DNA of 62,540 bases from Acidimicrobiia bacterium (GTDB lineage Bacteria; Actinomycetota; Acidimicrobiia; Acidimicrobiales; VFJN01). Shown in pieces: positions 1 through 62,540 of this stretch. Under the pieces are notes generated by a model that saw only the letters and a list, made by a program, of their open reading frames with translations, did not search any database and had not been told where the DNA came from. A program made the position numbers and the translations under genes. Location: assembly GCA_009694375.1 (NCBI GenBank), contig SHVB01000017.1, forward strand, positions 1 to 62,540. Reading direction: 5' to 3'. The stretch's first letter is position 1. Each line of letters opens with the position of its first letter.

Positions 1-66
1 TAGGGTTCGGTCGACAGTTTTCGTGGTCGATCCGGGGGAGTTCAATCGAAACGGTTTTGTGCGGTA

Positions 67-543
67 GTGGTTGTTGCCGGGTTGGCGTTGTTGAGCGGTG
101 TCGTTGCATTGTCGGGTTCAAACCCGGCCGGTGCCGGTCAGTTCCCCGGAACCAACGGCAAAATCGCCTACGCCAAATATTTGGACTCGTGTGACTGCAC
201 GAACATTTGGGTGATCAACGCTGATGGCACTGGCGACACCCAACTCACATTCGGAGTGTCGGGGTCGAACGCTTACCCGTCGTGGTCGCCGGATGGCACC
301 CGCATCGCATTCAGCAGCGACCGGGACGGCAATTTCGAGGTTTATGTGATTAACGCGGATGGCACCGATCAAACCCGGGTGACGACCACTGCAGGCGGGG
401 AAAGTTCCGCCCCGGCGTGGCAGTCGGTCCCGGTTGTGCCGCCCACCACCACCACCACCACCACCACGACGGTTGCGCCGCCCACGACTGCACCCCCGGC
501 TGTTGTCGTCGCTGTCACTGCCACCCCCACATTCACTGGCTGA
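67..543 (+). CDS. Exported WD40-like (PD40) beta-propeller protein, short and probably broken
   Basis: The product has a hydrophobic N-terminal segment (about residues 2-20) ending in a small-residue cleavage-like site. Two TolB/PD40-type blades follow, visible as two copies of VINADGT and the motif WSPDGTRIAF. A linker with nine consecutive Thr and several Pro comes next, and the protein stops soon after at 158 aa. Known PD40 propellers have six or seven blades, so this is a fragment or a minimal version. The frame is open upstream to a TAG at 1-3 and encodes Ser-Lys-Arg-Phe just before the GTG, which would suit a signal-peptide n-region, yet no start codon lies there. Both ends therefore look damaged. 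Role unknown; an extracytoplasmic location is likely. Confidence 0.55.
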   Translation: MVVAGLALLSGVVALSGSNPAGAGQFPGTNGKIAYAKYLDSCDCTNIWVINADGTGDTQLTFGVSGSNAYPSWSPDGTRIAFSSDRDGNFEVYVINADGTDQTRVTTTAGGESSAPAWQSVPVVPPTTTTTTTTTVAPPTTAPPAVVVAVTATPTFTG

Positions 544-932
544 CCACCACCGCAGAACGCGGGCTGCACCAAACGTCGACCCGACAGAGACACAGGACGG
601 TCGATGGCCGTTGAACACATCTCTTCGGGAGTATTCGGCCGAGGTCGTGTACGTGTGCCCATGTCCAGGTTTTTCCCGATGCGTTCCCGGCTGCTACCGC
701 CAAAGCGCCCATCGACGAGCCGAAGCGTCCCCCCTCCCACCCAGGCCGCAGCCTCTCATGCATCCGACTACACGGCGCGGGGCCCAGCAGTTGACCTCCA
801 CGGTTGCAACCTGACCAGAGGCGACCTGACCGGCGCCGACCTTGGTCCCGCCAGCCCTGTTGCCTGGAGTAAGCACCCAAGAAGGCACCCAGTCTTTTTC
901 GGGCCAGGCCGTCGGTCGCTGCGGTTACCGGG
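544..932. other. Gene-poor stretch between the propeller fragment and tRNA-Ala
   Basis: About 390 bp hold no convincing intact gene. Reading frames across it start in the Thr/Pro-coding repeat of the preceding gene and give Pro/Arg-rich translations without recognisable motifs. The one readable signal is a short pentapeptide-repeat remnant at 790-849, listed separately. No promoter or terminator stood out. Confidence 0.5.
790..849 (+). pseudogene. Remnant of a pentapeptide-repeat coding sequence
   Basis: Translated in the same frame as the propeller gene at 67-543, this stretch reads VDLHG-CNLTR-GDLTG-ADLGP. These are four consecutive units fitting the A(D/N)Lxx pentapeptide pattern. There is no good start nearby, and the frame then runs into the antisense of tRNA-Ala, so it cannot be a complete gene. 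It may be the detached C-terminal part of the preceding gene, since no stop other than the TGA at 541-543 separates them, or debris from another gene. The repeat pattern is directly visible; the decay is inferred. Confidence 0.4.
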
Positions 933-1005
933 TGGAGCTAAGGAGAATCGAACTCCTGACCTCTTCCATGCCATGGAAGCGCTCTACCAACTGAGCTATA
1001 GCCCC
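933..1005 (-). tRNA. tRNA-Ala (anticodon GGC)
   Basis: A 73-nt cloverleaf folds on the minus strand. The acceptor stem GGGGCTA/TAGCTCC has one G-T pair, the D arm is GCTC/GAGC, and the anticodon stem CTTCC/GGAAG encloses the loop ATGGCAT. The T arm AGGAG/CTCCT carries the TTCGATT loop. Loop positions 34-36 are GGC, which reads alanine GCC codons. The discriminator base is A. The genomic bases after it are CCC, so the CCA end is not encoded and must be added after transcription. Confidence 0.95.
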
Positions 1006-1076
1006 GGGGAATCGGTAAGCCTACGGGATCACCCCGCTGCCCTGCCAATGACGCAAGGGTGGCCTTCCTGGGCGCG

Positions 1077-1520
1077 TCACGTCCGCAGGATGAGGAGGAA
1101 CTGGCCGCCGCCAAACTCGATCTCGGTGGTCACCGCGAGGTTGGGTTGAAGCCGGGAGATGCGGTCGAGGAGCCAGGCGGCGGCCGCATCGGCGTCGGCC
1201 CGGTCCACGCAACGGGCCATCACCTCACGACCGCCCTTGCGTTCGAGCCGATCGACGCTGGCGATGATGGGAGAGGGGTCCACGAGGAATAGGTCCTCGG
1301 GCCAGGGCACGGGCCGGACCGTGGCGCCCTTACCGGTGTTGCAGCCGCGGTGGGCGAGGCGCGGTGGCAGGGCACCTTTGGCTTTTGACTTCGCTTTTGT
1401 CATACGGGTGTCGAGGCTCGGCCCGCGCGGGTCGTTCACCGACATCGACCGGTCTACGGGCTCATCGCAGAGCCAGCAGCGCCATCCGTCGGCCTCGCCG
1501 ACGTCATCGAGTTGCCTCAT
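1077..1520 (-). CDS. HNH-endonuclease-like protein coupled to leuS
   Basis: The 147-aa product shows a zinc-knuckle arrangement typical of HNH proteins: CWLC at residues 15-18 and HRGCNTGKG from residue 57, which gives the final His, Cys-Asn and Lys of the HNH signature. The catalytic Asp-His usually found between these halves is not evident; that segment is Lys-rich (residues 40-50). The C-terminal 75 residues show no known motif. The ATG at 1520-1518 overlaps the leuS TGA as ATGA, so translation is probably coupled to leuS. A longer in-frame extension upstream lies inside leuS and was rejected as the start. It could be a degenerate nuclease or a nucleic-acid-binding protein; its cellular role is unknown. 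Confidence 0.7.
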
Positions 1521-4417
1521 CCAATCACGAAGTTCACAAGTTTGTCGGGAAGAACGATCACCTTGCGCAGCGTTGTCTCGGCCAGCAGTGGGGTGATCTT
1601 CTCGTGCGAGCGGGCGGCCGCTTCGAGGTCGGCGGGGGACATTCCGGCGGGCATGGTGAGCCGAGCCTTCACCTTGCCGTTGACCTGGACCGGAATCTCG
1701 ATGGTGGCATCGATCAACAGCATCGGATCGACCTCCGGGAACGCCTCCCATGCGAGCGAGTTGGGATGGCCGAGCCGAGCCCAAAGCTCCTCGGCGGCGT
1801 GGGGCGCGAGGGGGGCGAGCAACAAGACGAGCGGCTCTACGACTTCGCGCGGTGCGCCGCCGTCGGGGAAGCGGGCCGTGAGGTGGTTATTTAGTTCGGT
1901 GATACGGGCGATCGAAGTGTTGAACCGCAGCGTCTCCATTCCCTCGCGCACAGCCGCAATGGACTTGTGCAGGATGCGACGAGTGGCATCGTCGGCGGGG
2001 ATGTCGGCCACCCGCACCTCCCCTGTGTCCTCATCGAGGATGCTCCGCCAGATGCGCTGCAACAAGCGGAACACCCCCACGATGGCCTTCGTCTCCCAGG
2101 GGCGACTTTGGTCGAGGGGACCGGTGAACATCTCGTACAGGCGGAGCGTGTCGGCCCCGAAATCGGCACACACCTCGTCGGGGGTCACGGAGTTCTTGAG
2201 CGACTTCCCCATCTTCCCGTAGTGGCGTTGGACCTCCTGATCACGGTGAAAGAAGCGTCCACCGCGCTCGTCGATCTCGTTCGCCGCCACATGGCGCCCG
2301 CGGTCGTCGGTGTACGCCGCCGCTTGCACCATGCCCTGGTTGAACAGGCGGCGGTACGGCTCCTTCGAACTGAGGTGACCGAGGTCGAAGAGGACCTTGT
2401 GCCAGAAACGGGAGTAGAGCAAGTGCAGCACCGCGTGCTCCACCCCCCCCACATAGAGGTCCACTCCGCCGCCATCAGACTCCGATTGCGGACCCATCCA
2501 GTAGCGCTCGATGGCGGGGTCTACGAACATGGCGTCGTTGGCGGGATCGAGGTAACGCAGTTCGTACCAACACGAGCCCGCCCACTGCGGCATCGTGTTC
2601 ACCTCGCGCCGGTAGGACTTCAGGCCATCGCCGAGGTCGAGGGTGACCGAGGCCCACTCGGTGGCTCGCCCGAGGGGTGGCTCCGGCGCCGAGGTGTTGT
2701 CATCGATCTCGAACTGCTTCGGGGAGTAATCCACGATGTCGGGAAGGAGCACGGGAAGTTCGGACTCGGGGACGGCGATGGGCAGGTCATGCTCGTCATA
2801 GACAATCGGAAAGGGCTCGCCCCAGTAGCGCTGGCGGGAGAACAGCCAATCCCGCAACTTGTAGGTCACCGTGCCCCGACCGGCATCGTGTTGCTCAAGC
2901 CAAGTGGTGATGGCCACCTTGGCGGCCGGCACCGAGAGGCCGTTGAGGGATAGGTCGGCGTTGGTGCTGTTGATGCCGCCGCCGGCGCCGCCCCAGGCCG
3001 TGTCCCAGTTCTCGGGCTGATCCGACCAGCCTTCTGGTGGGGAAACCACGGCGGTCATCGGCAGGCCAAAGGCGCCGGCAAAGTCGAAGTCGCGTTGATC
3101 GTGGGCGGGCACGGCCATGATGGCCCCGGTGCCGTAACCCATCAGCACATAGTCGGCCACGAAAATGGGGACGGGCTCCCCATTGACGGGGTTGGTAGCG
3201 GTGGTGCCGATAAACACCCCGGTCTTCTCCCGGTCCACGGTCTGCCGTTCGAGATCACTGCGGCGAAGGGTCTGGGAGCGGTAGTGCTCTACCGCCTCGC
3301 CGGGGGTGGATGCCCCTCCGGTCCAGCGCGGGTCTACCCCCTCGGCCCAGGTGGTGGCGACGAGGCGGTCCACCAGGGGGTGCTCCGGTGCCAACACCAC
3401 GTAGGTAGCTCCGAAGAGGGTGTCGGGGCGGGTGGTGAACACGGCAATCTCGGAGGCTCCGGCGGCGAAGCGCACCTCGGCCCCTTCGCTCCTGCCGATC
3501 CAGTTCCGTTGCATCAACTTGATCGACTCGCTCCAGTCGAGCAGGTCGAGGTCGCCGGCGAGGCGGTCGGCATAGGCGGTGATTCGCATCATCCACTGCT
3601 TCAGGGGGCGGCGGAAAACGGGGAAGTTGCCGCGGTCCGAGCGACCATCCGCGGTCACCTCTTCGTTGGCCAGCACCGTGCCCAACCCCGGGCACCAGTT
3701 CACCGGGGCTTCGTGAAGGTAAGCCAGGCGATGAGCGTCCACCACCACGCGGCGTTCACGGTCGGTGAGTTCAGACCACGGCTGCTCGCCGGGATTCGTT
3801 CCGGGATCAGGCGGGCGCGTGCCGTTGGCGAGTTCGGTTTCAAGTTCGCTGATGGGCCGGGCCCGATCGGCGTCGCGGTCGTACCAGGCGCCGAATATCT
3901 GGAGGAAGATCCACTGCGTCCATTTGTAAAACGCCGGGTCGGTGGTGTTGACGCTGCGGCGAGGATCGTGCCCTAGCCCGAGTCGCCTGAGTTGGCGGGC
4001 CATGTTGGCGATATTGGCGTTGGTGGTGTCGCGCGGGTGTTGGCCGGTCTCCACTGCGTACTGCTCGGCGGGTAGTCCGAAGGCGTCGTAGCCCATGGCA
4101 TGAATGACGTTGTGCCCATTCATCCTCTGGTAGCGGGCGTAGACATCGGTGCCGATGAATCCGAGCGGGTGGCCTACGTGTAACCCCTTGCCCGAGGGGT
4201 AGGGGAACATATCCAGTACGTAAAGTTTGGGAAGGTCGGCCACCCGGTCGAACCCGGCCTCGAGGGCCCCGGCGGGATTGGGAGCCAGGAACGTACCCTC
4301 GGCCTCCCAGCGATCCTGCCAGGTCCTTTCGATCTCCGATGCCAGCGCCGCGGTGTAGCGGTGGGCCGGAATCTGGTCGTGGCCGGGGGCATCTGGCGTG
4401 GGGTTGTCAACGCTCAT
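1517..4417 (-). CDS. leuS: Leucyl-tRNA synthetase
   Basis: Charges tRNA-Leu with leucine in the cytoplasm. At 966 aa it is in the range of bacterial LeuRS. The class I signature HVGH (HIGH) is at residues 80-83, after PYPSGKG. The KMSKS loop appears as KMGKS near residue 735. The long segment between them fits the CP1 editing domain, and the last 80 residues end with the usual [10 protein letters not shown]-type C-terminal domain. The ATG at 4417 was chosen because the ATG 57 bases upstream would add a 19-residue tail with no counterpart in the family. The fatty acyl-AMP ligase gene is divergent, 82 bp away. The HNH-like gene follows with a 4-base overlap. Confidence 0.97.
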
Positions 4418-4499
4418 TGGGCGAACGGTAGTGGTCGCCCTCAACTTCTCGAAACCCTCTGGTCTGTAACCCATCGGCCGCCCGTCGGGTCACATCTGC

Positions 4500-6152
4500 G
4501 TGCTGACCCTCCCGCAACGGATCGAGGCCGGCGCAGACCGCGGCCACGACCTCACCTTCGTCGTAGGCGGCGACCCCGCAGTGGTCTCCTACGCTCAATT
4601 ACACAACGAGGCCCGGGGCTTCGCCGCCAACCTCCAAAGCCTCGGGGTGGCGCCGGGCGATCATGTGGCGCTGCTCGGCCCTACGTCACGGCCACTGGTC
4701 ACCGCCCTGCAGGCCATCTGGCTCGCCGGGGCTACGGCGGTGGTGTTGCCCTTGCCGATGCGACTCTCCTCGATCGAGGAGTTCGTGCTCCAAACTCGGG
4801 TCCGGATCGCCAACTCCGACGTCTCGCTCGTGCTGGTTGATCCCGAATTGGCGCCCTTCGTCGACGTGGTCGTCGGTGATCCGCCGATGGTGGGCTGGGA
4901 CGCGGTGCAACCCGGGCCCGGCCGGGTGGGTCCGGAAGCCTTCGCACGCCCCCTTGACGATCCGCAGCGCCTCGCTATCTTGCAGTTCACCAGCGGATCC
5001 ACGTCTGATCCCAAAGGCGTGATGCTGCCGCACCACACCGTGGGCGCGAATCTCGACGGCATCGCGGCCGCTACCTCCCTCGACCCTCACAATGATGTGC
5101 TGGTGTCCTGGCTGCCGCTCTACCACGACATGGGGCTCGTAGGGATCTTCAGTCTGGCGCTCACCACCGGTACGCCGCTGGTGCTGGCCGCCCCCACCGA
5201 CTTCATGGCCGGGCCCGGCCGCTGGATGGAGTGGATCTCCACCTACGGAGGCACCGCCACGGCCGGTCCCAATTTCTCCTATGTGTTAGCGGCCCGGGCG
5301 CTGGGCCGCGGCGACACGCTCGACCTCTCCCGTCTCCGGATCGCCCTCAACGGCGCCGAGCCGGTCGACCCCGACGCGGTGGCGAAGTTTATCGATGCCG
5401 GGGCGCGGCATGGTTTGCGTCCCGGGGCCGTGTTTCCCGCCTTTGGCATGGCCGAGGTGGCCATCGCCGGTACCTTCCCCGAGCCGATGGCTGGTCTGCG
5501 GACCGATGTGGTGGACCTTCGCTCGATGGAGGGCGAGCGGTACGCCGCCCCCCTCGAGACCGATTCGGAGTGGGCCCGGCACTTCGCCATTCTCGGCCGG
5601 CCCGTCCAGGGGCTAGAGATACGGGTGGTTGATCCGCGCAGCGGGGATGTGCTGGAAGACCGAGAGGTGGGCGAACTGGAGATTCGGGGCACATCAGTGA
5701 CCCCTGGCTATTACAAGCGCCCCGACGCCAACCGTGATCTGTTCCACGACGGATGGCTCCGCACCGGCGATCTGGCCTACCTGATCGACGGCGAGATGGT
5801 GATGTGCGGTCGCATCAAGGACATGATCATCGTGGGCGGTCGCAACGTGTTCCCGGAGGACATTGAGCGGGCGCTCGTTGGGGTGGACGGAGTGCGCGCC
5901 GGCAACGTGATCGCCTTCGGCGTGGACGGCGTTGGAGGCAAGGAAGGCCTCGTGGTGGTGGCCGAGTCCAAGTCTGATGATCTTCTGGAAGTTCGGCATT
6001 CGGTGGCGCAGCGAGTGAGGGAGGCGGTGGGTCTTGCGGCCCGGGACATTGTCTTGGTCGCGCCCGGCACCCTTCCCAAAACCAGTTCGGGAAAACTCCA
6101 GCGCTCGCTCTGCAAACTTCGCTACCTCGGGTCTGAACTCCAACACGCGTAA
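4500..6152 (+). CDS. Fatty acyl-AMP ligase (FadD32/FAAL type)
   Basis: Member of the AMP-forming ANL superfamily, 550 aa. The adenylate-binding loop TSGSTSDPKGV lies near residues 163-173. YHDMGLVG near residue 208 and the later GxNF-type segment are characteristic of fatty acyl-AMP ligases rather than acyl-CoA synthetases. The hinge/A8 region reads DGWLRTGDLAY, followed by GRIKDMIIVGGRN. The C-terminal catalytic Lys lies in KTSSGKLQRS. FAALs activate fatty acids as acyl-adenylates and pass them to acyl carrier proteins of polyketide or lipid synthases. No such synthase or carrier protein is visible within the window, so the partner is unknown. The start is GTG. The gene faces the oxidoreductase gene tail to tail with 10 bp between. 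Confidence 0.88.
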   Translation: MLTLPQRIEAGADRGHDLTFVVGGDPAVVSYAQLHNEARGFAANLQSLGVAPGDHVALLGPTSRPLVTALQAIWLAGATAVVLPLPMRLSSIEEFVLQTRVRIANSDVSLVLVDPELAPFVDVVVGDPPMVGWDAVQPGPGRVGPEAFARPLDDPQRLAILQFTSGSTSDPKGVMLPHHTVGANLDGIAAATSLDPHNDVLVSWLPLYHDMGLVGIFSLALTTGTPLVLAAPTDFMAGPGRWMEWISTYGGTATAGPNFSYVLAARALGRGDTLDLSRLRIALNGAEPVDPDAVAKFIDAGARHGLRPGAVFPAFGMAEVAIAGTFPEPMAGLRTDVVDLRSMEGERYAAPLETDSEWARHFAILGRPVQGLEIRVVDPRSGDVLEDREVGELEIRGTSVTPGYYKRPDANRDLFHDGWLRTGDLAYLIDGEMVMCGRIKDMIIVGGRNVFPEDIERALVGVDGVRAGNVIAFGVDGVGGKEGLVVVAESKSDDLLEVRHSVAQRVREAVGLAARDIVLVAPGTLPKTSSGKLQRSLCKLRYLGSELQHA

Positions 6153-6162
6153 CCCGGTTGTC

Positions 6163-7173
6163 TCAGATGGACTGAAGGTCCTTCATGACCTGCTGCCAAC
6201 GCTCCGGGTCCGAGGCGTACGGGGCGTAGAAACTGATTCGCTGCACGATGCCGCCGTAGCGCGCCCGCAGGCCGGCGGCAATCTGCTCCGGTTCGCCGAT
6301 CACTGCGAAGGTGTCGAGGATGTCGTCGGTGATGAGCTCGCCCATTTCTTTCCAGCGACCCTCTTTGGACATTTTATTGAGGTCGTCCTGAAGGCCACCC
6401 CACCCGTGGAGTTCGAGTACGCCTCGGTACGCCGGAGTGGAGCCATAGAAGGCGATCTGCTGCTTCGTGCCGGTCCGGGAGGCCGCCATCTCCTCCTCGT
6501 TACCGCCAGTGACCACGAACGCCGGGCCGGAGATCTCCACGTCGGCCCGGGTGCGGCCGGCTTTGGCCGCTCCCCGATCGAGTGCGGGCAGGGTGACCTC
6601 GCGTAGATAGCGTTCGGTGGTGAAGCCGTGACAGAGGAATCCGTCGGAAACCTCGCCGGCCACCTCGGTCATCCCTTGGCCCACGCCCGCCAGGAAGATC
6701 TTGGCGTCGCCGTAGGGGTTGGGGCCGGGGTCGAAGAAGGGCGTCATCAGGGTGTGGGTGTAGAAATCGCCCTGGAAATCGAGCTTGCTGCCGTCGTTCC
6801 AGGCCGCCCAGATGGCTCGGATGGCCTGGATCATCTCCCGCATACGCGGGGCCGGATGGGTCCAGGGCATCGAGAAACGTTTGGTGATGTGGGGCTTGAT
6901 CTGGCTTCCGAGCCCGAGGATGAAGCGCCCCTCGCAGGCGGCCTGCATGTCCCAGCCGAGTTGGGCGAGGTTCATCGGATTGCGGGCGAACGCCACCGCG
7001 ATCCCGGTGCCCAACTCAACCCGTTGGGTCGACTGCGACGCCAGCAGGAGCGGGAAGAACGGATCGTGGGCGGTTTCGGCGCTCCAGAGGCCGTCGTAGC
7101 CTTGCTTTTCCTGCACCGCAGCGGAGCGCGCCGCGCTGGTCAGATCTCCTCCGAGGCCCCCGTCTACTTTCAT
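6163..7173 (-). CDS. LLM-class F420-dependent oxidoreductase
   Basis: Luciferase-like monooxygenase TIM-barrel protein of the F420-using actinobacterial group. Recognisable segments are GYDGLWSAET, a VELGTGIAVAFARNP strand-loop, GRFILGLGSQI and FLAGVGQGM near residue 165. These proteins usually reduce or oxidise small organic substrates with coenzyme F420; the substrate cannot be read from sequence. The start is uncertain. The ATG at 7173 (MKVDGG) matches the family start, but its GGAGGA lies directly against the ATG. An ATG at 7197 and a TTG at 7212 are in frame upstream. The neighbouring PAC2 gene ends 15 bp before the TTG at 7212. Confidence 0.88.
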   Translation of the reverse strand: MKVDGGLGGDLTSAARSAAVQEKQGYDGLWSAETAHDPFFPLLLASQSTQRVELGTGIAVAFARNPMNLAQLGWDMQAACEGRFILGLGSQIKPHITKRFSMPWTHPAPRMREMIQAIRAIWAAWNDGSKLDFQGDFYTHTLMTPFFDPGPNPYGDAKIFLAGVGQGMTEVAGEVSDGFLCHGFTTERYLREVTLPALDRGAAKAGRTRADVEISGPAFVVTGGNEEEMAASRTGTKQQIAFYGSTPAYRGVLELHGWGGLQDDLNKMSKEGRWKEMGELITDDILDTFAVIGEPEQIAAGLRARYGGIVQRISFYAPYASDPERWQQVMKDLQSI

Positions 7174-7227
7174 TCCTCCGACCTTAGCCACTGCCATTGA
7201 GCGGTAGGTCAAGGGTGGCCCGAGGGG

Positions 7228-8076
7228 TTACTGGTCGCGAAGGAAGCGTTCCAGTTCCTCCGCCAGATCGTCGCCGGTCGTTGCCGAAAGTTCCGATGTG
7301 GCGGTCTGCTGGTCAGCGTTTTGCTCCAGCTGATCAAGCATGGCGGTGTGCTCGGGGTTCTGGGCGATGAGTTCATCGATTTTCGATTGACTCACGGCGG
7401 CTCGATCAACGAGATCGCCAATGGGTAGGTCCAACCCGGCCACCGTATTGGTGGTCTCGATGAGCGCCAACGACGCCGCCGGGTAGGGCATGGTCGCCAC
7501 GTAGTGCGGCACCTGCGCCCAGAGACCGAGAGTGGGCAAGCCGCGAAGGGCCGCTTGTCGTTCGATCATGCCCTGTACCCCCGAGGGCACCTCCACGGTG
7601 TTGCGCAGCAGGCCCACGGTGAGCGCGACTTCCGATGCCGCGGCGGCGACGAGCGGGGGTCGGGTGTGGGGTGCGGGAGTGGGGTAGGCCCCCAGGCCCA
7701 GCACCATCCGGCTGCCAAATTGCAGGGCGAGGTCCACCACTTGTTGCGAGAACGCCATCCAGGCATGGTCGGGTTCGTTGCCCAACAACAAGAGGATGTC
7801 TCGTCCGCTCTTGTCCTTGGCCCAAGAGAGTTCGGTCTCCTCCCAGGCCAGGTGGGTGTTGATGCCATCGACTAAGCGCATCGTGGGGCGGCGAGCGCGC
7901 CAGTCGAGCAACTGATCGGCGTCGAAGCGGGCCACGGTATGGCGTTCGAGGTTCTGAGCGAGCACCTCGCCCGCCTCGGCTGCCCCGAGGCCCGCGTCGA
8001 TCCAGCCTTTGAGGACCATTACCAGGACAGGGGATTCGAGGGCGGGTTGATCTACCAGGGAATAGAGCGGGTTCAT
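7228..8076 (-). CDS. PAC2 family protein
   Basis: The 282-aa product matches the actinobacterial PAC2 (proteasome-assembly-chaperone-like) family. Typical segments are VLKGWIDAGLGA near residue 22, a GNEPDHAW motif, and LGLWAQVPHYV with YPAAS in the second half. Archaeal and eukaryotic relatives help assemble the 20S proteasome, but the bacterial PAC2 proteins have no established function and no proteasome gene lies in this window. The C-terminal 60 residues are acidic and helical, as is common in this family. The ATG at 8076 has a weak GAGGA-type site upstream. It precedes the F420 oxidoreductase and follows the kinase-like gene by 10 bp, so the three probably form one transcript. Confidence 0.85.
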   Translation of the reverse strand: MNPLYSLVDQPALESPVLVMVLKGWIDAGLGAAEAGEVLAQNLERHTVARFDADQLLDWRARRPTMRLVDGINTHLAWEETELSWAKDKSGRDILLLLGNEPDHAWMAFSQQVVDLALQFGSRMVLGLGAYPTPAPHTRPPLVAAAASEVALTVGLLRNTVEVPSGVQGMIERQAALRGLPTLGLWAQVPHYVATMPYPAASLALIETTNTVAGLDLPIGDLVDRAAVSQSKIDELIAQNPEHTAMLDQLEQNADQQTATSELSATTGDDLAEELERFLRDQ

Positions 8077-8086
8077 GGGGCGATCC

Positions 8087-9121
8087 TCATCCGAGTCGGC
8101 TCATTGCGTCTTTGGCGGCTTCGGCGCACCGCTCGACCTGGACCTTGAACCCGTCGAAGGTGGCGGGGTCGCTACTGCCCATGGAACCGCCCACATAGCG
8201 GGCGTACACGCCTTCGATGATACAGGCCAGTTTCCAGTAGCCGAACGCCGTGTAGTACTCGATCTGGGAAAGATCCCGTCCGCTCATGTGTGAGTAACGC
8301 TCGAGCACCCCCTGACGGGTGAGGAACCCTTCTTGCGCGGTGGGGGCCGTGAGCAGCATCGGCACCGCATCGCTGGCCTCTGTCCAATAGACCATCAAGA
8401 GGCCCACATCGGCCAGTGGATCTCCGAGAGTGCACAGTTCCCAGTCCAGCACGGCCACGATGTTGCCGTCGTCATCGGTCATGCAGTTGTCGAGGCGGTA
8501 GTCGCCGTGGACGATGGCCGCTGGCCCCTGTTCGGGAATGCGGGCTTGGAACTGATCGTGGAGCTCGTCGATCAGGGGAAGCTCCCGGGTCTTGGACTGG
8601 TTCCACTGCCCGTACCAGCGCTTCAGTTGCCGAGGGAGATAGTCGGCTTTTTTACCCAAGTCTCCAAGACCAACGGCATCGGGGTCGATGGCGTGAATGC
8701 GAGCCAGCGTGTCGGCCACCGACCGGCTGGCCTGGGCGCGGGCGGGGAGAGAGATGGCGGCGGCGGCGACCTGGTCGCGTAGGACACGACCATCCACGAA
8801 GTCCATGACATAGAACGGGGCGCCGTTTACCTGGTCGTCGAGGCAGAGGCCCAGAGCCGGGGCCACCGGCACGTCGGTGGGTCCGAGGGCCGAAATGATC
8901 TTGTGCTCGCGACTCATGTCGTGGGCGGTGGCGAGAACCTGGCCCAGCGGGGGACGGCGCAGCACGAAGGCCTGTCCGGCTGCGTCGGTCACGCGGTAGG
9001 TGAGGTTCGAATGCCCGCCGGCGATCAGGGCGAAGGTGAGGGGGCCCGCGGCCTGCGGGATGTGATCAGCGAACCAGGCGGTGACGCCACTCTCGTCGAT
9101 TCCCTTGATGGTCTCGGTCAT
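8087..9121 (-). CDS. Aminoglycoside-phosphotransferase-family kinase (ACAD10/11 N-terminal type)
   Basis: The 344-aa protein has the APH-type kinase fold. GGHSNLTYRV forms the nucleotide loop region, VLRRPP holds the ATP-binding Lys/Arg strand, VHGDYRLDNC is the catalytic Brenner loop, and VLDWE carries the metal-binding Asp. The pattern fits the family fused to acyl-CoA dehydrogenases in ACAD10/11, whose bacterial stand-alone members are widespread in actinobacteria and are suspected to phosphorylate hydroxy-acyl substrates. It is not expected to be an antibiotic-resistance enzyme. The ATG at 9121 is supported by a strong GGAAGGAGG site nine bases upstream; longer in-frame extensions were rejected. 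The thioredoxin gene is divergent, 68 bp away. Confidence 0.87.
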   Translation of the reverse strand: MTETIKGIDESGVTAWFADHIPQAAGPLTFALIAGGHSNLTYRVTDAAGQAFVLRRPPLGQVLATAHDMSREHKIISALGPTDVPVAPALGLCLDDQVNGAPFYVMDFVDGRVLRDQVAAAAISLPARAQASRSVADTLARIHAIDPDAVGLGDLGKKADYLPRQLKRWYGQWNQSKTRELPLIDELHDQFQARIPEQGPAAIVHGDYRLDNCMTDDDGNIVAVLDWELCTLGDPLADVGLLMVYWTEASDAVPMLLTAPTAQEGFLTRQGVLERYSHMSGRDLSQIEYYTAFGYWKLACIIEGVYARYVGGSMGSSDPATFDGFKVQVERCAEAAKDAMSRLG

Positions 9122-9189
9122 GTCGGTGGCCTCCTTCCGACCTAGGGGTTGTGGTGGGCGAGGGTACCGCCGCCGGTAGATTGACACCC

Positions 9190-9906
9190 ATGTCCCTTGA
9201 CGTTACCGATGCCACCTTCCCTACGGAGGTCGTGGAGCGATCGAAGCAGGTCACCGTGGTGGTGGACCTGTGGGCCGAGTGGTGTGGCCCCTGTAAAACG
9301 CTGGGCCCCATCCTGGAGAAGGTGGTGGACGAGACCGCCGGAGCCGTGGTGCTCGTCAAGGTCGACGTGGATGCCAATACCCAGATCCCGGAGGCCTTCA
9401 AGGTGCAGAGCATCCCGGCGGTGTACGCAATGCGCGACGGCAAAGTCATCGATGGCTTCGTGGGGGCGCTCTCGGAGGACAAGGTGCGCGAGTTCATCAC
9501 CCGCCTCCTACCGACCGAGCAGGAGGATGCCCTCGCCGCCCTGCTCGCCGCCGGCGACGAGGCATCGCTCCGCCTGATTCTCGAACAAGAACCGGGCCAC
9601 GCCGAAGCGGTACTGGCCCTGGCGGCGCTCCTGGTGGTGCAACAAGACGAGACCGCGAAAGCGGAGGGGCTGGCGCTTCTCGAGCGGATCCCCGCGTCGA
9701 CGGAGACGCGGCACCTCGCGGCGTTGGCCCGGGTGGGGCCGGCTGACGAAATGGAAGATGTGCGTATCGAACTCGACCGCCTGCTGGCTTCGGTGAAAGA
9801 CGACGAGACGGCGCGGCAGCGGTTCGTAGATCTACTAGAGGTGCTGGGTCCCGACGATCCGCGTACCGCGGCGTATCGCAAGGAACTGACGGCGCGCCTG
9901 TTCTAG
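9190..9906 (+). CDS. Thioredoxin-TPR protein (CnoX/YbbN-like)
   Basis: The N-terminal 110 residues form a thioredoxin domain with the complete active site WCGPC near residue 34 and the conserved cis-proline loop SIPAVYA. The C-terminal 125 residues are Ala/Leu/Glu-rich helical repeats of the tetratricopeptide type. This two-domain architecture is that of CnoX/YbbN, which protects proteins during oxidative stress and hands them to chaperones. Unlike E. coli CnoX, this protein retains both active-site cysteines and may act as a genuine oxidoreductase. The ATG at 9190 begins MSLDVTD. An earlier in-frame start adds a 13-residue extension lying within the divergent promoter region. Confidence 0.9.
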   Translation: MSLDVTDATFPTEVVERSKQVTVVVDLWAEWCGPCKTLGPILEKVVDETAGAVVLVKVDVDANTQIPEAFKVQSIPAVYAMRDGKVIDGFVGALSEDKVREFITRLLPTEQEDALAALLAAGDEASLRLILEQEPGHAEAVLALAALLVVQQDETAKAEGLALLERIPASTETRHLAALARVGPADEMEDVRIELDRLLASVKDDETARQRFVDLLEVLGPDDPRTAAYRKELTARLF

Positions 9907-10015
9907 GGGGGAGGGGTTTCGCCTAGTTGCCCCCTGTTGGTGACACTCCTGCACCGATAGCCTTCGTTCGTCCTTCCCCCGTTGTGGCTGCATGGTCGCG
10001 TCCCTGGGAGGGACA

Positions 10016-10729
10016 GTGTCTGAGATCTCCAACGGTGCGCCCCGCGAGGGCGATATTCCCCTCCGCCCGCTACCGCCTCGCTCGTGGCGCGAGCGCGTCG
10101 AGCAGGTGGCCGATGCCACGGGTACCTCCCCACTGCGCATTGCGCTCGGGGCGGGGGTGGCTCTGGCAGCCCTAGCGGGGGTGGCCTGGCTCCTACGACC
10201 GACGGCGGCCCCACCGGAGGTGGCGCTGCCCTTCGCCGCTTCTACCGTGGCCACCCCCCTCACCACCACCACCACGGCTCCCGTGCCCTTCGTCGTGCAC
10301 GTGGCCGGTGCGGTGATCACCCCGGGTCTGCACGAGTTGCCGGCGGGGGCGCGAGTGGCCGATGCCATTACCGCCGCCGGCGGTTTGCGCCCCGACGCCG
10401 ACGCCACCGGGATCAACCTGGCGGCCCCGCTAAGCGACGGCACGCGCTTGTATGTACCAGTGGTCGGTGAAACGCCGCCACCGGTGGTACTCGGGGCCAC
10501 CGGGCCTACGAGTGCGAGCGGAACGGATCTCCCCGCGGCCGCCGTGAATCTCAATACCGCCGGCGAGGAGGAACTGGATGGCTTGCCGGGAGTGGGGCCT
10601 GCCACCGCGTCGGCCATTATCAACTATCGCCAAGAAGTGGGTGGATTCGCATCGGTCGATGAGTTGTTGGACGTGCCTGGCATCGGCGAAGCGAAACTGG
10701 AGCAACTGCGTCCGCTGGTGACGGTGTGA
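10016..10729 (+). CDS. comEA: ComEA-like DNA-uptake protein (SLBB plus helix-hairpin-helix)
   Basis: A single transmembrane helix (about residues 43-60) is followed by a Thr-rich spacer. An SLBB domain (VHVAGAVITPGLHEL onward) and a C-terminal helix-hairpin-helix pair (NLNTAGEEELDGLPGVG and DELLDVPGIGEAKL) complete the protein. ComEA proteins sit on the outer face of the membrane and bind incoming double-stranded DNA for transformation. The GTG at 10016 is preferred because GGGAGG lies six bases upstream; a GTG or ATG 24 bases earlier is also in frame. The gene ends in a GTGA overlap with comEC, the usual partner that forms the membrane channel. Confidence 0.92.
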   Translation: MSEISNGAPREGDIPLRPLPPRSWRERVEQVADATGTSPLRIALGAGVALAALAGVAWLLRPTAAPPEVALPFAASTVATPLTTTTTAPVPFVVHVAGAVITPGLHELPAGARVADAITAAGGLRPDADATGINLAAPLSDGTRLYVPVVGETPPPVVLGATGPTSASGTDLPAAAVNLNTAGEEELDGLPGVGPATASAIINYRQEVGGFASVDELLDVPGIGEAKLEQLRPLVTV

Positions 10730-12519
10730 GTTTCTCCCCGCCGGTGGCGGTGGCCTTGGCGGGGGCGGCGGCCCTCGGCGCGCTCCACCCGGCCCGGCCG
10801 AGCCTGGGGGCGGGGCTCGGGGTGGTGGTCCTCGCGCTGGTGGGGCGACAGAACGGATTGCTGATCCTGGCGGTAGGACTGATGGTGAGCGGGTTGGCCC
10901 AGCGCAGTCTCGACGGTCTGGCGGGGGTGCGCCCCGGCTCGTGGGCGGGCGAAGTGGAACTGGTGAGCGACCCGGTGCCGTCCTTCGGAGGGGTACGAGT
11001 AGATGTGCGGGTGGGGGGGCGTCGCTTGGAGGCTCGCGCCGAAGGGCCCGCCGCCCAGGCTCTCCAAGGGCGACTCGCTGGCGAGGTGATGGCCGTTCGA
11101 GGCGTGGTGACGGCGGTGCCCCCTGAGGCCACCTGGCTCGTCCCCCGACACATCGGCGGTCGCCTGCGCCTCTCCCGGGTGGAGCGATGGCACCTGGGCT
11201 CGGGGCCGAGCCAGGTGGCCAACGCTCTGCGGCGCACCCTGATGGCGGGCGCCGAGTCAATGTCGCCCCGGCAACGGGCGCTCTACACGGGGCTGGTGAT
11301 CGGTGACGATCGGGCGCAGCCGGTTGGGCTGGCCGACGATTTTCGCGGTGCTGGGCTCACCCACCTATTGGCTGTTTCGGGACAAAACGTGTCGTTTGTG
11401 TTGGCGTTGGCCAGCCCGGTGTTGCGGCGCCTGCGGCTGTGGCCCCGTTGGTTTCTTACCCTCGGGCTGATTGGGATGTTCGGGTTGATGACGCGTTTTG
11501 AACCATCGGTGTTGCGGGCGTCGGCCCTTGCCGCGCTGGCAACTCTGGTGACGACCACCGGCCATGCCCTGGCCCGGGTCACGGTGCTGGGTTGGGCCAG
11601 TGCAGGGCTACTGATGATCGACCCATTGCTCGTGCATTCGGTGGGGTTCCGGCTTTCGGTGGCGGCGTCGGCAGCCATTGTGGTGTTGGCGCCCCGGCTC
11701 CTGGAGGTCCTGCCGGGTCCGGCACTGTTCCGGGAGGCAATGGCGGTCACCCTGGCGGCCCAGCTGGGGGTGGCTCCCGTATTGCTTGCCACCTTCGGGC
11801 CCATTCCGGTGGCTTCGCTGCCCGCCAACCTCCTGGCGGTGCCGGTGGCGGGAGCGATCATGGTGTGGGGTCTCACGGCGGGCCTGCTCGCGGGAGTTGC
11901 GGGCCCGTCGGTGGCGTGGCTGCTTCAGCTACCCACCGGGGCTGGGCTGGCTTGGTTGGAGGCGGTGGCTCACCACCTCGCCCAGGCTTCCTTGGGCGAA
12001 CTCGGGGGTGGGGAAGTGGTGGCGCTGGGGGTGGGTCTGGCGGTGGCGGCGGTGGGAGCACGCCGGGTCGAGTGGGTGCGCCAGGCGGGGTTGTTATTGG
12101 CGGGCACCGCGGTGCTCGTGGCGGTGGTGGCGGCGAGGGCCCCGCCGCCGCTGCGGGCATCGGTGACTACCGGAGTGACGGTGTGGCGCGAGGGGTCAAG
12201 CGCACTGGTGGTCCTGAGCGATGCGGGGGGCGGACGCTCGGTGGGATCGGCAGGGGTGTTGGAGGGATTGCGGCGATCGGGCATCGATCGGATCGGGCTG
12301 CTGGTGGTGGCCGATGCGTCGGTGCCGCGAGAGGTGGTGGCGGATGTGCTCCAGGGGCATCCCACCGGTGGCGTGGTGACTGCTGATCCTGGCACTCTTG
12401 GCTCGGTGGGTGTGCCGGTGGCCCGACCCCCGCCGGGGGGCGGGATGGAAGTAGGCCGACTTGCGGTGCGGATCACGGCTTTGCCGGAGCGTCTAGTGGT
12501 GGATGCTCGTCCCCGATGA
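10726..12519 (+). CDS. comEC: ComEC/Rec2 family DNA-uptake channel, with degenerate C-terminal domain
   Basis: Polytopic membrane protein of 597 aa. A short N-terminal hydrophobic region and an OB-like DUF4131 segment precede the Competence domain, marked by the signature GLTHLLAVSGQN near residue 208. About ten hydrophobic segments extend to residue 470. ComEC transports single-stranded DNA into the cell. Typical ComEC proteins of 700-800 aa end in a metallo-beta-lactamase-like nuclease domain with a THxDxDH motif. Here the C-terminal 115 residues keep the LRRSGIDRIGLLVV strand, but the following motif is VADASVP, so the metal ligands are absent. Translation is coupled to comEA through GTGA. 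Confidence 0.9.
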   Translation: MSFSPPVAVALAGAAALGALHPARPSLGAGLGVVVLALVGRQNGLLILAVGLMVSGLAQRSLDGLAGVRPGSWAGEVELVSDPVPSFGGVRVDVRVGGRRLEARAEGPAAQALQGRLAGEVMAVRGVVTAVPPEATWLVPRHIGGRLRLSRVERWHLGSGPSQVANALRRTLMAGAESMSPRQRALYTGLVIGDDRAQPVGLADDFRGAGLTHLLAVSGQNVSFVLALASPVLRRLRLWPRWFLTLGLIGMFGLMTRFEPSVLRASALAALATLVTTTGHALARVTVLGWASAGLLMIDPLLVHSVGFRLSVAASAAIVVLAPRLLEVLPGPALFREAMAVTLAAQLGVAPVLLATFGPIPVASLPANLLAVPVAGAIMVWGLTAGLLAGVAGPSVAWLLQLPTGAGLAWLEAVAHHLAQASLGELGGGEVVALGVGLAVAAVGARRVEWVRQAGLLLAGTAVLVAVVAARAPPPLRASVTTGVTVWREGSSALVVLSDAGGGRSVGSAGVLEGLRRSGIDRIGLLVVADASVPREVVADVLQGHPTGGVVTADPGTLGSVGVPVARPPPGGGMEVGRLAVRITALPERLVVDARPR

Positions 12520-12565
12520 CCTCGGGTCGAGGAGGTGTTGAAACAACAAGGTAGGTTCCCCTTTC

Positions 12566-13453
12566 GTGGAGTCGATGCCGTGGCGCGTGGTAGATGACCT
12601 GGCTTGTCCGGTGGTGGCTCTCGGCGACCATCGCTTCGATATCCGGTATCGCGCGCTGGTCATGGGGATCTTGAACCGCACCCCGGATTCGTTCTTCGAT
12701 GGCGGTGCCTATTACGACTTCGACGCTTTTCTCGGCAAGGCCGAGCAACTCGTGGGGGAGGGGGCTGATTTTCTCGACGTGGGCGGGGTGAAGGCCGGCC
12801 CCGGCCCGGAGGTGGGGCCGCAGGAGGAACTGGATCGGGTGATTCCGGCGATCGAGGCATTGCAGCAACGCTTCGATCTTCCCCTGTCGGTGGATACCTG
12901 GCGGGCGTCGGTCCTGCAGGAGGCCATCGCCGCCGGGGCGGTGGTGGGCAACGACATCAGCGGATTCGAGGACCCGGCCTACCTCACGGTGGCGGCGGCG
13001 GGTGGTGCGTCGGTGGTGGCGACGCACATCCGCATCGGCCCACGGGTCCCGGATCCGAATCCGGTGTACGACGAGCCGGTAACCAAGGCGGTGGCGCGCT
13101 TTTTGCGGCAGCGGGCCGAGCAGGCCGAGGCGGCGGGAATCCCTCGAGAGCGAGTCATGGTGGATGCCGGACTCGACCTCGGAAAGAGCGAGCCGCAGTC
13201 GCTGGCCTTGCTGCGTTCCCATGACCAACTCGCGCAACTCGGTTGGCCGCTGTTCCTCTCGGCATCGAACAAGCGGTTTCTGGGGGCGCTCGTGGGGCAG
13301 GAGGTGGGCGACCGTCGCGAGGTATCCCATGCCGCCCATGCTTTCGGTATCTCGCAAGGGTGTCGCGTGCTGCGGGCGCATGATGTGCGGGGGGCGCGCC
13401 GCACCGCTGATGTGATGGCGGCGGTACTGGAGGCCCGGGCGGCCAGCGGATGA
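12566..13453 (+). CDS. folP: Dihydropteroate synthase homologue, FolP2 type
   Basis: TIM-barrel protein of 295 aa from the pterin-binding family. GILNRTPDSFFDGG is the first conserved strand. The next loop reads DVGGVKAGPG rather than the canonical GGESTRPG, and the later loop reads DAGLDLGKS rather than DPGxGFGK. These changes are features of the mycobacterial FolP2 branch. The related M. leprae FolP2 is reported to lack dihydropteroate synthase activity, so a folate role is uncertain. The start is GTG at 12566, with an ATG nine bases later also possible. The stop overlaps the holA start as ATGA, suggesting coupled expression with a replication gene. Confidence 0.85.
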   Translation: MESMPWRVVDDLACPVVALGDHRFDIRYRALVMGILNRTPDSFFDGGAYYDFDAFLGKAEQLVGEGADFLDVGGVKAGPGPEVGPQEELDRVIPAIEALQQRFDLPLSVDTWRASVLQEAIAAGAVVGNDISGFEDPAYLTVAAAGGASVVATHIRIGPRVPDPNPVYDEPVTKAVARFLRQRAEQAEAAGIPRERVMVDAGLDLGKSEPQSLALLRSHDQLAQLGWPLFLSASNKRFLGALVGQEVGDRREVSHAAHAFGISQGCRVLRAHDVRGARRTADVMAAVLEARAASG

Positions 13454-14436
13454 GCGCCGTCCCGATCACGCTCCTGAAGGGCGACAACGACGCGGTGCTG
13501 CGCGATGCGGTGCGCGCCTTTGTGGACGATCTCGTGGGTGATGAGGAACGTTCGCTCGTGGTGGAGGAGATCGACGTGGGGGCCGTCGACGCTGATGGGC
13601 TCGATCCGTTGCTCGTACTCGTGGATGCTGCCCAAACTCCACCGTTCCTCACTGAATTTCGGGTGGTGTTGGGCCGCGTCACTGAAAAACGGGAGCGCAA
13701 TGACCTCGTCCAACCCCTGGTGGACTACCTCCTCGACCCGCTCCCGAGCACACGCCTGGTGCTGGAATGGGGCACGGGGAAAGTGCCCAAGGCCCTCCTT
13801 GAAGCAGTAACGCGCTGCGGCGGGGCCCAGGTGGATTCAAGTCCGGGTCGGAAAGTTACCGAGTGGGTGGAGGAGCATCTGGCCGAGTCGGGTCTAAAAG
13901 TGGATGCCAATGGCCGCAAGAGGTTGGTGGTGTGGGTAGGCGATGAGCCAGGCCGACTGCTTGGTTTGATCGACCTGCTCACCTCCACCTTTGGGGTTGG
14001 TCGAAAGATCACGGCGGCGGAGATCGAACCGTTTCTCGGTGATGACGGCAGCGTTCCCCCGTGGGATCTCACCGATGCCATTGATCGCGGCGACCGGGCC
14101 ACGGCCCTCGATCTGCTTCAGCGCATGGTGGGGCAAGGCGAGCGCCACCCTTTCCAGGTACTCAGCACCCTGCACACCCACTTCGGCCGGATGCTGCGAC
14201 TTGACGGTGCGGCGGTGGCTTCGGAGAGCGATGCGGCGGCCCTGCTGGGGATGAAGGGATCCACCTTCCCGGCCCGCAAAGCCATGGGGCAGGCCCGTCG
14301 TCTTGGGCACGAGCGCATCGTCCGGGCGATCGATCTGCTGGCGCGGGCCGATCTGGACCTGCGCGGCGGCAAGGCCTGGCCCGATGGTCTTGTCCTCGAG
14401 GTCTTGGTGGCCCGGCTGGCGGCGCTATCCAAGTAG
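13450..14436 (+). CDS. holA: DNA polymerase III subunit delta
   Basis: The 328-aa product has the three-domain pattern of bacterial delta, the clamp-loader subunit that opens the beta sliding clamp. The N-terminal segment ITLLKGDNDAVLRDAVRAF is the degenerate AAA+ start. TPPFLTEFRVVLGR near residue 60 is the clamp-interaction element. A helical collar domain occupies the C-terminus (RRLGHERIVRAIDLLARADL). The ATG overlaps the folP stop. The gene faces rpsT tail to tail, and a strong hairpin lies between them. The comEC-folP-holA-rpsT neighbourhood resembles the common comEC-holA-rpsT order of many bacteria. Confidence 0.92.
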   Translation: MSAVPITLLKGDNDAVLRDAVRAFVDDLVGDEERSLVVEEIDVGAVDADGLDPLLVLVDAAQTPPFLTEFRVVLGRVTEKRERNDLVQPLVDYLLDPLPSTRLVLEWGTGKVPKALLEAVTRCGGAQVDSSPGRKVTEWVEEHLAESGLKVDANGRKRLVVWVGDEPGRLLGLIDLLTSTFGVGRKITAAEIEPFLGDDGSVPPWDLTDAIDRGDRATALDLLQRMVGQGERHPFQVLSTLHTHFGRMLRLDGAAVASESDAAALLGMKGSTFPARKAMGQARRLGHERIVRAIDLLARADLDLRGGKAWPDGLVLEVLVARLAALSK

Positions 14437-14448
14437 CGCCCGAACGCG

Positions 14449-14477
14449 ACTGTGCCGGGCGCTGGGCCCGGCACAGT
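14449..14477. terminator. Bidirectional terminator hairpin between holA and rpsT
   Basis: A perfect 12-bp inverted repeat (ACTGTGCCGGGC and its complement) encloses the 5-base loop GCTGG. It lies 12 bp past the holA stop and 23 bp past the rpsT stop, between convergent genes. There is no T tract on either side, which is usual for high-GC actinobacterial terminators. The hairpin is directly visible; its terminator function is inferred from position. Confidence 0.75.
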
Positions 14478-14500
14478 GCAGCGATCGTGGTGAGGCCCGC

Positions 14501-14773
14501 TCAGGTGGCGGAGACGGCGCCCTGGTTCAGTTTCTTGGCGAGCCGCGACTTCCGGCGGGCGGCGGCGTTCTTATGGATCACGCCTTTGTTCACTGCGGTG
14601 TCGAGACGCTTCTGGGCCAATCGGTTCAGCTCGATGGCGTTGTCGGCGCCCGACGTGGCGGCCGCCGAGGCGACCTTGGTGCGCGTCTTCAATTCGCTAC
14701 GCACGGCCTTGTTTCGCTCGGTGCGCTTGACGGTCTGACGGTTGCGCTTGATCTGGCTCTTGATGTTGGCCAC
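14501..14773 (-). CDS. rpsT: 30S ribosomal protein S20
   Basis: A 90-aa basic protein of the S20 family, a three-helix primary binder of 16S rRNA. It opens with the hallmark [13 protein letters not shown] and continues with a Lys/Arg/Ala-rich helical pattern ([10 protein letters not shown], then [19 protein letters not shown]). Length and charge are typical. The ATG is preceded by AGGACACC, a plausible ribosome-binding site. It is transcribed away from lepA, with 110 bp between the two starts, which must hold both promoters. Confidence 0.97.
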
Positions 14774-14883
14774 GAGGTGTCCTGCTCAGTAGATCTGGGA
14801 TGGAATCGAACCCGCCCATTCTACCCGCCTCCTCGGATTCTCGTCACATCCAGAGGTCCCGGTACCGTGATGGTTTCCCTCCT

Positions 14884-16668
14884 ATGGACCTCAGTCGCCT
14901 CCGCAACCTATCTATCGTGGCGCATGTCGACCACGGGAAGAGCACGCTCGCCGATCGCCTCCTCGAGTTGTGCGGAGCCGTCGACCCTCGAGATATGCGA
15001 GCCCAGTACCTCGATTCGATGGACATTGAGCGGGAGCGGGGCATCACGATCAAACTCCAGTCGGTCCGGCTCGACTATCAGGACCATGTCATCAACCTGA
15101 TCGATACCCCCGGCCATGTGGATTTCGGCTACGAGGTCTCGCGGTCGCTGGCGGCCTGCGAAGGCGTGATCCTGCTCGTCGACGCCGCTCAGGGGATCGA
15201 GGCCCAGACGCTGGCCAACTGTTATCTGGCGCTGGAGAACGACCTGGAAATCGTGGCGTGTCTCAACAAACTCGATCTTCCCGCCGCCGACCCCGACCGC
15301 TGTGCCGCCGAGATCGAACAGGTGCTGGGGATCCCCGCCGCCGGGATCCTTCGCATCAGCGCCAAGACCGGCGCCGGAGTGCCCGAACTGCTCGACGCGG
15401 TCATCGAAGCGATCCCGGCCCCGACCGGTAACCCGAATGATCCGCTCCAGGCGCTGATCTTCGACTCGTACTACGACAGTTACCGGGGGGTGGTGTCGTC
15501 GGTGCGGGTAATGACCGGAGTGCTCAGGACCGGTGCCCGGGTGAAGTTTATGCAGGCCAATGCCGTGCACGACGCCGACGAGGTAGGCGTGCGGAGTCCG
15601 GATCACACGCCGGTGGTGTCGCTCGGCCCCGGTGAGACCGGCTACCTGATCGCCGGCATCAAGGACGTGCGCGAAGCCCGCTCCGGCGAGACGGTCACCG
15701 ATGCCATCCACCCCGCCTCCTCGCCGCTCGAGGGCTATCGCGAGCCGAAGCCGATGGTGTTCTGCGGCCTCTACCCCATCGACGGCGACCAGTTCTCCGA
15801 CCTGCGAGATGCCCTGGAGAAACTGCGCCTGAACGACGGCTCCTACACCTACGAGCCGGAGACATCAGGGGCGTTGGGCTTCGGCTTCCGCTGCGGGTTC
15901 CTGGGGCTGTTGCACATGGAGATTGTGCGGGAGCGTCTCGTGCGCGAGTTCAATCTCGACCTGATCGCCACGGCACCCTCGGTGGCCTATCTCGTACACA
16001 AGACCGATGGCGAAGTGCTGGAGGTGGCGAACCCTTCAGCCCTGCCGCCCATGGTGGAGATCGACTTCATCGAGGAGCCGATGCTCACCTGCACGATCCT
16101 CACTCCGAAGGACTACACGGGGACGATCATGGAACTGTGTCAGCAACGACGGGGTGAAATGCTGAAACTCGAGTACCTCTCGCCGGAGCGGATGGAACTG
16201 ATCTACAAGGTGCCCCTCGCCGAAGTGGTGCGGGATTTCTTCGACCAACTCAAGAGCCGTACCCAGGGCTACGCGTCACTGGATTACGAGCCGGCGGGGT
16301 ATGTGCGATCCGATCTCGTAAAGGTGGACGTGCTCCTCAACGGTGTGCCGGCCGATGCTTTCTCCAACATTCTCCACAAGGACAAGGCCCAGGAGTACGG
16401 CAAGCGCATGTCGGAGAAACTGGCTGAGTTGATTCCCCGACAGATGTTCGACGTGCCGATCCAGGCCGCCATCGGCGGAAAGATCATCAGCCGGGAGACG
16501 GTGAAGGCCAAGCGCAAGGATGTGCTGGCTAAGTGTTACGGCGGCGACATCACCCGCAAACGCAAACTGTTGGAGAAGCAGAAGGCCGGGAAGAAGCGGA
16601 TGAAGAACATCGGCCGGGTGGAGGTGCCCCAAGAGGCCTTTGTGAGCGCCCTGCGCCTGGAGGACTGA
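14884..16668 (+). CDS. lepA: Elongation factor 4 (LepA) GTPase
   Basis: Translational GTPase of 594 aa that acts on stalled or mistranslocated ribosomes. G1 is AHVDHGKST, the switch region is RERGITIK, G3 is DTPGHVDF and G4 is NKLD. The EF-G-like domains follow, and the LepA-specific C-terminal domain ends in [17 protein letters not shown]. The ATG at 14884 ([10 protein letters not shown]) was selected; an upstream GTG in frame would add a non-conserved 28-residue leader. Close linkage to rpsT is common in bacteria. Confidence 0.97.
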
Positions 16669-16796
16669 ACGAGAGCCTTCGTGGCGCTCGATGCTCCATC
16701 GGCGGTGACCATGTTCGGTGCGCGTCAACTCGGGCGGCAGGGGGCGGGCGCTAGGAGCGATGGGTGCTCCGGCGGCGGTTCCGCTAGGAACAGCAT

Positions 16797-18152
16797 GTGA
16801 CCACCACCATCATCTGGTTCCGCCGAGACCTGCGCCTCGTGGATCACCCGGCCCTCACCGAGGCGGTGCAGGCGGCGGGACCGGGCGGTGAGGTGGTGGC
16901 CCTGTTTTGCATGGACGACCGCCTCTGGGGCCCGGCCGGGGCGAACCGCCGGGCGTTTCTGGTGGGGTGTCTGCGGGCTTTGGACGAGTCGATTGGTGGC
17001 CGTTTGGTGGTGCGGTGGGGCGATCCGGCTGCAGTGGTGGCGGCGGTGGCGGCGGAAGTTGACGCCCGCGAGGTCTTCGTCACCGGTGATTTCGCGCCCT
17101 ATGGTGCTCTCCGCGACGAGCGCGTGGCGGCGGTGTTGCGGGAGGCCGACCGAACCCTCGTGCGGGTGGGGTCGCCCTACGCCGTGGCACCGGGTTCGGT
17201 ACTGAATGGATCCGGGCTGCCCTACAAGGTGTTCACGCCGTTTTTCAAGGCGTGGATGATCCACGGCTGGGCCGGGGCGCTCCCGGCACCGGGCGCACTG
17301 CAGTGGGCGGCGTTGTCGAGTGAGCAGTGGCCAGCCGCCGCAGCGAGTGCCGGTCACCTGCCCGAGCCGGGGGAGGTAGCGGCCTGGGCGAGGGCAAATC
17401 GCTTCTACGGCGAGCACCTCGCCGCCTATGACGAGCAGCGCAACGACCCTGGCGCGGCGGCTACCTCCGGGTTGGCGCCGTACTTGAAGTGGGGCTGCCT
17501 GCACCCGCGGCAACTCTTGGCGGAACTGGGCAGTAGTCGGGCCGAGGCAGTGTTCCGTTCGGAACTGGGGTGGCGGGAGTTCTACGCCGATGTGCTCCAC
17601 CACCGTCCCGACACCGTGCGTAGCGCCTTCAACCCGGCGATGGCGGGTATGGAGGTAGACGTAGCTGATACCGATGGTCTGTTTCAGGCCTGGTGTGAAG
17701 GGCGTACGGGCTTCCCCATCGTTGACGCGGGGATGCGGCAATTGGTGGCCGAGGGTTTCATGCACAATCGGGTGCGGATGCTGGTGGCCAGTTTCCTGGT
17801 GAAGGACCTACACCTTGACTGGACGAGGGGCGCGCGTTTCTTCATGGAACATCTCGCCGATGGCGACGTGGCTTCGAACCAGCACGGATGGCAGTGGGTG
17901 GCGGGCACCGGCACCGATGCTTCCCCCTACTTCCGGATCTTCAACCCGGTGACCCAGGGCGAACGTTTCGACCCGAGAGGCGTGTACGTGCGCCGCTGGG
18001 TGCCGGAGTTGGCGGCGGTAGGAGACCGGTATGTGCACCACCCCTGGGACGACCCTGCCGGAGCGCCCCCGGGGTATCCAGCGCCGATGGTGGATCACGC
18101 CGAGGAGCGCGTCGAGGCACTGCGGCGCTACGCCGTTGTGCGGGGTCGCTGA
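16797..18152 (+). CDS. phr: Deoxyribodipyrimidine photolyase
   Basis: Class I photolyase/cryptochrome family protein of 451 aa that uses light to reverse pyrimidine dimers. The N-terminal antenna domain starts IIWFRRDLRLVDHPAL. The FAD-binding half shows WREFYADVLHHRP, MHNRVRMLVASFLVKDL and GDVASNQHGWQWVAGTGTD, with FRIFNP near the end, all standard for CPD photolyases. Which antenna cofactor it carries cannot be told. The start is GTG; a small hairpin GTTCC-GCTA-GGAAC lies just upstream. It converges on panE with three bases between the stops. Confidence 0.94.
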   Translation: MTTTIIWFRRDLRLVDHPALTEAVQAAGPGGEVVALFCMDDRLWGPAGANRRAFLVGCLRALDESIGGRLVVRWGDPAAVVAAVAAEVDAREVFVTGDFAPYGALRDERVAAVLREADRTLVRVGSPYAVAPGSVLNGSGLPYKVFTPFFKAWMIHGWAGALPAPGALQWAALSSEQWPAAAASAGHLPEPGEVAAWARANRFYGEHLAAYDEQRNDPGAAATSGLAPYLKWGCLHPRQLLAELGSSRAEAVFRSELGWREFYADVLHHRPDTVRSAFNPAMAGMEVDVADTDGLFQAWCEGRTGFPIVDAGMRQLVAEGFMHNRVRMLVASFLVKDLHLDWTRGARFFMEHLADGDVASNQHGWQWVAGTGTDASPYFRIFNPVTQGERFDPRGVYVRRWVPELAAVGDRYVHHPWDDPAGAPPGYPAPMVDHAEERVEALRRYAVVRGR

Positions 18153-18155
18153 GGG

Positions 18156-19118
18156 TCATCCCAACTGGGCGAGCAGCTCCGCCTCGGTGAGCGATCCCGG
18201 CGGGGCCATGGCGCCCGCGAGGTCGTTGGCCACGCGCTGCAACCCCGCGTTGACCGGTGTGGCCACGCCGTGGAGGCGCCCCAGGAGCACGATCTCACCG
18301 TTGAGCTGGTTGGCCTCGATGCTCCCCGTACCGCGGGCGAGGCTCTGCCAGGAGGACCCACCGCCCCAGCGTTGTGCCCCAATCGGGCGAATCCGGAGGA
18401 GGTCCCCGCGCCGGGCCGCGTCTTCCTCGCCGGATGCGCAGTCGATCCCGGCGGCGGCGAGGACGGCCTCGGCCTCGGCCCGGGCGGCGGTGTAGAGCTC
18501 GCTCACCCGGCCGCTCGGACCGATGGCCGCTTCGATGGCGTTGCCCAGGTTCATGAGTAGCTTCGACCACTTGAAGCGCATGACGGCTTCGTTCGTCCTG
18601 GCACTGAAGGTGGATGCCGCAAACGCCCTCGCCATGGCCTCGGCCCGATCGTCAACCCCGAACGGATAGCGGCCCACATCGAGGATGCCCGTGGTGGGGG
18701 CCGAGGAGGCATCGACCACCCCCGGCTCTAGGTGGGTGGCCGGCAGCATCACGGGCACCGCGTAGGTGTTGGCGGTGCGCCGGAGGGCCTGGCGCTCGTT
18801 GTCCACGCCGTTCTGCAGGCAGGCGATAGCCACGTCGTGGGGGGCGCGGTCCAATGACGCTAGGGCGGCGGCGGTGTCTTGGCCTTTCACGGCGAGGAGC
18901 ACGACATCGTCCGGACCGAAGACGACCTGGTGGGGATGGGCCACGACCGGTACCCCCACCCGCACCTCATCGTCAGGCGACCGGATCAGGAGGCCGTTGG
19001 CTGCGATGGCGTCGTGGTGAGCCCCCCGCACCACGAGGACGACGTCGTGTCCGTGCTGAGCCAACCGCCCACCGACCACACCCCCGATGGCCCCTGCTCC
19101 CACCACGATGAACCGCAT
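18156..19118 (-). CDS. panE: 2-dehydropantoate 2-reductase family protein
   Basis: Ketopantoate reductase family, 320 aa. It has an N-terminal Rossmann fold with GAGAIGGVVGGRLA at residues 7-20, then VLLAVKGQDT and a LQNGVDNE loop. The C-terminal helical domain contains the conserved catalytic-helix Lys in KWSKLLMNLGNA. Family members reduce ketopantoate in pantothenate and CoA synthesis, though many paralogues act on other 2-oxo acids. No other pantothenate gene is adjacent, so the assignment is at family level. It is divergent from hrcA; the CIRCE-like operator lies 50 bp upstream of its start and might affect it too. Confidence 0.85.
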   Translation of the reverse strand: MRFIVVGAGAIGGVVGGRLAQHGHDVVLVVRGAHHDAIAANGLLIRSPDDEVRVGVPVVAHPHQVVFGPDDVVLLAVKGQDTAAALASLDRAPHDVAIACLQNGVDNERQALRRTANTYAVPVMLPATHLEPGVVDASSAPTTGILDVGRYPFGVDDRAEAMARAFAASTFSARTNEAVMRFKWSKLLMNLGNAIEAAIGPSGRVSELYTAARAEAEAVLAAAGIDCASGEEDAARRGDLLRIRPIGAQRWGGGSSWQSLARGTGSIEANQLNGEIVLLGRLHGVATPVNAGLQRVANDLAGAMAPPGSLTEAELLAQLG

Positions 19119-19168
19119 GGCACCACCCTGTCAGACGCGGGCGCACGGCCAAGACCTGCTCAGGGGGG

Positions 19169-19195
19169 CTGGCACTCGGTAGCATCGACTGCCAG
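19169..19195 (+). promoter_or_regulatory. CIRCE-like HrcA operator
   Basis: CTGGCACTC and GACTGCCAG are separated by exactly nine bases. The right half differs from a perfect inverted repeat at one base. CIRCE, the HrcA operator, is TTAGCACTC-N9-GAGTGCTAA, with C/T and G/A variation known in actinobacteria. The element ends eight bases before the hrcA ATG. A possible -10 hexamer TAGCAT (19180-19185) lies in the spacer, so bound HrcA would block the promoter of its own operon. Confidence 0.8.
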
Positions 19196-19203
19196 GTAAC
19201 CCG

Positions 19204-20205
19204 ATGCTCGACGAACGCAAGGCCGCCATCCTCCGGGCCGTAGTGGAGGAGTACATTGACACCGCTCTGCCGGTGGGGTCCGCGCATGTCGTGAAGTCCT
19301 CTGGCGTGCAGGTGTCATCGGCCACGGTTCGCCACGACATGGCCACGTTGGAGCAAGAGGGCTACCTCCGTCAGCCACACACCAGCGCCGGGCGGGTCCC
19401 CACCGAAAAGGGCTATCGCTTCTTTGTGGACCATCTCGGACAACCGGCCCCCCTGCGCGGTTCCGAGGCGGTGCAGGTGCGGTCGTTCTTCGACCACGCC
19501 CACGGTGAACTCGAGCAGATGCTCCAAGACACATCGCGTCTGCTGAGTGATCTTACGAACTATGCCGGCGTGGTGGTGGCCCCCACGCCCACCGAGACCA
19601 CAGTGCGTTCGGTGCAGGTGGTGAGCATCACCACCACCACGGCCCTGGTGGTGGCGGTGATGTCGAACGGGGCGGTGGAGAAACACACTGTCGAACTAGC
19701 GGAGCCGATCGGGGAGGAGCGGATTGGGGCGGCCACGGTGCACCTCGCCGCTCACCTCACCGGTATGGGACGCCATGCTCTCAGCGCGCCACCGGCCACC
19801 GGCGATGCCGCCACCGATGCGTTGTGCACACTGGCCCTGGGTTCACTGCGCCGCGACAGTGGCGACGAACTCGACCAGGTCTTTGTGGGCGGCACCTCCC
19901 AGGTCGCGCATGCTTTTGATGCCATCGAGACAGTGCGGGAAGTGCTGGGCATCCTGGAGCAGCAGTATGTGGTGGTTACCCTCCTTCGGGATGTGCTCGA
20001 CCGCGGCCTGCAGGTGGCCATTGGAACGGAGACGGGGATGGCGCCGTTGGCCGAGTGTGCACTGATCGTGGCGCCGTATCGGATGGATGGCGAAGAGGCC
20101 GGCACTATTGGGGTGCTCGGCCCCACCCGTATGGATTATCCCCAGGCCATGGCGGCGGTTGCCGTGGTGAGCCATCGTCTATCGCAACGCCTCACGGAGG
20201 GCTGA
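19204..20205 (+). CDS. hrcA: Heat-inducible transcription repressor HrcA
   Basis: The 333-aa repressor of class I heat-shock genes. The N-terminal winged helix starts [18 protein letters not shown] and contains [19 protein letters not shown] with HTSAGRVPT, the DNA-recognition and wing segments. The middle and C-terminal GAF-like and dimerisation regions follow, ending in [15 protein letters not shown], typical of the family. A CIRCE-like operator sits immediately upstream, so it most likely represses itself and the following dnaJ and rsmE, with GroEL modulating its activity as known in other bacteria. The dnaJ GTG follows the stop by one base. Confidence 0.97.
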
Positions 20206-20206
20206 C

Positions 20207-21316
20207 GTGGCCGAGGATTACTACGCCCTGCTTGGGGTAGGTGCTGATGCCAGCGTCGAGGAGATCAAGCGCGCCTATCGCCGACGGGCCCGTGAACTCC
20301 ACCCCGACACCAACTCCGATCCGAGTGCTGAGACTCGCTTCAAGGAAGTGGCCCTGGCCTATGAGGTGCTGTCGGACCCGCAGAAGCGCCAGCACTACGA
20401 CCGGTACGGCCCCGACAGCGGGCCCGGCGGTGGGTCCGCGGGTGGTGGTGTCAACGACATCTTTGATGCGTTCTTCGGGGGGAACAGTCCCTTCGGTGGG
20501 GGTGGCCGTGCCCGCGGCCCGAGCGGCCCGCCCCGGGGTACCGACCTCGAGGTGGTAGCCGAGCTCACCTTCGTCGAAGCGGTGTTTGGCACCCAGCACC
20601 CGGTTGATGTGCGCACGGCCATCGCCTGCGAGCCGTGTGGGGCCACTGGCGCCAAGCCCGGCACTTCACCGATCACCTGTCTCGAGTGCGCCGGGGTGGG
20701 GCAGGTACAGCGCGTGCGGCAGAGTTTTCTCGGTCAGATGGTTACCAACTCGGTGTGCCCTCGTTGCAGTGGGCAGGGCCAGGTGATCAGCGACCCCTGC
20801 AGCGCGTGCCGTGGTGAGGGGCGCACCATCGAGGAGCGCACCTACACGGTGGACATTCCGGCCGGGGTGGATACCGGCAGCACCCTTCGCCTCACCGGAC
20901 GGGGTGCGGTGGGTCAGCGCGGCGGCGGTGCTGGTGATCTTTATGTGCATGTGCGCGCCGCCGCCCATGAGCGTTTCCAGCGGGAGGGCTTTGATCTTCA
21001 CGTCGAACTACCCATTACCTTCACGCAGGCCGCACTCGGTGTGCATATCGAGTTCGCCACCCTTGATGGCGCCGAGGATCTCGTGGTGCCTCGAGGCACC
21101 GCCAACGGACGCGAGTTTCGCCTGCGTGGTCGCGGTGTGCCGCACCTTGATCGGCGACAACGCGGCGATCTCATCGTGAAGACGAGCGTGTCAGTCCCCA
21201 CCGACCTCACCCCGGAGCAGGAAGACTTGCTGCGTGCCTATGCCGAGCAACGCGGCGACGAGGTGGCGCCCGCCGACGCGGGCTTGCTATCGCGCATTCG
21301 TTCCGCCTTTCGGTGA
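20207..21316 (+). CDS. dnaJ: Chaperone protein DnaJ
   Basis: Full-length class A J protein of 369 aa that delivers substrates to DnaK and stimulates its ATPase. The J domain carries HPD at residues 32-34. A Gly-rich segment (about 70-105) leads to the zinc domain with four CxxCxG-type motifs ([32 protein letters not shown]). The C-terminal substrate-binding domains contain GxVGxxGGxxGDLYV-like residues. No dnaK or grpE is in the window, so this is the hrcA-linked second DnaJ type common in actinobacteria. The start is GTG. The end overlaps rsmE by GTGA. Confidence 0.96.
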
Positions 21317-22032
21317 CCCTCGCCATCGGCCACCCTGCCGATCACCCTGGGCCGATGGCTTTTGTGGCGGATCTCCACGGGCCGGCGCTCTCCGAGGAAG
21401 ACCTCCATCACCTCCTTCGAGTGCTTCGCCAGCGGGCCGGGGATCAGCTGACGGTGGCCGACGGGGAAGGTAGATGGCGAACGGCGCGGCTTGATCCGGC
21501 AGAGGCGGGGGCGCTGCGCGAGTTTGGTCCGGTGTGTGAACTGCCGCTGGCCAACCCGCCGCTGGCGGTGGGGTTTGCGTTGGTGAAGGGCGACAAGCCC
21601 GAACTGATCGTGCAGAAGCTCACCGAGTTGGGTATCGACCGGATCGTGCCGTTTCGTGCCGAACGGTCCGTGGTGCGGTGGGATGCGGCCAAAGCCGCCA
21701 AGGCGGTGGACCGGCTACGCCTGGTGGCCCGAGCCGCGGCCCGACAATGTCACCGGCCCCGTCTGCCGGAGGTTGCCGATGTGGCCGAGGTGGCTTCATT
21801 GGTGGCGGCGGGGGCCACCATGGCCGAGCGCGGCGGGGCGCCACTGAGCCTGCAGGTGCCTTTTGTGCTGGTGGGCCCCGAGGGGGGATGGTCCGTGTCG
21901 GAGGGCGCGGTGGCGGGGGATCGAGTGGGTCTGGGCCCTCATGTGTTGCGGGCGGAGACCGCCGCATGGACCGCGGCGGTGCTGCTGGCGTCCTTGCGCG
22001 ACGGAACCGTCGCCCCTTTCCGCAATCCGTAG
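21313..22032 (+). CDS. rsmE: 16S rRNA (uracil-1498-N3)-methyltransferase
   Basis: SPOUT-class methyltransferase of 239 aa that methylates U1498 of 16S rRNA using S-adenosylmethionine. The N-terminal PUA-like domain includes [13 protein letters not shown]. The C-terminal knotted domain shows [18 protein letters not shown], an [11 protein letters not shown] segment, VGPEGGWS and [11 protein letters not shown], the usual cofactor-binding knot. It is translationally coupled to dnaJ by a GTGA overlap. Linkage of dnaJ and rsmE is widely conserved, which supports a single heat-shock-controlled transcript. Confidence 0.95.
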
Positions 22033-22103
22033 CGGGGAGTTCACCCTAAGTGTTGTTATCGTCCCACCAGTAGGATAAGGTCACCTTGGGTGGGGAGCAT
22101 GGC

Positions 22104-22131
22104 TTGGTCTTAGTGCTCTGGGTGGTAATGT
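22104..22131 (+). promoter_or_regulatory. Possible sigma-70-type promoter of the BldD-like gene
   Basis: TTGGTC and TAATGT are separated by 16 bases in the 150-bp gap after rsmE. They precede the regulator ATG by about 50 bases. The hexamers resemble the -35 and -10 consensus of the principal sigma factor only in part. No BldD-type palindrome (AGTGA-N-TCACT class) was found nearby. Confidence 0.35.
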
Positions 22132-22182
22132 GGCGGGTGCGGAGGTGCTCCGTGGCGGGAATTTGTGGGAGGTAGGGATCAA

Positions 22183-22743
22183 ATGAGTGAGGCATTGAGC
22201 GAGACTTCCGAAGCGGGGGCCTACGCTGCACTGGTGGGGGAGCGTCTGCGGAGTATCCGGCGTCAGAAGAGCCTGTCGCTCCAGGAAGTGGACACGGCAT
22301 CGGGTCATGAATTCAAGGCTTCGGTGCTCGGGGCCTACGAGCGCGGCGAGCGGGCTATTTCGGTGATCCGGCTTCAGCGGCTGGCGCGCTACTACCACGT
22401 GCCGGTAGATCAGCTGCTCCCCGGCGATGCCGGCCCCGACTTCGGTAGCCGACCCGGTGATGCGCCTGTTTTTATCGATCTCACCGCCGAGGTAGTGCCC
22501 GCGGTGGAACGGGTGGCGAAGATTGATCTCGGCGCCATTGCGGGTATCGAGGGGCCCGATGCCGCCATGCTGATTCGATTCCTGCGGATGATCCAGGTAC
22601 AGCGAGGCGATTACAACGGTCGGGTCATCACGGTGCGCCGTGATGATCTTCGCGCCGTCGCCTGCATCCTGGACGTGATTCCCGACGCCGTAGTCTCTCG
22701 CCTCGAGGGTCTCGGCGTGGTCTCCGCCCCTGCACCGGCCTGA
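22183..22743 (+). CDS. BldD-like transcriptional regulator with c-di-GMP-type motif
   Basis: The 186-aa protein has an N-terminal XRE helix-turn-helix (LRSIRRQKSLSLQEVD onward, with YERGERAISVIRLQRLARYY) closely resembling Streptomyces BldD. The C-terminal domain contains RGD at 141-143, eight residues, then RRDD at 152-155. BldD binds cyclic di-GMP through RGD-X8-RQDD, so the motif is intact except Gln to Arg. BldD is a dimeric repressor of development in sporulating actinobacteria; here its targets are unknown. The ATG at 22183 has GGGAGG ten bases upstream; a GTG 18 bases earlier would place that site inside the gene. It lies between the heat-shock operon and hemW. Confidence 0.88.
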   Translation: MSEALSETSEAGAYAALVGERLRSIRRQKSLSLQEVDTASGHEFKASVLGAYERGERAISVIRLQRLARYYHVPVDQLLPGDAGPDFGSRPGDAPVFIDLTAEVVPAVERVAKIDLGAIAGIEGPDAAMLIRFLRMIQVQRGDYNGRVITVRRDDLRAVACILDVIPDAVVSRLEGLGVVSAPAPA

Positions 22744-22768
22744 TTCCGGTAGTGGCCATGATGGGCCG

Positions 22769-23860
22769 GTGACGGCGATCCCTCCGACGCCGTTCGGTGT
22801 GTACCTCCACATTCCGTTTTGCGCGGCACGCTGCGACTACTGCTCTTTTGCCACCTGGACCGACCGACACCACCTCACCGAGGCCTACTTGGAGGCCTGT
22901 CGCTTGGATGCCGACCAACTGGTGGCGGCGGGTATGCCGGCGGCCACATCTATCTTTGTGGGCGGTGGCACACCGTCGATGGTTCCCGCCGCCGACCTCG
23001 TTGCCGTGCTCAAGCGTGTGCCGCGTACCGCCGAGGCCGAGGTGACCGTGGAGTGCAATCCCGACACGGTGACCGCCGAATTGCTCGACACCTACCGGGC
23101 GGGTGGGGTGAACCGACTGTCGTTTGGTGTCCAATCCACTTCGCCGCACGTACTGGCGGCGCTTGGCCGCACCCACGACCGGGCCAACGTGGAGCGATCA
23201 GTGGCCTTGGCGCGAGCGTCGGGCTTCGAAACCTTCAACCTGGATGTGATCTACGGCGGGGCGGGGGAGACCATGGCCGACTGGTGCCAGACCTTGGCCG
23301 ATGTGGTGGCGCTGGAGCCGCCGCATGTTTCCGCCTATGCGCTCACTGTGGAAGCGGGGACCGCCCTTGCCGCCGATCCGGCCCGGCACCCCGACGACGA
23401 CGATCAGGCCGACAAGTACTTGGCGGCCACCGAACAACTGGGGGCGGCCGGGCTGGATTGGTACGAGATCAGTAACTGGGCCCGGCCGGGGCATGAGTGT
23501 CGCCACAACCTGTTGTACTGGACGATGGGCGAGTATCAGGGGATCGGGTGCGCCTCGCACTCCCACCGCCAGGGCCGTCGCTTCTGGAACCTTCGCACAC
23601 CAGACCGCTACCTCGAAGCGGTGCGCGATGGAGCAACGGTGGAAGCCGCCGATGAGCGCCTGGATCCGCCCGATCGGGCTCTGGAGGCGTTGCAGTTGTC
23701 GTTGCGGACGCGCCACGGCGTTCCGGCAGGAGCGCTCGGGTTGGTGCCAGAAGAACTCGCGGGCCTAGTGGAACCTCACCCCAGTGAGCCTGAGCGGGTG
23801 GTGTTGACGGTGCCGGGGCGCCTGTTGGCCAACGAGGTGGCGCTTCGTTTGGTGGTGTGA
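22769..23860 (+). CDS. hemW: Radical SAM protein HemW (heme chaperone / coproporphyrinogen oxidase-like)
   Basis: Radical SAM enzyme of 363 aa. The iron-sulfur motif CAARCDYC fits CxxxCxxC, preceded by GVYLHIPF. Other landmarks are FVGGGTPSMV, VECNPDTV, RLSFGVQS and NLDVIYGGAGET, and the C-terminal HemN-like domain begins around WYEISNWARPG. The extra Cys after the motif found in true HemN is replaced by Ser (CSF), which favours HemW. HemW binds heme and is thought to deliver it to respiratory enzymes. GTG start. Linkage to hrcA and dnaJ is common in many bacteria. Confidence 0.93.
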   Translation: MTAIPPTPFGVYLHIPFCAARCDYCSFATWTDRHHLTEAYLEACRLDADQLVAAGMPAATSIFVGGGTPSMVPAADLVAVLKRVPRTAEAEVTVECNPDTVTAELLDTYRAGGVNRLSFGVQSTSPHVLAALGRTHDRANVERSVALARASGFETFNLDVIYGGAGETMADWCQTLADVVALEPPHVSAYALTVEAGTALAADPARHPDDDDQADKYLAATEQLGAAGLDWYEISNWARPGHECRHNLLYWTMGEYQGIGCASHSHRQGRRFWNLRTPDRYLEAVRDGATVEAADERLDPPDRALEALQLSLRTRHGVPAGALGLVPEELAGLVEPHPSEPERVVLTVPGRLLANEVALRLVV

Positions 23861-23870
23861 ACCGTGGTGC

Positions 23871-24293
23871 TTAGCCACTGGTGGTGATCGCGGTGGCGGT
23901 GGCGTGCACCTCGGTGTGGTGGTGGGCGCCAGGGATGGCCTTGGCGAAGATGTAGTCCACCCGCACCGCCACGGTTACTTGCACGGTGTCGGGGTAGGGG
24001 ACTCGCACATCGACACGGATGATCTGTTTGGCAACGTCGCTTTCGGCCAGTAGGCGACGGCCGATCTCCTCGGCCCGGCGGGGGTTCAGTTGAAAGGTGC
24101 CCGTGGCTCGGAACTCGGCTTCGTCCACCGCCAGTGCGGCCAGGTCATTAGCGGCGTCGCCGGCGGCGGAACTGGTCTGGCGTTGACGGAGAAAGACCAC
24201 GGACAAGTCGAAAGCGATGGCCCCGAGGAGAATCACGATGAGCACTCCGGCGGGCATGAGCATGAGCACCGACGCGCGGTCGTGACGCCTCAC
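23871..24293 (-). CDS. TadE/TadG-like pseudopilin (third copy)
   Basis: The 140-aa product has a single N-terminal hydrophobic helix preceded by RRHDRASVLMLMPAG, the layout of TadE/TadG-type pseudopilins. A segment rich in Ala and acidic residues follows the membrane helix (SSAAGDAANDLAALA). The C-terminal part is beta-rich and predicted extracytoplasmic. Such proteins are minor components of the Tad pilus. The GTG at 24293 overlaps the upstream gene stop as GTGA, so the three TadE-like genes are co-translated. The gene ends 10 bp from the hemW stop, facing it. Confidence 0.72.
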   Translation of the reverse strand: MRRHDRASVLMLMPAGVLIVILLGAIAFDLSVVFLRQRQTSSAAGDAANDLAALAVDEAEFRATGTFQLNPRRAEEIGRRLLAESDVAKQIIRVDVRVPYPDTVQVTVAVRVDYIFAKAIPGAHHHTEVHATATAITTSG

Positions 24294-24751
24294 AGACAGT
24301 CCTCGGCGTCGCCGGTGAGCCCGGATCGGAAGGGGTCTACGAGTTCCCGGTGGGTGGAACGCACCCGGAACGGGGCCTTGCCGTACCCGCCGATGAACGG
24401 CAAGGAGAGCGCCGGCACTTCGTACACCGCTTCGAAGGCGACGCGGGCGCATCGTTGGAGTTGGGCGGGGCCCACCGGCGCGATGAGGGCCCGGTGAGGA
24501 TCGCGTCCGTGGCCCTCGATCACGGCGTTTCCAGCGGCGATGGCGGCACCGGTGGCCGTGGCAGGGTCGTCGGATTCCACGAAGGTCCGGGTGGCCTCCC
24601 GAGCGGCAGCATCGGTGGCGAACTTGGCGTCGACAACCGCCCAGGCATTGGCGATCAGCAGGGTGCCGATCACGAAGATCAGTAGGCCGAACGAGAGGGC
24701 CTCGATGCCCCCCACCTGGCCGGCATCACCCCGGAGGGGAGACGGCCTCAC
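24290..24751 (-). CDS. TadE-like pseudopilin (second copy)
   Basis: The 153-aa protein has a short polar start, the segment GDAGQVGGIEALSF and a hydrophobic helix (about residues 20-38). The Glu in GGIEALSF is placed like the conserved Glu after the processing or insertion site in TadE proteins. The remaining 110 residues contain two or three Cys and are probably exported. It likely contributes to the Tad pilus machinery encoded upstream. Overlaps of four bases with both neighbours (GTGA) show it is part of one operon. No enzymatic motif is present. Confidence 0.7.
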   Translation of the reverse strand: MRPSPLRGDAGQVGGIEALSFGLLIFVIGTLLIANAWAVVDAKFATDAAAREATRTFVESDDPATATGAAIAAGNAVIEGHGRDPHRALIAPVGPAQLQRCARVAFEAVYEVPALSLPFIGGYGKAPFRVRSTHRELVDPFRSGLTGDAEDCL

Positions 24752-25161
24752 GGCTGGAACGCCTCTATGCGCACGCGGACGGTTCGACGAACTTCGTCAA
24801 GGCCGAGAGCACCGCCGATGGAGGGGGGAATGAAGCGGGGAGGAGAGGCCACCACGAGCAGCACAACGGTGTCGACCGCACCGTCTCCGTCGCTGTCGTG
24901 TTCACTCCATTCGAACTCGGCGGCATCGCCGATCTCACCGAGGTTGCGACGGGCATCGGCCTCGATCAGCGACCAAGACGGGGCTCCGCCCTCGGCCGCT
25001 CGGTGAGCGGCGTCGTTGGTCACCGCTGTGACGGTGGAGGAGGCGTAGAGGCCGAAGAGCAACTGCACCGCGAAGAGCAAGAAGACCAGGAACACCACCA
25101 CGCCGGCGGCGGTGGACAGTAGGCCCGCGCCACCGTCGTCCCCGGGGCGGTGGGTACTCAA
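24748..25161 (-). CDS. TadE-like pseudopilin (first copy)
   Basis: A strongly hydrophobic helix (GVVVFLVFLLFAVQLLFGL) lies near the N-terminus. An Ala-rich helix and a soluble domain follow with an acidic SDGDGAVDT patch that resembles a small Ca-binding loop. The start is uncertain: TTG at 25161 follows the Flp-like stop by one base and gives 137 aa; an upstream start would overlap the Flp-like gene by about 70 bases. Position between the Flp-like gene and two other TadE-like genes supports a minor-pilin role. Confidence 0.65.
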   Translation of the reverse strand: MSTHRPGDDGGAGLLSTAAGVVVFLVFLLFAVQLLFGLYASSTVTAVTNDAAHRAAEGGAPSWSLIEADARRNLGEIGDAAEFEWSEHDSDGDGAVDTVVLLVVASPPRFIPPSIGGALGLDEVRRTVRVRIEAFQP

Positions 25162-25162
25162 C

Positions 25163-25381
25163 TCACTGACCGATCTCAGTGACCTTGTCTCGGGTATTGG
25201 ACTCGGTGTCTTCCCAAATCGTCTTGAAGCCAACCCACATCAACGCGCCGATGCCCGCCATAATCAGCACGGCGATCGCCGCTGAGATCACTCCTTCCCC
25301 CCGGTCGTCGCGCGGTGGCGGAGCGGTGTCGGCCCACCAGGTGATGAGGCGGACATAGCGGTCGTACGGGGTCACGGACAT
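25163..25381 (-). CDS. Flp-like pilin candidate
   Basis: A 72-aa protein with one hydrophobic segment (residues 31-50) preceded by DDRGEGV. This resembles the class III (Flp) prepilin layout of a short polar leader, a Gly, and a Glu near the start of the helix, though the leader is long and the classic Gly-xxxx-Glu-Tyr spacing is not exact. If correct it would be the main subunit of the Tad pilus, or a TadE-like accessory. The ATG at 25381 has a clear AAGGAGA site five bases upstream. It sits directly after tadC, the usual place of flp in actinobacterial loci. Confidence 0.65.
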   Translation of the reverse strand: MSVTPYDRYVRLITWWADTAPPPRDDRGEGVISAAIAVLIMAGIGALMWVGFKTIWEDTESNTRDKVTEIGQ

Positions 25382-25409
25382 GGATCTCCTTGGTTGGATG
25401 CCTTAGTGG

Positions 25410-26321
25410 TCATGTGGTTGAAAAGAGGCGCAGCGCCTCGATGAAGGGGACGGCGAGGAGCACTGCACCGGGCACCAGCGTGGCGACGGTGACGGGGATC
25501 CAGACCTGTTGTGATCGGCGTTCGATCTGCTCCATGAGTTCCCGTTGCCCATCGCGACGGATGGCGCGGGCTTCGTTGCCGACCAGGCGGCCCAAGTCGC
25601 CGGCCTCGCGGTTGAGGGCCAGCACCGCCACGAGCCGATCGAGGGCGTCGACATCGGCGAGAGTCGCCCATTCCTTGAGTGCTTCCACTTCGGAGAGGCC
25701 CTGGCGGATCCGTCCACACGCGATAGCGAGGTCTTGCATGCAGGCACCGGTGCCCCGCTGGGCGATCCGGTTGAGGGCAGCGGTGAGGGAGAATCCGGCC
25801 CCCAACAGCATGCCGAGTTGTTCGCTCACCACGGGCAGCTCGAGGAAGATCCGTCGCTTCCACTGTTCGGATTGGTGGGCGAGTTGCTGTTCAACCAGCA
25901 GGAAGCCCAGGGCGGGCCCACCGAGCACCAACAGCATGGCCACGGCCAAAGGGGGGCGGGTGGCGGCGGCGAGTAGGAGGCCGAGCGCCAGGCCACTGGC
26001 CGCCCGTCCCAGTTGATGGACGCGAAAGTCGGTTGGGTCGACGGGGGAGTGGATGCGTTGGAGGCGCACCGCCACTTCCTCTCGGATACCCAAAAGCCGG
26101 GCCATCCGCTCCCCGAGATGGCGGGCCAATGGGCCGATCACCTCTCGGAAGGACTCCACCGAAAGGATGCCGCCACTGCTGTTGTTACTACCGGCTCGGG
26201 TGGGGCCGTAGGGGCGAAGCCTCGCCGCGAGGGGTTCGCGGCTGAACCACCGAATTTCGGAGAGCACGAGGGTGGTGCCGACAGCTAGGAGGAGCGCCGA
26301 GAGGGCCAGGGTCCTAGACAT
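25410..26321 (-). CDS. tadC: Tad pilus inner-membrane platform protein TadC (GspF domain)
   Basis: The 303-aa integral membrane protein carries a type II secretion GspF domain. There is a hydrophobic N-terminal helix, two central helices (about residues 105-140), and the cytoplasmic four-helix region with LPVVSEQLGMLLGAGFSL. ALKEWATLADVDALDRLVAVL follows before the final membrane helix. TadB and TadC form the membrane platform driven by TadA. The gene overlaps tadB by eight bases and precedes the Flp-like gene by 28 bp. Which of the two platform proteins is called B or C is by order only. Confidence 0.85.
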   Translation of the reverse strand: MSRTLALSALLLAVGTTLVLSEIRWFSREPLAARLRPYGPTRAGSNNSSGGILSVESFREVIGPLARHLGERMARLLGIREEVAVRLQRIHSPVDPTDFRVHQLGRAASGLALGLLLAAATRPPLAVAMLLVLGGPALGFLLVEQQLAHQSEQWKRRIFLELPVVSEQLGMLLGAGFSLTAALNRIAQRGTGACMQDLAIACGRIRQGLSEVEALKEWATLADVDALDRLVAVLALNREAGDLGRLVGNEARAIRRDGQRELMEQIERRSQQVWIPVTVATLVPGAVLLAVPFIEALRLFSTT

Positions 26322-27195
26322 CGAAGACCCGTTCCTCTTGGGGGAGCATCATGATGCGGCCGGCCCAGATCCAACACGCCACCACGAGAACCAGGGACAC
26401 GACCACGAGGACTTGCCCGGTGGGGGTTTCGTACGCCTGGCGGCCGGTGCCCACGGACATGCCCGCGAGGGCCATTCCGGCCGGCACGATCAAGACGAAG
26501 AACCGGGCGAAGCGCGCCCCGGCTTGCTTGGCGGCCGCGTCCTTCCGGCCCTGAGAATCCTGGATGCGGTCATCGATCAGCGCGTCGAGGCGGCGGTCGA
26601 GGTCGGTGCCGCCAACCTCATGGGCCACCAGGAGGGTTTCGCATACGGCGTCGGCGGTGGGATCAGCTAGGCCAGCCTTGAGCACCACCAGCGTGCGGGG
26701 GAAGTCGGTGGAGAGGAGCCATTCGCGTTGGGCGGCGGCGAAGGCGGGCTGCATGTCCGGGGGTGCGCGTCGCCCCACTTCGAAAAGGGATTGCGGGATG
26801 GAACGACCGAGGGCCGAGGTCATGATCCGAAGTTCCTCCAGGAGCCGCGGCCAGGCGTCCATGGCGGCGGCCCGTCGATTCACGCGGCGCGCCCGGTAGG
26901 ACGCAATCGGGAAAGACGCCGCGAACGCGCCGGTTACCAGGGCCGGGAGAATGCCCCCAAACACGACGAAGGCGCCGAAGGCCCCGAGCGCACCCAGGGT
27001 CGCCATCACCGCCGCCAGTTCTCGCATCGGGATGTCGGCGAGGCCGGCTTGCACGAGCCAGTCTCGGCGGCGGGCCTGGTGCCGGGAGGTTGCCGAAGGG
27101 CGCGGCCAGCGCAGGTCGCGCCAGCCCAGCACCGCCGCCGTGAAGAGGAAATAGGTGCCAGCCGCCGCCGCGGTAGCCAGCACCACCGCGATCAT
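26314..27195 (-). CDS. tadB: Tad pilus inner-membrane platform protein TadB (GspF domain)
   Basis: A 293-aa protein with an N-terminal hydrophobic helix, paired central helices (about residues 60-100) and the GspF cytoplasmic helices containing WPRLLEELRIMTSALGRSIP and CETLLVAHEVGGTDLDRRL. Two C-terminal membrane helices complete it. The topology matches TadB, the platform partner of TadC. The ATG overlaps the tadA stop as ATGA, coupling translation to the motor ATPase. Nothing unusual in length. Confidence 0.87.
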   Translation of the reverse strand: MIAVVLATAAAAGTYFLFTAAVLGWRDLRWPRPSATSRHQARRRDWLVQAGLADIPMRELAAVMATLGALGAFGAFVVFGGILPALVTGAFAASFPIASYRARRVNRRAAAMDAWPRLLEELRIMTSALGRSIPQSLFEVGRRAPPDMQPAFAAAQREWLLSTDFPRTLVVLKAGLADPTADAVCETLLVAHEVGGTDLDRRLDALIDDRIQDSQGRKDAAAKQAGARFARFFVLIVPAGMALAGMSVGTGRQAYETPTGQVLVVVSLVLVVACWIWAGRIMMLPQEERVFDV

Positions 27196-28622
27196 GGGGA
27201 CACTCCGGGGCGTCCCTGCAGAAGGGAATGGAGGTCGGCGCCGCTTTCGGCCAGGGCCCGTGCGATACGGACGGGAACATTGCCTGACCAGTGGAGTTCC
27301 TGGCCCGTGCCGGGCCGATCAAACACCTGGGTCACGGTGAACTGGGCCGCTTCCGGTCCGCCGGCGAGGTCCTCTACAGCGATGATTTCGGTCACTCGGG
27401 GTCCGTCGGCGCCCCGTCCACAATGCACGACAACATCGATGCTCTCGCTGACCAGGGTGTTGAGAGCGGTGAGGGGGAGTTCGCTGGAGGAGTCCGACAA
27501 CTGGCAAATGAATCGGAGCCGGGTGAGGGCCTGGCGGGCCGAACCGGCATGGATGGTGGTGAAGCCCTTCACCCCCGACGACAACGTGAGCAGAAGCGGC
27601 AGCGCTTCGCGGTCTCGAACCTCGCCCACGATGGCCACATCGGGGGCCATGCGCAGAAACCCGGCCACCAGACGGCGCAGGTCAACGGCCGGTCGGTCGG
27701 GTCGACCGGCCCGGGTTTGCATGCTGGCCACGTTCGGCAGCGGGACGTCGGCTTCGAAGACTTCTTCGGCGATAACGACGCGTAGGGAGGGGTCTAGTTC
27801 GGCGGCGCAGCATGACATGAGGGTGGTTTTGCCTGATCCGGGGGCGCCGGCGATCACGATGGTGAGTTGTGCGTTTACGCAGGCGGTGAGGAAGTTGGCT
27901 GCTTGGGTGGTGAGCATGGAGCGTTCGACGAGTTGGTGGAGTTGGCGGTAGGCGACGCCGGTGAATTTGCGGATGTTGACCATGATGTGGCCGCCTCGGC
28001 TGATGTCGCCGTGCACGATGTGGAGGCGGGCGCCGTCGTCGAGTTGGGCGTCTTGGAGGCCTTCGGCGGGGTCGAGTTTGCGGTGGGAGGTGGAGGCGTC
28101 GTCGAGGATTTTGGTGAGTGTGCGGATGACGTGGTCGTCGTCGTGGAACGCCTCGTCGTGGTAGCCGGAGGGGCCTCGGTGGCGTTTCACGAAAATTGAA
28201 TCGGGGGCGTTGACCATGATTTCCCAGACGTCGTCGTCGTCGAGAAGGGGGCCGAGGGGGCCGTAGCCAGCGAGATTCCGGAAGGCGCGGTCGGCGATGG
28301 CGAGGGGGTTGTTGAGGTCGTAGGGGCGGAGGCCGCGTCGGTGGTCGAGGGACCAGCGGGTGATTTCGCTATCGATGAGGTCTTGGAGTTTGGTGTGGCC
28401 AGTGGGGGTGGTCATCTCGAGGGAGATGTCTTTGGCTTGTTCCTGGACGGCCCGCTCGATTGCTTCGAGGGGGCCGGGGTCAGATTCCACCGTTGGCCGC
28501 CGCCTTGGAGTGCTCCGCCAGCGCTCCTCGGGTCCGATGCAAGCATGCCTTCGGGGCCCACGCAAGGGTGATGGGGGTGGGGTGGGGGGTGGTGCCGCCG
28601 ATCCGTCAGTGTTTTTCGACAC
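27192..28622 (-). CDS. tadA: Tad pilus assembly ATPase TadA/CpaF
   Basis: Secretion ATPase of the CpaF/VirB11 family, 476 aa, which powers pilus assembly. The Walker A GAPGSGKTT is near residue 260, the Asp/Glu box is RMAPDVAIVGEVRDREA near 320, and a His-box FTTIHAGSA follows. The N-terminal domain has GPLGPLLDDDDVWEIMVN, typical of CpaF. Codon choice is uneven: from about 28480 to 27745 nearly all codons end in C or A (CTC, GTC, CAA, GAA), while the remaining 3' third favours CTG and GTG like neighbouring genes. The GTG at 28622 gives a Pro-rich 60-residue leader; later starts are possible. Divergent from the pseudokinase gene. Confidence 0.93.
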   Translation of the reverse strand: MSKNTDGSAAPPPTPPPSPLRGPRRHACIGPEERWRSTPRRRPTVESDPGPLEAIERAVQEQAKDISLEMTTPTGHTKLQDLIDSEITRWSLDHRRGLRPYDLNNPLAIADRAFRNLAGYGPLGPLLDDDDVWEIMVNAPDSIFVKRHRGPSGYHDEAFHDDDHVIRTLTKILDDASTSHRKLDPAEGLQDAQLDDGARLHIVHGDISRGGHIMVNIRKFTGVAYRQLHQLVERSMLTTQAANFLTACVNAQLTIVIAGAPGSGKTTLMSCCAAELDPSLRVVIAEEVFEADVPLPNVASMQTRAGRPDRPAVDLRRLVAGFLRMAPDVAIVGEVRDREALPLLLTLSSGVKGFTTIHAGSARQALTRLRFICQLSDSSSELPLTALNTLVSESIDVVVHCGRGADGPRVTEIIAVEDLAGGPEAAQFTVTQVFDRPGTGQELHWSGNVPVRIARALAESGADLHSLLQGRPGVSP

Positions 28623-28629
28623 GTTTCAG

Positions 28630-28643
28630 TATAACTGGTTATA
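28630..28643. promoter_or_regulatory. Palindrome in the divergent tadA / pseudokinase promoter region
   Basis: TATAAC-TG-GTTATA is a perfect 6-bp inverted repeat in the only AT-rich patch between tadA (start 28622) and the plus-strand gene (start 28653). It lies within 10 bp of both starts. It may be an operator shared by both genes or overlapping -10 elements, since TATAAC and its complement both resemble -10 hexamers on either strand. Confidence 0.45.
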
Positions 28644-28652
28644 TTACAAGTG

Positions 28653-29846
28653 ATGCAGATTTCCGTGGAAGTGGTGAGTGGGGCCGGCCCCCCGGTGGTG
28701 GTGAAACGAGCCGAGGGCGCCGAGGTGGACCGTCTACGAGCCGAGGGCGTCCGACTCCAACAGGCCAGCCATCCCGGAGTGGTGCAACTGCTCTCATCGC
28801 GGCCGACGCCCACGGGGTGGGAGCAGCAGACGGTTCATGCTGGACGTCCCCTCGAGTTGGTGGGGGCCCTTTCGGTGGGGCAGGTGGCCGCATTGGCCGT
28901 GGGGTTGGCTACCACCATCGCCGACCTCCACGCCGCCGGAATCACCCACGGCCGGATCGATGCATCCCATGTGCTGGTGGGGACACAATGCCGACCGGTG
29001 CTCTGTGGCTTCGCCGCTGATGCAACCGCGGATCCGGGCCCGGCCGCCGACGACGTCGCCGCCATCGGCCGCATCATGACATCGCTGCTGGGCACGGAAA
29101 CCGAGGCAGAGCCCTTTCCTCTCCGACGATGGGGACGCGACCACCGCTGGACCGGCTGGGAACGCCGCGCCCTGCTCACCCTGGCCGATCAGGCAGGCAC
29201 TGAACCAGCCACCCGCCGCCCGAGTGCCCGTCGCCTCGCCGCCGCCATCAGCGAAGCCATCCCATCGGCATCACTCGGGGCCGACCGGCCCCGTTCCGAG
29301 CGCGTCGGCCAGCACCGCCGGCCGCCGTCGAAGGGGCGACCTGCCACCGGAGTGGTATCGGTCGCACTCGCAGCGGTGGGGGCCGTGGCCCTCGCCGTCG
29401 CCATCAGCCGTACCGGAGTGGAGGCCGACCCCCCGCCGGTGATCACCGCCACGACCCCGCTGCCCCCATCCGTCACCGCCTCCAACCCCTGCGAGGCCGT
29501 CGGTGGCGTGGACCTCAAGGGCGATGGATGCCAACAAGCGGCGGCGGTCAACGGCCAGATCATCACGGTGGGCGACGAGCGGTTCGAGGTGGGCCAGCCC
29601 GGTGACGAGATCGTGGTCCGAGACTGGGACTGCGATGGTCAACCCACCCCCGCCCTCTTGCGACCACGTACCGGAGAGGTCTTCGTCTTTACTAGGTGGA
29701 ATCTGGCTGCCGATGTGGTGATCGGGCCCAACGCCACGGTGGTGGGTGCGCAGCGGTTGGTGGCGGATGCTCCGGCGGGGGCGTGTAGCGGACTGTCGGT
29801 GCGCACCGCCGATTCAGTGGTGGAGATCGTGCGGGCCCACTCATGA
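28653..29846 (+). CDS. Membrane pseudokinase within the Tad locus
   Basis: The 397-aa protein has a truncated eukaryotic-type kinase fold. PVVVKRA places the ATP-site Lys at residue 18, and HPGVVQLL fits the alpha-C to beta-4 region. LHAAGITHGRIDASHVLV aligns with the catalytic loop, where HRD is HGR (99-101) and the Lys and Asn are replaced by Asp and His. The DFG motif is CGF (118-120). No phosphotransfer is expected. After a basic linker come one transmembrane helix (233-252) and a 140-residue outer domain with four Cys. A GTG three bases earlier is an alternative start. It probably senses an external signal and acts by binding, perhaps on pilus function; that role is inferred from location only. 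Confidence 0.78.
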   Translation: MQISVEVVSGAGPPVVVKRAEGAEVDRLRAEGVRLQQASHPGVVQLLSSRPTPTGWEQQTVHAGRPLELVGALSVGQVAALAVGLATTIADLHAAGITHGRIDASHVLVGTQCRPVLCGFAADATADPGPAADDVAAIGRIMTSLLGTETEAEPFPLRRWGRDHRWTGWERRALLTLADQAGTEPATRRPSARRLAAAISEAIPSASLGADRPRSERVGQHRRPPSKGRPATGVVSVALAAVGAVALAVAISRTGVEADPPPVITATTPLPPSVTASNPCEAVGGVDLKGDGCQQAAAVNGQIITVGDERFEVGQPGDEIVVRDWDCDGQPTPALLRPRTGEVFVFTRWNLAADVVIGPNATVVGAQRLVADAPAGACSGLSVRTADSVVEIVRAHS

Positions 29847-30547
29847 TGCGCCCGGCCTGCCGGGGCGTCCCCGTGGCGACAGGCTCACTCGTGGCGCTGG
29901 GGTGGCTCGATCCGGCCGGCCCCTTGCCCGCTTCGGGGTCTTGGCCCGACGTAGACCGCTGGTACGAGACCGTGGGCACCACCGTGGCGACGGTGACGGC
30001 GTTGCGTTGGGTGGCCATGGCGGTCGCGGGATGGCTGTTGGCGGCCTGCGTCCTTCAACTCATCGCCTCGCTCCCGGGGGCCACGGGCCTGCGCCCCCTG
30101 GCCGATCGCATCACCCCGGCCGTCCTCCGCGGCATCGCTAGTGTGTCGCTCTCGGCGGCCGTACTGGCCACCACCCCCATGCTGGCCGGGGCCGGCGATG
30201 CCCCCGGAACCGCCACGATGCACCCGTCGTCACTGGCGGCAACAACGACGACCACCACGCTGACCCCGGACCCCCCTCCGTTGGCACCCTCCGCCTCCGC
30301 CGTTCCCGCCCGCACTGAACCCACGATCCCATCGCCGGTTGCCCACACCGTGGTGCGCGGTGAGAGCTTCTGGTCGATAGCCGCCCAGCGACTGACCGAG
30401 GTGAACGGCCCGCCTCCCAGCGATCAGACAGTGCTCGCCTACTGGGATCGCCTGGTGGCGCTGAACCGCACTCGCCTCGTGGACCCCTCGAACGCTGATC
30501 TCATCTACGCCGGTCAGGTGCTCATCCTGCCGCCCACCCCGCCCTGA
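29843..30547 (+). CDS. Membrane-anchored LysM protein
   Basis: A 234-aa protein with hydrophobic segments near residues 10-22, 53-76 and 98-116, then a Thr/Pro linker and a C-terminal LysM domain. The LysM starts HTVVRGESFWSIAAQRL and ends NADLIYAGQVLILP, a complete fold with a longer middle loop than usual. LysM binds peptidoglycan, so the protein probably links membrane and cell wall. The ATG overlaps the pseudokinase stop (ATGA), so the two are made together. Its place between tadA and tadZ suggests a role in wall passage or anchoring of the Tad pilus. The role is inferred. Confidence 0.82.
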   Translation: MMRPACRGVPVATGSLVALGWLDPAGPLPASGSWPDVDRWYETVGTTVATVTALRWVAMAVAGWLLAACVLQLIASLPGATGLRPLADRITPAVLRGIASVSLSAAVLATTPMLAGAGDAPGTATMHPSSLAATTTTTTLTPDPPPLAPSASAVPARTEPTIPSPVAHTVVRGESFWSIAAQRLTEVNGPPPSDQTVLAYWDRLVALNRTRLVDPSNADLIYAGQVLILPPTPP

Positions 30548-30574
30548 GCACGCCGAATCGGCCATGATCGGGCT

Positions 30575-30772
30575 GTGACCCCTGCCGAGGCCGTGGCGAA
30601 TGCCCACCAATGGTTCGAGCACCACAGCGGGTGGGCACCCCCCGACGAGGGCACCCTGCAGGAATGGCTAGCCGACGGGATGTGCCGAGCCCCCGACGAA
30701 TGTCAGGTCGTCCCCCACGGATGGTGTGCCCATGGCCTGGCCTCATGGCGCCTCATTCTCGACGCCCTCTGA
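30575..30772 (+). CDS. Small Cys/Trp/His-rich protein of the Tad locus
   Basis: A 65-aa protein, not assigned to a known family. It contains four Trp, three Cys and five His, with spacing CRAPDECQVVPHGWC that could hold a metal. The GC-rich third codon positions and 27-bp spacing after the LysM gene support it being real and in the same operon. The start is GTG. No signal peptide or membrane helix is present, so it is probably cytoplasmic. It ends 15 bp before the tadZ stop, facing it. Confidence 0.55.
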   Translation: MTPAEAVANAHQWFEHHSGWAPPDEGTLQEWLADGMCRAPDECQVVPHGWCAHGLASWRLILDAL

Positions 30773-30787
30773 CATGGGGCCCAGGCA

Positions 30788-32113
30788 TCACTGATAGGGC
30801 TCGTTGTCGTCGGGTTCATCGGGGGTCCAGGAGCCGAGCGAACCCGGGCGGACCGGGACCATCTCCGGCACCTCGAGGGGGATCCGAGCACCGTGGTCGT
30901 GGGCATCGAGCAACCGGCCCACCGTGGTGGCGAGGGGATGCACCCATCCATCAGGGAGACGGGCGCCGTCGCGCAGGAGATCATCGAGGTAGCGGCGCTC
31001 GGGGAGAAATACCGGGCTGGGGACGCCGTGGTCGGCCTGAGGGCCCAACAGTTCGCCGAAGGTGGCGGTGAGGGCAGCCCGGGCCCGTCCCCCGCGCGGG
31101 GATCGGTTCACCAGGGGGAGCAGCCGGCTTCCCTCGATGCCGTAGGCGAGGAGATCCCGGACGGTCCGCAGTAGACCATGCATCCCCTTCATGCCCGGCT
31201 GGCCCACCACGATGATCAACCCGGCGGCCGCGCTGGAGGTCCGCGCCATGGTGTTGCGTTCCTCCACATCCAGCGAGCCCGACGCTCTTTCGCCCTCCAC
31301 GTCGGCATCCACATCAGCCACCACAACACGGAAACTACGACGAAGGCCGTCAAGACCCGCCGAGAACGCCCGGGGGCGCACCGCTGTCCAATCCCGGTGC
31401 TGACGCAGGCCGAGGAGCAGGTGATAGCCGCGTTCGTTCACCCTCCAGGTGAGGGCTCGGACGGCGTCGATCGATGGGGTTCCGCTGCGGTGGGCTTCGG
31501 CCAGTTCCACCACCCCGGGCACCACGTCGTGGGTCCCATGCAGCATGGCCAACTCGGCGGTGAGGGCCAGATCAGCCAGGCACACGTTGTCGAGGTAGCG
31601 GGGGTCGGCCGCCAATCCCTGCGCCACGGCCATCGCCACGGTGGAACGCCCCACCCCGCCCGCCCCGGTGACCGCCACCAGCGCCCCGCGATAGCCCGGT
31701 ACTTCCCCCGCCCCCGGGGTGGGAAGGTCGGTGGCCTGGCCGAGCGGGACAGGAGTGGCTACCTGGGTGAGGATCTGCTGGAGGTCGGAGCGACTGAACC
31801 CTGCGGGCAGCACCGCCGCTACCCCCAACTCGGCCCACTGTCGCGCCGCTCGACCGTTGTCGATCACAATGACCGCGCAACCGGCGTCGCGAGCGATCTG
31901 TACCAAATCACGGTCGAGACCGGCGAGGGAGTCGTCGATGAGCAACGCAGAGAAGCCACGACCCGATCGAAGGCGAACCCGGGCCTCCTCGATCGACATG
32001 GTCTTCACGAACTCCACCGGGAGCATCGCCGAGTTGGCCCACCGAGCAACCTCTCGGAACCAGGGGCTACGGACCTGAGCGGTCCCGAGGACCACGAATC
32101 GCTCGGCGTTCAT
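30788..32113 (-). CDS. tadZ: TadZ/CpaE-like ParA-family protein
   Basis: The 441-aa product has an N-terminal receiver-like domain (about 1-120, ending VLPAGFSRSDLQQIL) and a MinD/ParA-type ATPase domain. The P-loop is GAGGVGRST (150-158): the usual second Lys is Arg156 and the deviant signature Lys is also missing. An ADLALTAELAMLHG segment and a VVADVD strand follow. TadZ/CpaE proteins place the Tad machine at a cell pole. Atypical P-loops are known in some TadZ proteins, so it may bind nucleotide without turnover. It overlaps cpaB by one base (TGATG). Confidence 0.85.
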   Translation of the reverse strand: MNAERFVVLGTAQVRSPWFREVARWANSAMLPVEFVKTMSIEEARVRLRSGRGFSALLIDDSLAGLDRDLVQIARDAGCAVIVIDNGRAARQWAELGVAAVLPAGFSRSDLQQILTQVATPVPLGQATDLPTPGAGEVPGYRGALVAVTGAGGVGRSTVAMAVAQGLAADPRYLDNVCLADLALTAELAMLHGTHDVVPGVVELAEAHRSGTPSIDAVRALTWRVNERGYHLLLGLRQHRDWTAVRPRAFSAGLDGLRRSFRVVVADVDADVEGERASGSLDVEERNTMARTSSAAAGLIIVVGQPGMKGMHGLLRTVRDLLAYGIEGSRLLPLVNRSPRGGRARAALTATFGELLGPQADHGVPSPVFLPERRYLDDLLRDGARLPDGWVHPLATTVGRLLDAHDHGARIPLEVPEMVPVRPGSLGSWTPDEPDDNEPYQ

Positions 32114-32766
32114 CAGGGGCCGGCGGGTTCGCTCGCACTAGGGCCGTCGGCCCCAAAGGTGGATCGCACCACCGTCACATCGCCGGTGCGCAGCGCATCC
32201 ACCAGGGCCGTCACGGCATCACCGGAGGGCACCGCTACCACCAGTTCCACCTCCCGGTCACTCGTGATCGACCCATCCGCGGACGAGCCGATTTGGACCA
32301 CCTCGGCGGAACGCACCACCAACTCGGTGGCGTCGTTGTAGGTGACGAACAGATCCACTCGTTCGCCCTGTTTCAGGCGTCCCACCGCCATCTGGGCCCG
32401 CGGCAAGGTAACGGCCACCTCATGGCGGGCCCCGCCGCTCACATCGTTGGTGACCAGGCCCGCTTGCACGATTTCGCCCTCGCCGACGGGTCCGAGGGCT
32501 ATCCGTCCGATCACATCCTCGGCCGTACCGAAGGTGCTGGTGGCTACCTCGGCGGGGAGATCGGCCTCCACGAGGTGAACATCCTCCGCCGTGATTGTCT
32601 CACCCACCAGGAGTTGGGTGCTCGCCACCACGACGGGCTCGGTGGGGCGTGCGGAGGCGTGTGAATAGGCCACGAACACCCCCAGGGCCGCTACCGCCAT
32701 CAGGAGGCCCCCCACCACCGCCCGACCGCCCGGGAGGCGGCGTCGCCGGTCAATCTGCTGCTCCAT
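32113..32766 (-). CDS. cpaB: CpaB/RcpC-like pilus assembly protein (SAF domain)
   Basis: A 217-aa protein with a basic N-terminus, one membrane helix (about 18-35) and a SAF domain (VVVASTQLLVGETITAEDV) followed by the CpaB C-terminal region with LKQGERVDLFVTY. CpaB works outside the membrane in Tad pilus assembly; in Gram-negative bacteria it assists the secretin, which is absent here as expected for a single-membrane cell. It is the first gene of a two-gene cpaB-tadZ unit. The HTH gene is divergent, 86 bp away. Confidence 0.88.
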   Translation of the reverse strand: MEQQIDRRRRLPGGRAVVGGLLMAVAALGVFVAYSHASARPTEPVVVASTQLLVGETITAEDVHLVEADLPAEVATSTFGTAEDVIGRIALGPVGEGEIVQAGLVTNDVSGGARHEVAVTLPRAQMAVGRLKQGERVDLFVTYNDATELVVRSAEVVQIGSSADGSITSDREVELVVAVPSGDAVTALVDALRTGDVTVVRSTFGADGPSASEPAGP

Positions 32767-32852
32767 GATTCCGCCCTTCCCATCGACGCTGCGCCCAGGC
32801 CGACTTGAAGAACCATCAGACTACATGAAGCAGACGGGGCTAACCTGGGAAG

Positions 32853-33086
32853 ATGGTATCCCCCAGCGAGATCCACTGGCTATCCACCCAGGAAGCGGCA
32901 CGGCGTCTGGGGATCACCACCCGAACCCTCTACCGCTTCGTCGATCAGGGCGACCTGCCCGCCTATCGCATGGGACGGGTGATCCGCCTCAAAGCCACCG
33001 ATGTCGACGCTTTCATCGACGGATCCCGCATTGAGCCCGGGACCCTCGATCACCTCTATCCCGATACCCGTCCCGCATCGTCCTAA
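32853..33086 (+). CDS. Excisionase-family / BldC-like helix-turn-helix protein
   Basis: A 77-aa protein with a MerR-like HTH_17 domain: LSTQEAARRLGITTRTLYRFVDQ is the helix-turn-helix, and LPAYRMGRVIRLKATDVDAFI is the wing. Such proteins bind DNA as small dimers. There is no integrase or other mobile gene nearby, so a chromosomal regulator like BldC is more likely than an excisionase. It is divergent from cpaB and could control the Tad genes; that is inference from position. It faces the following gene tail to tail with 13 bp between. Confidence 0.85.
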   Translation: MVSPSEIHWLSTQEAARRLGITTRTLYRFVDQGDLPAYRMGRVIRLKATDVDAFIDGSRIEPGTLDHLYPDTRPASS

Positions 33087-33099
33087 GCCGCCGCCGGGT

Positions 33100-33732
33100 T
33101 CAGCCCAGGCCCACCTCGCTGATGGAATCGAGCGGCACATAGACCAGGCCCGGAGGATCTCCCTCGGTGCGCACGGTCGCCACATCGATACCGACGCCTC
33201 GCAGTTCCCCGGCGGTGATGCCCTCGGCCCCGGAGGTCACGATGACCACGCGAGCCCGATCGGCGGCCAACTGGCTCAGCACATCAGCCAGGCGTAGGTC
33301 GGTGGTCAACGGGCGCGCCCCGATCGCCACCTCGCGGGGGTTGGCCCGCAACCCCGATACGGCGCGCCGCGCCATGAGCAACTCGCGCCCCGCCATCGTG
33401 CGGAGGGCAAAAAAGTCGACCCCAATCACCCCGATGACACCATGATGACGTCGCCCGGTTTCCACCTGCACCGTGACCGATTCGCCCCGCTCGGCCAGAT
33501 CAGCCAGCACGCCCCCGAACGTGGCGTCCTGCTCCGCCGCCGAACGCAACCAACGTTCCCGGGATCGCTGCTCGGCGGCCCCATCGATGCGGGCATCGGC
33601 CACCCAGGCCTCCAGCCGCTGGGCAAAGGGCACCCCGTTGTCCCCCCCGTTACCCCCGGGAGGAAGATCGTCGCCGTCTTGATCCACGGCATGATCGTAA
33701 GCACCCCCGAAGGCGGATGGCGCCGAGAGCAC
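33100..33732 (-). CDS. Conserved uncharacterised protein with two Sm-like repeats
   Basis: About 210 aa. After an acidic N-terminus and a basic helix (RSRERWLRSAAEQ) there are two related beta-rich segments. The first runs FGGVLADLAERGESVTVQVETGRRHHGVIGVIGVDFFALRT. The second contains RARVVIVTSGAEGITAGELRGVGIDVATVRT and ends VYVPLDSISEVGL. Each has the strand pattern seen in Sm-like folds, but this is a visual inference. Similar proteins appear widely in actinobacteria without known function. The start is uncertain: GTG at 33732 or GTG at 33687. The longer frame running antisense through phoH was rejected. Divergent from phoH. Confidence 0.65.
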   Translation of the reverse strand: MLSAPSAFGGAYDHAVDQDGDDLPPGGNGGDNGVPFAQRLEAWVADARIDGAAEQRSRERWLRSAAEQDATFGGVLADLAERGESVTVQVETGRRHHGVIGVIGVDFFALRTMAGRELLMARRAVSGLRANPREVAIGARPLTTDLRLADVLSQLAADRARVVIVTSGAEGITAGELRGVGIDVATVRTEGDPPGLVYVPLDSISEVGLG

Positions 33733-33748
33733 TAGCCTGGGAGATGTC

Positions 33749-34708
33749 GTGTCCAGCACCCAGATCAAGATCTCCGTTCCCAGCAACCATCTCATGCCCC
33801 TTCTGCTTGGAGAGCGCGACGAAGTGTTGCGATCGGTGGAGGCTGCCTTCCCGGCCGTCATCATCCATGTGCGGGGAAACGAGATCGCCCTCGAAGGAGA
33901 CGACACCGTGGAGCAGGTGGGTCGGCTACTCGAAGACCTCATCGTGCTGGTGGAACAGGGCCAGCGCCTCGACCCCGGCCTGGTGCGCCGTAGCGTGGAC
34001 ATGGTGCGGCAAAACCAACGCCCCGCCGAGGTGCTCAGCACCGAGGTGCTCCGGCCGCCCCGGGGGCGACCGGTGCGGCCGAAGTCGAGCGGGCAGAAGC
34101 GATACGTAGACGCCATCGCGCAAAACGTGATCACCTTCGGTCTGGGCCCGGCTGGTACGGGAAAGAGTTGGCTGGCCGTGGCCATGGCGGTGCAAGCACT
34201 GCAGGCAAAGGAAGTGGAACGCATCATTCTCACCCGGCCGGCCGTGGAAGCGGGAGAGCGGCTGGGCTTTCTCCCCGGCGACTTGATGGCCAAGGTCGAT
34301 CCATACCTGCGGCCCCTCTGGGATGCCCTGCACGACATGGTGGGCTTGGAGACAGCCGGCAAACTCCTCGAGCGCGGTGCGGTGGAAGTGGCCCCGCTCG
34401 CCTTCATGCGCGGCCGCACCCTCAACGGATCTTTCATCATCCTGGATGAAGCGCAGAACACCACCCCGGAACAGATGAAGATGTTTCTCACCCGCATCGG
34501 CTTCGGATCGAAAGCCGTGATCACTGGCGACACCACCCAGGTTGATGTGGACAGCGGACGCAGCGGGCTGGGGGGCCTGGAGAAGATACTCACCGGCATC
34601 GACGGTCTTGGTTGGGTGCACCTCACCAGCGCCGATGTGGTGCGCCATCGCATCGTGCAGGACATCGTGAACGCCTACGAGCGCGCCACTCCGCCGACGA
34701 GGCCCTGA
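33749..34708 (+). CDS. phoH: PhoH-like protein (PhoH/YbeZ ATPase)
   Basis: P-loop ATPase of 319 aa. A KH-like N-terminal region (residues 20-60) precedes the ATPase domain with Walker A GPAGTGKS near residue 132. TRPAVEAGERLGFLPGDL follows, then the Walker B ILDEAQNTT and ITGDTTQVD. YbeZ works with the RNase-like YbeY in rRNA processing and ribosome quality control, and the ybeY gene follows directly with one base between stop and start. GTG start with GGGAG seven bases upstream. This phoH-ybeY-corC-era order is widely conserved. Confidence 0.95.
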   Translation: MSSTQIKISVPSNHLMPLLLGERDEVLRSVEAAFPAVIIHVRGNEIALEGDDTVEQVGRLLEDLIVLVEQGQRLDPGLVRRSVDMVRQNQRPAEVLSTEVLRPPRGRPVRPKSSGQKRYVDAIAQNVITFGLGPAGTGKSWLAVAMAVQALQAKEVERIILTRPAVEAGERLGFLPGDLMAKVDPYLRPLWDALHDMVGLETAGKLLERGAVEVAPLAFMRGRTLNGSFIILDEAQNTTPEQMKMFLTRIGFGSKAVITGDTTQVDVDSGRSGLGGLEKILTGIDGLGWVHLTSADVVRHRIVQDIVNAYERATPPTRP

Positions 34709-34709
34709 C

Positions 34710-35336
34710 ATGCCTGCCCCTGACCCCGATGGGCCCGACCGCCCCGATCCCCGCGACCTCCCCGATGGTGTGGAGGCCGACGAACTCCCGCCCTTGCCGC
34801 TGATGGCCCGCAAACCCCGCCCGCCCCAAGATGGGGAAGTGGAGGTATTCGGCGTGGACGAGCAGACCGACCAGCCCGTGGAACTCGCCCGCTGGGTCGA
34901 CCTCGCCGCCGATGTGTTGGCTGATGCTGGGGTGCGGGGCGAGGCCGAACTCTCTCTCGCCTTTGTCTCCGAGGAGGTGATGGGGGATCTCAACAAACGG
35001 TTCATGGACGTCGCAGGCCCCACTGATGTATTGGCCTTCCCGCTCGATGACCCCACTGATGCCGGCCGCTGGCCCGACGCCGGCAGCACCGGCCCCGATC
35101 GCGATCCGCCGCCGGTCAGCGAACTACCCATGCTGCTCGGCGACGTGATCGTGTGCCCTGCCGTGGCGGCTCGACAGGCACCGTCGCACGCCAGCACCTA
35201 CGACGACGAGATCGCGCTCCTGGTGGTGCACGGCGTCTTGCACGTGCTGGGAATGGACCACGCCGACCCCGAGGAAGCCACCGTGATGCAGGTCCGCGAG
35301 CAAGATCTCCTGGAACGATTCCACCACCGACGATGA
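34710..35336 (+). CDS. ybeY: Endoribonuclease YbeY
   Basis: A metal-dependent RNase family protein of 208 aa involved in 16S rRNA 3'-end maturation. The zinc motif HGVLHVLGMDH lies near residue 172, matching HGxLHxxGxDH. The upstream TDVLAFP segment is also conserved. The first 45 residues are a Pro/Asp-rich extension not usual in the family, and an insertion rich in Asp, Gly and Pro follows TDVLAFP, so it is longer than the typical 150-160 aa. The start could be later, at an ATG about 30 residues in. It is in operon with phoH and the CorC-like gene. Confidence 0.93.
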   Translation: MPAPDPDGPDRPDPRDLPDGVEADELPPLPLMARKPRPPQDGEVEVFGVDEQTDQPVELARWVDLAADVLADAGVRGEAELSLAFVSEEVMGDLNKRFMDVAGPTDVLAFPLDDPTDAGRWPDAGSTGPDRDPPPVSELPMLLGDVIVCPAVAARQAPSHASTYDDEIALLVVHGVLHVLGMDHADPEEATVMQVREQDLLERFHHRR

Positions 35337-35378
35337 GGGGCTTGATGAATCCGTTGGCCGCCGGGCGCGAAAGCCATC

Positions 35379-36662
35379 ATGAACACCACTAACACCGCAA
35401 TCGCCTTGACGATCGTGGCCCTGTTTCTGTTCTCCATTGTGCTGGCGGTAGCGGAGACCGCGCTCACCCGTATCTCGAAGGCCCGCGCCCACGCCCTGGC
35501 CGAGACCAGTGGCCGTCGTGGAGAGGTACTGCTGTCGTTGGTGGAGAACCAAGAGTGGCTCAACCCCACATTGCTACTGGTGCTCTCGACGCAACTCGTG
35601 CAGTCCACCCTGCTGGGGGTGTTGGCCAGTCGGCTCTTCGGCGGATGGGGGGTGCTGCTGGCCACCATCTTGAACGTGACGCTGTTCTTCGTGATTGCCG
35701 AAGTTGCCCCCAAGACGTGGGCCATCCAACACACTGACCGGGCCGCGTTGTCCTTCGCCCGCCCCATCAAAGCCTTGGCCGGGTGGCCCCCGCTCCGGCT
35801 CTTATCGCGCGGGCTTATTGGCGCCACCAACGTGCTGCTCCCCGGCAAGGGTCTCAAAGCTGGGCCGTACACCTCCGAAGAGGAGTTGCTGGCGGTGGCG
35901 GATCTGGCGGTGGAGGGCCTGGTGATCGCGGCGGAGGAGCGCGACTTCATCCAGTCGGTCATCGCACTGGGAGACACCGTGGTACGCGAGGTGATGTTGC
36001 CCCGCACCGACATGGTCACGGTGAGCGCCGAGGTACGAGTGGCCGACGCGATGGAGGTGGTGATCCTCAACGGGTACAGCCGCATCCCGGTTTGCGGCGA
36101 GGGAATCGACGACGTAGTGGGCGTGGCCCACGCCAAGGATCTGATGCGGGCCGAACGCGCCGGGAAAGAGCACAATGCCGTCTCCACGTTGGCCCGCCCG
36201 GCCCGCTTTGTGCCCGAGACCAAGGGTGTGGCTGATCTGTTGCGCGAAATGCAACGCGACCGCTACCACCTAGCCATTGTGATCGATGAGTACGGCGGCA
36301 CGGCAGGGCTGGTGACCCTGGAGGACATCATCGAAGAACTCCTGGGTGAGATCGTGGATGAGTTCGACGTGGAACGCGCCATGAGTGAACCGCTGCCCGG
36401 CGGTGACTTTCGAGTGAACGCCCGGATGCCCATCGATGAGGTGAACCAACTGATCCATGCGCATCTCCCGGAAGGCGACTGGGACACCCTCGGAGGACTG
36501 TTCCTGTCCAAACTCGGGCACGTGCCCGACGAGGGGGAGTGGGTTGAAGTCGTGGGATGGCAGTTGATCGCGCAGGGAATGCAGGGCCGGCGCATTGGGG
36601 GCGTGCGCCTCCATCGACTTCCCGTCGATGGTTCGTCCTCCCCGCCCGCCGCGGAGTTGTGA
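35379..36662 (+). CDS. CNNM/CorC-HlyC family membrane protein
   Basis: A 427-aa protein with an N-terminal DUF21 (CNNM) membrane domain of three or four helices (LVLSTQLVQSTLLGVLAS; FFVIAEVAPKTWAI). Paired CBS domains follow, about residues 205-330, with MLPRTDMVTV and YHLAIVIDEYGGTAGLVTLEDIIEEL-type signatures. A C-terminal CorC_HlyC domain has WDTLGGLFLSKLGHVP. The family is linked to magnesium or cobalt export and was earlier called hemolysin-like. It lies between ybeY and era as in many bacteria, and its TGA overlaps the era ATG by one base. Confidence 0.92.
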   Translation: MNTTNTAIALTIVALFLFSIVLAVAETALTRISKARAHALAETSGRRGEVLLSLVENQEWLNPTLLLVLSTQLVQSTLLGVLASRLFGGWGVLLATILNVTLFFVIAEVAPKTWAIQHTDRAALSFARPIKALAGWPPLRLLSRGLIGATNVLLPGKGLKAGPYTSEEELLAVADLAVEGLVIAAEERDFIQSVIALGDTVVREVMLPRTDMVTVSAEVRVADAMEVVILNGYSRIPVCGEGIDDVVGVAHAKDLMRAERAGKEHNAVSTLARPARFVPETKGVADLLREMQRDRYHLAIVIDEYGGTAGLVTLEDIIEELLGEIVDEFDVERAMSEPLPGGDFRVNARMPIDEVNQLIHAHLPEGDWDTLGGLFLSKLGHVPDEGEWVEVVGWQLIAQGMQGRRIGGVRLHRLPVDGSSSPPAAEL

Positions 36663-37498
36663 TGCGCACCGGATTCGTGACCTTGGTGGGTCGCCCCAAC
36701 GTCGGGAAGTCCACGCTGCTCAACAAGATTCTGAAGACCAAGGTGGCCATCACGTCCGACAAACCCCAGACCACCCGTACCCGCATCACCGGAGTCCTCA
36801 ACCGCCCCGACGCGCAAGTGGTGTTCGTGGACACCCCGGGCATCCACAAACCCCGCACCCAACTCGGCACTCGCCTCAACGCCACCGCGCAAGGAACGAT
36901 CAACGACGTGGACGTGGTGTGCTTCGTGCTCGACGCCACCCAGCCCTTCGGGCGCGGCGACCAATGGGTAGCGAACCTCATCCCCCCGAACTCGGTGTGC
37001 ATCGTCAACAAGGCGGACAAGGCGAAACCCAAGGAAGTGGCCGATCAGCTAGTGGCGGCGGCTGGACTGAAGCTAAGTGAATATTTCCCCCTGTCGGCCA
37101 AGACCGGCGATGGGGTGACAGCGCTAGTGGATCACCTCATATCCCGGCTTCCCGTCGGACCCCAATACTTCCCCGACGACATGGTGACGGACGTACCCGA
37201 GGCGTTCATGGTGGCAGAGTTGGTGCGAGAGCAGTTGCTGCGTCGCACCCACGATGAACTCCCGCACTCCATCGCCGCGCGTGTCACGGAATGGGACTGG
37301 CCGCTGATTCGCTGCGAGATCCTGGTGGAGCGCAACAGCCAGAAGGGGATCGTGATCGGCCATAAAGGCCAGGTGCTCAAGGAGGTTGGCATCGCCGTGC
37401 GCCAGCAACTCCCCGAGGGCACCTACCTCGAGTTGCTGGTGAAGGTGGACAAGGACTGGCAGTCTCGGCCCAAGGCCATGGAGCGCTTCGGCTACTAG
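36662..37498 (+). CDS. era: GTPase Era
   Basis: A 278-aa Ras-like GTPase with a KH domain that binds the 16S rRNA 3' end and aids 30S maturation. G1 is GRPNVGKST at residues 10-18, G2 contains TTRTR, G3 is DTPGIHKP and G4 is NKAD. The C-terminal KH motif is GIVIGHKGQVLKEVG. Length is slightly below the usual 300 aa but all elements are present. The ATG overlaps the previous stop (TGATG); a longer in-frame start inside the CorC-like gene was rejected. With phoH and ybeY it forms a ribosome-maturation operon. Confidence 0.96.
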   Translation: MRTGFVTLVGRPNVGKSTLLNKILKTKVAITSDKPQTTRTRITGVLNRPDAQVVFVDTPGIHKPRTQLGTRLNATAQGTINDVDVVCFVLDATQPFGRGDQWVANLIPPNSVCIVNKADKAKPKEVADQLVAAAGLKLSEYFPLSAKTGDGVTALVDHLISRLPVGPQYFPDDMVTDVPEAFMVAELVREQLLRRTHDELPHSIAARVTEWDWPLIRCEILVERNSQKGIVIGHKGQVLKEVGIAVRQQLPEGTYLELLVKVDKDWQSRPKAMERFGY

Positions 37499-37504
37499 GC
37501 TGGA

Positions 37505-37522
37505 CTCGCCAATAACGGCGAG
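37505..37522. terminator. Short hairpin between era and the DinG-type helicase
   Basis: CTCGCC-AATAAC-GGCGAG is a perfect 6-bp inverted repeat in the 27-bp gap between convergent genes. It is short and lacks a T tract, so terminator function is only suggested by position. Confidence 0.45.
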
Positions 37523-37525
37523 GGG

Positions 37526-39430
37526 TTAGCCCCGAGAGCGGTCACGGATTGCTAGAAGTGCCGCCCGGGCTTCGGCGGGGTCCTTGGTGCGCCGCATGGG
37601 AGGGAGGGCCTGCACCAGCGCCCACCGGTACCCCGCCTTGGCCAGGCGCGAATCGAGCACGGCCACCACCCCCGTGTCGGTGGCGGTACGGATCAGACGC
37701 CCGGTGCCTTGGGCCAGCAAGGTGGCGGCACGCGGGAGGTCGATCATTCCGAAAGCGGCGGAGCCGGCCCGTTCCCGCCGAGCCTGCAGGAGCGGCTCGT
37801 CGGGACGGGGGAAGGGGATCTTGTCGATCGCCACCAGGCTGAGCGACGCCCCGGGCACGTCTACCCCCTGCCAGAAGCCCATCGTGGCGAAGAGGCAGGT
37901 TTCCTCCGACGCCGCAAAGGCTTCGAGTAGTCGGGCCTTGGGTAGATCGCGTTGCGACAGAATCGGCACGCTCAGGCGGGTCCGCAGGGCGGCGACGGCT
38001 TCCTCCAGCACCCGAAAACTGGTGAACAGGGCGAGGGTGCGACCGCCGGCCGCTTCGATGAGATCCCCGAGCTCGGCCACCATGGCGGCGAGATAGGCGG
38101 GCTGGCGCGGGTCGGGAAGATGGGCGGCGCAATAGAGCAGCGCGCTGGTCTCGTAATCGAAGGGACTACCTACATCCAACTCATGAATCTGAACCGCATC
38201 TACCCCGAGGCGCTCGGGCAGCCGGGCGGGGAGGGTGGCGCTGGTGAGCACGGCGGTTCGTTTATCCCACAGCGCCGTCCGCAACAGCGGAGCCACATCG
38301 AGTGGTGCCACCCGGAGAGTGGGGTTGGCCTCCCCGCCGTCCACCCACACCACCTGGCTGTCGTTGACGGCCTCGATGAGGCGGAGATCCTCGAGTAGGG
38401 CAGTGGCCCCCTGCACCACGCGTAACGCGCGTGCCCGACTTTCCTCGGGGACATCACCCGGCACGGCCTTGGCCGCGTTGAGCACCAACTGCACCCGGCC
38501 TCCGGCCACCGTGATCACCCCGGCGATGTCGTCGGGTAGTCCATTCGAGAACCGGCGACTGGGCTGGGTGCGCAAGGCGCTACTGAGCAATCTCCCGGCA
38601 TCGTCGAGGGCGGCGGCGATCTGGTCGTCGGCGATCAACCCTCGGGTGCGGCGGGCCAAATCGGAAAACCGGTGGGCGGTGAGTTCCACTCCGCAGGTGG
38701 TCGAGACGATGTCTTCGAGCTGGTGGGCCTCGTCGATGATCACCAACTCATGTTCGGGGAGGATGACGCCGTCGGAGGCGAGGTCCAACCCATAGAGATG
38801 GAGATTGACCACCACCACATCGGCCTCCAGGGCCCGGTTTCGGGCGGCTTCGGCGAAACACGCGCCGCCATTGGGGCATTTGGCGGCGCCGGGGCACTCG
38901 CGAGCACTGACGCTCACCGCCGCCCAGGCCGCGTCGGACGGTTCCACCGGGAGTTCGCCGCGATCGCCGCTGGCGCTGGTGTCGGCCCAGTGGGCCAGAC
39001 CCAGGAGGTCAACGTCGGGCACGCGAGCAGCCACGCCATCGAGGGCCAACTGTTCGGCCCCGTCCTGGCGGGCAGCGGCCAACTCGGCGAGGCGCTGACG
39101 ACAGATGTAGTTCGAGCGGCCCTTGAGGACGGCCCAGGCAAACGACGGGGTCAGGTGCTGCTCAAGAAACGGCAGGTCGTGGCCAGCCAGTTGATCCTGC
39201 AACGTCTTGGTGGCGGTGGCCACCACGGTGCGTCGACCCGAAAGGATCGCCGGTATGAGGTACGCCAGTGTCTTGCCCGTGCCGGTGCCCGCCTGGACCG
39301 CAACATGCTGACGGGCGGCGATGCCGTGCGCGATGGCGGCGGCCATGGCCTGCTGCCCCTCCCGCGCCTCGCCGCCGCCCGGCAAGTGCGCCACTACCCG
39401 AGCGAGGGTGTCGACGACGGCATCGGGCAT
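37526..39430 (-). CDS. dinG: DinG/XPD-family ATP-dependent DNA helicase
   Basis: Superfamily 2 helicase of 634 aa. Walker A AGTGTGKT is at residues 48-54 and the DEAH box is at 233-236. Four Cys (110, 179, 185, 191) lie between motifs Ia and II, the arrangement that holds a 4Fe-4S cluster in XPD/DinG helicases. The late motif LLAQGTGRLIRTATDTGVV is helicase motif VI. DinG-type enzymes unwind 5'-to-3' and resolve R-loops or damaged forks. No LexA-type box was noticed upstream. Whether it is DinG or the related YoaA subtype cannot be decided. Confidence 0.92.
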   Translation of the reverse strand: MPDAVVDTLARVVAHLPGGGEAREGQQAMAAAIAHGIAARQHVAVQAGTGTGKTLAYLIPAILSGRRTVVATATKTLQDQLAGHDLPFLEQHLTPSFAWAVLKGRSNYICRQRLAELAAARQDGAEQLALDGVAARVPDVDLLGLAHWADTSASGDRGELPVEPSDAAWAAVSVSARECPGAAKCPNGGACFAEAARNRALEADVVVVNLHLYGLDLASDGVILPEHELVIIDEAHQLEDIVSTTCGVELTAHRFSDLARRTRGLIADDQIAAALDDAGRLLSSALRTQPSRRFSNGLPDDIAGVITVAGGRVQLVLNAAKAVPGDVPEESRARALRVVQGATALLEDLRLIEAVNDSQVVWVDGGEANPTLRVAPLDVAPLLRTALWDKRTAVLTSATLPARLPERLGVDAVQIHELDVGSPFDYETSALLYCAAHLPDPRQPAYLAAMVAELGDLIEAAGGRTLALFTSFRVLEEAVAALRTRLSVPILSQRDLPKARLLEAFAASEETCLFATMGFWQGVDVPGASLSLVAIDKIPFPRPDEPLLQARRERAGSAAFGMIDLPRAATLLAQGTGRLIRTATDTGVVAVLDSRLAKAGYRWALVQALPPMRRTKDPAEARAALLAIRDRSRG

Positions 39431-39462
39431 CCCGCGACGTTACCGGCCGCCACCCGCTCGCC

Positions 39463-40407
39463 TCACCCGGTGGCGCGGTTGGAGATGACGCCGCAGATGT
39501 GGTTGCGGTTGAGACACGCCCGCACCTCACGCTCCAGTGCCTTCTGGTCCCAGGCATTGAGGAAATCGGCGTGGATCGCCATTACATCGCCCGAGGTGAG
39601 GCTGAGCCCAGACGGATCGCCCGTCACCGGGTACTGCACCTCAAAAATCAGTTGTGGTGTGGGCACCCACCGGCCCGGCGGGCAGCGGCCCTGGGTGCTG
39701 TAGGCCACATGGGAACGGTGGTCGTCGCTATCGGTGTGCTCGCCGTCCCAACAATCGGGGAAGGCGATGCGGGCGGCGAGGGGCGCCGCCTCAGGACAGG
39801 TCGGGGGTGCGGCATGGAATAACGGCGATGCCCCGCAATGCCACGCCGCCACTTCCAGGGCCTGGGGGGAGGTGGCGTTCGGATTTCCAGCCACCATCAT
39901 CAGCCCCGGGGGGTAAGCCACCAGTGAACCAAGGCGCGCCTTCTGGCCAGGCCGGTAGTAGGCCACGCTGCCGATGGGTTGGATCGCGGTGTCACCCCGG
40001 CGGAGCCTCGGTGCCCAGTAGGCCGCCGTGTCCAGTTTGTTCGCACAGGTGGTGTCACCGCCGCGCAGGCTCTCGGCAGTGGAGTGGGCATCGGTGGCAA
40101 CGTTGCCAAAGAAGTCGTGTTGGTGAGAGGCACCAGGGTCGCCCGGGTACACGATCGGGTCGTTGGCGGCGGCGTGGCTCCACCCGCACTCCACCTTGAA
40201 CTGCGGTTCCCGCCCTTGCGATCCAGCACCGGCGATTCGGCCCGTGGTGGCTCCGCTGGTGGCGGGGGCACGGGGCGCGGATTCGGGCACGGCGGGGGAA
40301 TTCTGGATGAGCAGGAGCATTCCCCCGGTGAGCGCTCCCGCCAGCGCGACGGTGATGCCGAGAATCCCTAACGCGGGAAGGGCACGTCGAACAGACGAGC
40401 GACTCAC
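39463..40407 (-). CDS. Exported DUF1996 protein
   Basis: A 314-aa protein with an N-terminal membrane helix (about residues 10-34) and a DUF1996 domain, marked by the motif HQHDFFGN (HxHxFFGN) and a CWDG-type segment near FPDCWDGEHTDSDDHRSH. It has about eight Cys, consistent with an exported disulfide-bonded protein. Family members occur in fungi and actinobacteria and resemble secreted hydrolases; the reaction is unknown. The GTG at 40407 overlaps the upstream beta-helix gene stop (GTGA). It is the last gene of the exported-protein operon. Confidence 0.82.
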   Translation of the reverse strand: MSRSSVRRALPALGILGITVALAGALTGGMLLLIQNSPAVPESAPRAPATSGATTGRIAGAGSQGREPQFKVECGWSHAAANDPIVYPGDPGASHQHDFFGNVATDAHSTAESLRGGDTTCANKLDTAAYWAPRLRRGDTAIQPIGSVAYYRPGQKARLGSLVAYPPGLMMVAGNPNATSPQALEVAAWHCGASPLFHAAPPTCPEAAPLAARIAFPDCWDGEHTDSDDHRSHVAYSTQGRCPPGRWVPTPQLIFEVQYPVTGDPSGLSLTSGDVMAIHADFLNAWDQKALEREVRACLNRNHICGVISNRATG

Positions 40408-41792
40408 TCGGGGCTCGGTCGCTCCGGCAACTCGATGGCATCGAGGTCCACCGCAAAGGGCACGTTGGTGGCGGGTTGGGCGGCCGCGGTGCCGGCCTTG
40501 GGCATAGTCGGCTGGGGGGGCGGTTTCGGGGTGGGCGCGGTCTCGTAGTCGACCGACGGTGGGTGCACGGCGGCGATGAGGGCGATGAGGTCCAGGCCTC
40601 CGGCCGACCAATCAGTGGCGCTGGGTTCGCCTTGGCAGGGTGCCAGTTTCTGCAGATCGAGCGGTGCGGTCGACGTGACGGTGTTACCGGAGAAACAGTT
40701 GCCCAAGGCCGCCAAGTCCGGTTGCAGGCTGCCCAAGCCGATATCAGCGATGCGCGAATCGCTCACGACGTTGTCCACGATTCGGTTCTGCTGGGGGTCC
40801 CAGAGCACGGCGGCGAGGAGGGCCGGGTCGGTCACGGTAGGGGGCCGGTCCCGCACCTCGGCACAGGGGGTGTCCCAGGTGGATTCGGCCGGGGCCACGT
40901 CGTTGGCCCCTTCCTCGGGGAAGGGAACGAGGGCGATTCCCGCCCGGTCGTGGTCGTAGACGAGGTTGCGGGCCACCAGGTTTCGGTTGCTCCCGGCCAC
41001 CAGAATTCCGTTCCCCATAGCCAAGAGGGCGACGTCGATGGCCGGGGTGTCGGCCTGCTGGTTCGAGTAGACGGTGTTGCCCACGATGGTGTTGTCCCGA
41101 CCGGGGTAGCAGAGTTCGTACGAACCGCTGTTGGGAACGATGCCGGCTCGGTTGTGACGGAACGTGGAGTTCACGATGAGGAGGTCGCCGCCCGAGTTGG
41201 TGCCCGAGTAGCCCAAGCCGTTGTACTCCGAGACGATGTCGTCGAGGACGGTGTCGCACGGGTAGCACTGGCCGATGTAGACCCCCGCATCGGCGCTGCC
41301 GGAAGTCCAGATGTGTTCAAGTTGGCCCTTGGTGGAATCGAATCCGTACACGCCGTAGTCGCCGTTGCGGTAGGACGTGAGGTACGAGCCCCGGTAGCCA
41401 TTCACGCCGGTCCAGAAGAACCCGTTGGTGGTGTAGTTCTGGACGGTCATGTTCTCGATGGCGACGCCATCGGCAAACACGCGAATGCCATTCTCCAGTG
41501 TGAATCCGCCGTCGAGGATGACCTCGTTGCGGTCGCGGCCACGGATGGTGAGGTTCTCGGTTTCCACATCCACCGATTCGGCGTACGTGCCGGGCTCGAT
41601 CAGGATGAGGTCTCCCGACTCGGCGGCATCCACCGCCGCCTGGATGGTGGGCTGATCCTCGGGCACCTGAATCGTTGCGCCGCTGCCGCCGGCGGCCTCG
41701 TTGGAAGGGCTCGTGTCGCCACCACCGCAGGCCGTACCGAACAGAGCCAGAGCCGTGAATGACACGGTGGCGAGGCGGGTGGCGTGGTGCAT
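40404..41792 (-). CDS. Parallel beta-helix lipoprotein
   Basis: A 462-aa lipoprotein: signal peptide with lipobox LFGTAC, acylated Cys at residue 22. The body shows right-handed parallel beta-helix repeats of the NosD/pectate-lyase type (TIQAAVDAAESGDLILIEPGTY, then many N-x-V/I-x-x-N turns such as NTIVGNTVYSN and NLVARNLVYD). Such proteins bind or cleave polysaccharides. The C-terminal 90 residues are Pro/Ala-rich and non-repetitive. NosD-like helices sometimes help copper insertion, and a copper-type lipoprotein is encoded just upstream, but the link is a guess. In operon with the DUF1996 gene. Confidence 0.82.
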   Translation of the reverse strand: MHHATRLATVSFTALALFGTACGGGDTSPSNEAAGGSGATIQVPEDQPTIQAAVDAAESGDLILIEPGTYAESVDVETENLTIRGRDRNEVILDGGFTLENGIRVFADGVAIENMTVQNYTTNGFFWTGVNGYRGSYLTSYRNGDYGVYGFDSTKGQLEHIWTSGSADAGVYIGQCYPCDTVLDDIVSEYNGLGYSGTNSGGDLLIVNSTFRHNRAGIVPNSGSYELCYPGRDNTIVGNTVYSNQQADTPAIDVALLAMGNGILVAGSNRNLVARNLVYDHDRAGIALVPFPEEGANDVAPAESTWDTPCAEVRDRPPTVTDPALLAAVLWDPQQNRIVDNVVSDSRIADIGLGSLQPDLAALGNCFSGNTVTSTAPLDLQKLAPCQGEPSATDWSAGGLDLIALIAAVHPPSVDYETAPTPKPPPQPTMPKAGTAAAQPATNVPFAVDLDAIELPERPSPE

Positions 41793-41815
41793 GGGATGCT
41801 CCTCAATAGACGCGT

Positions 41816-42202
41816 TCAGCGATTTACCACAATGGTGCCTACCATGCCGTTGGTGGGTGTGCCGTGCAACGAGCAGTAGTAGCCATACGTGCCGGGCGTG
41901 ATGAAACGGTGTTGGTAGGTGGCGCCAGGACCGAACTGGCTCTCCTCAACACCCCAACCTCCGCCGTCCACGGGCCGGATGTTGTGCGTGGTACGGCCCC
42001 TGTTTTTCCATTCGATGACCGTTCCGTTGGCTACCTCCTCGTCGGCCGGGCGAAACGTGTTGTCCACTGCGGTGACGCTGACAACTACTCCCTGCACCAG
42101 CGGGGCATCATCGCTGCCGCAAGCGCCGAGAGCGAACAGGACGGCGACAAGCAGGCCTGGGCCGACAACGCGCCCTTGACGGGGTGTGTCTGTGCCACTC
42201 AC
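41816..42202 (-). CDS. Cupredoxin-domain lipoprotein
   Basis: A 128-aa lipoprotein with lipobox LGAC (Cys28) and a plastocyanin-like cupredoxin fold. The type 1 copper ligands are all visible: His73 (TTHN), Cys110, His113 (YYCSLHG) and Met120 (NGM). It should carry one copper ion and transfer electrons on the outer face of the membrane. Its partner is not obvious; the neighbours are an integral membrane protein, a beta-helix lipoprotein and a DUF1996 protein. The GTG at 42202 overlaps the YczE-like stop by GTGA. Confidence 0.88.
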   Translation of the reverse strand: MSGTDTPRQGRVVGPGLLVAVLFALGACGSDDAPLVQGVVVSVTAVDNTFRPADEEVANGTVIEWKNRGRTTHNIRPVDGGGWGVEESQFGPGATYQHRFITPGTYGYYCSLHGTPTNGMVGTIVVNR

Positions 42203-42843
42203 GCGCCAGTGCTGGCCAAGTTGCTGGCCTTCTCGGCGACTGCGGCACGGAAGCCCACCAGGGTCAGGGTGTGACGCAGGGTCACTCCCGTGAGGAGGGC
42301 GAAGACAATGGTGCCCGCCCCCACCTGGCCGCCCATCGCCCAGCCGAGCACCACGCAGACCACTTCGATCCCGGTACGGGAGCGGGCCAACGGGTAGCCC
42401 TTGGCATCAAGGGCCAGCATGACGATTTCGAGCGGCCCCGGCCCGATATCGGCCGCCACCACCAAGGTGATCCCAGCGACCACGCTGAAAAAGCCGGCCA
42501 TGAAGTAGGCCAGTTGGGCCGAGATTGACGGGGGGAAGGGCAGCGCGGGGAGCACAAGACCCAGCACCGGGCCGATGGTCAACGCGCTGATGTAGGTGCC
42601 CGGGCGGGTGCTGGCACCGAGGGCTACCCCGGTGAGGATGAACAGCAGGGGAAGAAGCATGGCGGCTAGCCCGATGCCGATGCCGGTGAAGGCCACCGTG
42701 CCGGTGAGGAGCACGTCGTAGGGGGCTACGCCAATGTCGGCCCGGATGGTGCAGGCCACCCCCACCGAAATCAACGGTAGGCCGGCGGCCAGCGTGGCCA
42801 GCCGGCGGACGTTTCCGTCGGCGGGTGACACGGCGATAGGCAT
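42199..42843 (-). CDS. YczE/YyaS-family membrane protein
   Basis: A 214-aa integral membrane protein with five or six hydrophobic helices. It has the conserved YczE-type pattern near the N-terminus (LPLISVGVACTIRADIGVAPYDVL) and a second related motif (VVAADIGPGPLEIVML), pointing to an internal repeat. The function of the family is unknown; in Bacillus yczE sits beside a phosphopantetheinyl transferase and surfactin genes. Here it is the first gene of an operon with a cupredoxin lipoprotein, to which it is coupled by a 4-base overlap. Confidence 0.82.
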   Translation of the reverse strand: MPIAVSPADGNVRRLATLAAGLPLISVGVACTIRADIGVAPYDVLLTGTVAFTGIGIGLAAMLLPLLFILTGVALGASTRPGTYISALTIGPVLGLVLPALPFPPSISAQLAYFMAGFFSVVAGITLVVAADIGPGPLEIVMLALDAKGYPLARSRTGIEVVCVVLGWAMGGQVGAGTIVFALLTGVTLRHTLTLVGFRAAVAEKASNLASTGA

Positions 42844-42956
42844 GATGGCTAAGGCTACAAGCCGGTGGGCGTCCCACGAGGGGCCCGCAGTGAAACGCTG
42901 GTGGCCATGGTGGCCCTCGCCGCCTTCATCCGCATCACATCAGGCCTCTGGTCTGA

Positions 42957-43823
42957 CTAGGGGCGGAGCCGGGAAGCGGGTTGGTAGTTCGGACCGGCCG
43001 TGAGATCAACCCTCGCCAGCAGCCGCGTGCAGGGGCCTTCGAAGTCGCTCGCGAAGCGCTCAGATTCCTCCTCCCCGAGCAGCTGCCACGGCAGTGTGGT
43101 GAGGTGGTCGGTGTCGTCCTCGAGTTGTTGCCGCAGGGCAAGGCCGGCCGGGGCGACGGCACCATCGACGGCGAGTCCTTTGGTCTCCAGGGTGGCCCAT
43201 GCCGACGCCAGGTCGGCCCCCGTGGTGCCTCGACTGATGGGTAGCCAGTCGAGCTCGTAGCCAAGCCAGGCGTTATGGAGCACCGATACCTCGACCCCGG
43301 TAAGCCCGGCCGCCACCACGAGCGCCCAATGGGTATCGCCGCGCCACTCTCGCAGGCAGTTCAGGGCGTGCCATCCCGACAGCACTGGATCGGTGGGCCG
43401 GGGCATTCGGAGGTGGGACGCGGCCAGAACACGCCCGGCGGTGGGCAGTTCGTCCACCACCGGCCACAGGAGCGGACCGAGGCGGGTGAGGGGCGCCCGC
43501 AGGTCGGGGGCATACGCCCCAAGACCCTCGAGGACAGCATCGTCGCGAGCCCGCCAGACGGCATCCAAAGTGGTGGAGGTCGCTACCGCCTCCAGGGCCC
43601 ACCGGATACCCGTCGGGGAGATGGAACCGAAGGAAGCGATGACCGCATCGGGTCCGGCGGGGGCGAGGGGAGCGGAGCGAGCGGCGATGTAGCCCAACGG
43701 TCCGGGAAGCCCCAAGGCTTCAAATCGTGCCAGTGCGCCTGGATCCCAAAAGATCCACCCGATGGTGGTTTGCACCGATCGGGCGTTGCGGCTGGTGATC
43801 GCAGTCCAATCCGGTTCGGTCAT
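42957..43823 (-). CDS. SCO6745-like (SalK-type) protein
   Basis: A 288-aa, mostly helical soluble protein that matches the actinobacterial SCO6745/SalK-like family. It contains ALGLPGPLGYIAARSAPL near residue 35, a LRMPRPTDPVLSGWHALNCLREWRGD-type core and SVLHNAWLGYELDWL. Members are common in actinobacteria and have no established biochemical role. The ATG is preceded by no strong ribosome-binding site. The gene lies 113 bp downstream of nothing on its own strand that is coupled to it, and the lipoprotein gene is divergent, 86 bp away. Confidence 0.8.
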   Translation of the reverse strand: MTEPDWTAITSRNARSVQTTIGWIFWDPGALARFEALGLPGPLGYIAARSAPLAPAGPDAVIASFGSISPTGIRWALEAVATSTTLDAVWRARDDAVLEGLGAYAPDLRAPLTRLGPLLWPVVDELPTAGRVLAASHLRMPRPTDPVLSGWHALNCLREWRGDTHWALVVAAGLTGVEVSVLHNAWLGYELDWLPISRGTTGADLASAWATLETKGLAVDGAVAPAGLALRQQLEDDTDHLTTLPWQLLGEEESERFASDFEGPCTRLLARVDLTAGPNYQPASRLRP

Positions 43824-43909
43824 GGTGACTTGCTTAGTCCCATTGAGGCTGCTGGACTCATCTCTCGCCAGGGCCCCCCGTGGTCTTTCCCGAAGGCTGA
43901 GACATCCAC

Positions 43910-44548
43910 GTGCGCTTACCCAAGCAGTTTCCTCTACTGATCGTGGCCCTGGCCGTAACCGCCGGGCTGGCGGCCAGCGGGTGTTCCGGTGCCAACGACA
44001 AGGCGGCGGCGGTAGTGATCCGCGACCCCGATGATCTCCAGGTGCTCACTCCGGCCGAGATCAAAGATCTTCGCAGCGACACGAAGAGCGGTAACGACCG
44101 CGCCACTGCCGCCGGCGGGGCCACCGGCGACACCATCCCCCTCGAGGACGTGGACCCGACCGAGCGCCTGTTCTCGGCCTTCAGCGAGTTCAGCGGCTGT
44201 ATGAAAGACGGTGGCCAGCCGTTTCGAGGCGACCCGCGTTCGAACCCCGACCTCCTAGCCGACACCGCCTATATGGAGGTCATTCAACGTTGCGCGGCGC
44301 GCAGCGACATCATCGGCGCGCTCACCGCGTTCCAAGAGTTCAACGATGGCCTCACCCCCGAGGAAGTAAAGGATCGCAATAAGCAGTTCTTGGCGTTTCA
44401 GAAATGTCTGGAGGAACGGGGATGGACCGTCGAGGCCGCCCCGAATCCGAAAGGGCTGCTTACTCCATCGGTATTCGAGAGTTCCGAAGGCAGCCTGAAC
44501 GAACGGGACCTTCGCCAATGTGGAAGTGAGATCAGAACCGATGAGTGA
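43910..44548 (+). CDS. Lipoprotein preceding an ABC export operon
   Basis: A 212-aa lipoprotein with lipobox LAASGC (Cys25). The mature part is polar and helical with four more Cys (SGCMKDGG, QRCAAR, QKCLEERGW, RQCGS). No known domain was recognised. The last residues SEIRTDE and the TGA stop are encoded within a 24-bp tandem repeat that also contains the start of the next gene. It probably works with the adaptor and transporter encoded downstream, as a substrate-binding or accessory subunit; this is inferred from gene order. GTG start. Confidence 0.78.
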   Translation: MRLPKQFPLLIVALAVTAGLAASGCSGANDKAAAVVIRDPDDLQVLTPAEIKDLRSDTKSGNDRATAAGGATGDTIPLEDVDPTERLFSAFSEFSGCMKDGGQPFRGDPRSNPDLLADTAYMEVIQRCAARSDIIGALTAFQEFNDGLTPEEVKDRNKQFLAFQKCLEERGWTVEAAPNPKGLLTPSVFESSEGSLNERDLRQCGSEIRTDE

Positions 44549-44636
44549 AGTGAGATCAGAACCGATGAATGAAGAGGGATCTGAACCGATGAGTGAAGTG
44601 AGCTCAGAACCGATGAATGAAGAGGGATCAGAACCG
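44517..44636 (+). repeat. 24-bp tandem repeat spanning a stop/start junction
   Basis: Four full 24-bp units start at 44541, 44565, 44589 and 44613, preceded by a degenerate unit at 44517-44540. Units alternate in two forms: one reads MSEV-x-SEP and the other MNEEGSEP, so the pattern is A-B-A-B, or two copies of a 48-bp block. Each full unit begins with ATG in the adaptor frame. The TGA of the upstream lipoprotein lies at 44546-44548 in the first full unit. The unit length is a multiple of three, so copy-number change keeps both reading frames. Confidence 0.95.
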
Positions 44637-46805
44637 ACGGTTGAGGAAGCGGCGCGCCGGAAGAAGCTCCAGAAGGCGGGGATCGGAGCGGTGATCGTGG
44701 TGGCCCTCGTGGCCGCGTTCATGCTCGGCAACTCCGACTCCAGTGGCGATGGCCAGGCCGCCGGCCAGGTCGTCGTTCCCCGTCCCGTGGAACGCCTCAC
44801 ACTCCAGGACCTTCTCACCATCTCGGGTGAGTTGCGGCGCGACGAACTTCAGACGATCAACTCAGCGGTGGACGGCAAGGTCAGTTCGATTCTCGTGGCC
44901 GACGGCGACACAGTGGACGTAGGGGACACGCTGTTTGATCTCGACGGGCGCTCGTCGGTGGCAGTGGACGGCGAGTTTGCCTTCTTTCGGCAACTCGGCC
45001 CCGGCAGCGATGGGCCCGATGTGGAGCAACTCGAGCGCATTCTCTCCAACCAGGGTTATTCCGTGGGCCCTATCGACCGCCTCTTCACCGAGGCCACTCG
45101 CCGTGGCTTGGCCCAATACCAATTCGACGAGGGGTACGGCGGGTTTACGCCCGAGCCGGACGAGGCGGTGGGTATCTCTTTGAGCGCCAACAGCGCCGGC
45201 TACAAGGTGGGTCCAGAGAACACGATCGCCGTTATCATCGGCCCCAACGTGCCCAACGGATCCTCTTCGGTCACAAGCCAATCAGCCGGTTCGGCCCGGA
45301 TGGCGTCGCTGGCGACGCTGGAACAGAAGCCGGTTATCACCGTGGCCGTAACGCCCAAGGATGTCACCGAGGGCGGGAGGATGACCTTCACCTTCACCGC
45401 CAACCCTGCCCCCACCACTGATCTCACGATCGACTTGACGATCGCCGGAGACGCCACCGGAGGCTTCGAGCGCGACGACGCCGACTACGCCGAGGCGCCT
45501 GCCACCTTCGTATTCGCTGCCGGCACAACCACCCACCAGATCGTGGTCCAGACATTTCGCGACGACGTGGTGGAATCGAATGAAGACATCGGTATTTCCC
45601 TTACGCAGCAGTTCAACGACAGCGGGTTTTACACCCGAGGGCCCATCAACGAAGCCACGGGCTTCATTCTGGCCAATGGATCCGAAGCGCTCCCTACGCT
45701 CACCATCACCAGCGGGAGCGACCTCCTGGCTGAAGGTGATCAGGCCAGCCTCACCATTGAAGCCGATGTAGAGAGCAACGAGGACTACGAAATTCCCCTG
45801 GCTGTGATTGGCTCGGCCACAGTCGGTGCGGACTACGTCGATGTCGACGACACAGTGACGATGACCGCAGGGTCCACCACCGTCAATGTCACCGTCTCCA
45901 CGCGCCAAGACGATCGCGTCGAGAGTGATGAGTGGGTCGCCGTGACGATCGGAACTGGTCAAGATTTTGTGCGGTCATCGCCATCGACAGGGGCCTTTGT
46001 GATCGAGAGCGAGGACCTGCCCGAGCTCCAGTTGGTGGGCGGTGGGACCGTGCCCGAGGGAGGGGAAGCGACGTTTAGAATCGTGGCCGACCAGCCGTTC
46101 GTGCAGGCTACGTCGGTGAATTATCAGATTAGCGGAGGCGCCAACTCGGGCGACGACTTCCAGACCTTGAGCGGAACGGTGGTGATGCCGGCGGGATCCA
46201 CCGAAGTTTTGGTGCCGATCCGCACCATCGATGACGACGTCATTTTCCTGCCTAGTGACATGCTGGTGGCCGACTGGCCCGCCCAGGTGGGCACGGTGGC
46301 GGTGGACGACGGCGAGTTCGTCTTGCAGGGGAGCCCGGTGCTTACCCTCACCGAGCCCGTGTTCACCGTGAATCTCTCGGTGAGCGCGGCGGATCGTGCC
46401 GAACTCAAGGTGGGGCAGGCCGTCACCGTAGATATCGCGGCGGGCGGGCAGACCTCCGAGGGGATAATCAGTGAACTCGACGCCTCCGCCACGACCGACG
46501 AGGCCGGTAAGGAAACTTACGGCGGGGTGGTGGAGATTGCCGCCCCCCTCGAGGGTGTGGACGGAGCCAGTGTGACCATCGATGTGATCCTGGCCGAGAG
46601 GGTGGACGCGCTAGCGGTACCAGTGGCGGCGGTACTCCAAAAAGGTGGTAAGCGGGAGGTGCGGGTCATCAACGACGCCGGCAAGATCGACCGTGTCACC
46701 GTCGAGGTCGGTCTCGTTGACGACGAGTACATCGAGATCACCTCCGGTCTCAAGGGCGACGAAATCGTTGTGGTGAGCATCGACGAGGGACCCAATCCAG
46801 AGTGA
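44541..46805 (+). CDS. Membrane-fusion-type adaptor with peptidoglycan-binding and Calx-beta-like domains
   Basis: About 754 aa. Residues 1-32 are four 8-residue repeats; a membrane helix lies at 45-62. A split lipoyl-like segment (104-134, VDGKVSSILVADGDTVDVGD) is followed by a peptidoglycan-binding-1-like helix bundle (158-198). Three Calx-beta-like units follow between about 263 and 590, with TEGG, AEGD and PEGG turns and DD-V-ES-E endings. The C-terminal part returns to an adaptor barrel (LKVGQAVTVDI; LAVPVAAVLQKGGKREVRV). HlyD/MacA-type adaptors couple ABC exporters to the cell envelope; Calx-beta inserts are unusual. The true start may be ATG 44541, 44565, 44589 or 44613; AGAGGG ten bases before 44589 favours that one. 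Confidence 0.85.
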   Translation: MSEVRSEPMNEEGSEPMSEVSSEPMNEEGSEPTVEEAARRKKLQKAGIGAVIVVALVAAFMLGNSDSSGDGQAAGQVVVPRPVERLTLQDLLTISGELRRDELQTINSAVDGKVSSILVADGDTVDVGDTLFDLDGRSSVAVDGEFAFFRQLGPGSDGPDVEQLERILSNQGYSVGPIDRLFTEATRRGLAQYQFDEGYGGFTPEPDEAVGISLSANSAGYKVGPENTIAVIIGPNVPNGSSSVTSQSAGSARMASLATLEQKPVITVAVTPKDVTEGGRMTFTFTANPAPTTDLTIDLTIAGDATGGFERDDADYAEAPATFVFAAGTTTHQIVVQTFRDDVVESNEDIGISLTQQFNDSGFYTRGPINEATGFILANGSEALPTLTITSGSDLLAEGDQASLTIEADVESNEDYEIPLAVIGSATVGADYVDVDDTVTMTAGSTTVNVTVSTRQDDRVESDEWVAVTIGTGQDFVRSSPSTGAFVIESEDLPELQLVGGGTVPEGGEATFRIVADQPFVQATSVNYQISGGANSGDDFQTLSGTVVMPAGSTEVLVPIRTIDDDVIFLPSDMLVADWPAQVGTVAVDDGEFVLQGSPVLTLTEPVFTVNLSVSAADRAELKVGQAVTVDIAAGGQTSEGIISELDASATTDEAGKETYGGVVEIAAPLEGVDGASVTIDVILAERVDALAVPVAAVLQKGGKREVRVINDAGKIDRVTVEVGLVDDEYIEITSGLKGDEIVVVSIDEGPNPE

Positions 46806-47506
46806 GTCCGGTTCAGGGTCAGCCGCTGTTGGAACTGGACCGGGTGTCACGGGCCTACGGGGAAGAGGTGGTGGTCTACGCCCTGCGCGAGGTATCCCTC
46901 ACCATTCGGGCCGGGGACTTTATGGCCATCATCGGACCATCGGGCTCGGGCAAATCCACCATGCTCGGGCTGCTCGGGGTGCTCGACCTCCCTTCGGACG
47001 GCGTGATCCGCATCGATGGGGTGGATGTGGGGAAGCTCGACGATGCCGGACGCTCCAAAATGCGGGGCGAAAGCATCGGGTTTGTATTTCAACAGTTTCA
47101 CCTCATCCCGCACCTGAGTGCGCAAGGCAACGTCGAGACGGCGTTGCTCTACCGCAACCTGTCCCGCAAGGAGCGGACCGATCGGGCTCGATCAGCGCTG
47201 GACCGGGTGGGCCTCGGGGCCCGCACTGATCACCGGCCGGTGCAGATGTCGGGTGGTGAACAGCAACGGGTGGCCATCGCACGGGCCATCGTCACCGACC
47301 CGTTGCTTATCCTGGCCGATGAACCCACCGGCGCCCTCGATACCACCAACGCCGCCAATGTGATGGAGATCTTTGAGTCGCTGCGGTCGACCGAGCGAGC
47401 GATTGTGATGGTTACCCACGACCTCGCGGTGGCGGATCACGCAGAGCGCCGGGTGTCGATGCTCGATGGCCAGATCGTGGCCGACGAGCTCAGGCTGCCG
47501 GCGTGA
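46802..47506 (+). CDS. ABC transporter ATP-binding protein (MacB/LolD type)
   Basis: A 234-aa ATPase with Walker [10 protein letters not shown] near residue 43, Q-loop VFQQFHLIP, signature [14 protein letters not shown], Walker [14 protein letters not shown] and switch His in VTHD. It groups by pattern with the MacB/LolD/FtsE-type ATPases that work with FtsX-like permeases in mechanotransmission or export of peptides, lipoproteins or drugs. The GTG overlaps the adaptor stop (GTGA) and its own stop overlaps the permease start the same way, so the operon is tightly coupled. Confidence 0.94.
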
Positions 47507-48690
47507 GTCGTTACCGCGAGTTGCTCGGCGTGGCCTTTGCCGGCCTCGCCGCCCGGAAGTCGCGAACGTTGCTGATCATGCTCGGTCCCACCCTGGGGGT
47601 GGCGGCGATCATCGCAGCGGTGGGGTTGACCGACTCCGCCAAGGGCGACCTGAAGTTGAAACTGCGCGAACTCGGCACGGATCTCATCGTGGCGGAGGCC
47701 TCCTCATCGTTTGGCACCGATACCCCCAAGATGCCCGCCGATGCCGTGCCCCGGGCGTTGAGCGTGCCCACGGTGGATCGCGTGGCGGCGGTGTCGGAAC
47801 TCAGTGGGGTGGTGGTTACCCCCTACGCCGAGGCCGCCAGCGTGTACGAGACGGTCCCGATCCCGGTACTGGCGGCCGATTCCCAACTGCCCTCGGTACT
47901 CGATGTGACGATGGTGACCGGTCGCTGGCTCAATGACTTCGATCAGCAGGAACTCGTTCGGAGCGCGGTCATCGGCGAGGGCCTAGCCGACGAGATCGAT
48001 GTGCTGGCGGGGGAATCGCGCTCGATCGATGTGGGCGGCAAGGCCTACGCCGTGGTGGGCATCCTCGAGCGGGTAGAGCTCGACCCGGCCCTGAACAATG
48101 CCGTGTTCATCACGTTTGGCTCCGCCGAGGAAGACTTCAACGACGAGGACCAAGAGCCCAACAAACTCTATGTGCGAGCGGATCCGGGCACGGAGCGGGA
48201 CACTTCCTCGATCCTGCCCATTGCCATCACCCTGGGTGGATCCACCGAAGTGGCAGCCAAGATTCCCACCGATCTCCTCGAGGCGCAGTCGGAGACCGAC
48301 ACCACCTTGCAGTTCATCGTGGCGGGCATGGGGTTGCTGGCACTGGTGGTCGGAGCCGTGGGGATCGCCAACGTCATGTCGATCTCGGTGATCCAGCGAT
48401 CCTCGGAGATCGGCATTCGCCGAGCTCTTGGTCACAGTCGATCAACGGTGGGACTGCAATTTCTCCTCGAGGCTCTCGGCGTGGGAATTCTCGGCGGACT
48501 GCTCGGCGTGGTGGTCGGGTTGGCGGCGATGTGGGTGGGGACAAATCTCGCCGACTGGGTGTTTGTCCTCCAACCGTGGCTGCCCTGGGCCGGACTGCTG
48601 GGGGCCATCATCGTGTCGATGCTGGCCGGGATCGTTCCGGCGCTGAAAGCGGCCCGGCTGGAACCGCTGGAGACGCTGCGCCTCGGCTGA
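47503..48690 (+). CDS. ABC transporter permease (MacB/FtsX type)
   Basis: A 395-aa membrane protein with one N-terminal helix (about 22-43). A large extracytoplasmic MacB_PCD domain follows, and three C-terminal helices (about 268-290, 320-350, 360-385) form the FtsX domain, marked by SSEIGIRRALGHSRSTVGLQFLLEA. The topology is that of MacB-like exporters, which do not move substrate through the membrane but transmit force to the outer side. With the adaptor, ATPase and lipoprotein it makes a four-gene envelope transport system of unknown substrate. Confidence 0.92.
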   Translation: MSRYRELLGVAFAGLAARKSRTLLIMLGPTLGVAAIIAAVGLTDSAKGDLKLKLRELGTDLIVAEASSSFGTDTPKMPADAVPRALSVPTVDRVAAVSELSGVVVTPYAEAASVYETVPIPVLAADSQLPSVLDVTMVTGRWLNDFDQQELVRSAVIGEGLADEIDVLAGESRSIDVGGKAYAVVGILERVELDPALNNAVFITFGSAEEDFNDEDQEPNKLYVRADPGTERDTSSILPIAITLGGSTEVAAKIPTDLLEAQSETDTTLQFIVAGMGLLALVVGAVGIANVMSISVIQRSSEIGIRRALGHSRSTVGLQFLLEALGVGILGGLLGVVVGLAAMWVGTNLADWVFVLQPWLPWAGLLGAIIVSMLAGIVPALKAARLEPLETLRLG

Positions 48691-48785
48691 CCCTTTCCGG
48701 GGGTGGGGGCGATGGAGAGATGATCGAGCCGATGGGGCGAGTGTGAACCCGGAGAACCGCGGGACGCGCCACTAGATTCAGCGGG

Positions 48786-49505
48786 GTGCCGCCCCCCGAT
48801 CTCGATCTCACCCGTATCCCGACTCATGTGGCCTGCGTGATGGACGGTAACGGCCGCTGGGCTACCCGGCAGGGCCTGAAGCGCACCGACGGCCACGCGG
48901 CGGGAGAGGAAGCGCTGTTCGACACGGTCGAGGGAGCCCTTGATCTCGGTATCGGTTGGCTCACCGTCTACGCCTTCTCCACGGAAAACTGGCGCCGACC
49001 AGCCGACGAGGTGCGCTACCTCATGCAGTTCAACGAGCGGCTACTGCTCGACCGGCGAGACGAGTTGAACGAAGCCGGCGTGCGAGTGCGCTTCATCGGA
49101 CGCAAAGGGTGGCGAGTGCCTAAACGGGTGCAAGGCCACATCGATGACACCGAAGCCATGACGGCCCATAACCGACGCATGACCCTCACCTTCGCCTTCA
49201 ACTACGGCGGCCGGGCCGAGATCGTTGACGCCGTGCGGGCACTGGTGGCCGAGGGTACCCCGGCCGACAAGATCACGGAGAAGGCCATTCGTCGGCGCCT
49301 TTACGCGCCCGACATGCCTGATCCTGACCTCGTCGTGCGCACCTCCGGTGAGCACCGCATCTCCAACTTTCTGCTTTGGGAAATGGCCTACAGCGAACTG
49401 ATCTTCACCGAGACGCTCTGGCCCGACTTCCGTCGGGAGCACCTCTTCGAGGCGGTACGAGAGTTCCAGCGCCGCGACCGACGCTATGGGGGAGTCGACC
49501 AGTAG
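48786..49505 (+). CDS. uppS: Isoprenyl (undecaprenyl) diphosphate synthase
   Basis: A cis-prenyltransferase of 239 aa that makes the long-chain prenyl diphosphate carrier for cell wall synthesis. The signature VACVMDGNGRWA holds the catalytic Asp; later motifs are TVYAFSTENWRRP, FAFNYGGRAEI, DLVVRTSGEHRISNFLLWEMAYSEL-type and a final RRDRRYGG. GTG start. It is followed by recO after 27 bp, as in several actinobacteria. Product chain length cannot be inferred. Confidence 0.95.
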   Translation: MPPPDLDLTRIPTHVACVMDGNGRWATRQGLKRTDGHAAGEEALFDTVEGALDLGIGWLTVYAFSTENWRRPADEVRYLMQFNERLLLDRRDELNEAGVRVRFIGRKGWRVPKRVQGHIDDTEAMTAHNRRMTLTFAFNYGGRAEIVDAVRALVAEGTPADKITEKAIRRRLYAPDMPDPDLVVRTSGEHRISNFLLWEMAYSELIFTETLWPDFRREHLFEAVREFQRRDRRYGGVDQ

Positions 49506-49532
49506 AGGCGCTCCAGTCGGTACGGTGGACAG

Positions 49533-50252
49533 GTGGGCTTATACCGGGACGAAGGCATCGTGCTGCGTACCCATAAACTCGGCGAGGCTGACCGCATCGT
49601 AAGCATCCTCACCCGGCGGCACGGCAAGGTGCGGGCGGTGGCCAAAGGGGTACGCAAGACCAAGAGTCGCTTCGGAGCCCGTCTCGAGCCGCCTACCCAT
49701 CTGCAGTTGCAGTTTTACGAGGGACGCGGCGATCTCCAGATCGTGGATCAGGCTGAGACGATCGATCACTTTCGGGCGATTCGTGAAGACCTTGATCGCC
49801 TGACTCGGGCGGTCTCGATGCTCGAAGCGGCGGATCAACTCGGCTTGGAGGGCGAACCCAATCCCAACCTGTATTCGATGCTGCTGGGGGCCCTGCGGGC
49901 GCTGGCGGACCATTGCGGCCCGTTGGTCCTGCCGTCGTTCTTCTTGAAGGTGCTGGCCCTGGAAGGATTTCGGGCCGTCGTTGATCAGTGTGTGGAGTGC
50001 GGGCAGACCGAAACCCTCGTGGCCTTCGACCTCGACAGCGGTGGGACCAGGTGCGAAGCGCACCGCAGCGGCATAGCCGTGTCGCCCGAGGCGCGCGAAC
50101 TACTCGTCGACATCCTCGGAGGACGACTGGGCCAGGCCCTCAACACCCCTGCATCGCCCGCCACCATTGAGGTAGAACACCTCGCCACCCGTTCGATGGA
50201 GCATCACCTAGAGCGTCGATTGCGGTCCGTGGCTATCTTGGACCGCGGCTAG
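49533..50252 (+). CDS. recO: DNA repair protein RecO
   Basis: A 239-aa RecFOR-pathway protein that loads RecA onto single-stranded DNA. The N-terminal OB fold starts YRDEGIVLRTHKLGEADRIV. A helical domain and a zinc motif follow, with ligands Cys153, Cys156, Cys174 and His177 (CVEC and CEAH). The C-terminus ends in a helix with MEHHLERRLRS. GTG start. The stop overlaps the end of the convergent RDD gene by four bases. Confidence 0.94.
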   Translation: MGLYRDEGIVLRTHKLGEADRIVSILTRRHGKVRAVAKGVRKTKSRFGARLEPPTHLQLQFYEGRGDLQIVDQAETIDHFRAIREDLDRLTRAVSMLEAADQLGLEGEPNPNLYSMLLGALRALADHCGPLVLPSFFLKVLALEGFRAVVDQCVECGQTETLVAFDLDSGGTRCEAHRSGIAVSPEARELLVDILGGRLGQALNTPASPATIEVEHLATRSMEHHLERRLRSVAILDRG

Positions 50253-50986
50253 GGCTGCTTCCTCTCGGGAATGACGACCCAGCGACGGGTCGGTTCCTCC
50301 CACACCAACCATGCCTGTTGGTCTGGGTCCCACTGGATGTATGCCCCCCGGGCCTCGTCCCACTGCGGCCCCGGTTGGTGCACGAAGGCACCCACCGGCG
50401 AGGGGACCGTCAGACCAGGCACCACAACCGGGACTCCGGCGGCCGCCTTGGTGATCACGAAGGTGTGGCTGGCCATGTCGCCCACTCGACGGTGACCCGG
50501 GGTGGTGAGAGCGCAGATGAAGCCCACGATGCCAATCGGCAAGAAGAGGACAAAGGGTCCGTCCACCAGCCAGAACAGCCCCCGGAGGATTCCCCGACCG
50601 ATACCGGGCACGTGGCCGTCCTCGCCCACTGTGCGCAGGCCCATGATGACTTTGCCCACGGTGCGGCCCGTGAGGCCCTGGATCACCCCAAAGATCAGAA
50701 AAGTGGTGACGAGAAACCCCAATGAGATGGTGGCGGCGCGGTCGGGGTCGCTGACGTAATACACCCGGGAGCCGAGTTCGACGCATTGGGTGTTGGCGCG
50801 GAGGTCTTCCGTGAGGTCCGTGCAGGTGGCGCCGTAGGCAGCCCCGGCGGGCAGGGGTTCGTTCACAGCCTGGCCGAACCACACCACGAGCAGCAGTCCT
50901 ACCACGAGGGTTACGTCGATGAGGGCCGCCACTACTCGCCGGCCCATCACAGCGGTGGGGTCAGGGGCGTCGGTCGGGAAGGTCAC
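50249..50986 (-). CDS. RDD family membrane protein with Trp-rich tail
   Basis: A 245-aa protein with the RDD domain: four or so hydrophobic segments (VVAALIDVTLVVGLLLVVWFG, GFLVTTFLIFGVIQGL, GPFVLFLPIGIVGFI) and the TVGKVIMGLR motif after the second. Arg and Asp pairs in the helices give the family its name. The last 55 residues carry repeated aromatic motifs (YIQWD, QAWLVW, RRWVVIP), similar to short Trp-rich modules found at the ends of actinobacterial membrane proteins. RDD proteins may be ion antiporters, but that is uncertain. Between convergent recO and divergent glyS. Confidence 0.85.
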   Translation of the reverse strand: MTFPTDAPDPTAVMGRRVVAALIDVTLVVGLLLVVWFGQAVNEPLPAGAAYGATCTDLTEDLRANTQCVELGSRVYYVSDPDRAATISLGFLVTTFLIFGVIQGLTGRTVGKVIMGLRTVGEDGHVPGIGRGILRGLFWLVDGPFVLFLPIGIVGFICALTTPGHRRVGDMASHTFVITKAAAGVPVVVPGLTVPSPVGAFVHQPGPQWDEARGAYIQWDPDQQAWLVWEEPTRRWVVIPERKQP

Positions 50987-51062
50987 CGGTTGGTTCTAAC
51001 ACTGGGCGGCTATGGGGTGCTGTTCAACGACCCGGCGGGCCGGGCCGGTAGTGTCGTCACTC

Positions 51063-52382
51063 ATGTCCTTGGCGCCTGATCCTGAACTCTTCGACAAGAT
51101 TGTGAACCTGTGCAAGCGGCGCGGGTTCGTGTTCCCCAGCGCCGAGATCTACGGCGGGTTTCGCAGCACCTACGACTACGGCCCCCTCGGGGTGCTGATG
51201 TTACGCAACGTAAAAAACGCCTGGTGGCGGTCGATGGTACAACTGCGCGACGACATTGTGGGACTCGATGCTGCCATCCTCAGTCCCCCCGCGGTTTGGG
51301 AAGCGTCGGGCCATCTGGCCAACTTTACCGATCCCCTGGTGGATTGTAAGAACTGCCAGGAACGGTTTCGGCTCGACAAACTCGACGACCCCTCCAACTG
51401 CCCCAGTTGCGGCACGAAGGACTCCTTCACCGAAGCCCGGCAGTTCAACCTGATGTTCAAGACCCACGCCGGCCCGGTGGAGGGTGCGGGTCATGAGGTA
51501 TTCCTGCGACCGGAGACGGCGCAGGGGATGTTCCTCAATTTCAAGAACGTGCTCGAAACATCACGCAAGAAGCCGCCCTTTGGCATTGCCCAGGTGGGTA
51601 AATCGTTCCGAAACGAGATCACCCCAGGAAACTTCGTATTCCGCACGCGGGAGTTCGAGCAGATGGAAATGGAGTTCTTCGTACCGCCCGCGGAGAGCCA
51701 GCAGTGGTACGAGTATTGGTGCCAGCAGCGCTACGACTGGTACCTCGAGCACGGCATCCCCGCCGAGCAGTTGCGTCTGCGTCCCCATGACGCCACTGAG
51801 CTCTCCCATTACAGCTCCGCCACCTCCGACGTGGAGTTCCTTTTCCCATGGGGTTTCGACGAACTCGAGGGCATCGCCCATCGAGGCGACTTCGACCTCA
51901 AAGCCCATGCCGAGGCCTCCGGGGCGCGGCTGGAGTTTTTCGATCAGACCACCAACGAGCATTACGTGCCGCACGTCATCGAGCCGGCGGCGGGGGCCAC
52001 CCGCACCATGATGGCTTTTCTCATGGCCGCCTACGCCGAGGAGGAGGTCAACGGTGAGGCTCGCACGGTGTTGCGCCTCCATCACCGCATCGCCCCGTAC
52101 CAGGTGGCGGTGCTCCCGCTATCGAAGAAAGACACCCTCACCCCGGTAGCCAGAGAGGTGTTCCAGTTGCTCGCCCCTCATTTCATGTGTGACTACGACG
52201 AGACCCAGGCCATCGGCCGCCGCTATCGCCGCCAGGACGAGGTGGGCACCCCCTTCTGCATCACCGTGGATTTCGAAAGCCTCGATGACCGTTCCGTTAC
52301 TGTGCGTGACCGTGACACGATGTTGCAGACACGGGTGCCGATCGCAGATCTCGTGGCACGGATTCATGGGTTGCTGACCTGA
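51063..52382 (+). CDS. glyS: Glycyl-tRNA synthetase (homodimeric type)
   Basis: Class II aminoacyl-tRNA synthetase of 439 aa. It begins KIVNLCKRRGFVFPSAEIYGG-type, has a Cys-Cys zinc insert (Cys95, 98, 113, 116), motif 2 around GKSFRNEITPGNFVFRTREFEQMEMEFF-like sequence, and the C-terminal anticodon-binding domain (APYQVAVLPLSKKD). This is the single-chain dimeric form typical of actinobacteria. The ATG at 51063 was chosen; a longer frame upstream gives a non-conserved extension. A strongly structured gap follows before ppdK. Confidence 0.95.
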   Translation: MSLAPDPELFDKIVNLCKRRGFVFPSAEIYGGFRSTYDYGPLGVLMLRNVKNAWWRSMVQLRDDIVGLDAAILSPPAVWEASGHLANFTDPLVDCKNCQERFRLDKLDDPSNCPSCGTKDSFTEARQFNLMFKTHAGPVEGAGHEVFLRPETAQGMFLNFKNVLETSRKKPPFGIAQVGKSFRNEITPGNFVFRTREFEQMEMEFFVPPAESQQWYEYWCQQRYDWYLEHGIPAEQLRLRPHDATELSHYSSATSDVEFLFPWGFDELEGIAHRGDFDLKAHAEASGARLEFFDQTTNEHYVPHVIEPAAGATRTMMAFLMAAYAEEEVNGEARTVLRLHHRIAPYQVAVLPLSKKDTLTPVAREVFQLLAPHFMCDYDETQAIGRRYRRQDEVGTPFCITVDFESLDDRSVTVRDRDTMLQTRVPIADLVARIHGLLT

Positions 52383-52431
52383 GCCAGAGTATCCTTGCGG
52401 GGCCCCGTTCTCCTTCGTAGTGTTGGGTCAA

Positions 52432-52508
52432 CGAGGGCTGTTCCCGCCCGCCCAGCCCTCGCCAGCAGCGATCGCCGGAAGCCCTCCCGTGGGTGAGGCG
52501 ATCGTTGC
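52432..52508 (+). promoter_or_regulatory. Structured RNA region between glyS and ppdK with competing hairpins
   Basis: Hairpin 1 is a perfect 9-bp stem, CGAGGGCTG (52432-52440) with CAGCCCTCG (52453-52461). Hairpin 2 is a 12-bp stem with one G-U pair between 52465-52476 and 52497-52508. The segment AGCCCTC occurs again at 52480-52486 in the loop of hairpin 2, and GGCGATC occurs again at 52521-52527. The two stems can therefore be replaced by alternative pairings. It may be a glyS terminator, a ppdK attenuator, or both. No T tract follows. Confidence 0.5.
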
Positions 52509-52568
52509 GCGTATTGACAAGGCGATCCGGTTCTGAGGCGGCTTGTCGTAGCCAAATACACTGAGGAA

Positions 52569-55217
52569 ATGCCGCTTCTCTTCCCGTTTGCCCATCCACA
52601 TTCTGCGGCACCGATGCACATGCAGGAGCTGCTCGGCGGCAAGGGCGCCAACCTGGCGGAAATGACATCAGTCCTGGAACTTCCCGTGCCACCGGGGTTC
52701 ACGATCACCACTACTACCTGCGCCGACTACCTCGAGAACGGATGGCCCGACGGCCTTGACGCCGAGGTAACCGCGGCGGTGGCGCAGATCGAGGAGCGGG
52801 TGGGTCAGCGCCTGGGCGACCCGTACGATCCGCTACTCGTCAGTGTTCGATCAGGCGGAAAGTTTTCCATGCCCGGGATGATGGACACGGTCCTGAATCT
52901 TGGTCTCAACGATGCCGCCGTTGAGGGTCTCGCGGCCCGCACCGGCGATGCCGTTTTTGCCTATGACACCTATCGCCGGTTCCTCTCCATCTACGCGCGC
53001 ATCGTGCTCAATCTTGAGGAGAAAGAGAGCGAGGTAGGGCTCTTGGCTGATGACGCCCCCGGCGCGGGGGTGGAGGCGCTAAAGGGCCAGTGTGCCCGTT
53101 ATCATGGGTGGATAGAGGAGAAAACGGGTCGGCCCTTCCCCCAAGAGCCGGAGCGACAACTGCGGGAATCGATCGAAGCGGTGTTTCGTTCCTGGGGTGG
53201 CGCGCGCGCAGTGACCTACCGCGATCGCGAGCACATTCCCCATGATCTCGGTACGGCGGTAAACGTGCAGGCGATGGTGTTTGGCAATAGAAGCGACCGG
53301 TCCGGTACCGGGGTGGGTTTCACCCGCAACGCCGCTACGGGAGCCGATGAACCCTACGGCGACTTTCTTCTAAACGCGCAGGGAGAAGACGTGGTGGCCG
53401 GGGTTCGCACCACCGATGATCTCGAGGCGCTGGCGCGCGCCTTTCCCGATGCCTATGCCGAACTGCGCCAGGTGTTTGCCCGCCTCGAAGGGCACTACCG
53501 CGACATGTGTGATGTGGAGTTCACCATCGAGCAGGGGAAACTTTGGATCCTCCAAACTCGGGTGGGGAAACGCACGGGAGCGGCGGCACTCCGCATGGCC
53601 GTGGAGATGACTACCCAAGCGGGGAAGGGATGGACAATCACGCGGGCCGAGGCGGTCAAGCGCATCACCCCTGACCACCTCGATGGGGTGTTGCACGCGC
53701 ACTTCGCCGTGTGTGATCAGCCGGTGATCGCCACCGGTCTCGGGGCCTCGCCGGGCGCCGCGGTGGGGCGTGCCTACTTCAGTGCTGATGCCGCGGTTGA
53801 CGCCGCCGATCGGGGTGAGCCGGTGATTCTGGTGCGCAAAGAGACCTCACCGGAGGACGTTCACGGGATGCAGGTGGCTGAGGGGGTACTCACTGCGCGT
53901 GGTGGGATGGTGAGCCATGCGGCGGTCGTGGCGCGGGGGTGGGGCATCCCGGCGGTGGTAGGGGCGAGTTCCCTCACCATCACGGAGAACGGTTTTACCG
54001 TCGGAGCGATCACTGTGGGAGAGGGCGATGTCATCTCGCTCGATGGGGCCAGCGGCGAGATTGTGCTCGGGGAGATGACCGTCGAGATCACCGAGCCCCC
54101 CGAAGCCTTCGCCACGCTGTTGGGGTGGGCCGATGATCTGCGCCGGGGTCGGCTGAGCGTACGTGCCAATGCTGATACGGCGACCGATGCGGCGCTGGCC
54201 CGATCCTTTGGTGCCGAGGGCATCGGGCTCTGCCGGACGGAACACATGTTCCTGGCCGAGGATCGTCTGCCGATCCTGAGAGCGATCATTTTGGCGGCGT
54301 CCCCCGAAGGGGAGTTCGAGGCTCTCGAACGCCTGCGATTGGCCCAGAAGGCCGACTTTCTGGAGATCCTCACTGCCATGGATGGGCTCCCGATCACGGT
54401 ACGACTCCTGGACCCGCCACTGCACGAGTTCCTCCCCCCGAGGACTGATCTGCTCGTAAAGCAAGCCGCCGAAGGACTCACCCCTAAGGAGGCGGATCTG
54501 CTCGAGGCGGTGGAGGAATGGCACGAGCAGAACCCCATGCTGGGCACCCGGGGGGTGCGCCTCGGGGTACTCCACCCCGGGCTCTATGCCATGCAGGTGC
54601 GGGCTCTGGTGGAGGCGGCCCTGGAGCGACAGGCCGGTGGGTTCTCCCCGGTGGTGGAGATCATGATTCCACTGACCGCCACGGTAGAAGAGTTGCTCCT
54701 GGCCCGGGGTTGGGTGCGGGAAGCCATCGCGGCGTCGGTTGGCCCCCAGGGGGCAGCCCCCGAGATCAGCGTGGGCACGATGATCGAAACGCCCCGAGCC
54801 GCGCTGCGCGCTGGTGACCTGGCCGAGCAATGCGATTTCTTCTCACTCGGCACCAATGACTTGACCCAGATGACCTTCGGCTTCAGTCGTGACGACGTGG
54901 AGGCTCGCCTGATGCCGGCCTATCTGGCCCAGGGCCTGCTCCCGGGTAACCCCTTCAAGACAATCGATGTCGACGGGGTGGGCGAGTTGGTGGCGATGGC
55001 CACCGAACGGGGGCGAGCGGCCCATCCGGCCCTGCAGGTGGGGGTGTGCGGCGAGCACGGTGGCGATCCGGAATCGATCGACTTTTTCGTAGCGACAGGG
55101 GTGGACTACGTGTCGTGCTCGCCGTTCCGGTTGCCAATTGTGCGTTTGGTGGTGGCGCAGGCGATTATGGCCCAGTCCCACTCCACTAGCCGCCAGGATT
55201 CCGCAGCCCTCCCATGA
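52569..55217 (+). CDS. ppdK: Pyruvate, phosphate dikinase
   Basis: An 882-aa enzyme interconverting ATP, phosphate and pyruvate with AMP, pyrophosphate and phosphoenolpyruvate. The nucleotide-binding domain starts LLGGKGANLAEMTS. The swivelling phospho-His domain has GGMVSHAAVVARGWG with catalytic His450, and the C-terminal TIM barrel has LGTNDLTQM and VCGEHGGDP near residue 827. The length is typical. TACACT (52557-52562) six bases before the ATG could be the -10 of a leaderless transcript, while GAGGA five bases before the ATG could equally be a ribosome-binding site. It overlaps the TerC gene by ATGA. Confidence 0.96.
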   Translation: MPLLFPFAHPHSAAPMHMQELLGGKGANLAEMTSVLELPVPPGFTITTTTCADYLENGWPDGLDAEVTAAVAQIEERVGQRLGDPYDPLLVSVRSGGKFSMPGMMDTVLNLGLNDAAVEGLAARTGDAVFAYDTYRRFLSIYARIVLNLEEKESEVGLLADDAPGAGVEALKGQCARYHGWIEEKTGRPFPQEPERQLRESIEAVFRSWGGARAVTYRDREHIPHDLGTAVNVQAMVFGNRSDRSGTGVGFTRNAATGADEPYGDFLLNAQGEDVVAGVRTTDDLEALARAFPDAYAELRQVFARLEGHYRDMCDVEFTIEQGKLWILQTRVGKRTGAAALRMAVEMTTQAGKGWTITRAEAVKRITPDHLDGVLHAHFAVCDQPVIATGLGASPGAAVGRAYFSADAAVDAADRGEPVILVRKETSPEDVHGMQVAEGVLTARGGMVSHAAVVARGWGIPAVVGASSLTITENGFTVGAITVGEGDVISLDGASGEIVLGEMTVEITEPPEAFATLLGWADDLRRGRLSVRANADTATDAALARSFGAEGIGLCRTEHMFLAEDRLPILRAIILAASPEGEFEALERLRLAQKADFLEILTAMDGLPITVRLLDPPLHEFLPPRTDLLVKQAAEGLTPKEADLLEAVEEWHEQNPMLGTRGVRLGVLHPGLYAMQVRALVEAALERQAGGFSPVVEIMIPLTATVEELLLARGWVREAIAASVGPQGAAPEISVGTMIETPRAALRAGDLAEQCDFFSLGTNDLTQMTFGFSRDDVEARLMPAYLAQGLLPGNPFKTIDVDGVGELVAMATERGRAAHPALQVGVCGEHGGDPESIDFFVATGVDYVSCSPFRLPIVRLVVAQAIMAQSHSTSRQDSAALP

Positions 55218-56263
55218 TCGCCGCCGTACGTTTCGTCGCCGAGACCAGTACCAGCGACTTCAGCAGTTTCTCGGTGCCGCTCTGGGCCTGGGTTGCCTTT
55301 CTGGCCACGATCTCAGTGTTGCTCCTCGCCGACCTGCTCCTACTGCACCGCGAAGAGCACGTGATCAGCGTGAAGGAGGCCGCGATCGAATCGGCCGTGT
55401 GGATCTCCATCGGGGTGTCTTTCACGTTCGTGGTGTGGGGGGCCTGGGGCGGGGAGGCGGCGGGGGAGTACATCTCGGCCTACCTCATCGAGAAGAGCCT
55501 CTCGGTAGACAACGTGTTCGTTTGGGCAGTGATTCTGCAGTACTTCGCGGTGCCGGCCGCTTATCAGTTTCGGGTGCTGTTCTGGGGCGTCTTCGGGGCC
55601 TTGGTGATGCGCTTCTTCTTCATTTTGGTGGGCGTGGAGTTAGTAGAGCGCTTCGAGTGGGTCCTCTTGCTTTTCGGAGGATTCCTTATTTTCACGGCCG
55701 TTCGCCTTATGCAACACAGCGAGGAAGAGGCACATCCCGAGAACAATCCGATGTTGAAGTTCATTCAGCGCCGAGTGCCCTCCACCACCGAATATCACGG
55801 TCAGTCGTTGTTCACCGTGGTCAACGGGAAGAGGTTGGCCACGCCACTTTTCTCCGTGCTCGTCGTGATTGAGACGACCGATTTGATCTTTGCCCTCGAC
55901 TCGATTCCCGCCGTGTTGGGCGTAAGCGAAAGCGCCTTCATCATCTTTTCTTCCAACGCCTTTGCCATCCTTGGGTTGCGGGCGCTGTACTTCGTTCTCG
56001 CCGGGGCCCGGGAGAAGTTCCGCTACCTCCAGCCCGGTTTGGCCGTCATCCTGGCTCTGGTGGGCATGAAGATGCTGGTGTCACCGTGGTATCACGTGCC
56101 CATAGGGGTGTCGTTGGGGGCGATCGTGTTGGTGCTGACAGTGTCCATGATTGCGTCGATAACGTTCGACCGCCCCGACGGGGACGGGCCCGGCGATGCG
56201 CTCGACGACCAACTAGGCGAAGGGCAAGGCCTCGTCGGTGGCGAACCCACCCCTGAGGTCTAG
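55214..56263 (+). CDS. TerC family integral membrane protein
   Basis: A 349-aa protein with about eight or nine membrane helices. Conserved acidic motifs include EKSLSVDNVFVW near residue 93 and IETTDLIFALDSIPAVL near residue 220, the metal-binding pair of TerC. Family members export manganese or insert with the secretion machinery for metal loading of exported proteins. The C-terminal 35 residues are Gly/Asp-rich and cytoplasmic. No manganese (yybP-ykoY) riboswitch can be present immediately upstream because the ATG overlaps the ppdK stop. Confidence 0.92.
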   Translation: MIAAVRFVAETSTSDFSSFSVPLWAWVAFLATISVLLLADLLLLHREEHVISVKEAAIESAVWISIGVSFTFVVWGAWGGEAAGEYISAYLIEKSLSVDNVFVWAVILQYFAVPAAYQFRVLFWGVFGALVMRFFFILVGVELVERFEWVLLLFGGFLIFTAVRLMQHSEEEAHPENNPMLKFIQRRVPSTTEYHGQSLFTVVNGKRLATPLFSVLVVIETTDLIFALDSIPAVLGVSESAFIIFSSNAFAILGLRALYFVLAGAREKFRYLQPGLAVILALVGMKMLVSPWYHVPIGVSLGAIVLVLTVSMIASITFDRPDGDGPGDALDDQLGEGQGLVGGEPTPEV

Positions 56264-56269
56264 CCCTCG

Positions 56270-57184
56270 GTGCCTACCGGTCGCTTTGCCCCGAGTCCGT
56301 CGGGACCACTGCACCTCGGGAACCTTCGCACGGCCATGCTGGCTTGGCTGTGCGCCCGCAGCGACCAGAGTCAGTTCATCCTGCGCATCGAGGATCTCGA
56401 CCCGATCACCAGTCGGCGAGAGCATGAGGTGACCCAACTCGCCGACCTCGCTGCCCTCGGCCTGGACTGGGATGGACCGGTGGTGCGGCAATCGCAGCGC
56501 GCCGGTGAGCACCAGGCGGTGCTTCAGGACCTAGCCCGGCGCGATCTCACCTACCCCTGCTTCTGCAGTCGCCGCGAGGTGAGGGAAGCCACGGTGGCGC
56601 CGCACGGAATGCCGGGCACCTACCCCGGCACCTGCCGCACCCTCAGCGCCGACGAAGCGGCCCACCGGGTGCACGCGGGCACCCCCGCGGCCTGGCGTCT
56701 GCGGTCCGAAGGAGAGGTGATAACCATCGTTGATCGTTGGCGTGGCGTGGTGACTCAACGTGCCGATGACATCGTGCTGCGGCGCAACGACGGGGTGGCG
56801 GCCTATCACCTCGCCGTGGTGGTGGATGACGATGATCAGCAGGTGGCCGAGGTGGTGCGCGGCGATGATCTCCTAGCGGCCACCTCGAGCCAGGCGTTGC
56901 TCCTCGATCTTCTGGCCCGACCCCGGCCCCAGTGGGCCCATGTGCCCCTGGTGCGCGGACCCGACGGCGAGCGCCTGGCCAAGCGCCACGGAGCCGTCAC
57001 GCTGGCCGATCTGGACGCGGAGGGCATCGGTGTCGGCCGTGTCCGGTCGCGCTTGGCGGCCAGCCTCGGCTTGGCGGGCCCCGATGAAATCGTGACGATG
57101 GCCCAAATCCTGGGGCGATTCGACCCGGAGCAAATGCCGCCGGACGCGACCCCGCTACCGTTCGGGCTCAATGGGCATCGTTGA
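56270..57184 (+). CDS. gluQ: Glutamyl-Q tRNA(Asp) synthetase
   Basis: A 304-aa paralogue of GluRS lacking the anticodon-binding domain, matching GluQRS. This enzyme attaches glutamate to queuosine in tRNA-Asp. The class I motif is HLGN (15-18) and the KMSKS equivalent is LAKRHG. Zinc ligands Cys97, Cys99, Tyr118 and Cys122 fit the CxC-Y-C pattern of the family. GTG start. The 3' end overlaps dnaG by 14 bases in a different frame. Whether the cell makes queuosine cannot be seen here. Confidence 0.92.
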   Translation: MPTGRFAPSPSGPLHLGNLRTAMLAWLCARSDQSQFILRIEDLDPITSRREHEVTQLADLAALGLDWDGPVVRQSQRAGEHQAVLQDLARRDLTYPCFCSRREVREATVAPHGMPGTYPGTCRTLSADEAAHRVHAGTPAAWRLRSEGEVITIVDRWRGVVTQRADDIVLRRNDGVAAYHLAVVVDDDDQQVAEVVRGDDLLAATSSQALLLDLLARPRPQWAHVPLVRGPDGERLAKRHGAVTLADLDAEGIGVGRVRSRLAASLGLAGPDEIVTMAQILGRFDPEQMPPDATPLPFGLNGHR

Positions 57185-59024
57185 TGACGACATCCAAGCA
57201 CTCCGGGCGGCCACTGACATCGTGGCGGTCATCACCAAGTACACCCAGTTGCGGCGCTCCGGTCAGCGATGGGTTGGCCTCTGTCCCTTCCACGGCGAGA
57301 AGACGCCATCGTTCAATGTAAATCAGGAACTCGGCCTCTACCGCTGCTGGGGCTGTCAGGTGCGAGGCGATGTGATCACTTTTGTGCGAGAGGTAGAGCA
57401 CCTGGACTTCGTGGGGGCGGTGGAGCTTCTGGCCGGTTGGGCCGGCATCACCCTGCGCTATTCCGACCAGAGTGAAGGAGAGTCGCGCCAACGCCGCCAT
57501 CAACTCGTGGCGGCCGTGGAACAAGCAGTCGAGTGGTACCACCAGCGTTTGCTCTCCGCCCCCGATGCCGCCGTGGCCCGTAAGTACCTTCGGGAACGGG
57601 GCTTGAGCGGCGAGGAAGTGCGGGCCTTTCGAGTGGGGTGGGCCCCGGAGGGATGGAGCGAATTGGTGAAGGCCCTCAAACTTCCCGATGACATCGTTCG
57701 GGATTCAGGGTTGGGCTACCTCAATCGGCATGATCGGCAAACCGACGCCTTCCGGGCCCGGATCCTCTTTCCAATCTTTGACGCCAATGGCGACGCGGTG
57801 GGCTTCGGCGGACGGGTGATGCCAGGGGGCGAGGGACCGAAGTACAAGAACACTCCCGAAACGGCGCTGTACCAAAAATCGAAGTTGCTCTATGCCTTGA
57901 ACTGGTCCAAAGCGCGTATCGTGACCGACGACCGTGCCATCGTGTGCGAGGGGTACACCGACGTGATCGGCTTCGCTCGGGCTGGATTCCCCGCCGCCGT
58001 AGCCACTTGCGGCACCGCTCTTACCGAGGACCACGTGAAACTGCTGCGGCGCTACGCCCGCAAGTTGGTGTTGTCCTTCGACGCCGACTCGGCCGGTCAG
58101 GCGGCCGCCGATCGGTTCTACCAGTGGGAAAAAGATCACGAGATCGAAGTGACGGTGGCCGATCTACCTCCCGGGGTCGATCCGGCCGATCTGGCCTCCA
58201 GCGATCCAGATCGTTTGGCCCGCGCCGTGCAGGAGGCCGTGCCCTTCCTCAAGTTTCGGGTTGAACGGGTGCTTACCGCCGCCGACCTCGCCACGGTGGA
58301 GGGGCGGGCCCGAGCGGCCGAAGCGGCGATTGAGGTGATTCGAGAACATCCGAGCGACCTCGTGCGAGATCAATACCTGATGGAGGTGGCCGGTCGCACT
58401 CGGGTGTCGCACGATCAGCTTCGCGACATGCTCCGCCAACCTGCTCCCGCTCCTCGGGGGCGGCCGGGGGATCGACGCGGCCCCATCCCGGCGCTGGAAT
58501 CGCGGGCCGCGCCAGCGCGGGCTCGCGATGAGCGCGATGGCCCCGAGTTGGAGATACTCCGCCACGTGATCCACCAGTGGGAGGCCGTGGAGCCATGGGT
58601 GCGGTACGAGGAGTTGTTCACGAGCGAACTTCACGCCGCCACTTTCCGCGTGCTCATGGCTCACTCCACGGTGTCCGATGCCCTCAGCGCCGCCGACCCG
58701 GGCGTAGCGGACCTCCTCGGTCGACTGGCCACCGAGGAACTCCAGGCGGAGCCGTTTGATGCGGTGGTGCGATTTCTCACCGAACGGGCTCGCCGGGACG
58801 TGGCCCAACTCGCCGTGCGCGTGGCGGCAGCGCCGGAGGACGCCAGCCTATTGGCTGAGCAGTTATGGCTCACTCGGATCATCGACCAGCTCCGTGACCC
58901 AATTGCCGCTAGGACTGCGGCGGAAGCGTTGGTAACCTTCGTGGGGGGGCAAAGCGACATCGGCCTGCCGGGGGGAGAAGAGCGAAGTGACCAACTCGAT
59001 GCCGGCAGCGAGCCGATGGACTGA
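57171..59024 (+). CDS. dnaG: DNA primase
   Basis: A 617-aa primase that synthesises RNA primers for replication. The CHC2 zinc motif has Cys38, His41, Cys59 and Cys62. The TOPRIM domain contains the Glu motif [12 protein letters not shown] and the DxD-type [14 protein letters not shown]-terminal helicase-interaction region follows from about residue 430, after a Pro/Arg-rich linker. The ATG overlaps gluQ by 14 bases; the 3' end overlaps the sigma factor gene by 38 bases. The dnaG-rpoD pair is the classical macromolecular synthesis arrangement. Confidence 0.96.
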
Positions 59025-60333
59025 CCCGGCGGTCTATCTGCAGGTCTTGTTAGACAAAGGGCGGATAGCGGGCACGCTCACCATGGACGACGTGCTGTTC
59101 GTGTTGCGGACGGTAGACCTCACACCCGAGTTGATCGAAGAGGTGCGCGCTGGGCTAGCCCAAGCGGGTGTCATCATCGATGAGTCGGTGCGTGATCACT
59201 ATGACGGGCCACCGGACCCCGCTCCGCTTCCGGCACGCTCGGGTCCTGAGGACCATGGGGTCGCCCAACCGGCCAGCGATGCCCAGCATGCCCTGAGCGA
59301 TTTCGAGCAGGACGGTCCGGAACTCGGCGGTGTGCGACCGGCGCGCTCTGCGGCGGTCCGGCGTCGCACCCTGAAGGCGGCGGGGTCCGTCCTCGGCGAG
59401 GGTAGTGCTGATCCCGTGCGCATGTACCTCAAGGAGATCGGCCGGGTTCCGCTGTTGAGCGGGCCCGAAGAGGTGGAATACGCCCGCCGCATCGAGGTGG
59501 GTGGTCTGGCGGCGACTCGACTGGCTGATCTGGCGGCGGGGGGTGACCTCGCCAGCCTTTCCTTCGACGAGCGCCGGTTGGCCCAACGAGCCGTGCGCCG
59601 GGGGGAGGATGCTCGCGAGGTAATGATTGAGGCGAACCTGCGCCTGGTGGTGTCGATCGCCAAGCACTACGTCGGTCGGAACATGGCCTTCCTCGACCTC
59701 ATCCAAGAGGGAAACCTTGGCTTGATGCGGGCCGTCGAGCGATTCGACTACACGAAGGGGTTCAAGTTCTCCACCTACGCCACCTGGTGGATTCGTCAGG
59801 CCATCACCCGCTCCATTGCGGATCAGGCTCGCACGATCCGCATACCGGTACACATGGTGGAGTTGATCAATCGGGTGCTCCGAGTACAACGGGAGATGGC
59901 TCAGGAGTTGACGCGCGAGCCCACTGTGGAAGAACTCGCCGCCGCCGTGGACCTCAGCGAGGACCGTATTCGGGAGATTCAGCGCATCAACCTCGATCCC
60001 CTTTCGCTGGATACGCCAGTGGGCAGCGAGGAGGATTCCACTTTTTCGGACTTCATCGAGGATCACGGCACCGAGACCCCGGGTGATGCCGCGACTCGGG
60101 GCATGCTCAATCGAGCCGTGATCGCGGCCCTCGATGGCCTCAACGACCGAGAGCGGGCGGTCATGCGACTGCGCTTTGGCCTCGATGACGGACAAGCCCG
60201 CACGCTGGAGGAAGTGGGCAAGGAATTTGGCGTCACGAGAGAGCGCATCCGTCAGATCGAATCGAAGACGCTGGCCAAGCTCCGGCACCCCCAGCGCAGC
60301 CAGAAACTCAGGGACTATCTCGACGGCGAGTAG
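58987..60333 (+). CDS. rpoD: Principal RNA polymerase sigma factor (SigA/RpoD)
   Basis: A 448-aa sigma-70. The N-terminal 140 residues include a region 1.1-like part and an Asp/Pro-rich linker. Region 1.2 is [16 protein letters not shown]. Region 2 has [27 protein letters not shown]-type and [14 protein letters not shown] (2.3-2.4) for the -10 element. Region 4.2 has [20 protein letters not shown] for the -35. GTG start, with a GGGGGAGAAGAG site upstream inside dnaG; the genes overlap by 38 bases. A tRNA-Asn gene follows. This is the housekeeping factor. Confidence 0.97.
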
Positions 60334-60391
60334 TGCCGTCGGGGGAAAGGTGGCTCTCGGCGAGACCCGCCCGCTACTGTTCACAATTCCT

Positions 60392-60464
60392 TCCGGGGTA
60401 GCTCAGCTGGTAGAGCGATTGACTGTTAATCAATTTGTCGGGAGTTCGAGCCTCCCCCCCGGAG
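60392..60464 (+). tRNA. tRNA-Asn (anticodon GTT)
   Basis: A 73-nt cloverleaf. The acceptor stem TCCGGGG pairs with CCCCGGA, the D arm is GCTC/GAGC, and the anticodon stem ATTGA/TCAAT encloses the loop CTGTTAA. The T arm GGGAG/CTCCC carries the TTCGAGC loop. The anticodon GTT reads asparagine codons. The discriminator is G and no CCA is encoded. Confidence 0.95.
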
Positions 60465-60973
60465 CTAGGCCACAGATTGCGGCACCCCGGGCCTGATCTC
60501 CGGTCGCCGGGGGCCGCGGTAGGGTTCGACGACTGGAACAAAGGGCGTCAATGAACACCGTGTCCCCACCCCCATCCCCGCCACGATCTCCAGCAATTTG
60601 GGAACGGTGCTGCCCACTGGACCCGTCGTCTCTCTGGATGATTCGCGAGTGACTGCGGCCATGGTTGCCTTCCCAACGGGGGAGGCCGCGGAATCTTCGG
60701 GCTGCCGGTCCATCGGTGATGGCCACGATTTTGGCTTCGAGTGTTGTAGCAACTCGTCGTACCTGAACCACGGCATCAAGCGGGATCCATCCTGTATTGA
60801 GTCGATCGTGGTCAAGAAGAACGGCACGGGGTCCAAGCAGGTGGCGTCGTCCCTGTACTTCCTGAACCCGGGCCGGGCGATGGCCGCCACTCCGATGGTC
60901 GCTCCATCCATGTTGCAGGGGTGGCTGATTCCACGTCTTTGCGGTCCGTTCGCTGGTTTAGAGGCCGACGGCC
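60465..60973 (+). other. Stretch without a convincing gene after tRNA-Asn
   Basis: About 510 bp. A plus-strand frame from 60598 (TTG start) gives 133 aa and runs 26 bases into the next gene. Minus-strand frames from 60911 and 60771 read back into the tRNA. None shows a known motif, signal or good start, and the plus-strand frame contains many rare-looking Cys and Ser codons. It may be decayed coding sequence or a long regulatory gap. No hairpin or repeat stood out. Confidence 0.4.
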
Positions 60974-62540
60974 ATGCCTGCGCTACTCACGGGCACTGAT
61001 GATGCACGCGTGGTGGTGACGCCAACGGAGGTGGAGAGCCACGCCCCGGTTGGTGTTCTGGGTCCAGTCGGAACGACCCCGAAGACCTGGCTGGGGCGTC
61101 ACCGCTACGGCCTGTTGGCGGCGGTGGTTCTCGTGCTCGTCGGCTCACAGACCCTGAACGGGCAATGGTCCACGGACATGTGGGAGCACGTGGCGGTGGT
61201 GCGTGAACTCATGGCGCACCCGTTCGATCCAACCCATCCACAACTGCTGTCGCCGGCTACTCATCCGGGCTTCTCTCCGTACACCGTTGCCCTGGCTCTG
61301 GTGGGCCAAGCATCTGGCGGGGGGGCTGTGGCGGTCTTGTCGGTAGCGGCAATTCTGAACGTGGCCTTCCTGCTGGGAGCACTGCAGCGGCTCGTGCTGG
61401 AGGTAACCGACAATGTCCGGGCGCCGTTTTGGGCGCTGGTGTTCTTGTTGGCGCTCTGGGGCATGGCTCCCTATCGGTACAGCGGGTTCTTCGGGCTCAA
61501 CTCAATCGGCTTCGTCGCCCCCTACCCGTCGACGTTCGCCACCGCAGTGGGTTTTGCGACGCTGGTGGCAGCGGTGCGCTACTCGCGGGGCGGACGGCGC
61601 GCACTCCTGTTGGCGGTAACTATCGGTGCGGCCACGGTGGTGCTCGTGCATCCGCTGTCGGCCTCCTGGCTAGTTCCGGCCCTGGTCGGTGTGGCGATCA
61701 GTTGGCGCGCCGGTGTGCGTTCTTTGGCCTCCTTCGGCGCCGCATTGGCGCTGGCGCTAGGGCTATGTCTGCTGTGGCCGTATTACTCGCTAGCTCAGTT
61801 GCTGACGGAGTCCTCCGGGTTGGAGTCGCTGAACCAGGCCATGTACACCGATGTGCTGCTGCGTGTTTTCCCCATGTTGCTCGGGTTGGTGGTGGTGTTG
61901 CGCCGGACCCGAGAGGATCGGCGGGACCTACTAGGGCTGTGGCTGGGGGGCGCGCTGGGGCTCTACGCCGTCGGAGCGGTACTGGACAAGTCCACCTATG
62001 GACGCGCGCTGGCGTTCGTCGTGGTGGTTTTGGTGATGGCCCTAGCCGATGGGGTGGGAAGGGTCGAGGCGAGCTGGTCGGAGCGCTCCGCCAGTAGGGG
62101 GGAAAGAATCGGGGTGGTGGTGCTGGTGGGCCTGCTCGTGGCGGGGCTGGCTACCTCTCGCGGCGGGATCATCCGAATGGTTCCAGGGCCGCTGCTGCCG
62201 GGTTCGATCAGCGGGTCCGAGGAGTTGGTCCGACCTGATGAACGCTACGACTTCCTGGTGGGTCGGGTCGGACCGAACGAGGTGGTGGTGGGCTCTCGAC
62301 TCGCCGACACCCGGGTCATTCCGGCGCTGGCGGGTCGTACGCTCGCCCTCAGCGTGGCCCGTCCCTTCGTGGCCGATGCGGATGAGCGGCTGCGGGCTCA
62401 GCGCGAATTCCTTGATCCGGCTACCTCCCGGGAACGGCGAGGCGAGCTTCAGGATCGCTATCGGGTGCGCTTCGTCCTGCTCCAGGCCCAAGATGATCGA
62501 GATCGTCGTCTCGTGGTGAACCTGGAAAGAGCGGGGGCAT
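60974..62540 (+). CDS. Large multi-pass membrane protein, possibly GT-C glycosyltransferase (cut by window end)
   Basis: The frame is open from ATG 60974 to the end of the window (522 codons), so the 3' end is missing. After about 35 polar residues there is a first membrane helix (GLLAAVVLVLVGSQTL). An outer loop with WSTDMWEHVAVVRELMAHP follows, then HPGFSPY and about ten more hydrophobic helices. An acidic loop after the first helix is typical of GT-C glycosyltransferases that use polyprenyl-linked sugars, but no family-specific motif was recognised. After residue 420 the protein becomes soluble (RYDFLVGRVGPNEVVVGSRLAD). The function is inferred only at fold level. Confidence 0.72.
   Translation, partial: MPALLTGTDDARVVVTPTEVESHAPVGVLGPVGTTPKTWLGRHRYGLLAAVVLVLVGSQTLNGQWSTDMWEHVAVVRELMAHPFDPTHPQLLSPATHPGFSPYTVALALVGQASGGGAVAVLSVAAILNVAFLLGALQRLVLEVTDNVRAPFWALVFLLALWGMAPYRYSGFFGLNSIGFVAPYPSTFATAVGFATLVAAVRYSRGGRRALLLAVTIGAATVVLVHPLSASWLVPALVGVAISWRAGVRSLASFGAALALALGLCLLWPYYSLAQLLTESSGLESLNQAMYTDVLLRVFPMLLGLVVVLRRTREDRRDLLGLWLGGALGLYAVGAVLDKSTYGRALAFVVVVLVMALADGVGRVEASWSERSASRGERIGVVVLVGLLVAGLATSRGGIIRMVPGPLLPGSISGSEELVRPDERYDFLVGRVGPNEVVVGSRLADTRVIPALAGRTLALSVARPFVADADERLRAQREFLDPATSRERRGELQDRYRVRFVLLQAQDDRDRRLVVNLERAGA

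Follow-up and report, generated by a model that had tools for sequence, protein, structure and literature searches.

The window (the whole 62,540-nucleotide stretch of DNA that was analysed) carries a tad pilus locus on its reverse strand, interrupted by three genes on the forward strand. The motor ATPase gene tadA (27192-28622) was identified by a T2SSE match (E 3e-28) and is followed by a tadB-like platform gene (26314-27195), assigned from a sub-threshold T2SSF match and synteny, a tadC-like platform gene (25410-26321; T2SSF, E 6e-8) and a flp-type pilin gene (25163-25381), assigned from sequence and synteny. Three tadE/tadG-like pseudopilin genes (24748-25233, 24290-24751 and 23871-24452, spanning 23871-25233) were assigned by synteny, with a sub-threshold TadE match for the first of the three only. 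On the other side of the forward-strand genes, again on the reverse strand, lie tadZ (30788-32113), encoding a ParA/MinD-like ATPase with sub-threshold CbiA/MinD matches and about 45-56% identity to its counterparts at tad loci in most of the order's tad-bearing genomes, and cpaB/rcpC (32113-32766; SAF domain, E 2e-9). Next comes a forward-strand gene for a small HTH_17 DNA-binding protein (32853-33086; Pfam HTH_17, E 8e-15, and synteny); in most tad loci a gene of this type points away from cpaB, and its product may regulate the locus. The tad locus was apparently inserted in an rsmE-hemW-phoH-ybeY-era neighbourhood (21313-37498; some of these names were read from sequence), a site at which some tad-less genomes carry what look like relics of the kinase gene described below.

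The three forward-strand genes encode a Tad-linked transmembrane pseudokinase of 398 residues (28650-29846; GTG start at 28650, alternative ATG at 28653), a LysM membrane protein of 234 residues (29843-30547; identified using Pfam LysM and a family alignment) and a 65-residue Cys/Trp protein (30575-30772). An earlier sequence-only reading of this DNA had given the coordinates, order and strands of these frames, and their tadA and tadZ flanks, correctly. All three are kept in the same-genus genome G001, with dN/dS values below one (0.25 for the kinase frame over the last 230 residues, 0.41 for the LysM frame and 0.11, from ten changes only, for the 65-residue frame), and they are therefore not chance open reading frames. 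The divergent starts of tadA (GTG 28622) and the pseudokinase gene are separated by 27 bp (28623-28649), limits that share the uncertainty of the tadA start. The palindrome TATAACTGGTTATA (28630-28643) lies in this gap, inside a promoter-like box found by pattern matching on the forward strand (28616-28645), and could be a shared control site of the two genes.

Domain architecture of the pseudokinase and its LysM partner

The cytosolic pseudokinase domain (residues 1-205; 28650-29264, forward strand) was delimited using an AlphaFold model, comparison with the PDB and motifs. The model, obtained from a 44-row alignment, has a pLDDT of 80 overall and mostly above 90 in the kinase domain. Structure comparison of its residues 1-208 with the PDB returned kinases at Z 18-19 with about 185-197 residues aligned, among them M. 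tuberculosis PknB (1mru_A; Z 18.7, rmsd 2.4, 188 aligned). The model thus has a two-lobed protein kinase-like fold, as the sequence-only reading had proposed, and the poor alignment to kinase structures that would have spoken against that proposal was not observed. A profile search of the PDB placed ordinary kinases on top, with StkP first (E 2e-17) and PknA and PknB lower, and a PDB search with the single sequence gave no significant match. No Pfam or NCBIfam kinase model reached its cut-off on the window protein.

The catalytic loop, canonically HRDLKPEN, reads HGRIDASH in the window protein, with the HRD Asp replaced by Arg102, the Lys by Asp104 and the Asn by His107, so that the change of HRD to HGR and the loss of the catalytic-loop Lys and Asn had been read properly from the start. 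The DFG motif had been read as CGF; its Asp is indeed lost, replaced by Gly120, but that register was off by one and the aligned motif is GFA. The activation segment is deleted, because only 15 residues separate the DFG position from the alpha-F Asp, compared with 36-51 in active relatives with intact motifs. With Arg102, His107, Gly120 and no full activation segment, the domain does not have the make-up of a catalytically competent Hanks-type kinase. The beta-3 Lys (K19) and E32 are retained, and the residues of the nucleotide pocket (K19, E32 and His107) are conserved and not drifting. Motifs could be read in 30 loci with the gene behind tadG (some contigs are represented twice in this set, and readings are incomplete in a few sequences beginning at a contig edge). 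In these loci, Asn107 is changed to His in 30/30, the DFG Asp is lost in 30/30 and the HRD Asp in 28/30; K19 is kept in 26/27 aligned sequences and E32 is nearly invariant.

A predicted membrane helix, read from the sequence at about residues 233-253 (29346-29408, forward strand), is preceded by an Arg/Lys-rich stretch, and we infer an N-in, C-out topology. The outer domain (residues 281-398; 29490-29843, forward strand) contains cysteines at positions 281, 294, 328 and 379, in agreement with the helix and four-Cys outer domain first proposed from the sequence. C328 and C379 are present together in 44/46 sequences; the column of the first Cys shifts in the alignment, so that a partner for this residue could not be read by covariation. 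Modelled alone, the outer domain has a pLDDT of 92, and its structure matches are partial beta-propellers only (VIA Z up to 7.4, with regions of integrin alpha among the matches listed); Foldseek searches with this model gave E values all above 0.4 and no clear fold match, and Pfam FG-GAP matched one of 44 family members (E 0.003). Its beta units and a DxDxDG loop may be read as resembling the blades of an FG-GAP propeller, and because the fold matches are partial and weak, "FG-GAP-like" denotes here a reading from the DxDxDG loops and not a proven family.

The LysM protein comprises two or three membrane helices followed by a single C-terminal LysM domain (residues 168-230), which scores above the curated Pfam cut-off (E 8.4e-6; 26.1 bits against 20.9) and bears out the LysM assignment made in the sequence-only reading. 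The ATGA overlap was confirmed at 29843-29846. A four-base ATGA or GTGA overlap is kept in 46/55 distinct kinase-LysM pairs of related genomes, which supports translational coupling of the two genes.

Gene order, co-occurrence and origin

Relatives were drawn from Acidimicrobiia and other Actinomycetota, mostly as MAGs. Their consensus order consists of an HTH gene divergent from cpaB, followed on the strand of cpaB by tadZ, tadA, tadB, tadC, flp, tadE, tadE, tadG, kinase and LysM, and the stretch from cpaB to LysM recurs across families of the order and in Aquihabitans sp. G128 (L081). In Acidimicrobiia, the gene that immediately follows tadG, in the orientation of the tad genes, is a kinase-family member in 36 of 55 distinct tadG loci, a set biased by the many loci that were found with the kinase as query; LysM comes next in 30 of these 36, the kinase is at a contig edge in three and is without LysM in three. 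The other loci comprise ten with LysM and no kinase, four contig ends, two at an edge and three, the window included, with neither gene behind tadG. The inverted placement of the pair between tadA and tadZ is not typical; it is a local rearrangement seen in the genus of the window. In family f16 (L170, L171) the kinase-LysM pair is likewise divergent from tadA, by shared ancestry or repeated rearrangement.

Co-occurrence was counted in 148 separately scored genomes of the order, a count less biased than the tadG-locus set. The kinase family was present in 60 genomes and tad in 73, with both in 52, the kinase only in eight, tad only in 21 and neither in 67 (Fisher p 1.7e-14 for the 2x2 table, phylogeny ignored). 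Conserved synteny and co-occurrence with tad genes make the family a candidate Tad accessory component. Of the 60 kinase genomes, 52 have tad, and the usual place of the gene is behind tadG; the concern that the genes might lie mostly away from tad was examined and does not apply to the pair.

The 65-residue Cys/Trp protein is a member of a conserved family of small proteins whose genes lie away from tad in other genera. Its gene is at tad only in the genus of the window, and orthologues with 62-68% identity lie away from kinase and tad in G005, G008, G043 and G051, adjoining a ClpB-like gene in G008. The three-gene unit of the sequence-only reading was rejected because of these orthologues, and the third gene is treated as a passenger outside the module; the conserved unit is the kinase-LysM pair. 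What stands of the new Tad regulator proposed by that reading is a non-catalytic kinase-fold membrane protein, coupled to LysM and tad-linked across many families of the order, but not as a member of a trio.

The kinase family is not indispensable for tad, because 21 tad genomes are without it and LysM lies behind tadG without a kinase in several intact loci (L177, L215, L216). Tad linkage of the LysM protein family extends to several other families of the phylum, whether or not the kinase is present. Some kinase-family members may act without Tad, because neither tadA nor tadZ was detected in eight genomes that have one. Among these, G063 has tadE and tadG beside the kinase gene (L153), and in G002 the gene lies between hemW and an HTH gene, with no tad genes. 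The kinase gene of G029 lies beside phoH and that of G061 beside lepA-hrcA-dnaJ. The G002 and G029 copies have lost both K19 and His107 and have the appearance of relics left at the hemW/phoH tad site; relatives of the G061 copy keep both residues. Family members in genus g58 (L150, L151, L152) have no tad genes nearby, and copies of the g58-type clade (L082, L117) keep the HRD Asp and lack the DFG Asp.

Some relatives, another class among them, have kinases that share this outer domain and keep intact or near-intact motifs. Three are encoded in tad loci on the side of cpaB and the HTH gene (L053, L056, L103), two in genus g30 close to tadG (L212, L214) and two in tad loci from outside the order (L201, L203). 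A further one (L095) is beside HTH and phoH genes, where no tad genes were seen. In a tree from one short alignment, of which the topology alone was used, active kinases are basal and the pseudokinases form a nested clade with a modest SH support of about 0.87. Given these intact relatives at tad loci, a tad-linked transmembrane kinase probably lost catalysis while remaining tad-linked, an order of events that the tree support makes probable and not proven.

Proposed role of the kinase-LysM pair

We consider with moderate confidence that the most likely role of the pair is to provide the inner-membrane machine of Tad with an envelope-spanning, non-catalytic scaffold or sensor and a partner that anchors it to the wall. 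As a conserved pair with coupled translation, the two genes would be an accessory module of Tad pili in Acidimicrobiia. On the inner side of the membrane, the dead kinase domain would probably serve as a docking or allosteric platform for TadA, TadB, TadC or TadZ, the FG-GAP-like domain would be carried outside the cell and the LysM partner would tie the assembly to peptidoglycan. The module would have originated from an active PknB-type transmembrane kinase, already tad-linked, from which catalysis was lost while the fold, the outer domain and the link to tad were retained. This proposal draws on the loss of catalytic residues and the activation segment, gene order, gene overlap, co-occurrence with tad, the predicted fold and the intact homologues at tad; from these we infer the membrane orientation, the binding of partners and the scaffolding or sensing function. 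A more specific version is put forward only tentatively, namely that this non-phosphorylating, His-loop envelope protein is a true regulatory part of Tad, which would bind an inner-membrane component and gate assembly or retraction on an extracellular ligand or the state of the wall.

The conserved pocket bears on the alternative that the domain acts as a nucleotide switch or as a pseudoenzyme whose activity is non-canonical. K19 and E32 would then hold nucleotide without Mg, and the near-universal His107, in place of the Asn that binds metal, would serve a different metal or chemistry, much as SidJ and other degraded kinase folds catalyse other reactions. The conservation of K19 (26/27), of the nearly invariant E32 and of His107 (30/30) speaks for this alternative; however, the domain has lost the two Mg ligands, the catalytic base and the activation segment, and we regard the alternative as rather unlikely. 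A similarly low probability is given to a purely structural anchor, by which the pair would serve to align the inner-membrane platform with the thick wall or to fasten it there, and would not signal. The strict coupling of pseudokinase and LysM genes, the fact that LysM is linked to tad elsewhere in the phylum even in families where the kinase is absent, and the density that connects the secretin base with peptidoglycan in the Caulobacter Tad machine (PMC13170226) would all suit an anchor, but sensing of an input is suggested by the existence of active-kinase relatives and by an outer domain that is conserved, resembles a sensor and has loops of the Ca type, and the absence of a secretin was judged from gene order only.

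Gene neighbourhood by itself is no demonstration of function, and the pair might serve another envelope process and lie near tad by chance or through shared regulation. The eight genomes with the family and no detected tadA or tadZ, and the G061 copy beside lepA-hrcA-dnaJ, would fit such a neighbour; yet the strong co-occurrence, the conserved order and overlap, and the relic-like state of the G002 and G029 copies at the hemW/phoH tad site, with K19 and His107 lost, make this explanation improbable, and we rank it lowest.

To our knowledge, little is known of Tad pilus regulation and of the crossing of the thick wall in Actinobacteria, and the kinase-LysM pair provides concrete genes for study of that regulation. 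If the scaffold or sensor reading is true, a kinase-derived non-catalytic part has been added to Tad pili, a type IV filament with adhesive function, in a little-studied group of Actinobacteria, and an enzyme has become a scaffold with its gene neighbourhood kept; active and inactive versions in living relatives allow the two to be compared. None of the papers found in a literature search describes a comparable Ser/Thr kinase or pseudokinase encoded with Tad genes, and the sole Tad paper among them with a pseudokinase treats type VII secretion (PMC11217815).

Comparison with known systems

PknB/PASTA-type Ser/Thr kinases (StkP, PknA, PknB) are the closest solved sequences by profile and share the overall topology, whereas the window protein is without catalytic residues and activation segment and its outer domain is not PASTA; they are the probable ancestor type. 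EssB/YukC of type VIIb secretion is a pseudokinase with a reported non-catalytic scaffold role (PMC11217815, PMC12599244). Going by the topology predicted from its sequence and model, the window protein would resemble it in layout, as a membrane protein with a cytosolic pseudokinase domain, a short activation loop and an outer domain, and would likewise belong to an envelope-spanning machine. The window protein differs from it in being linked to tad, where EssB/YukC goes with EssC-type genes, in keeping the beta-3 Lys, and in its FG-GAP-like outer domain and LysM partner.

The protein lies outside the three published actinobacterial pseudokinase families because K19 is kept. In ActPs1 all three canonical catalytic residues are substituted, and in ActPs2 the beta-3 Lys is changed to Arg, the HRD Asp to Asn and the DFG is deleted (PMC12599244), whereas the window protein has K19, R102 and an aligned GFA. 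ActPs3 (MviN) has completely degraded canonical motifs and an activation-loop deletion (PMC12599244), of which the window protein shares the deletion only. The M. tuberculosis protein MviN (MurJ) is also actinobacterial and has a membrane helix afterwards (PMC12599244), but the window protein keeps K19, has no MurJ part and is tad-linked. The likenesses to EssB and MviN were set by layout and description, with neighbours annotated for tad only; neither protein is among the best 60 matches listed in the PDB profile search, which is no evidence against kinship.

The LysM protein, with LysM plus membrane helix, recalls HubP/FimV. HubP is a LysM polar hub that binds the ParA-like ATPase ParA1 and FlhG (PMC8789113), and by analogy the LysM protein could naturally be pictured as a wall anchor that would recruit TadZ, itself a ParA-like ATPase. 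However, the window protein has 234 residues, and the TPR part and the large acidic cytosolic region of those hubs are missing from it; Pfam matched LysM only in it, with no TPR or FimV domain. Its single LysM domain and the lack of a large cytosolic part place it outside HubP/FimV. Kinase-like proteins of secretion loci also include TscD and TshM of the type VII variants c and h, of which T7SSh adjoins Tad genes (PMC11217815); by description, the active site of TscD is conserved, TshM has only potential kinase homology and the systems differ from that of the window.
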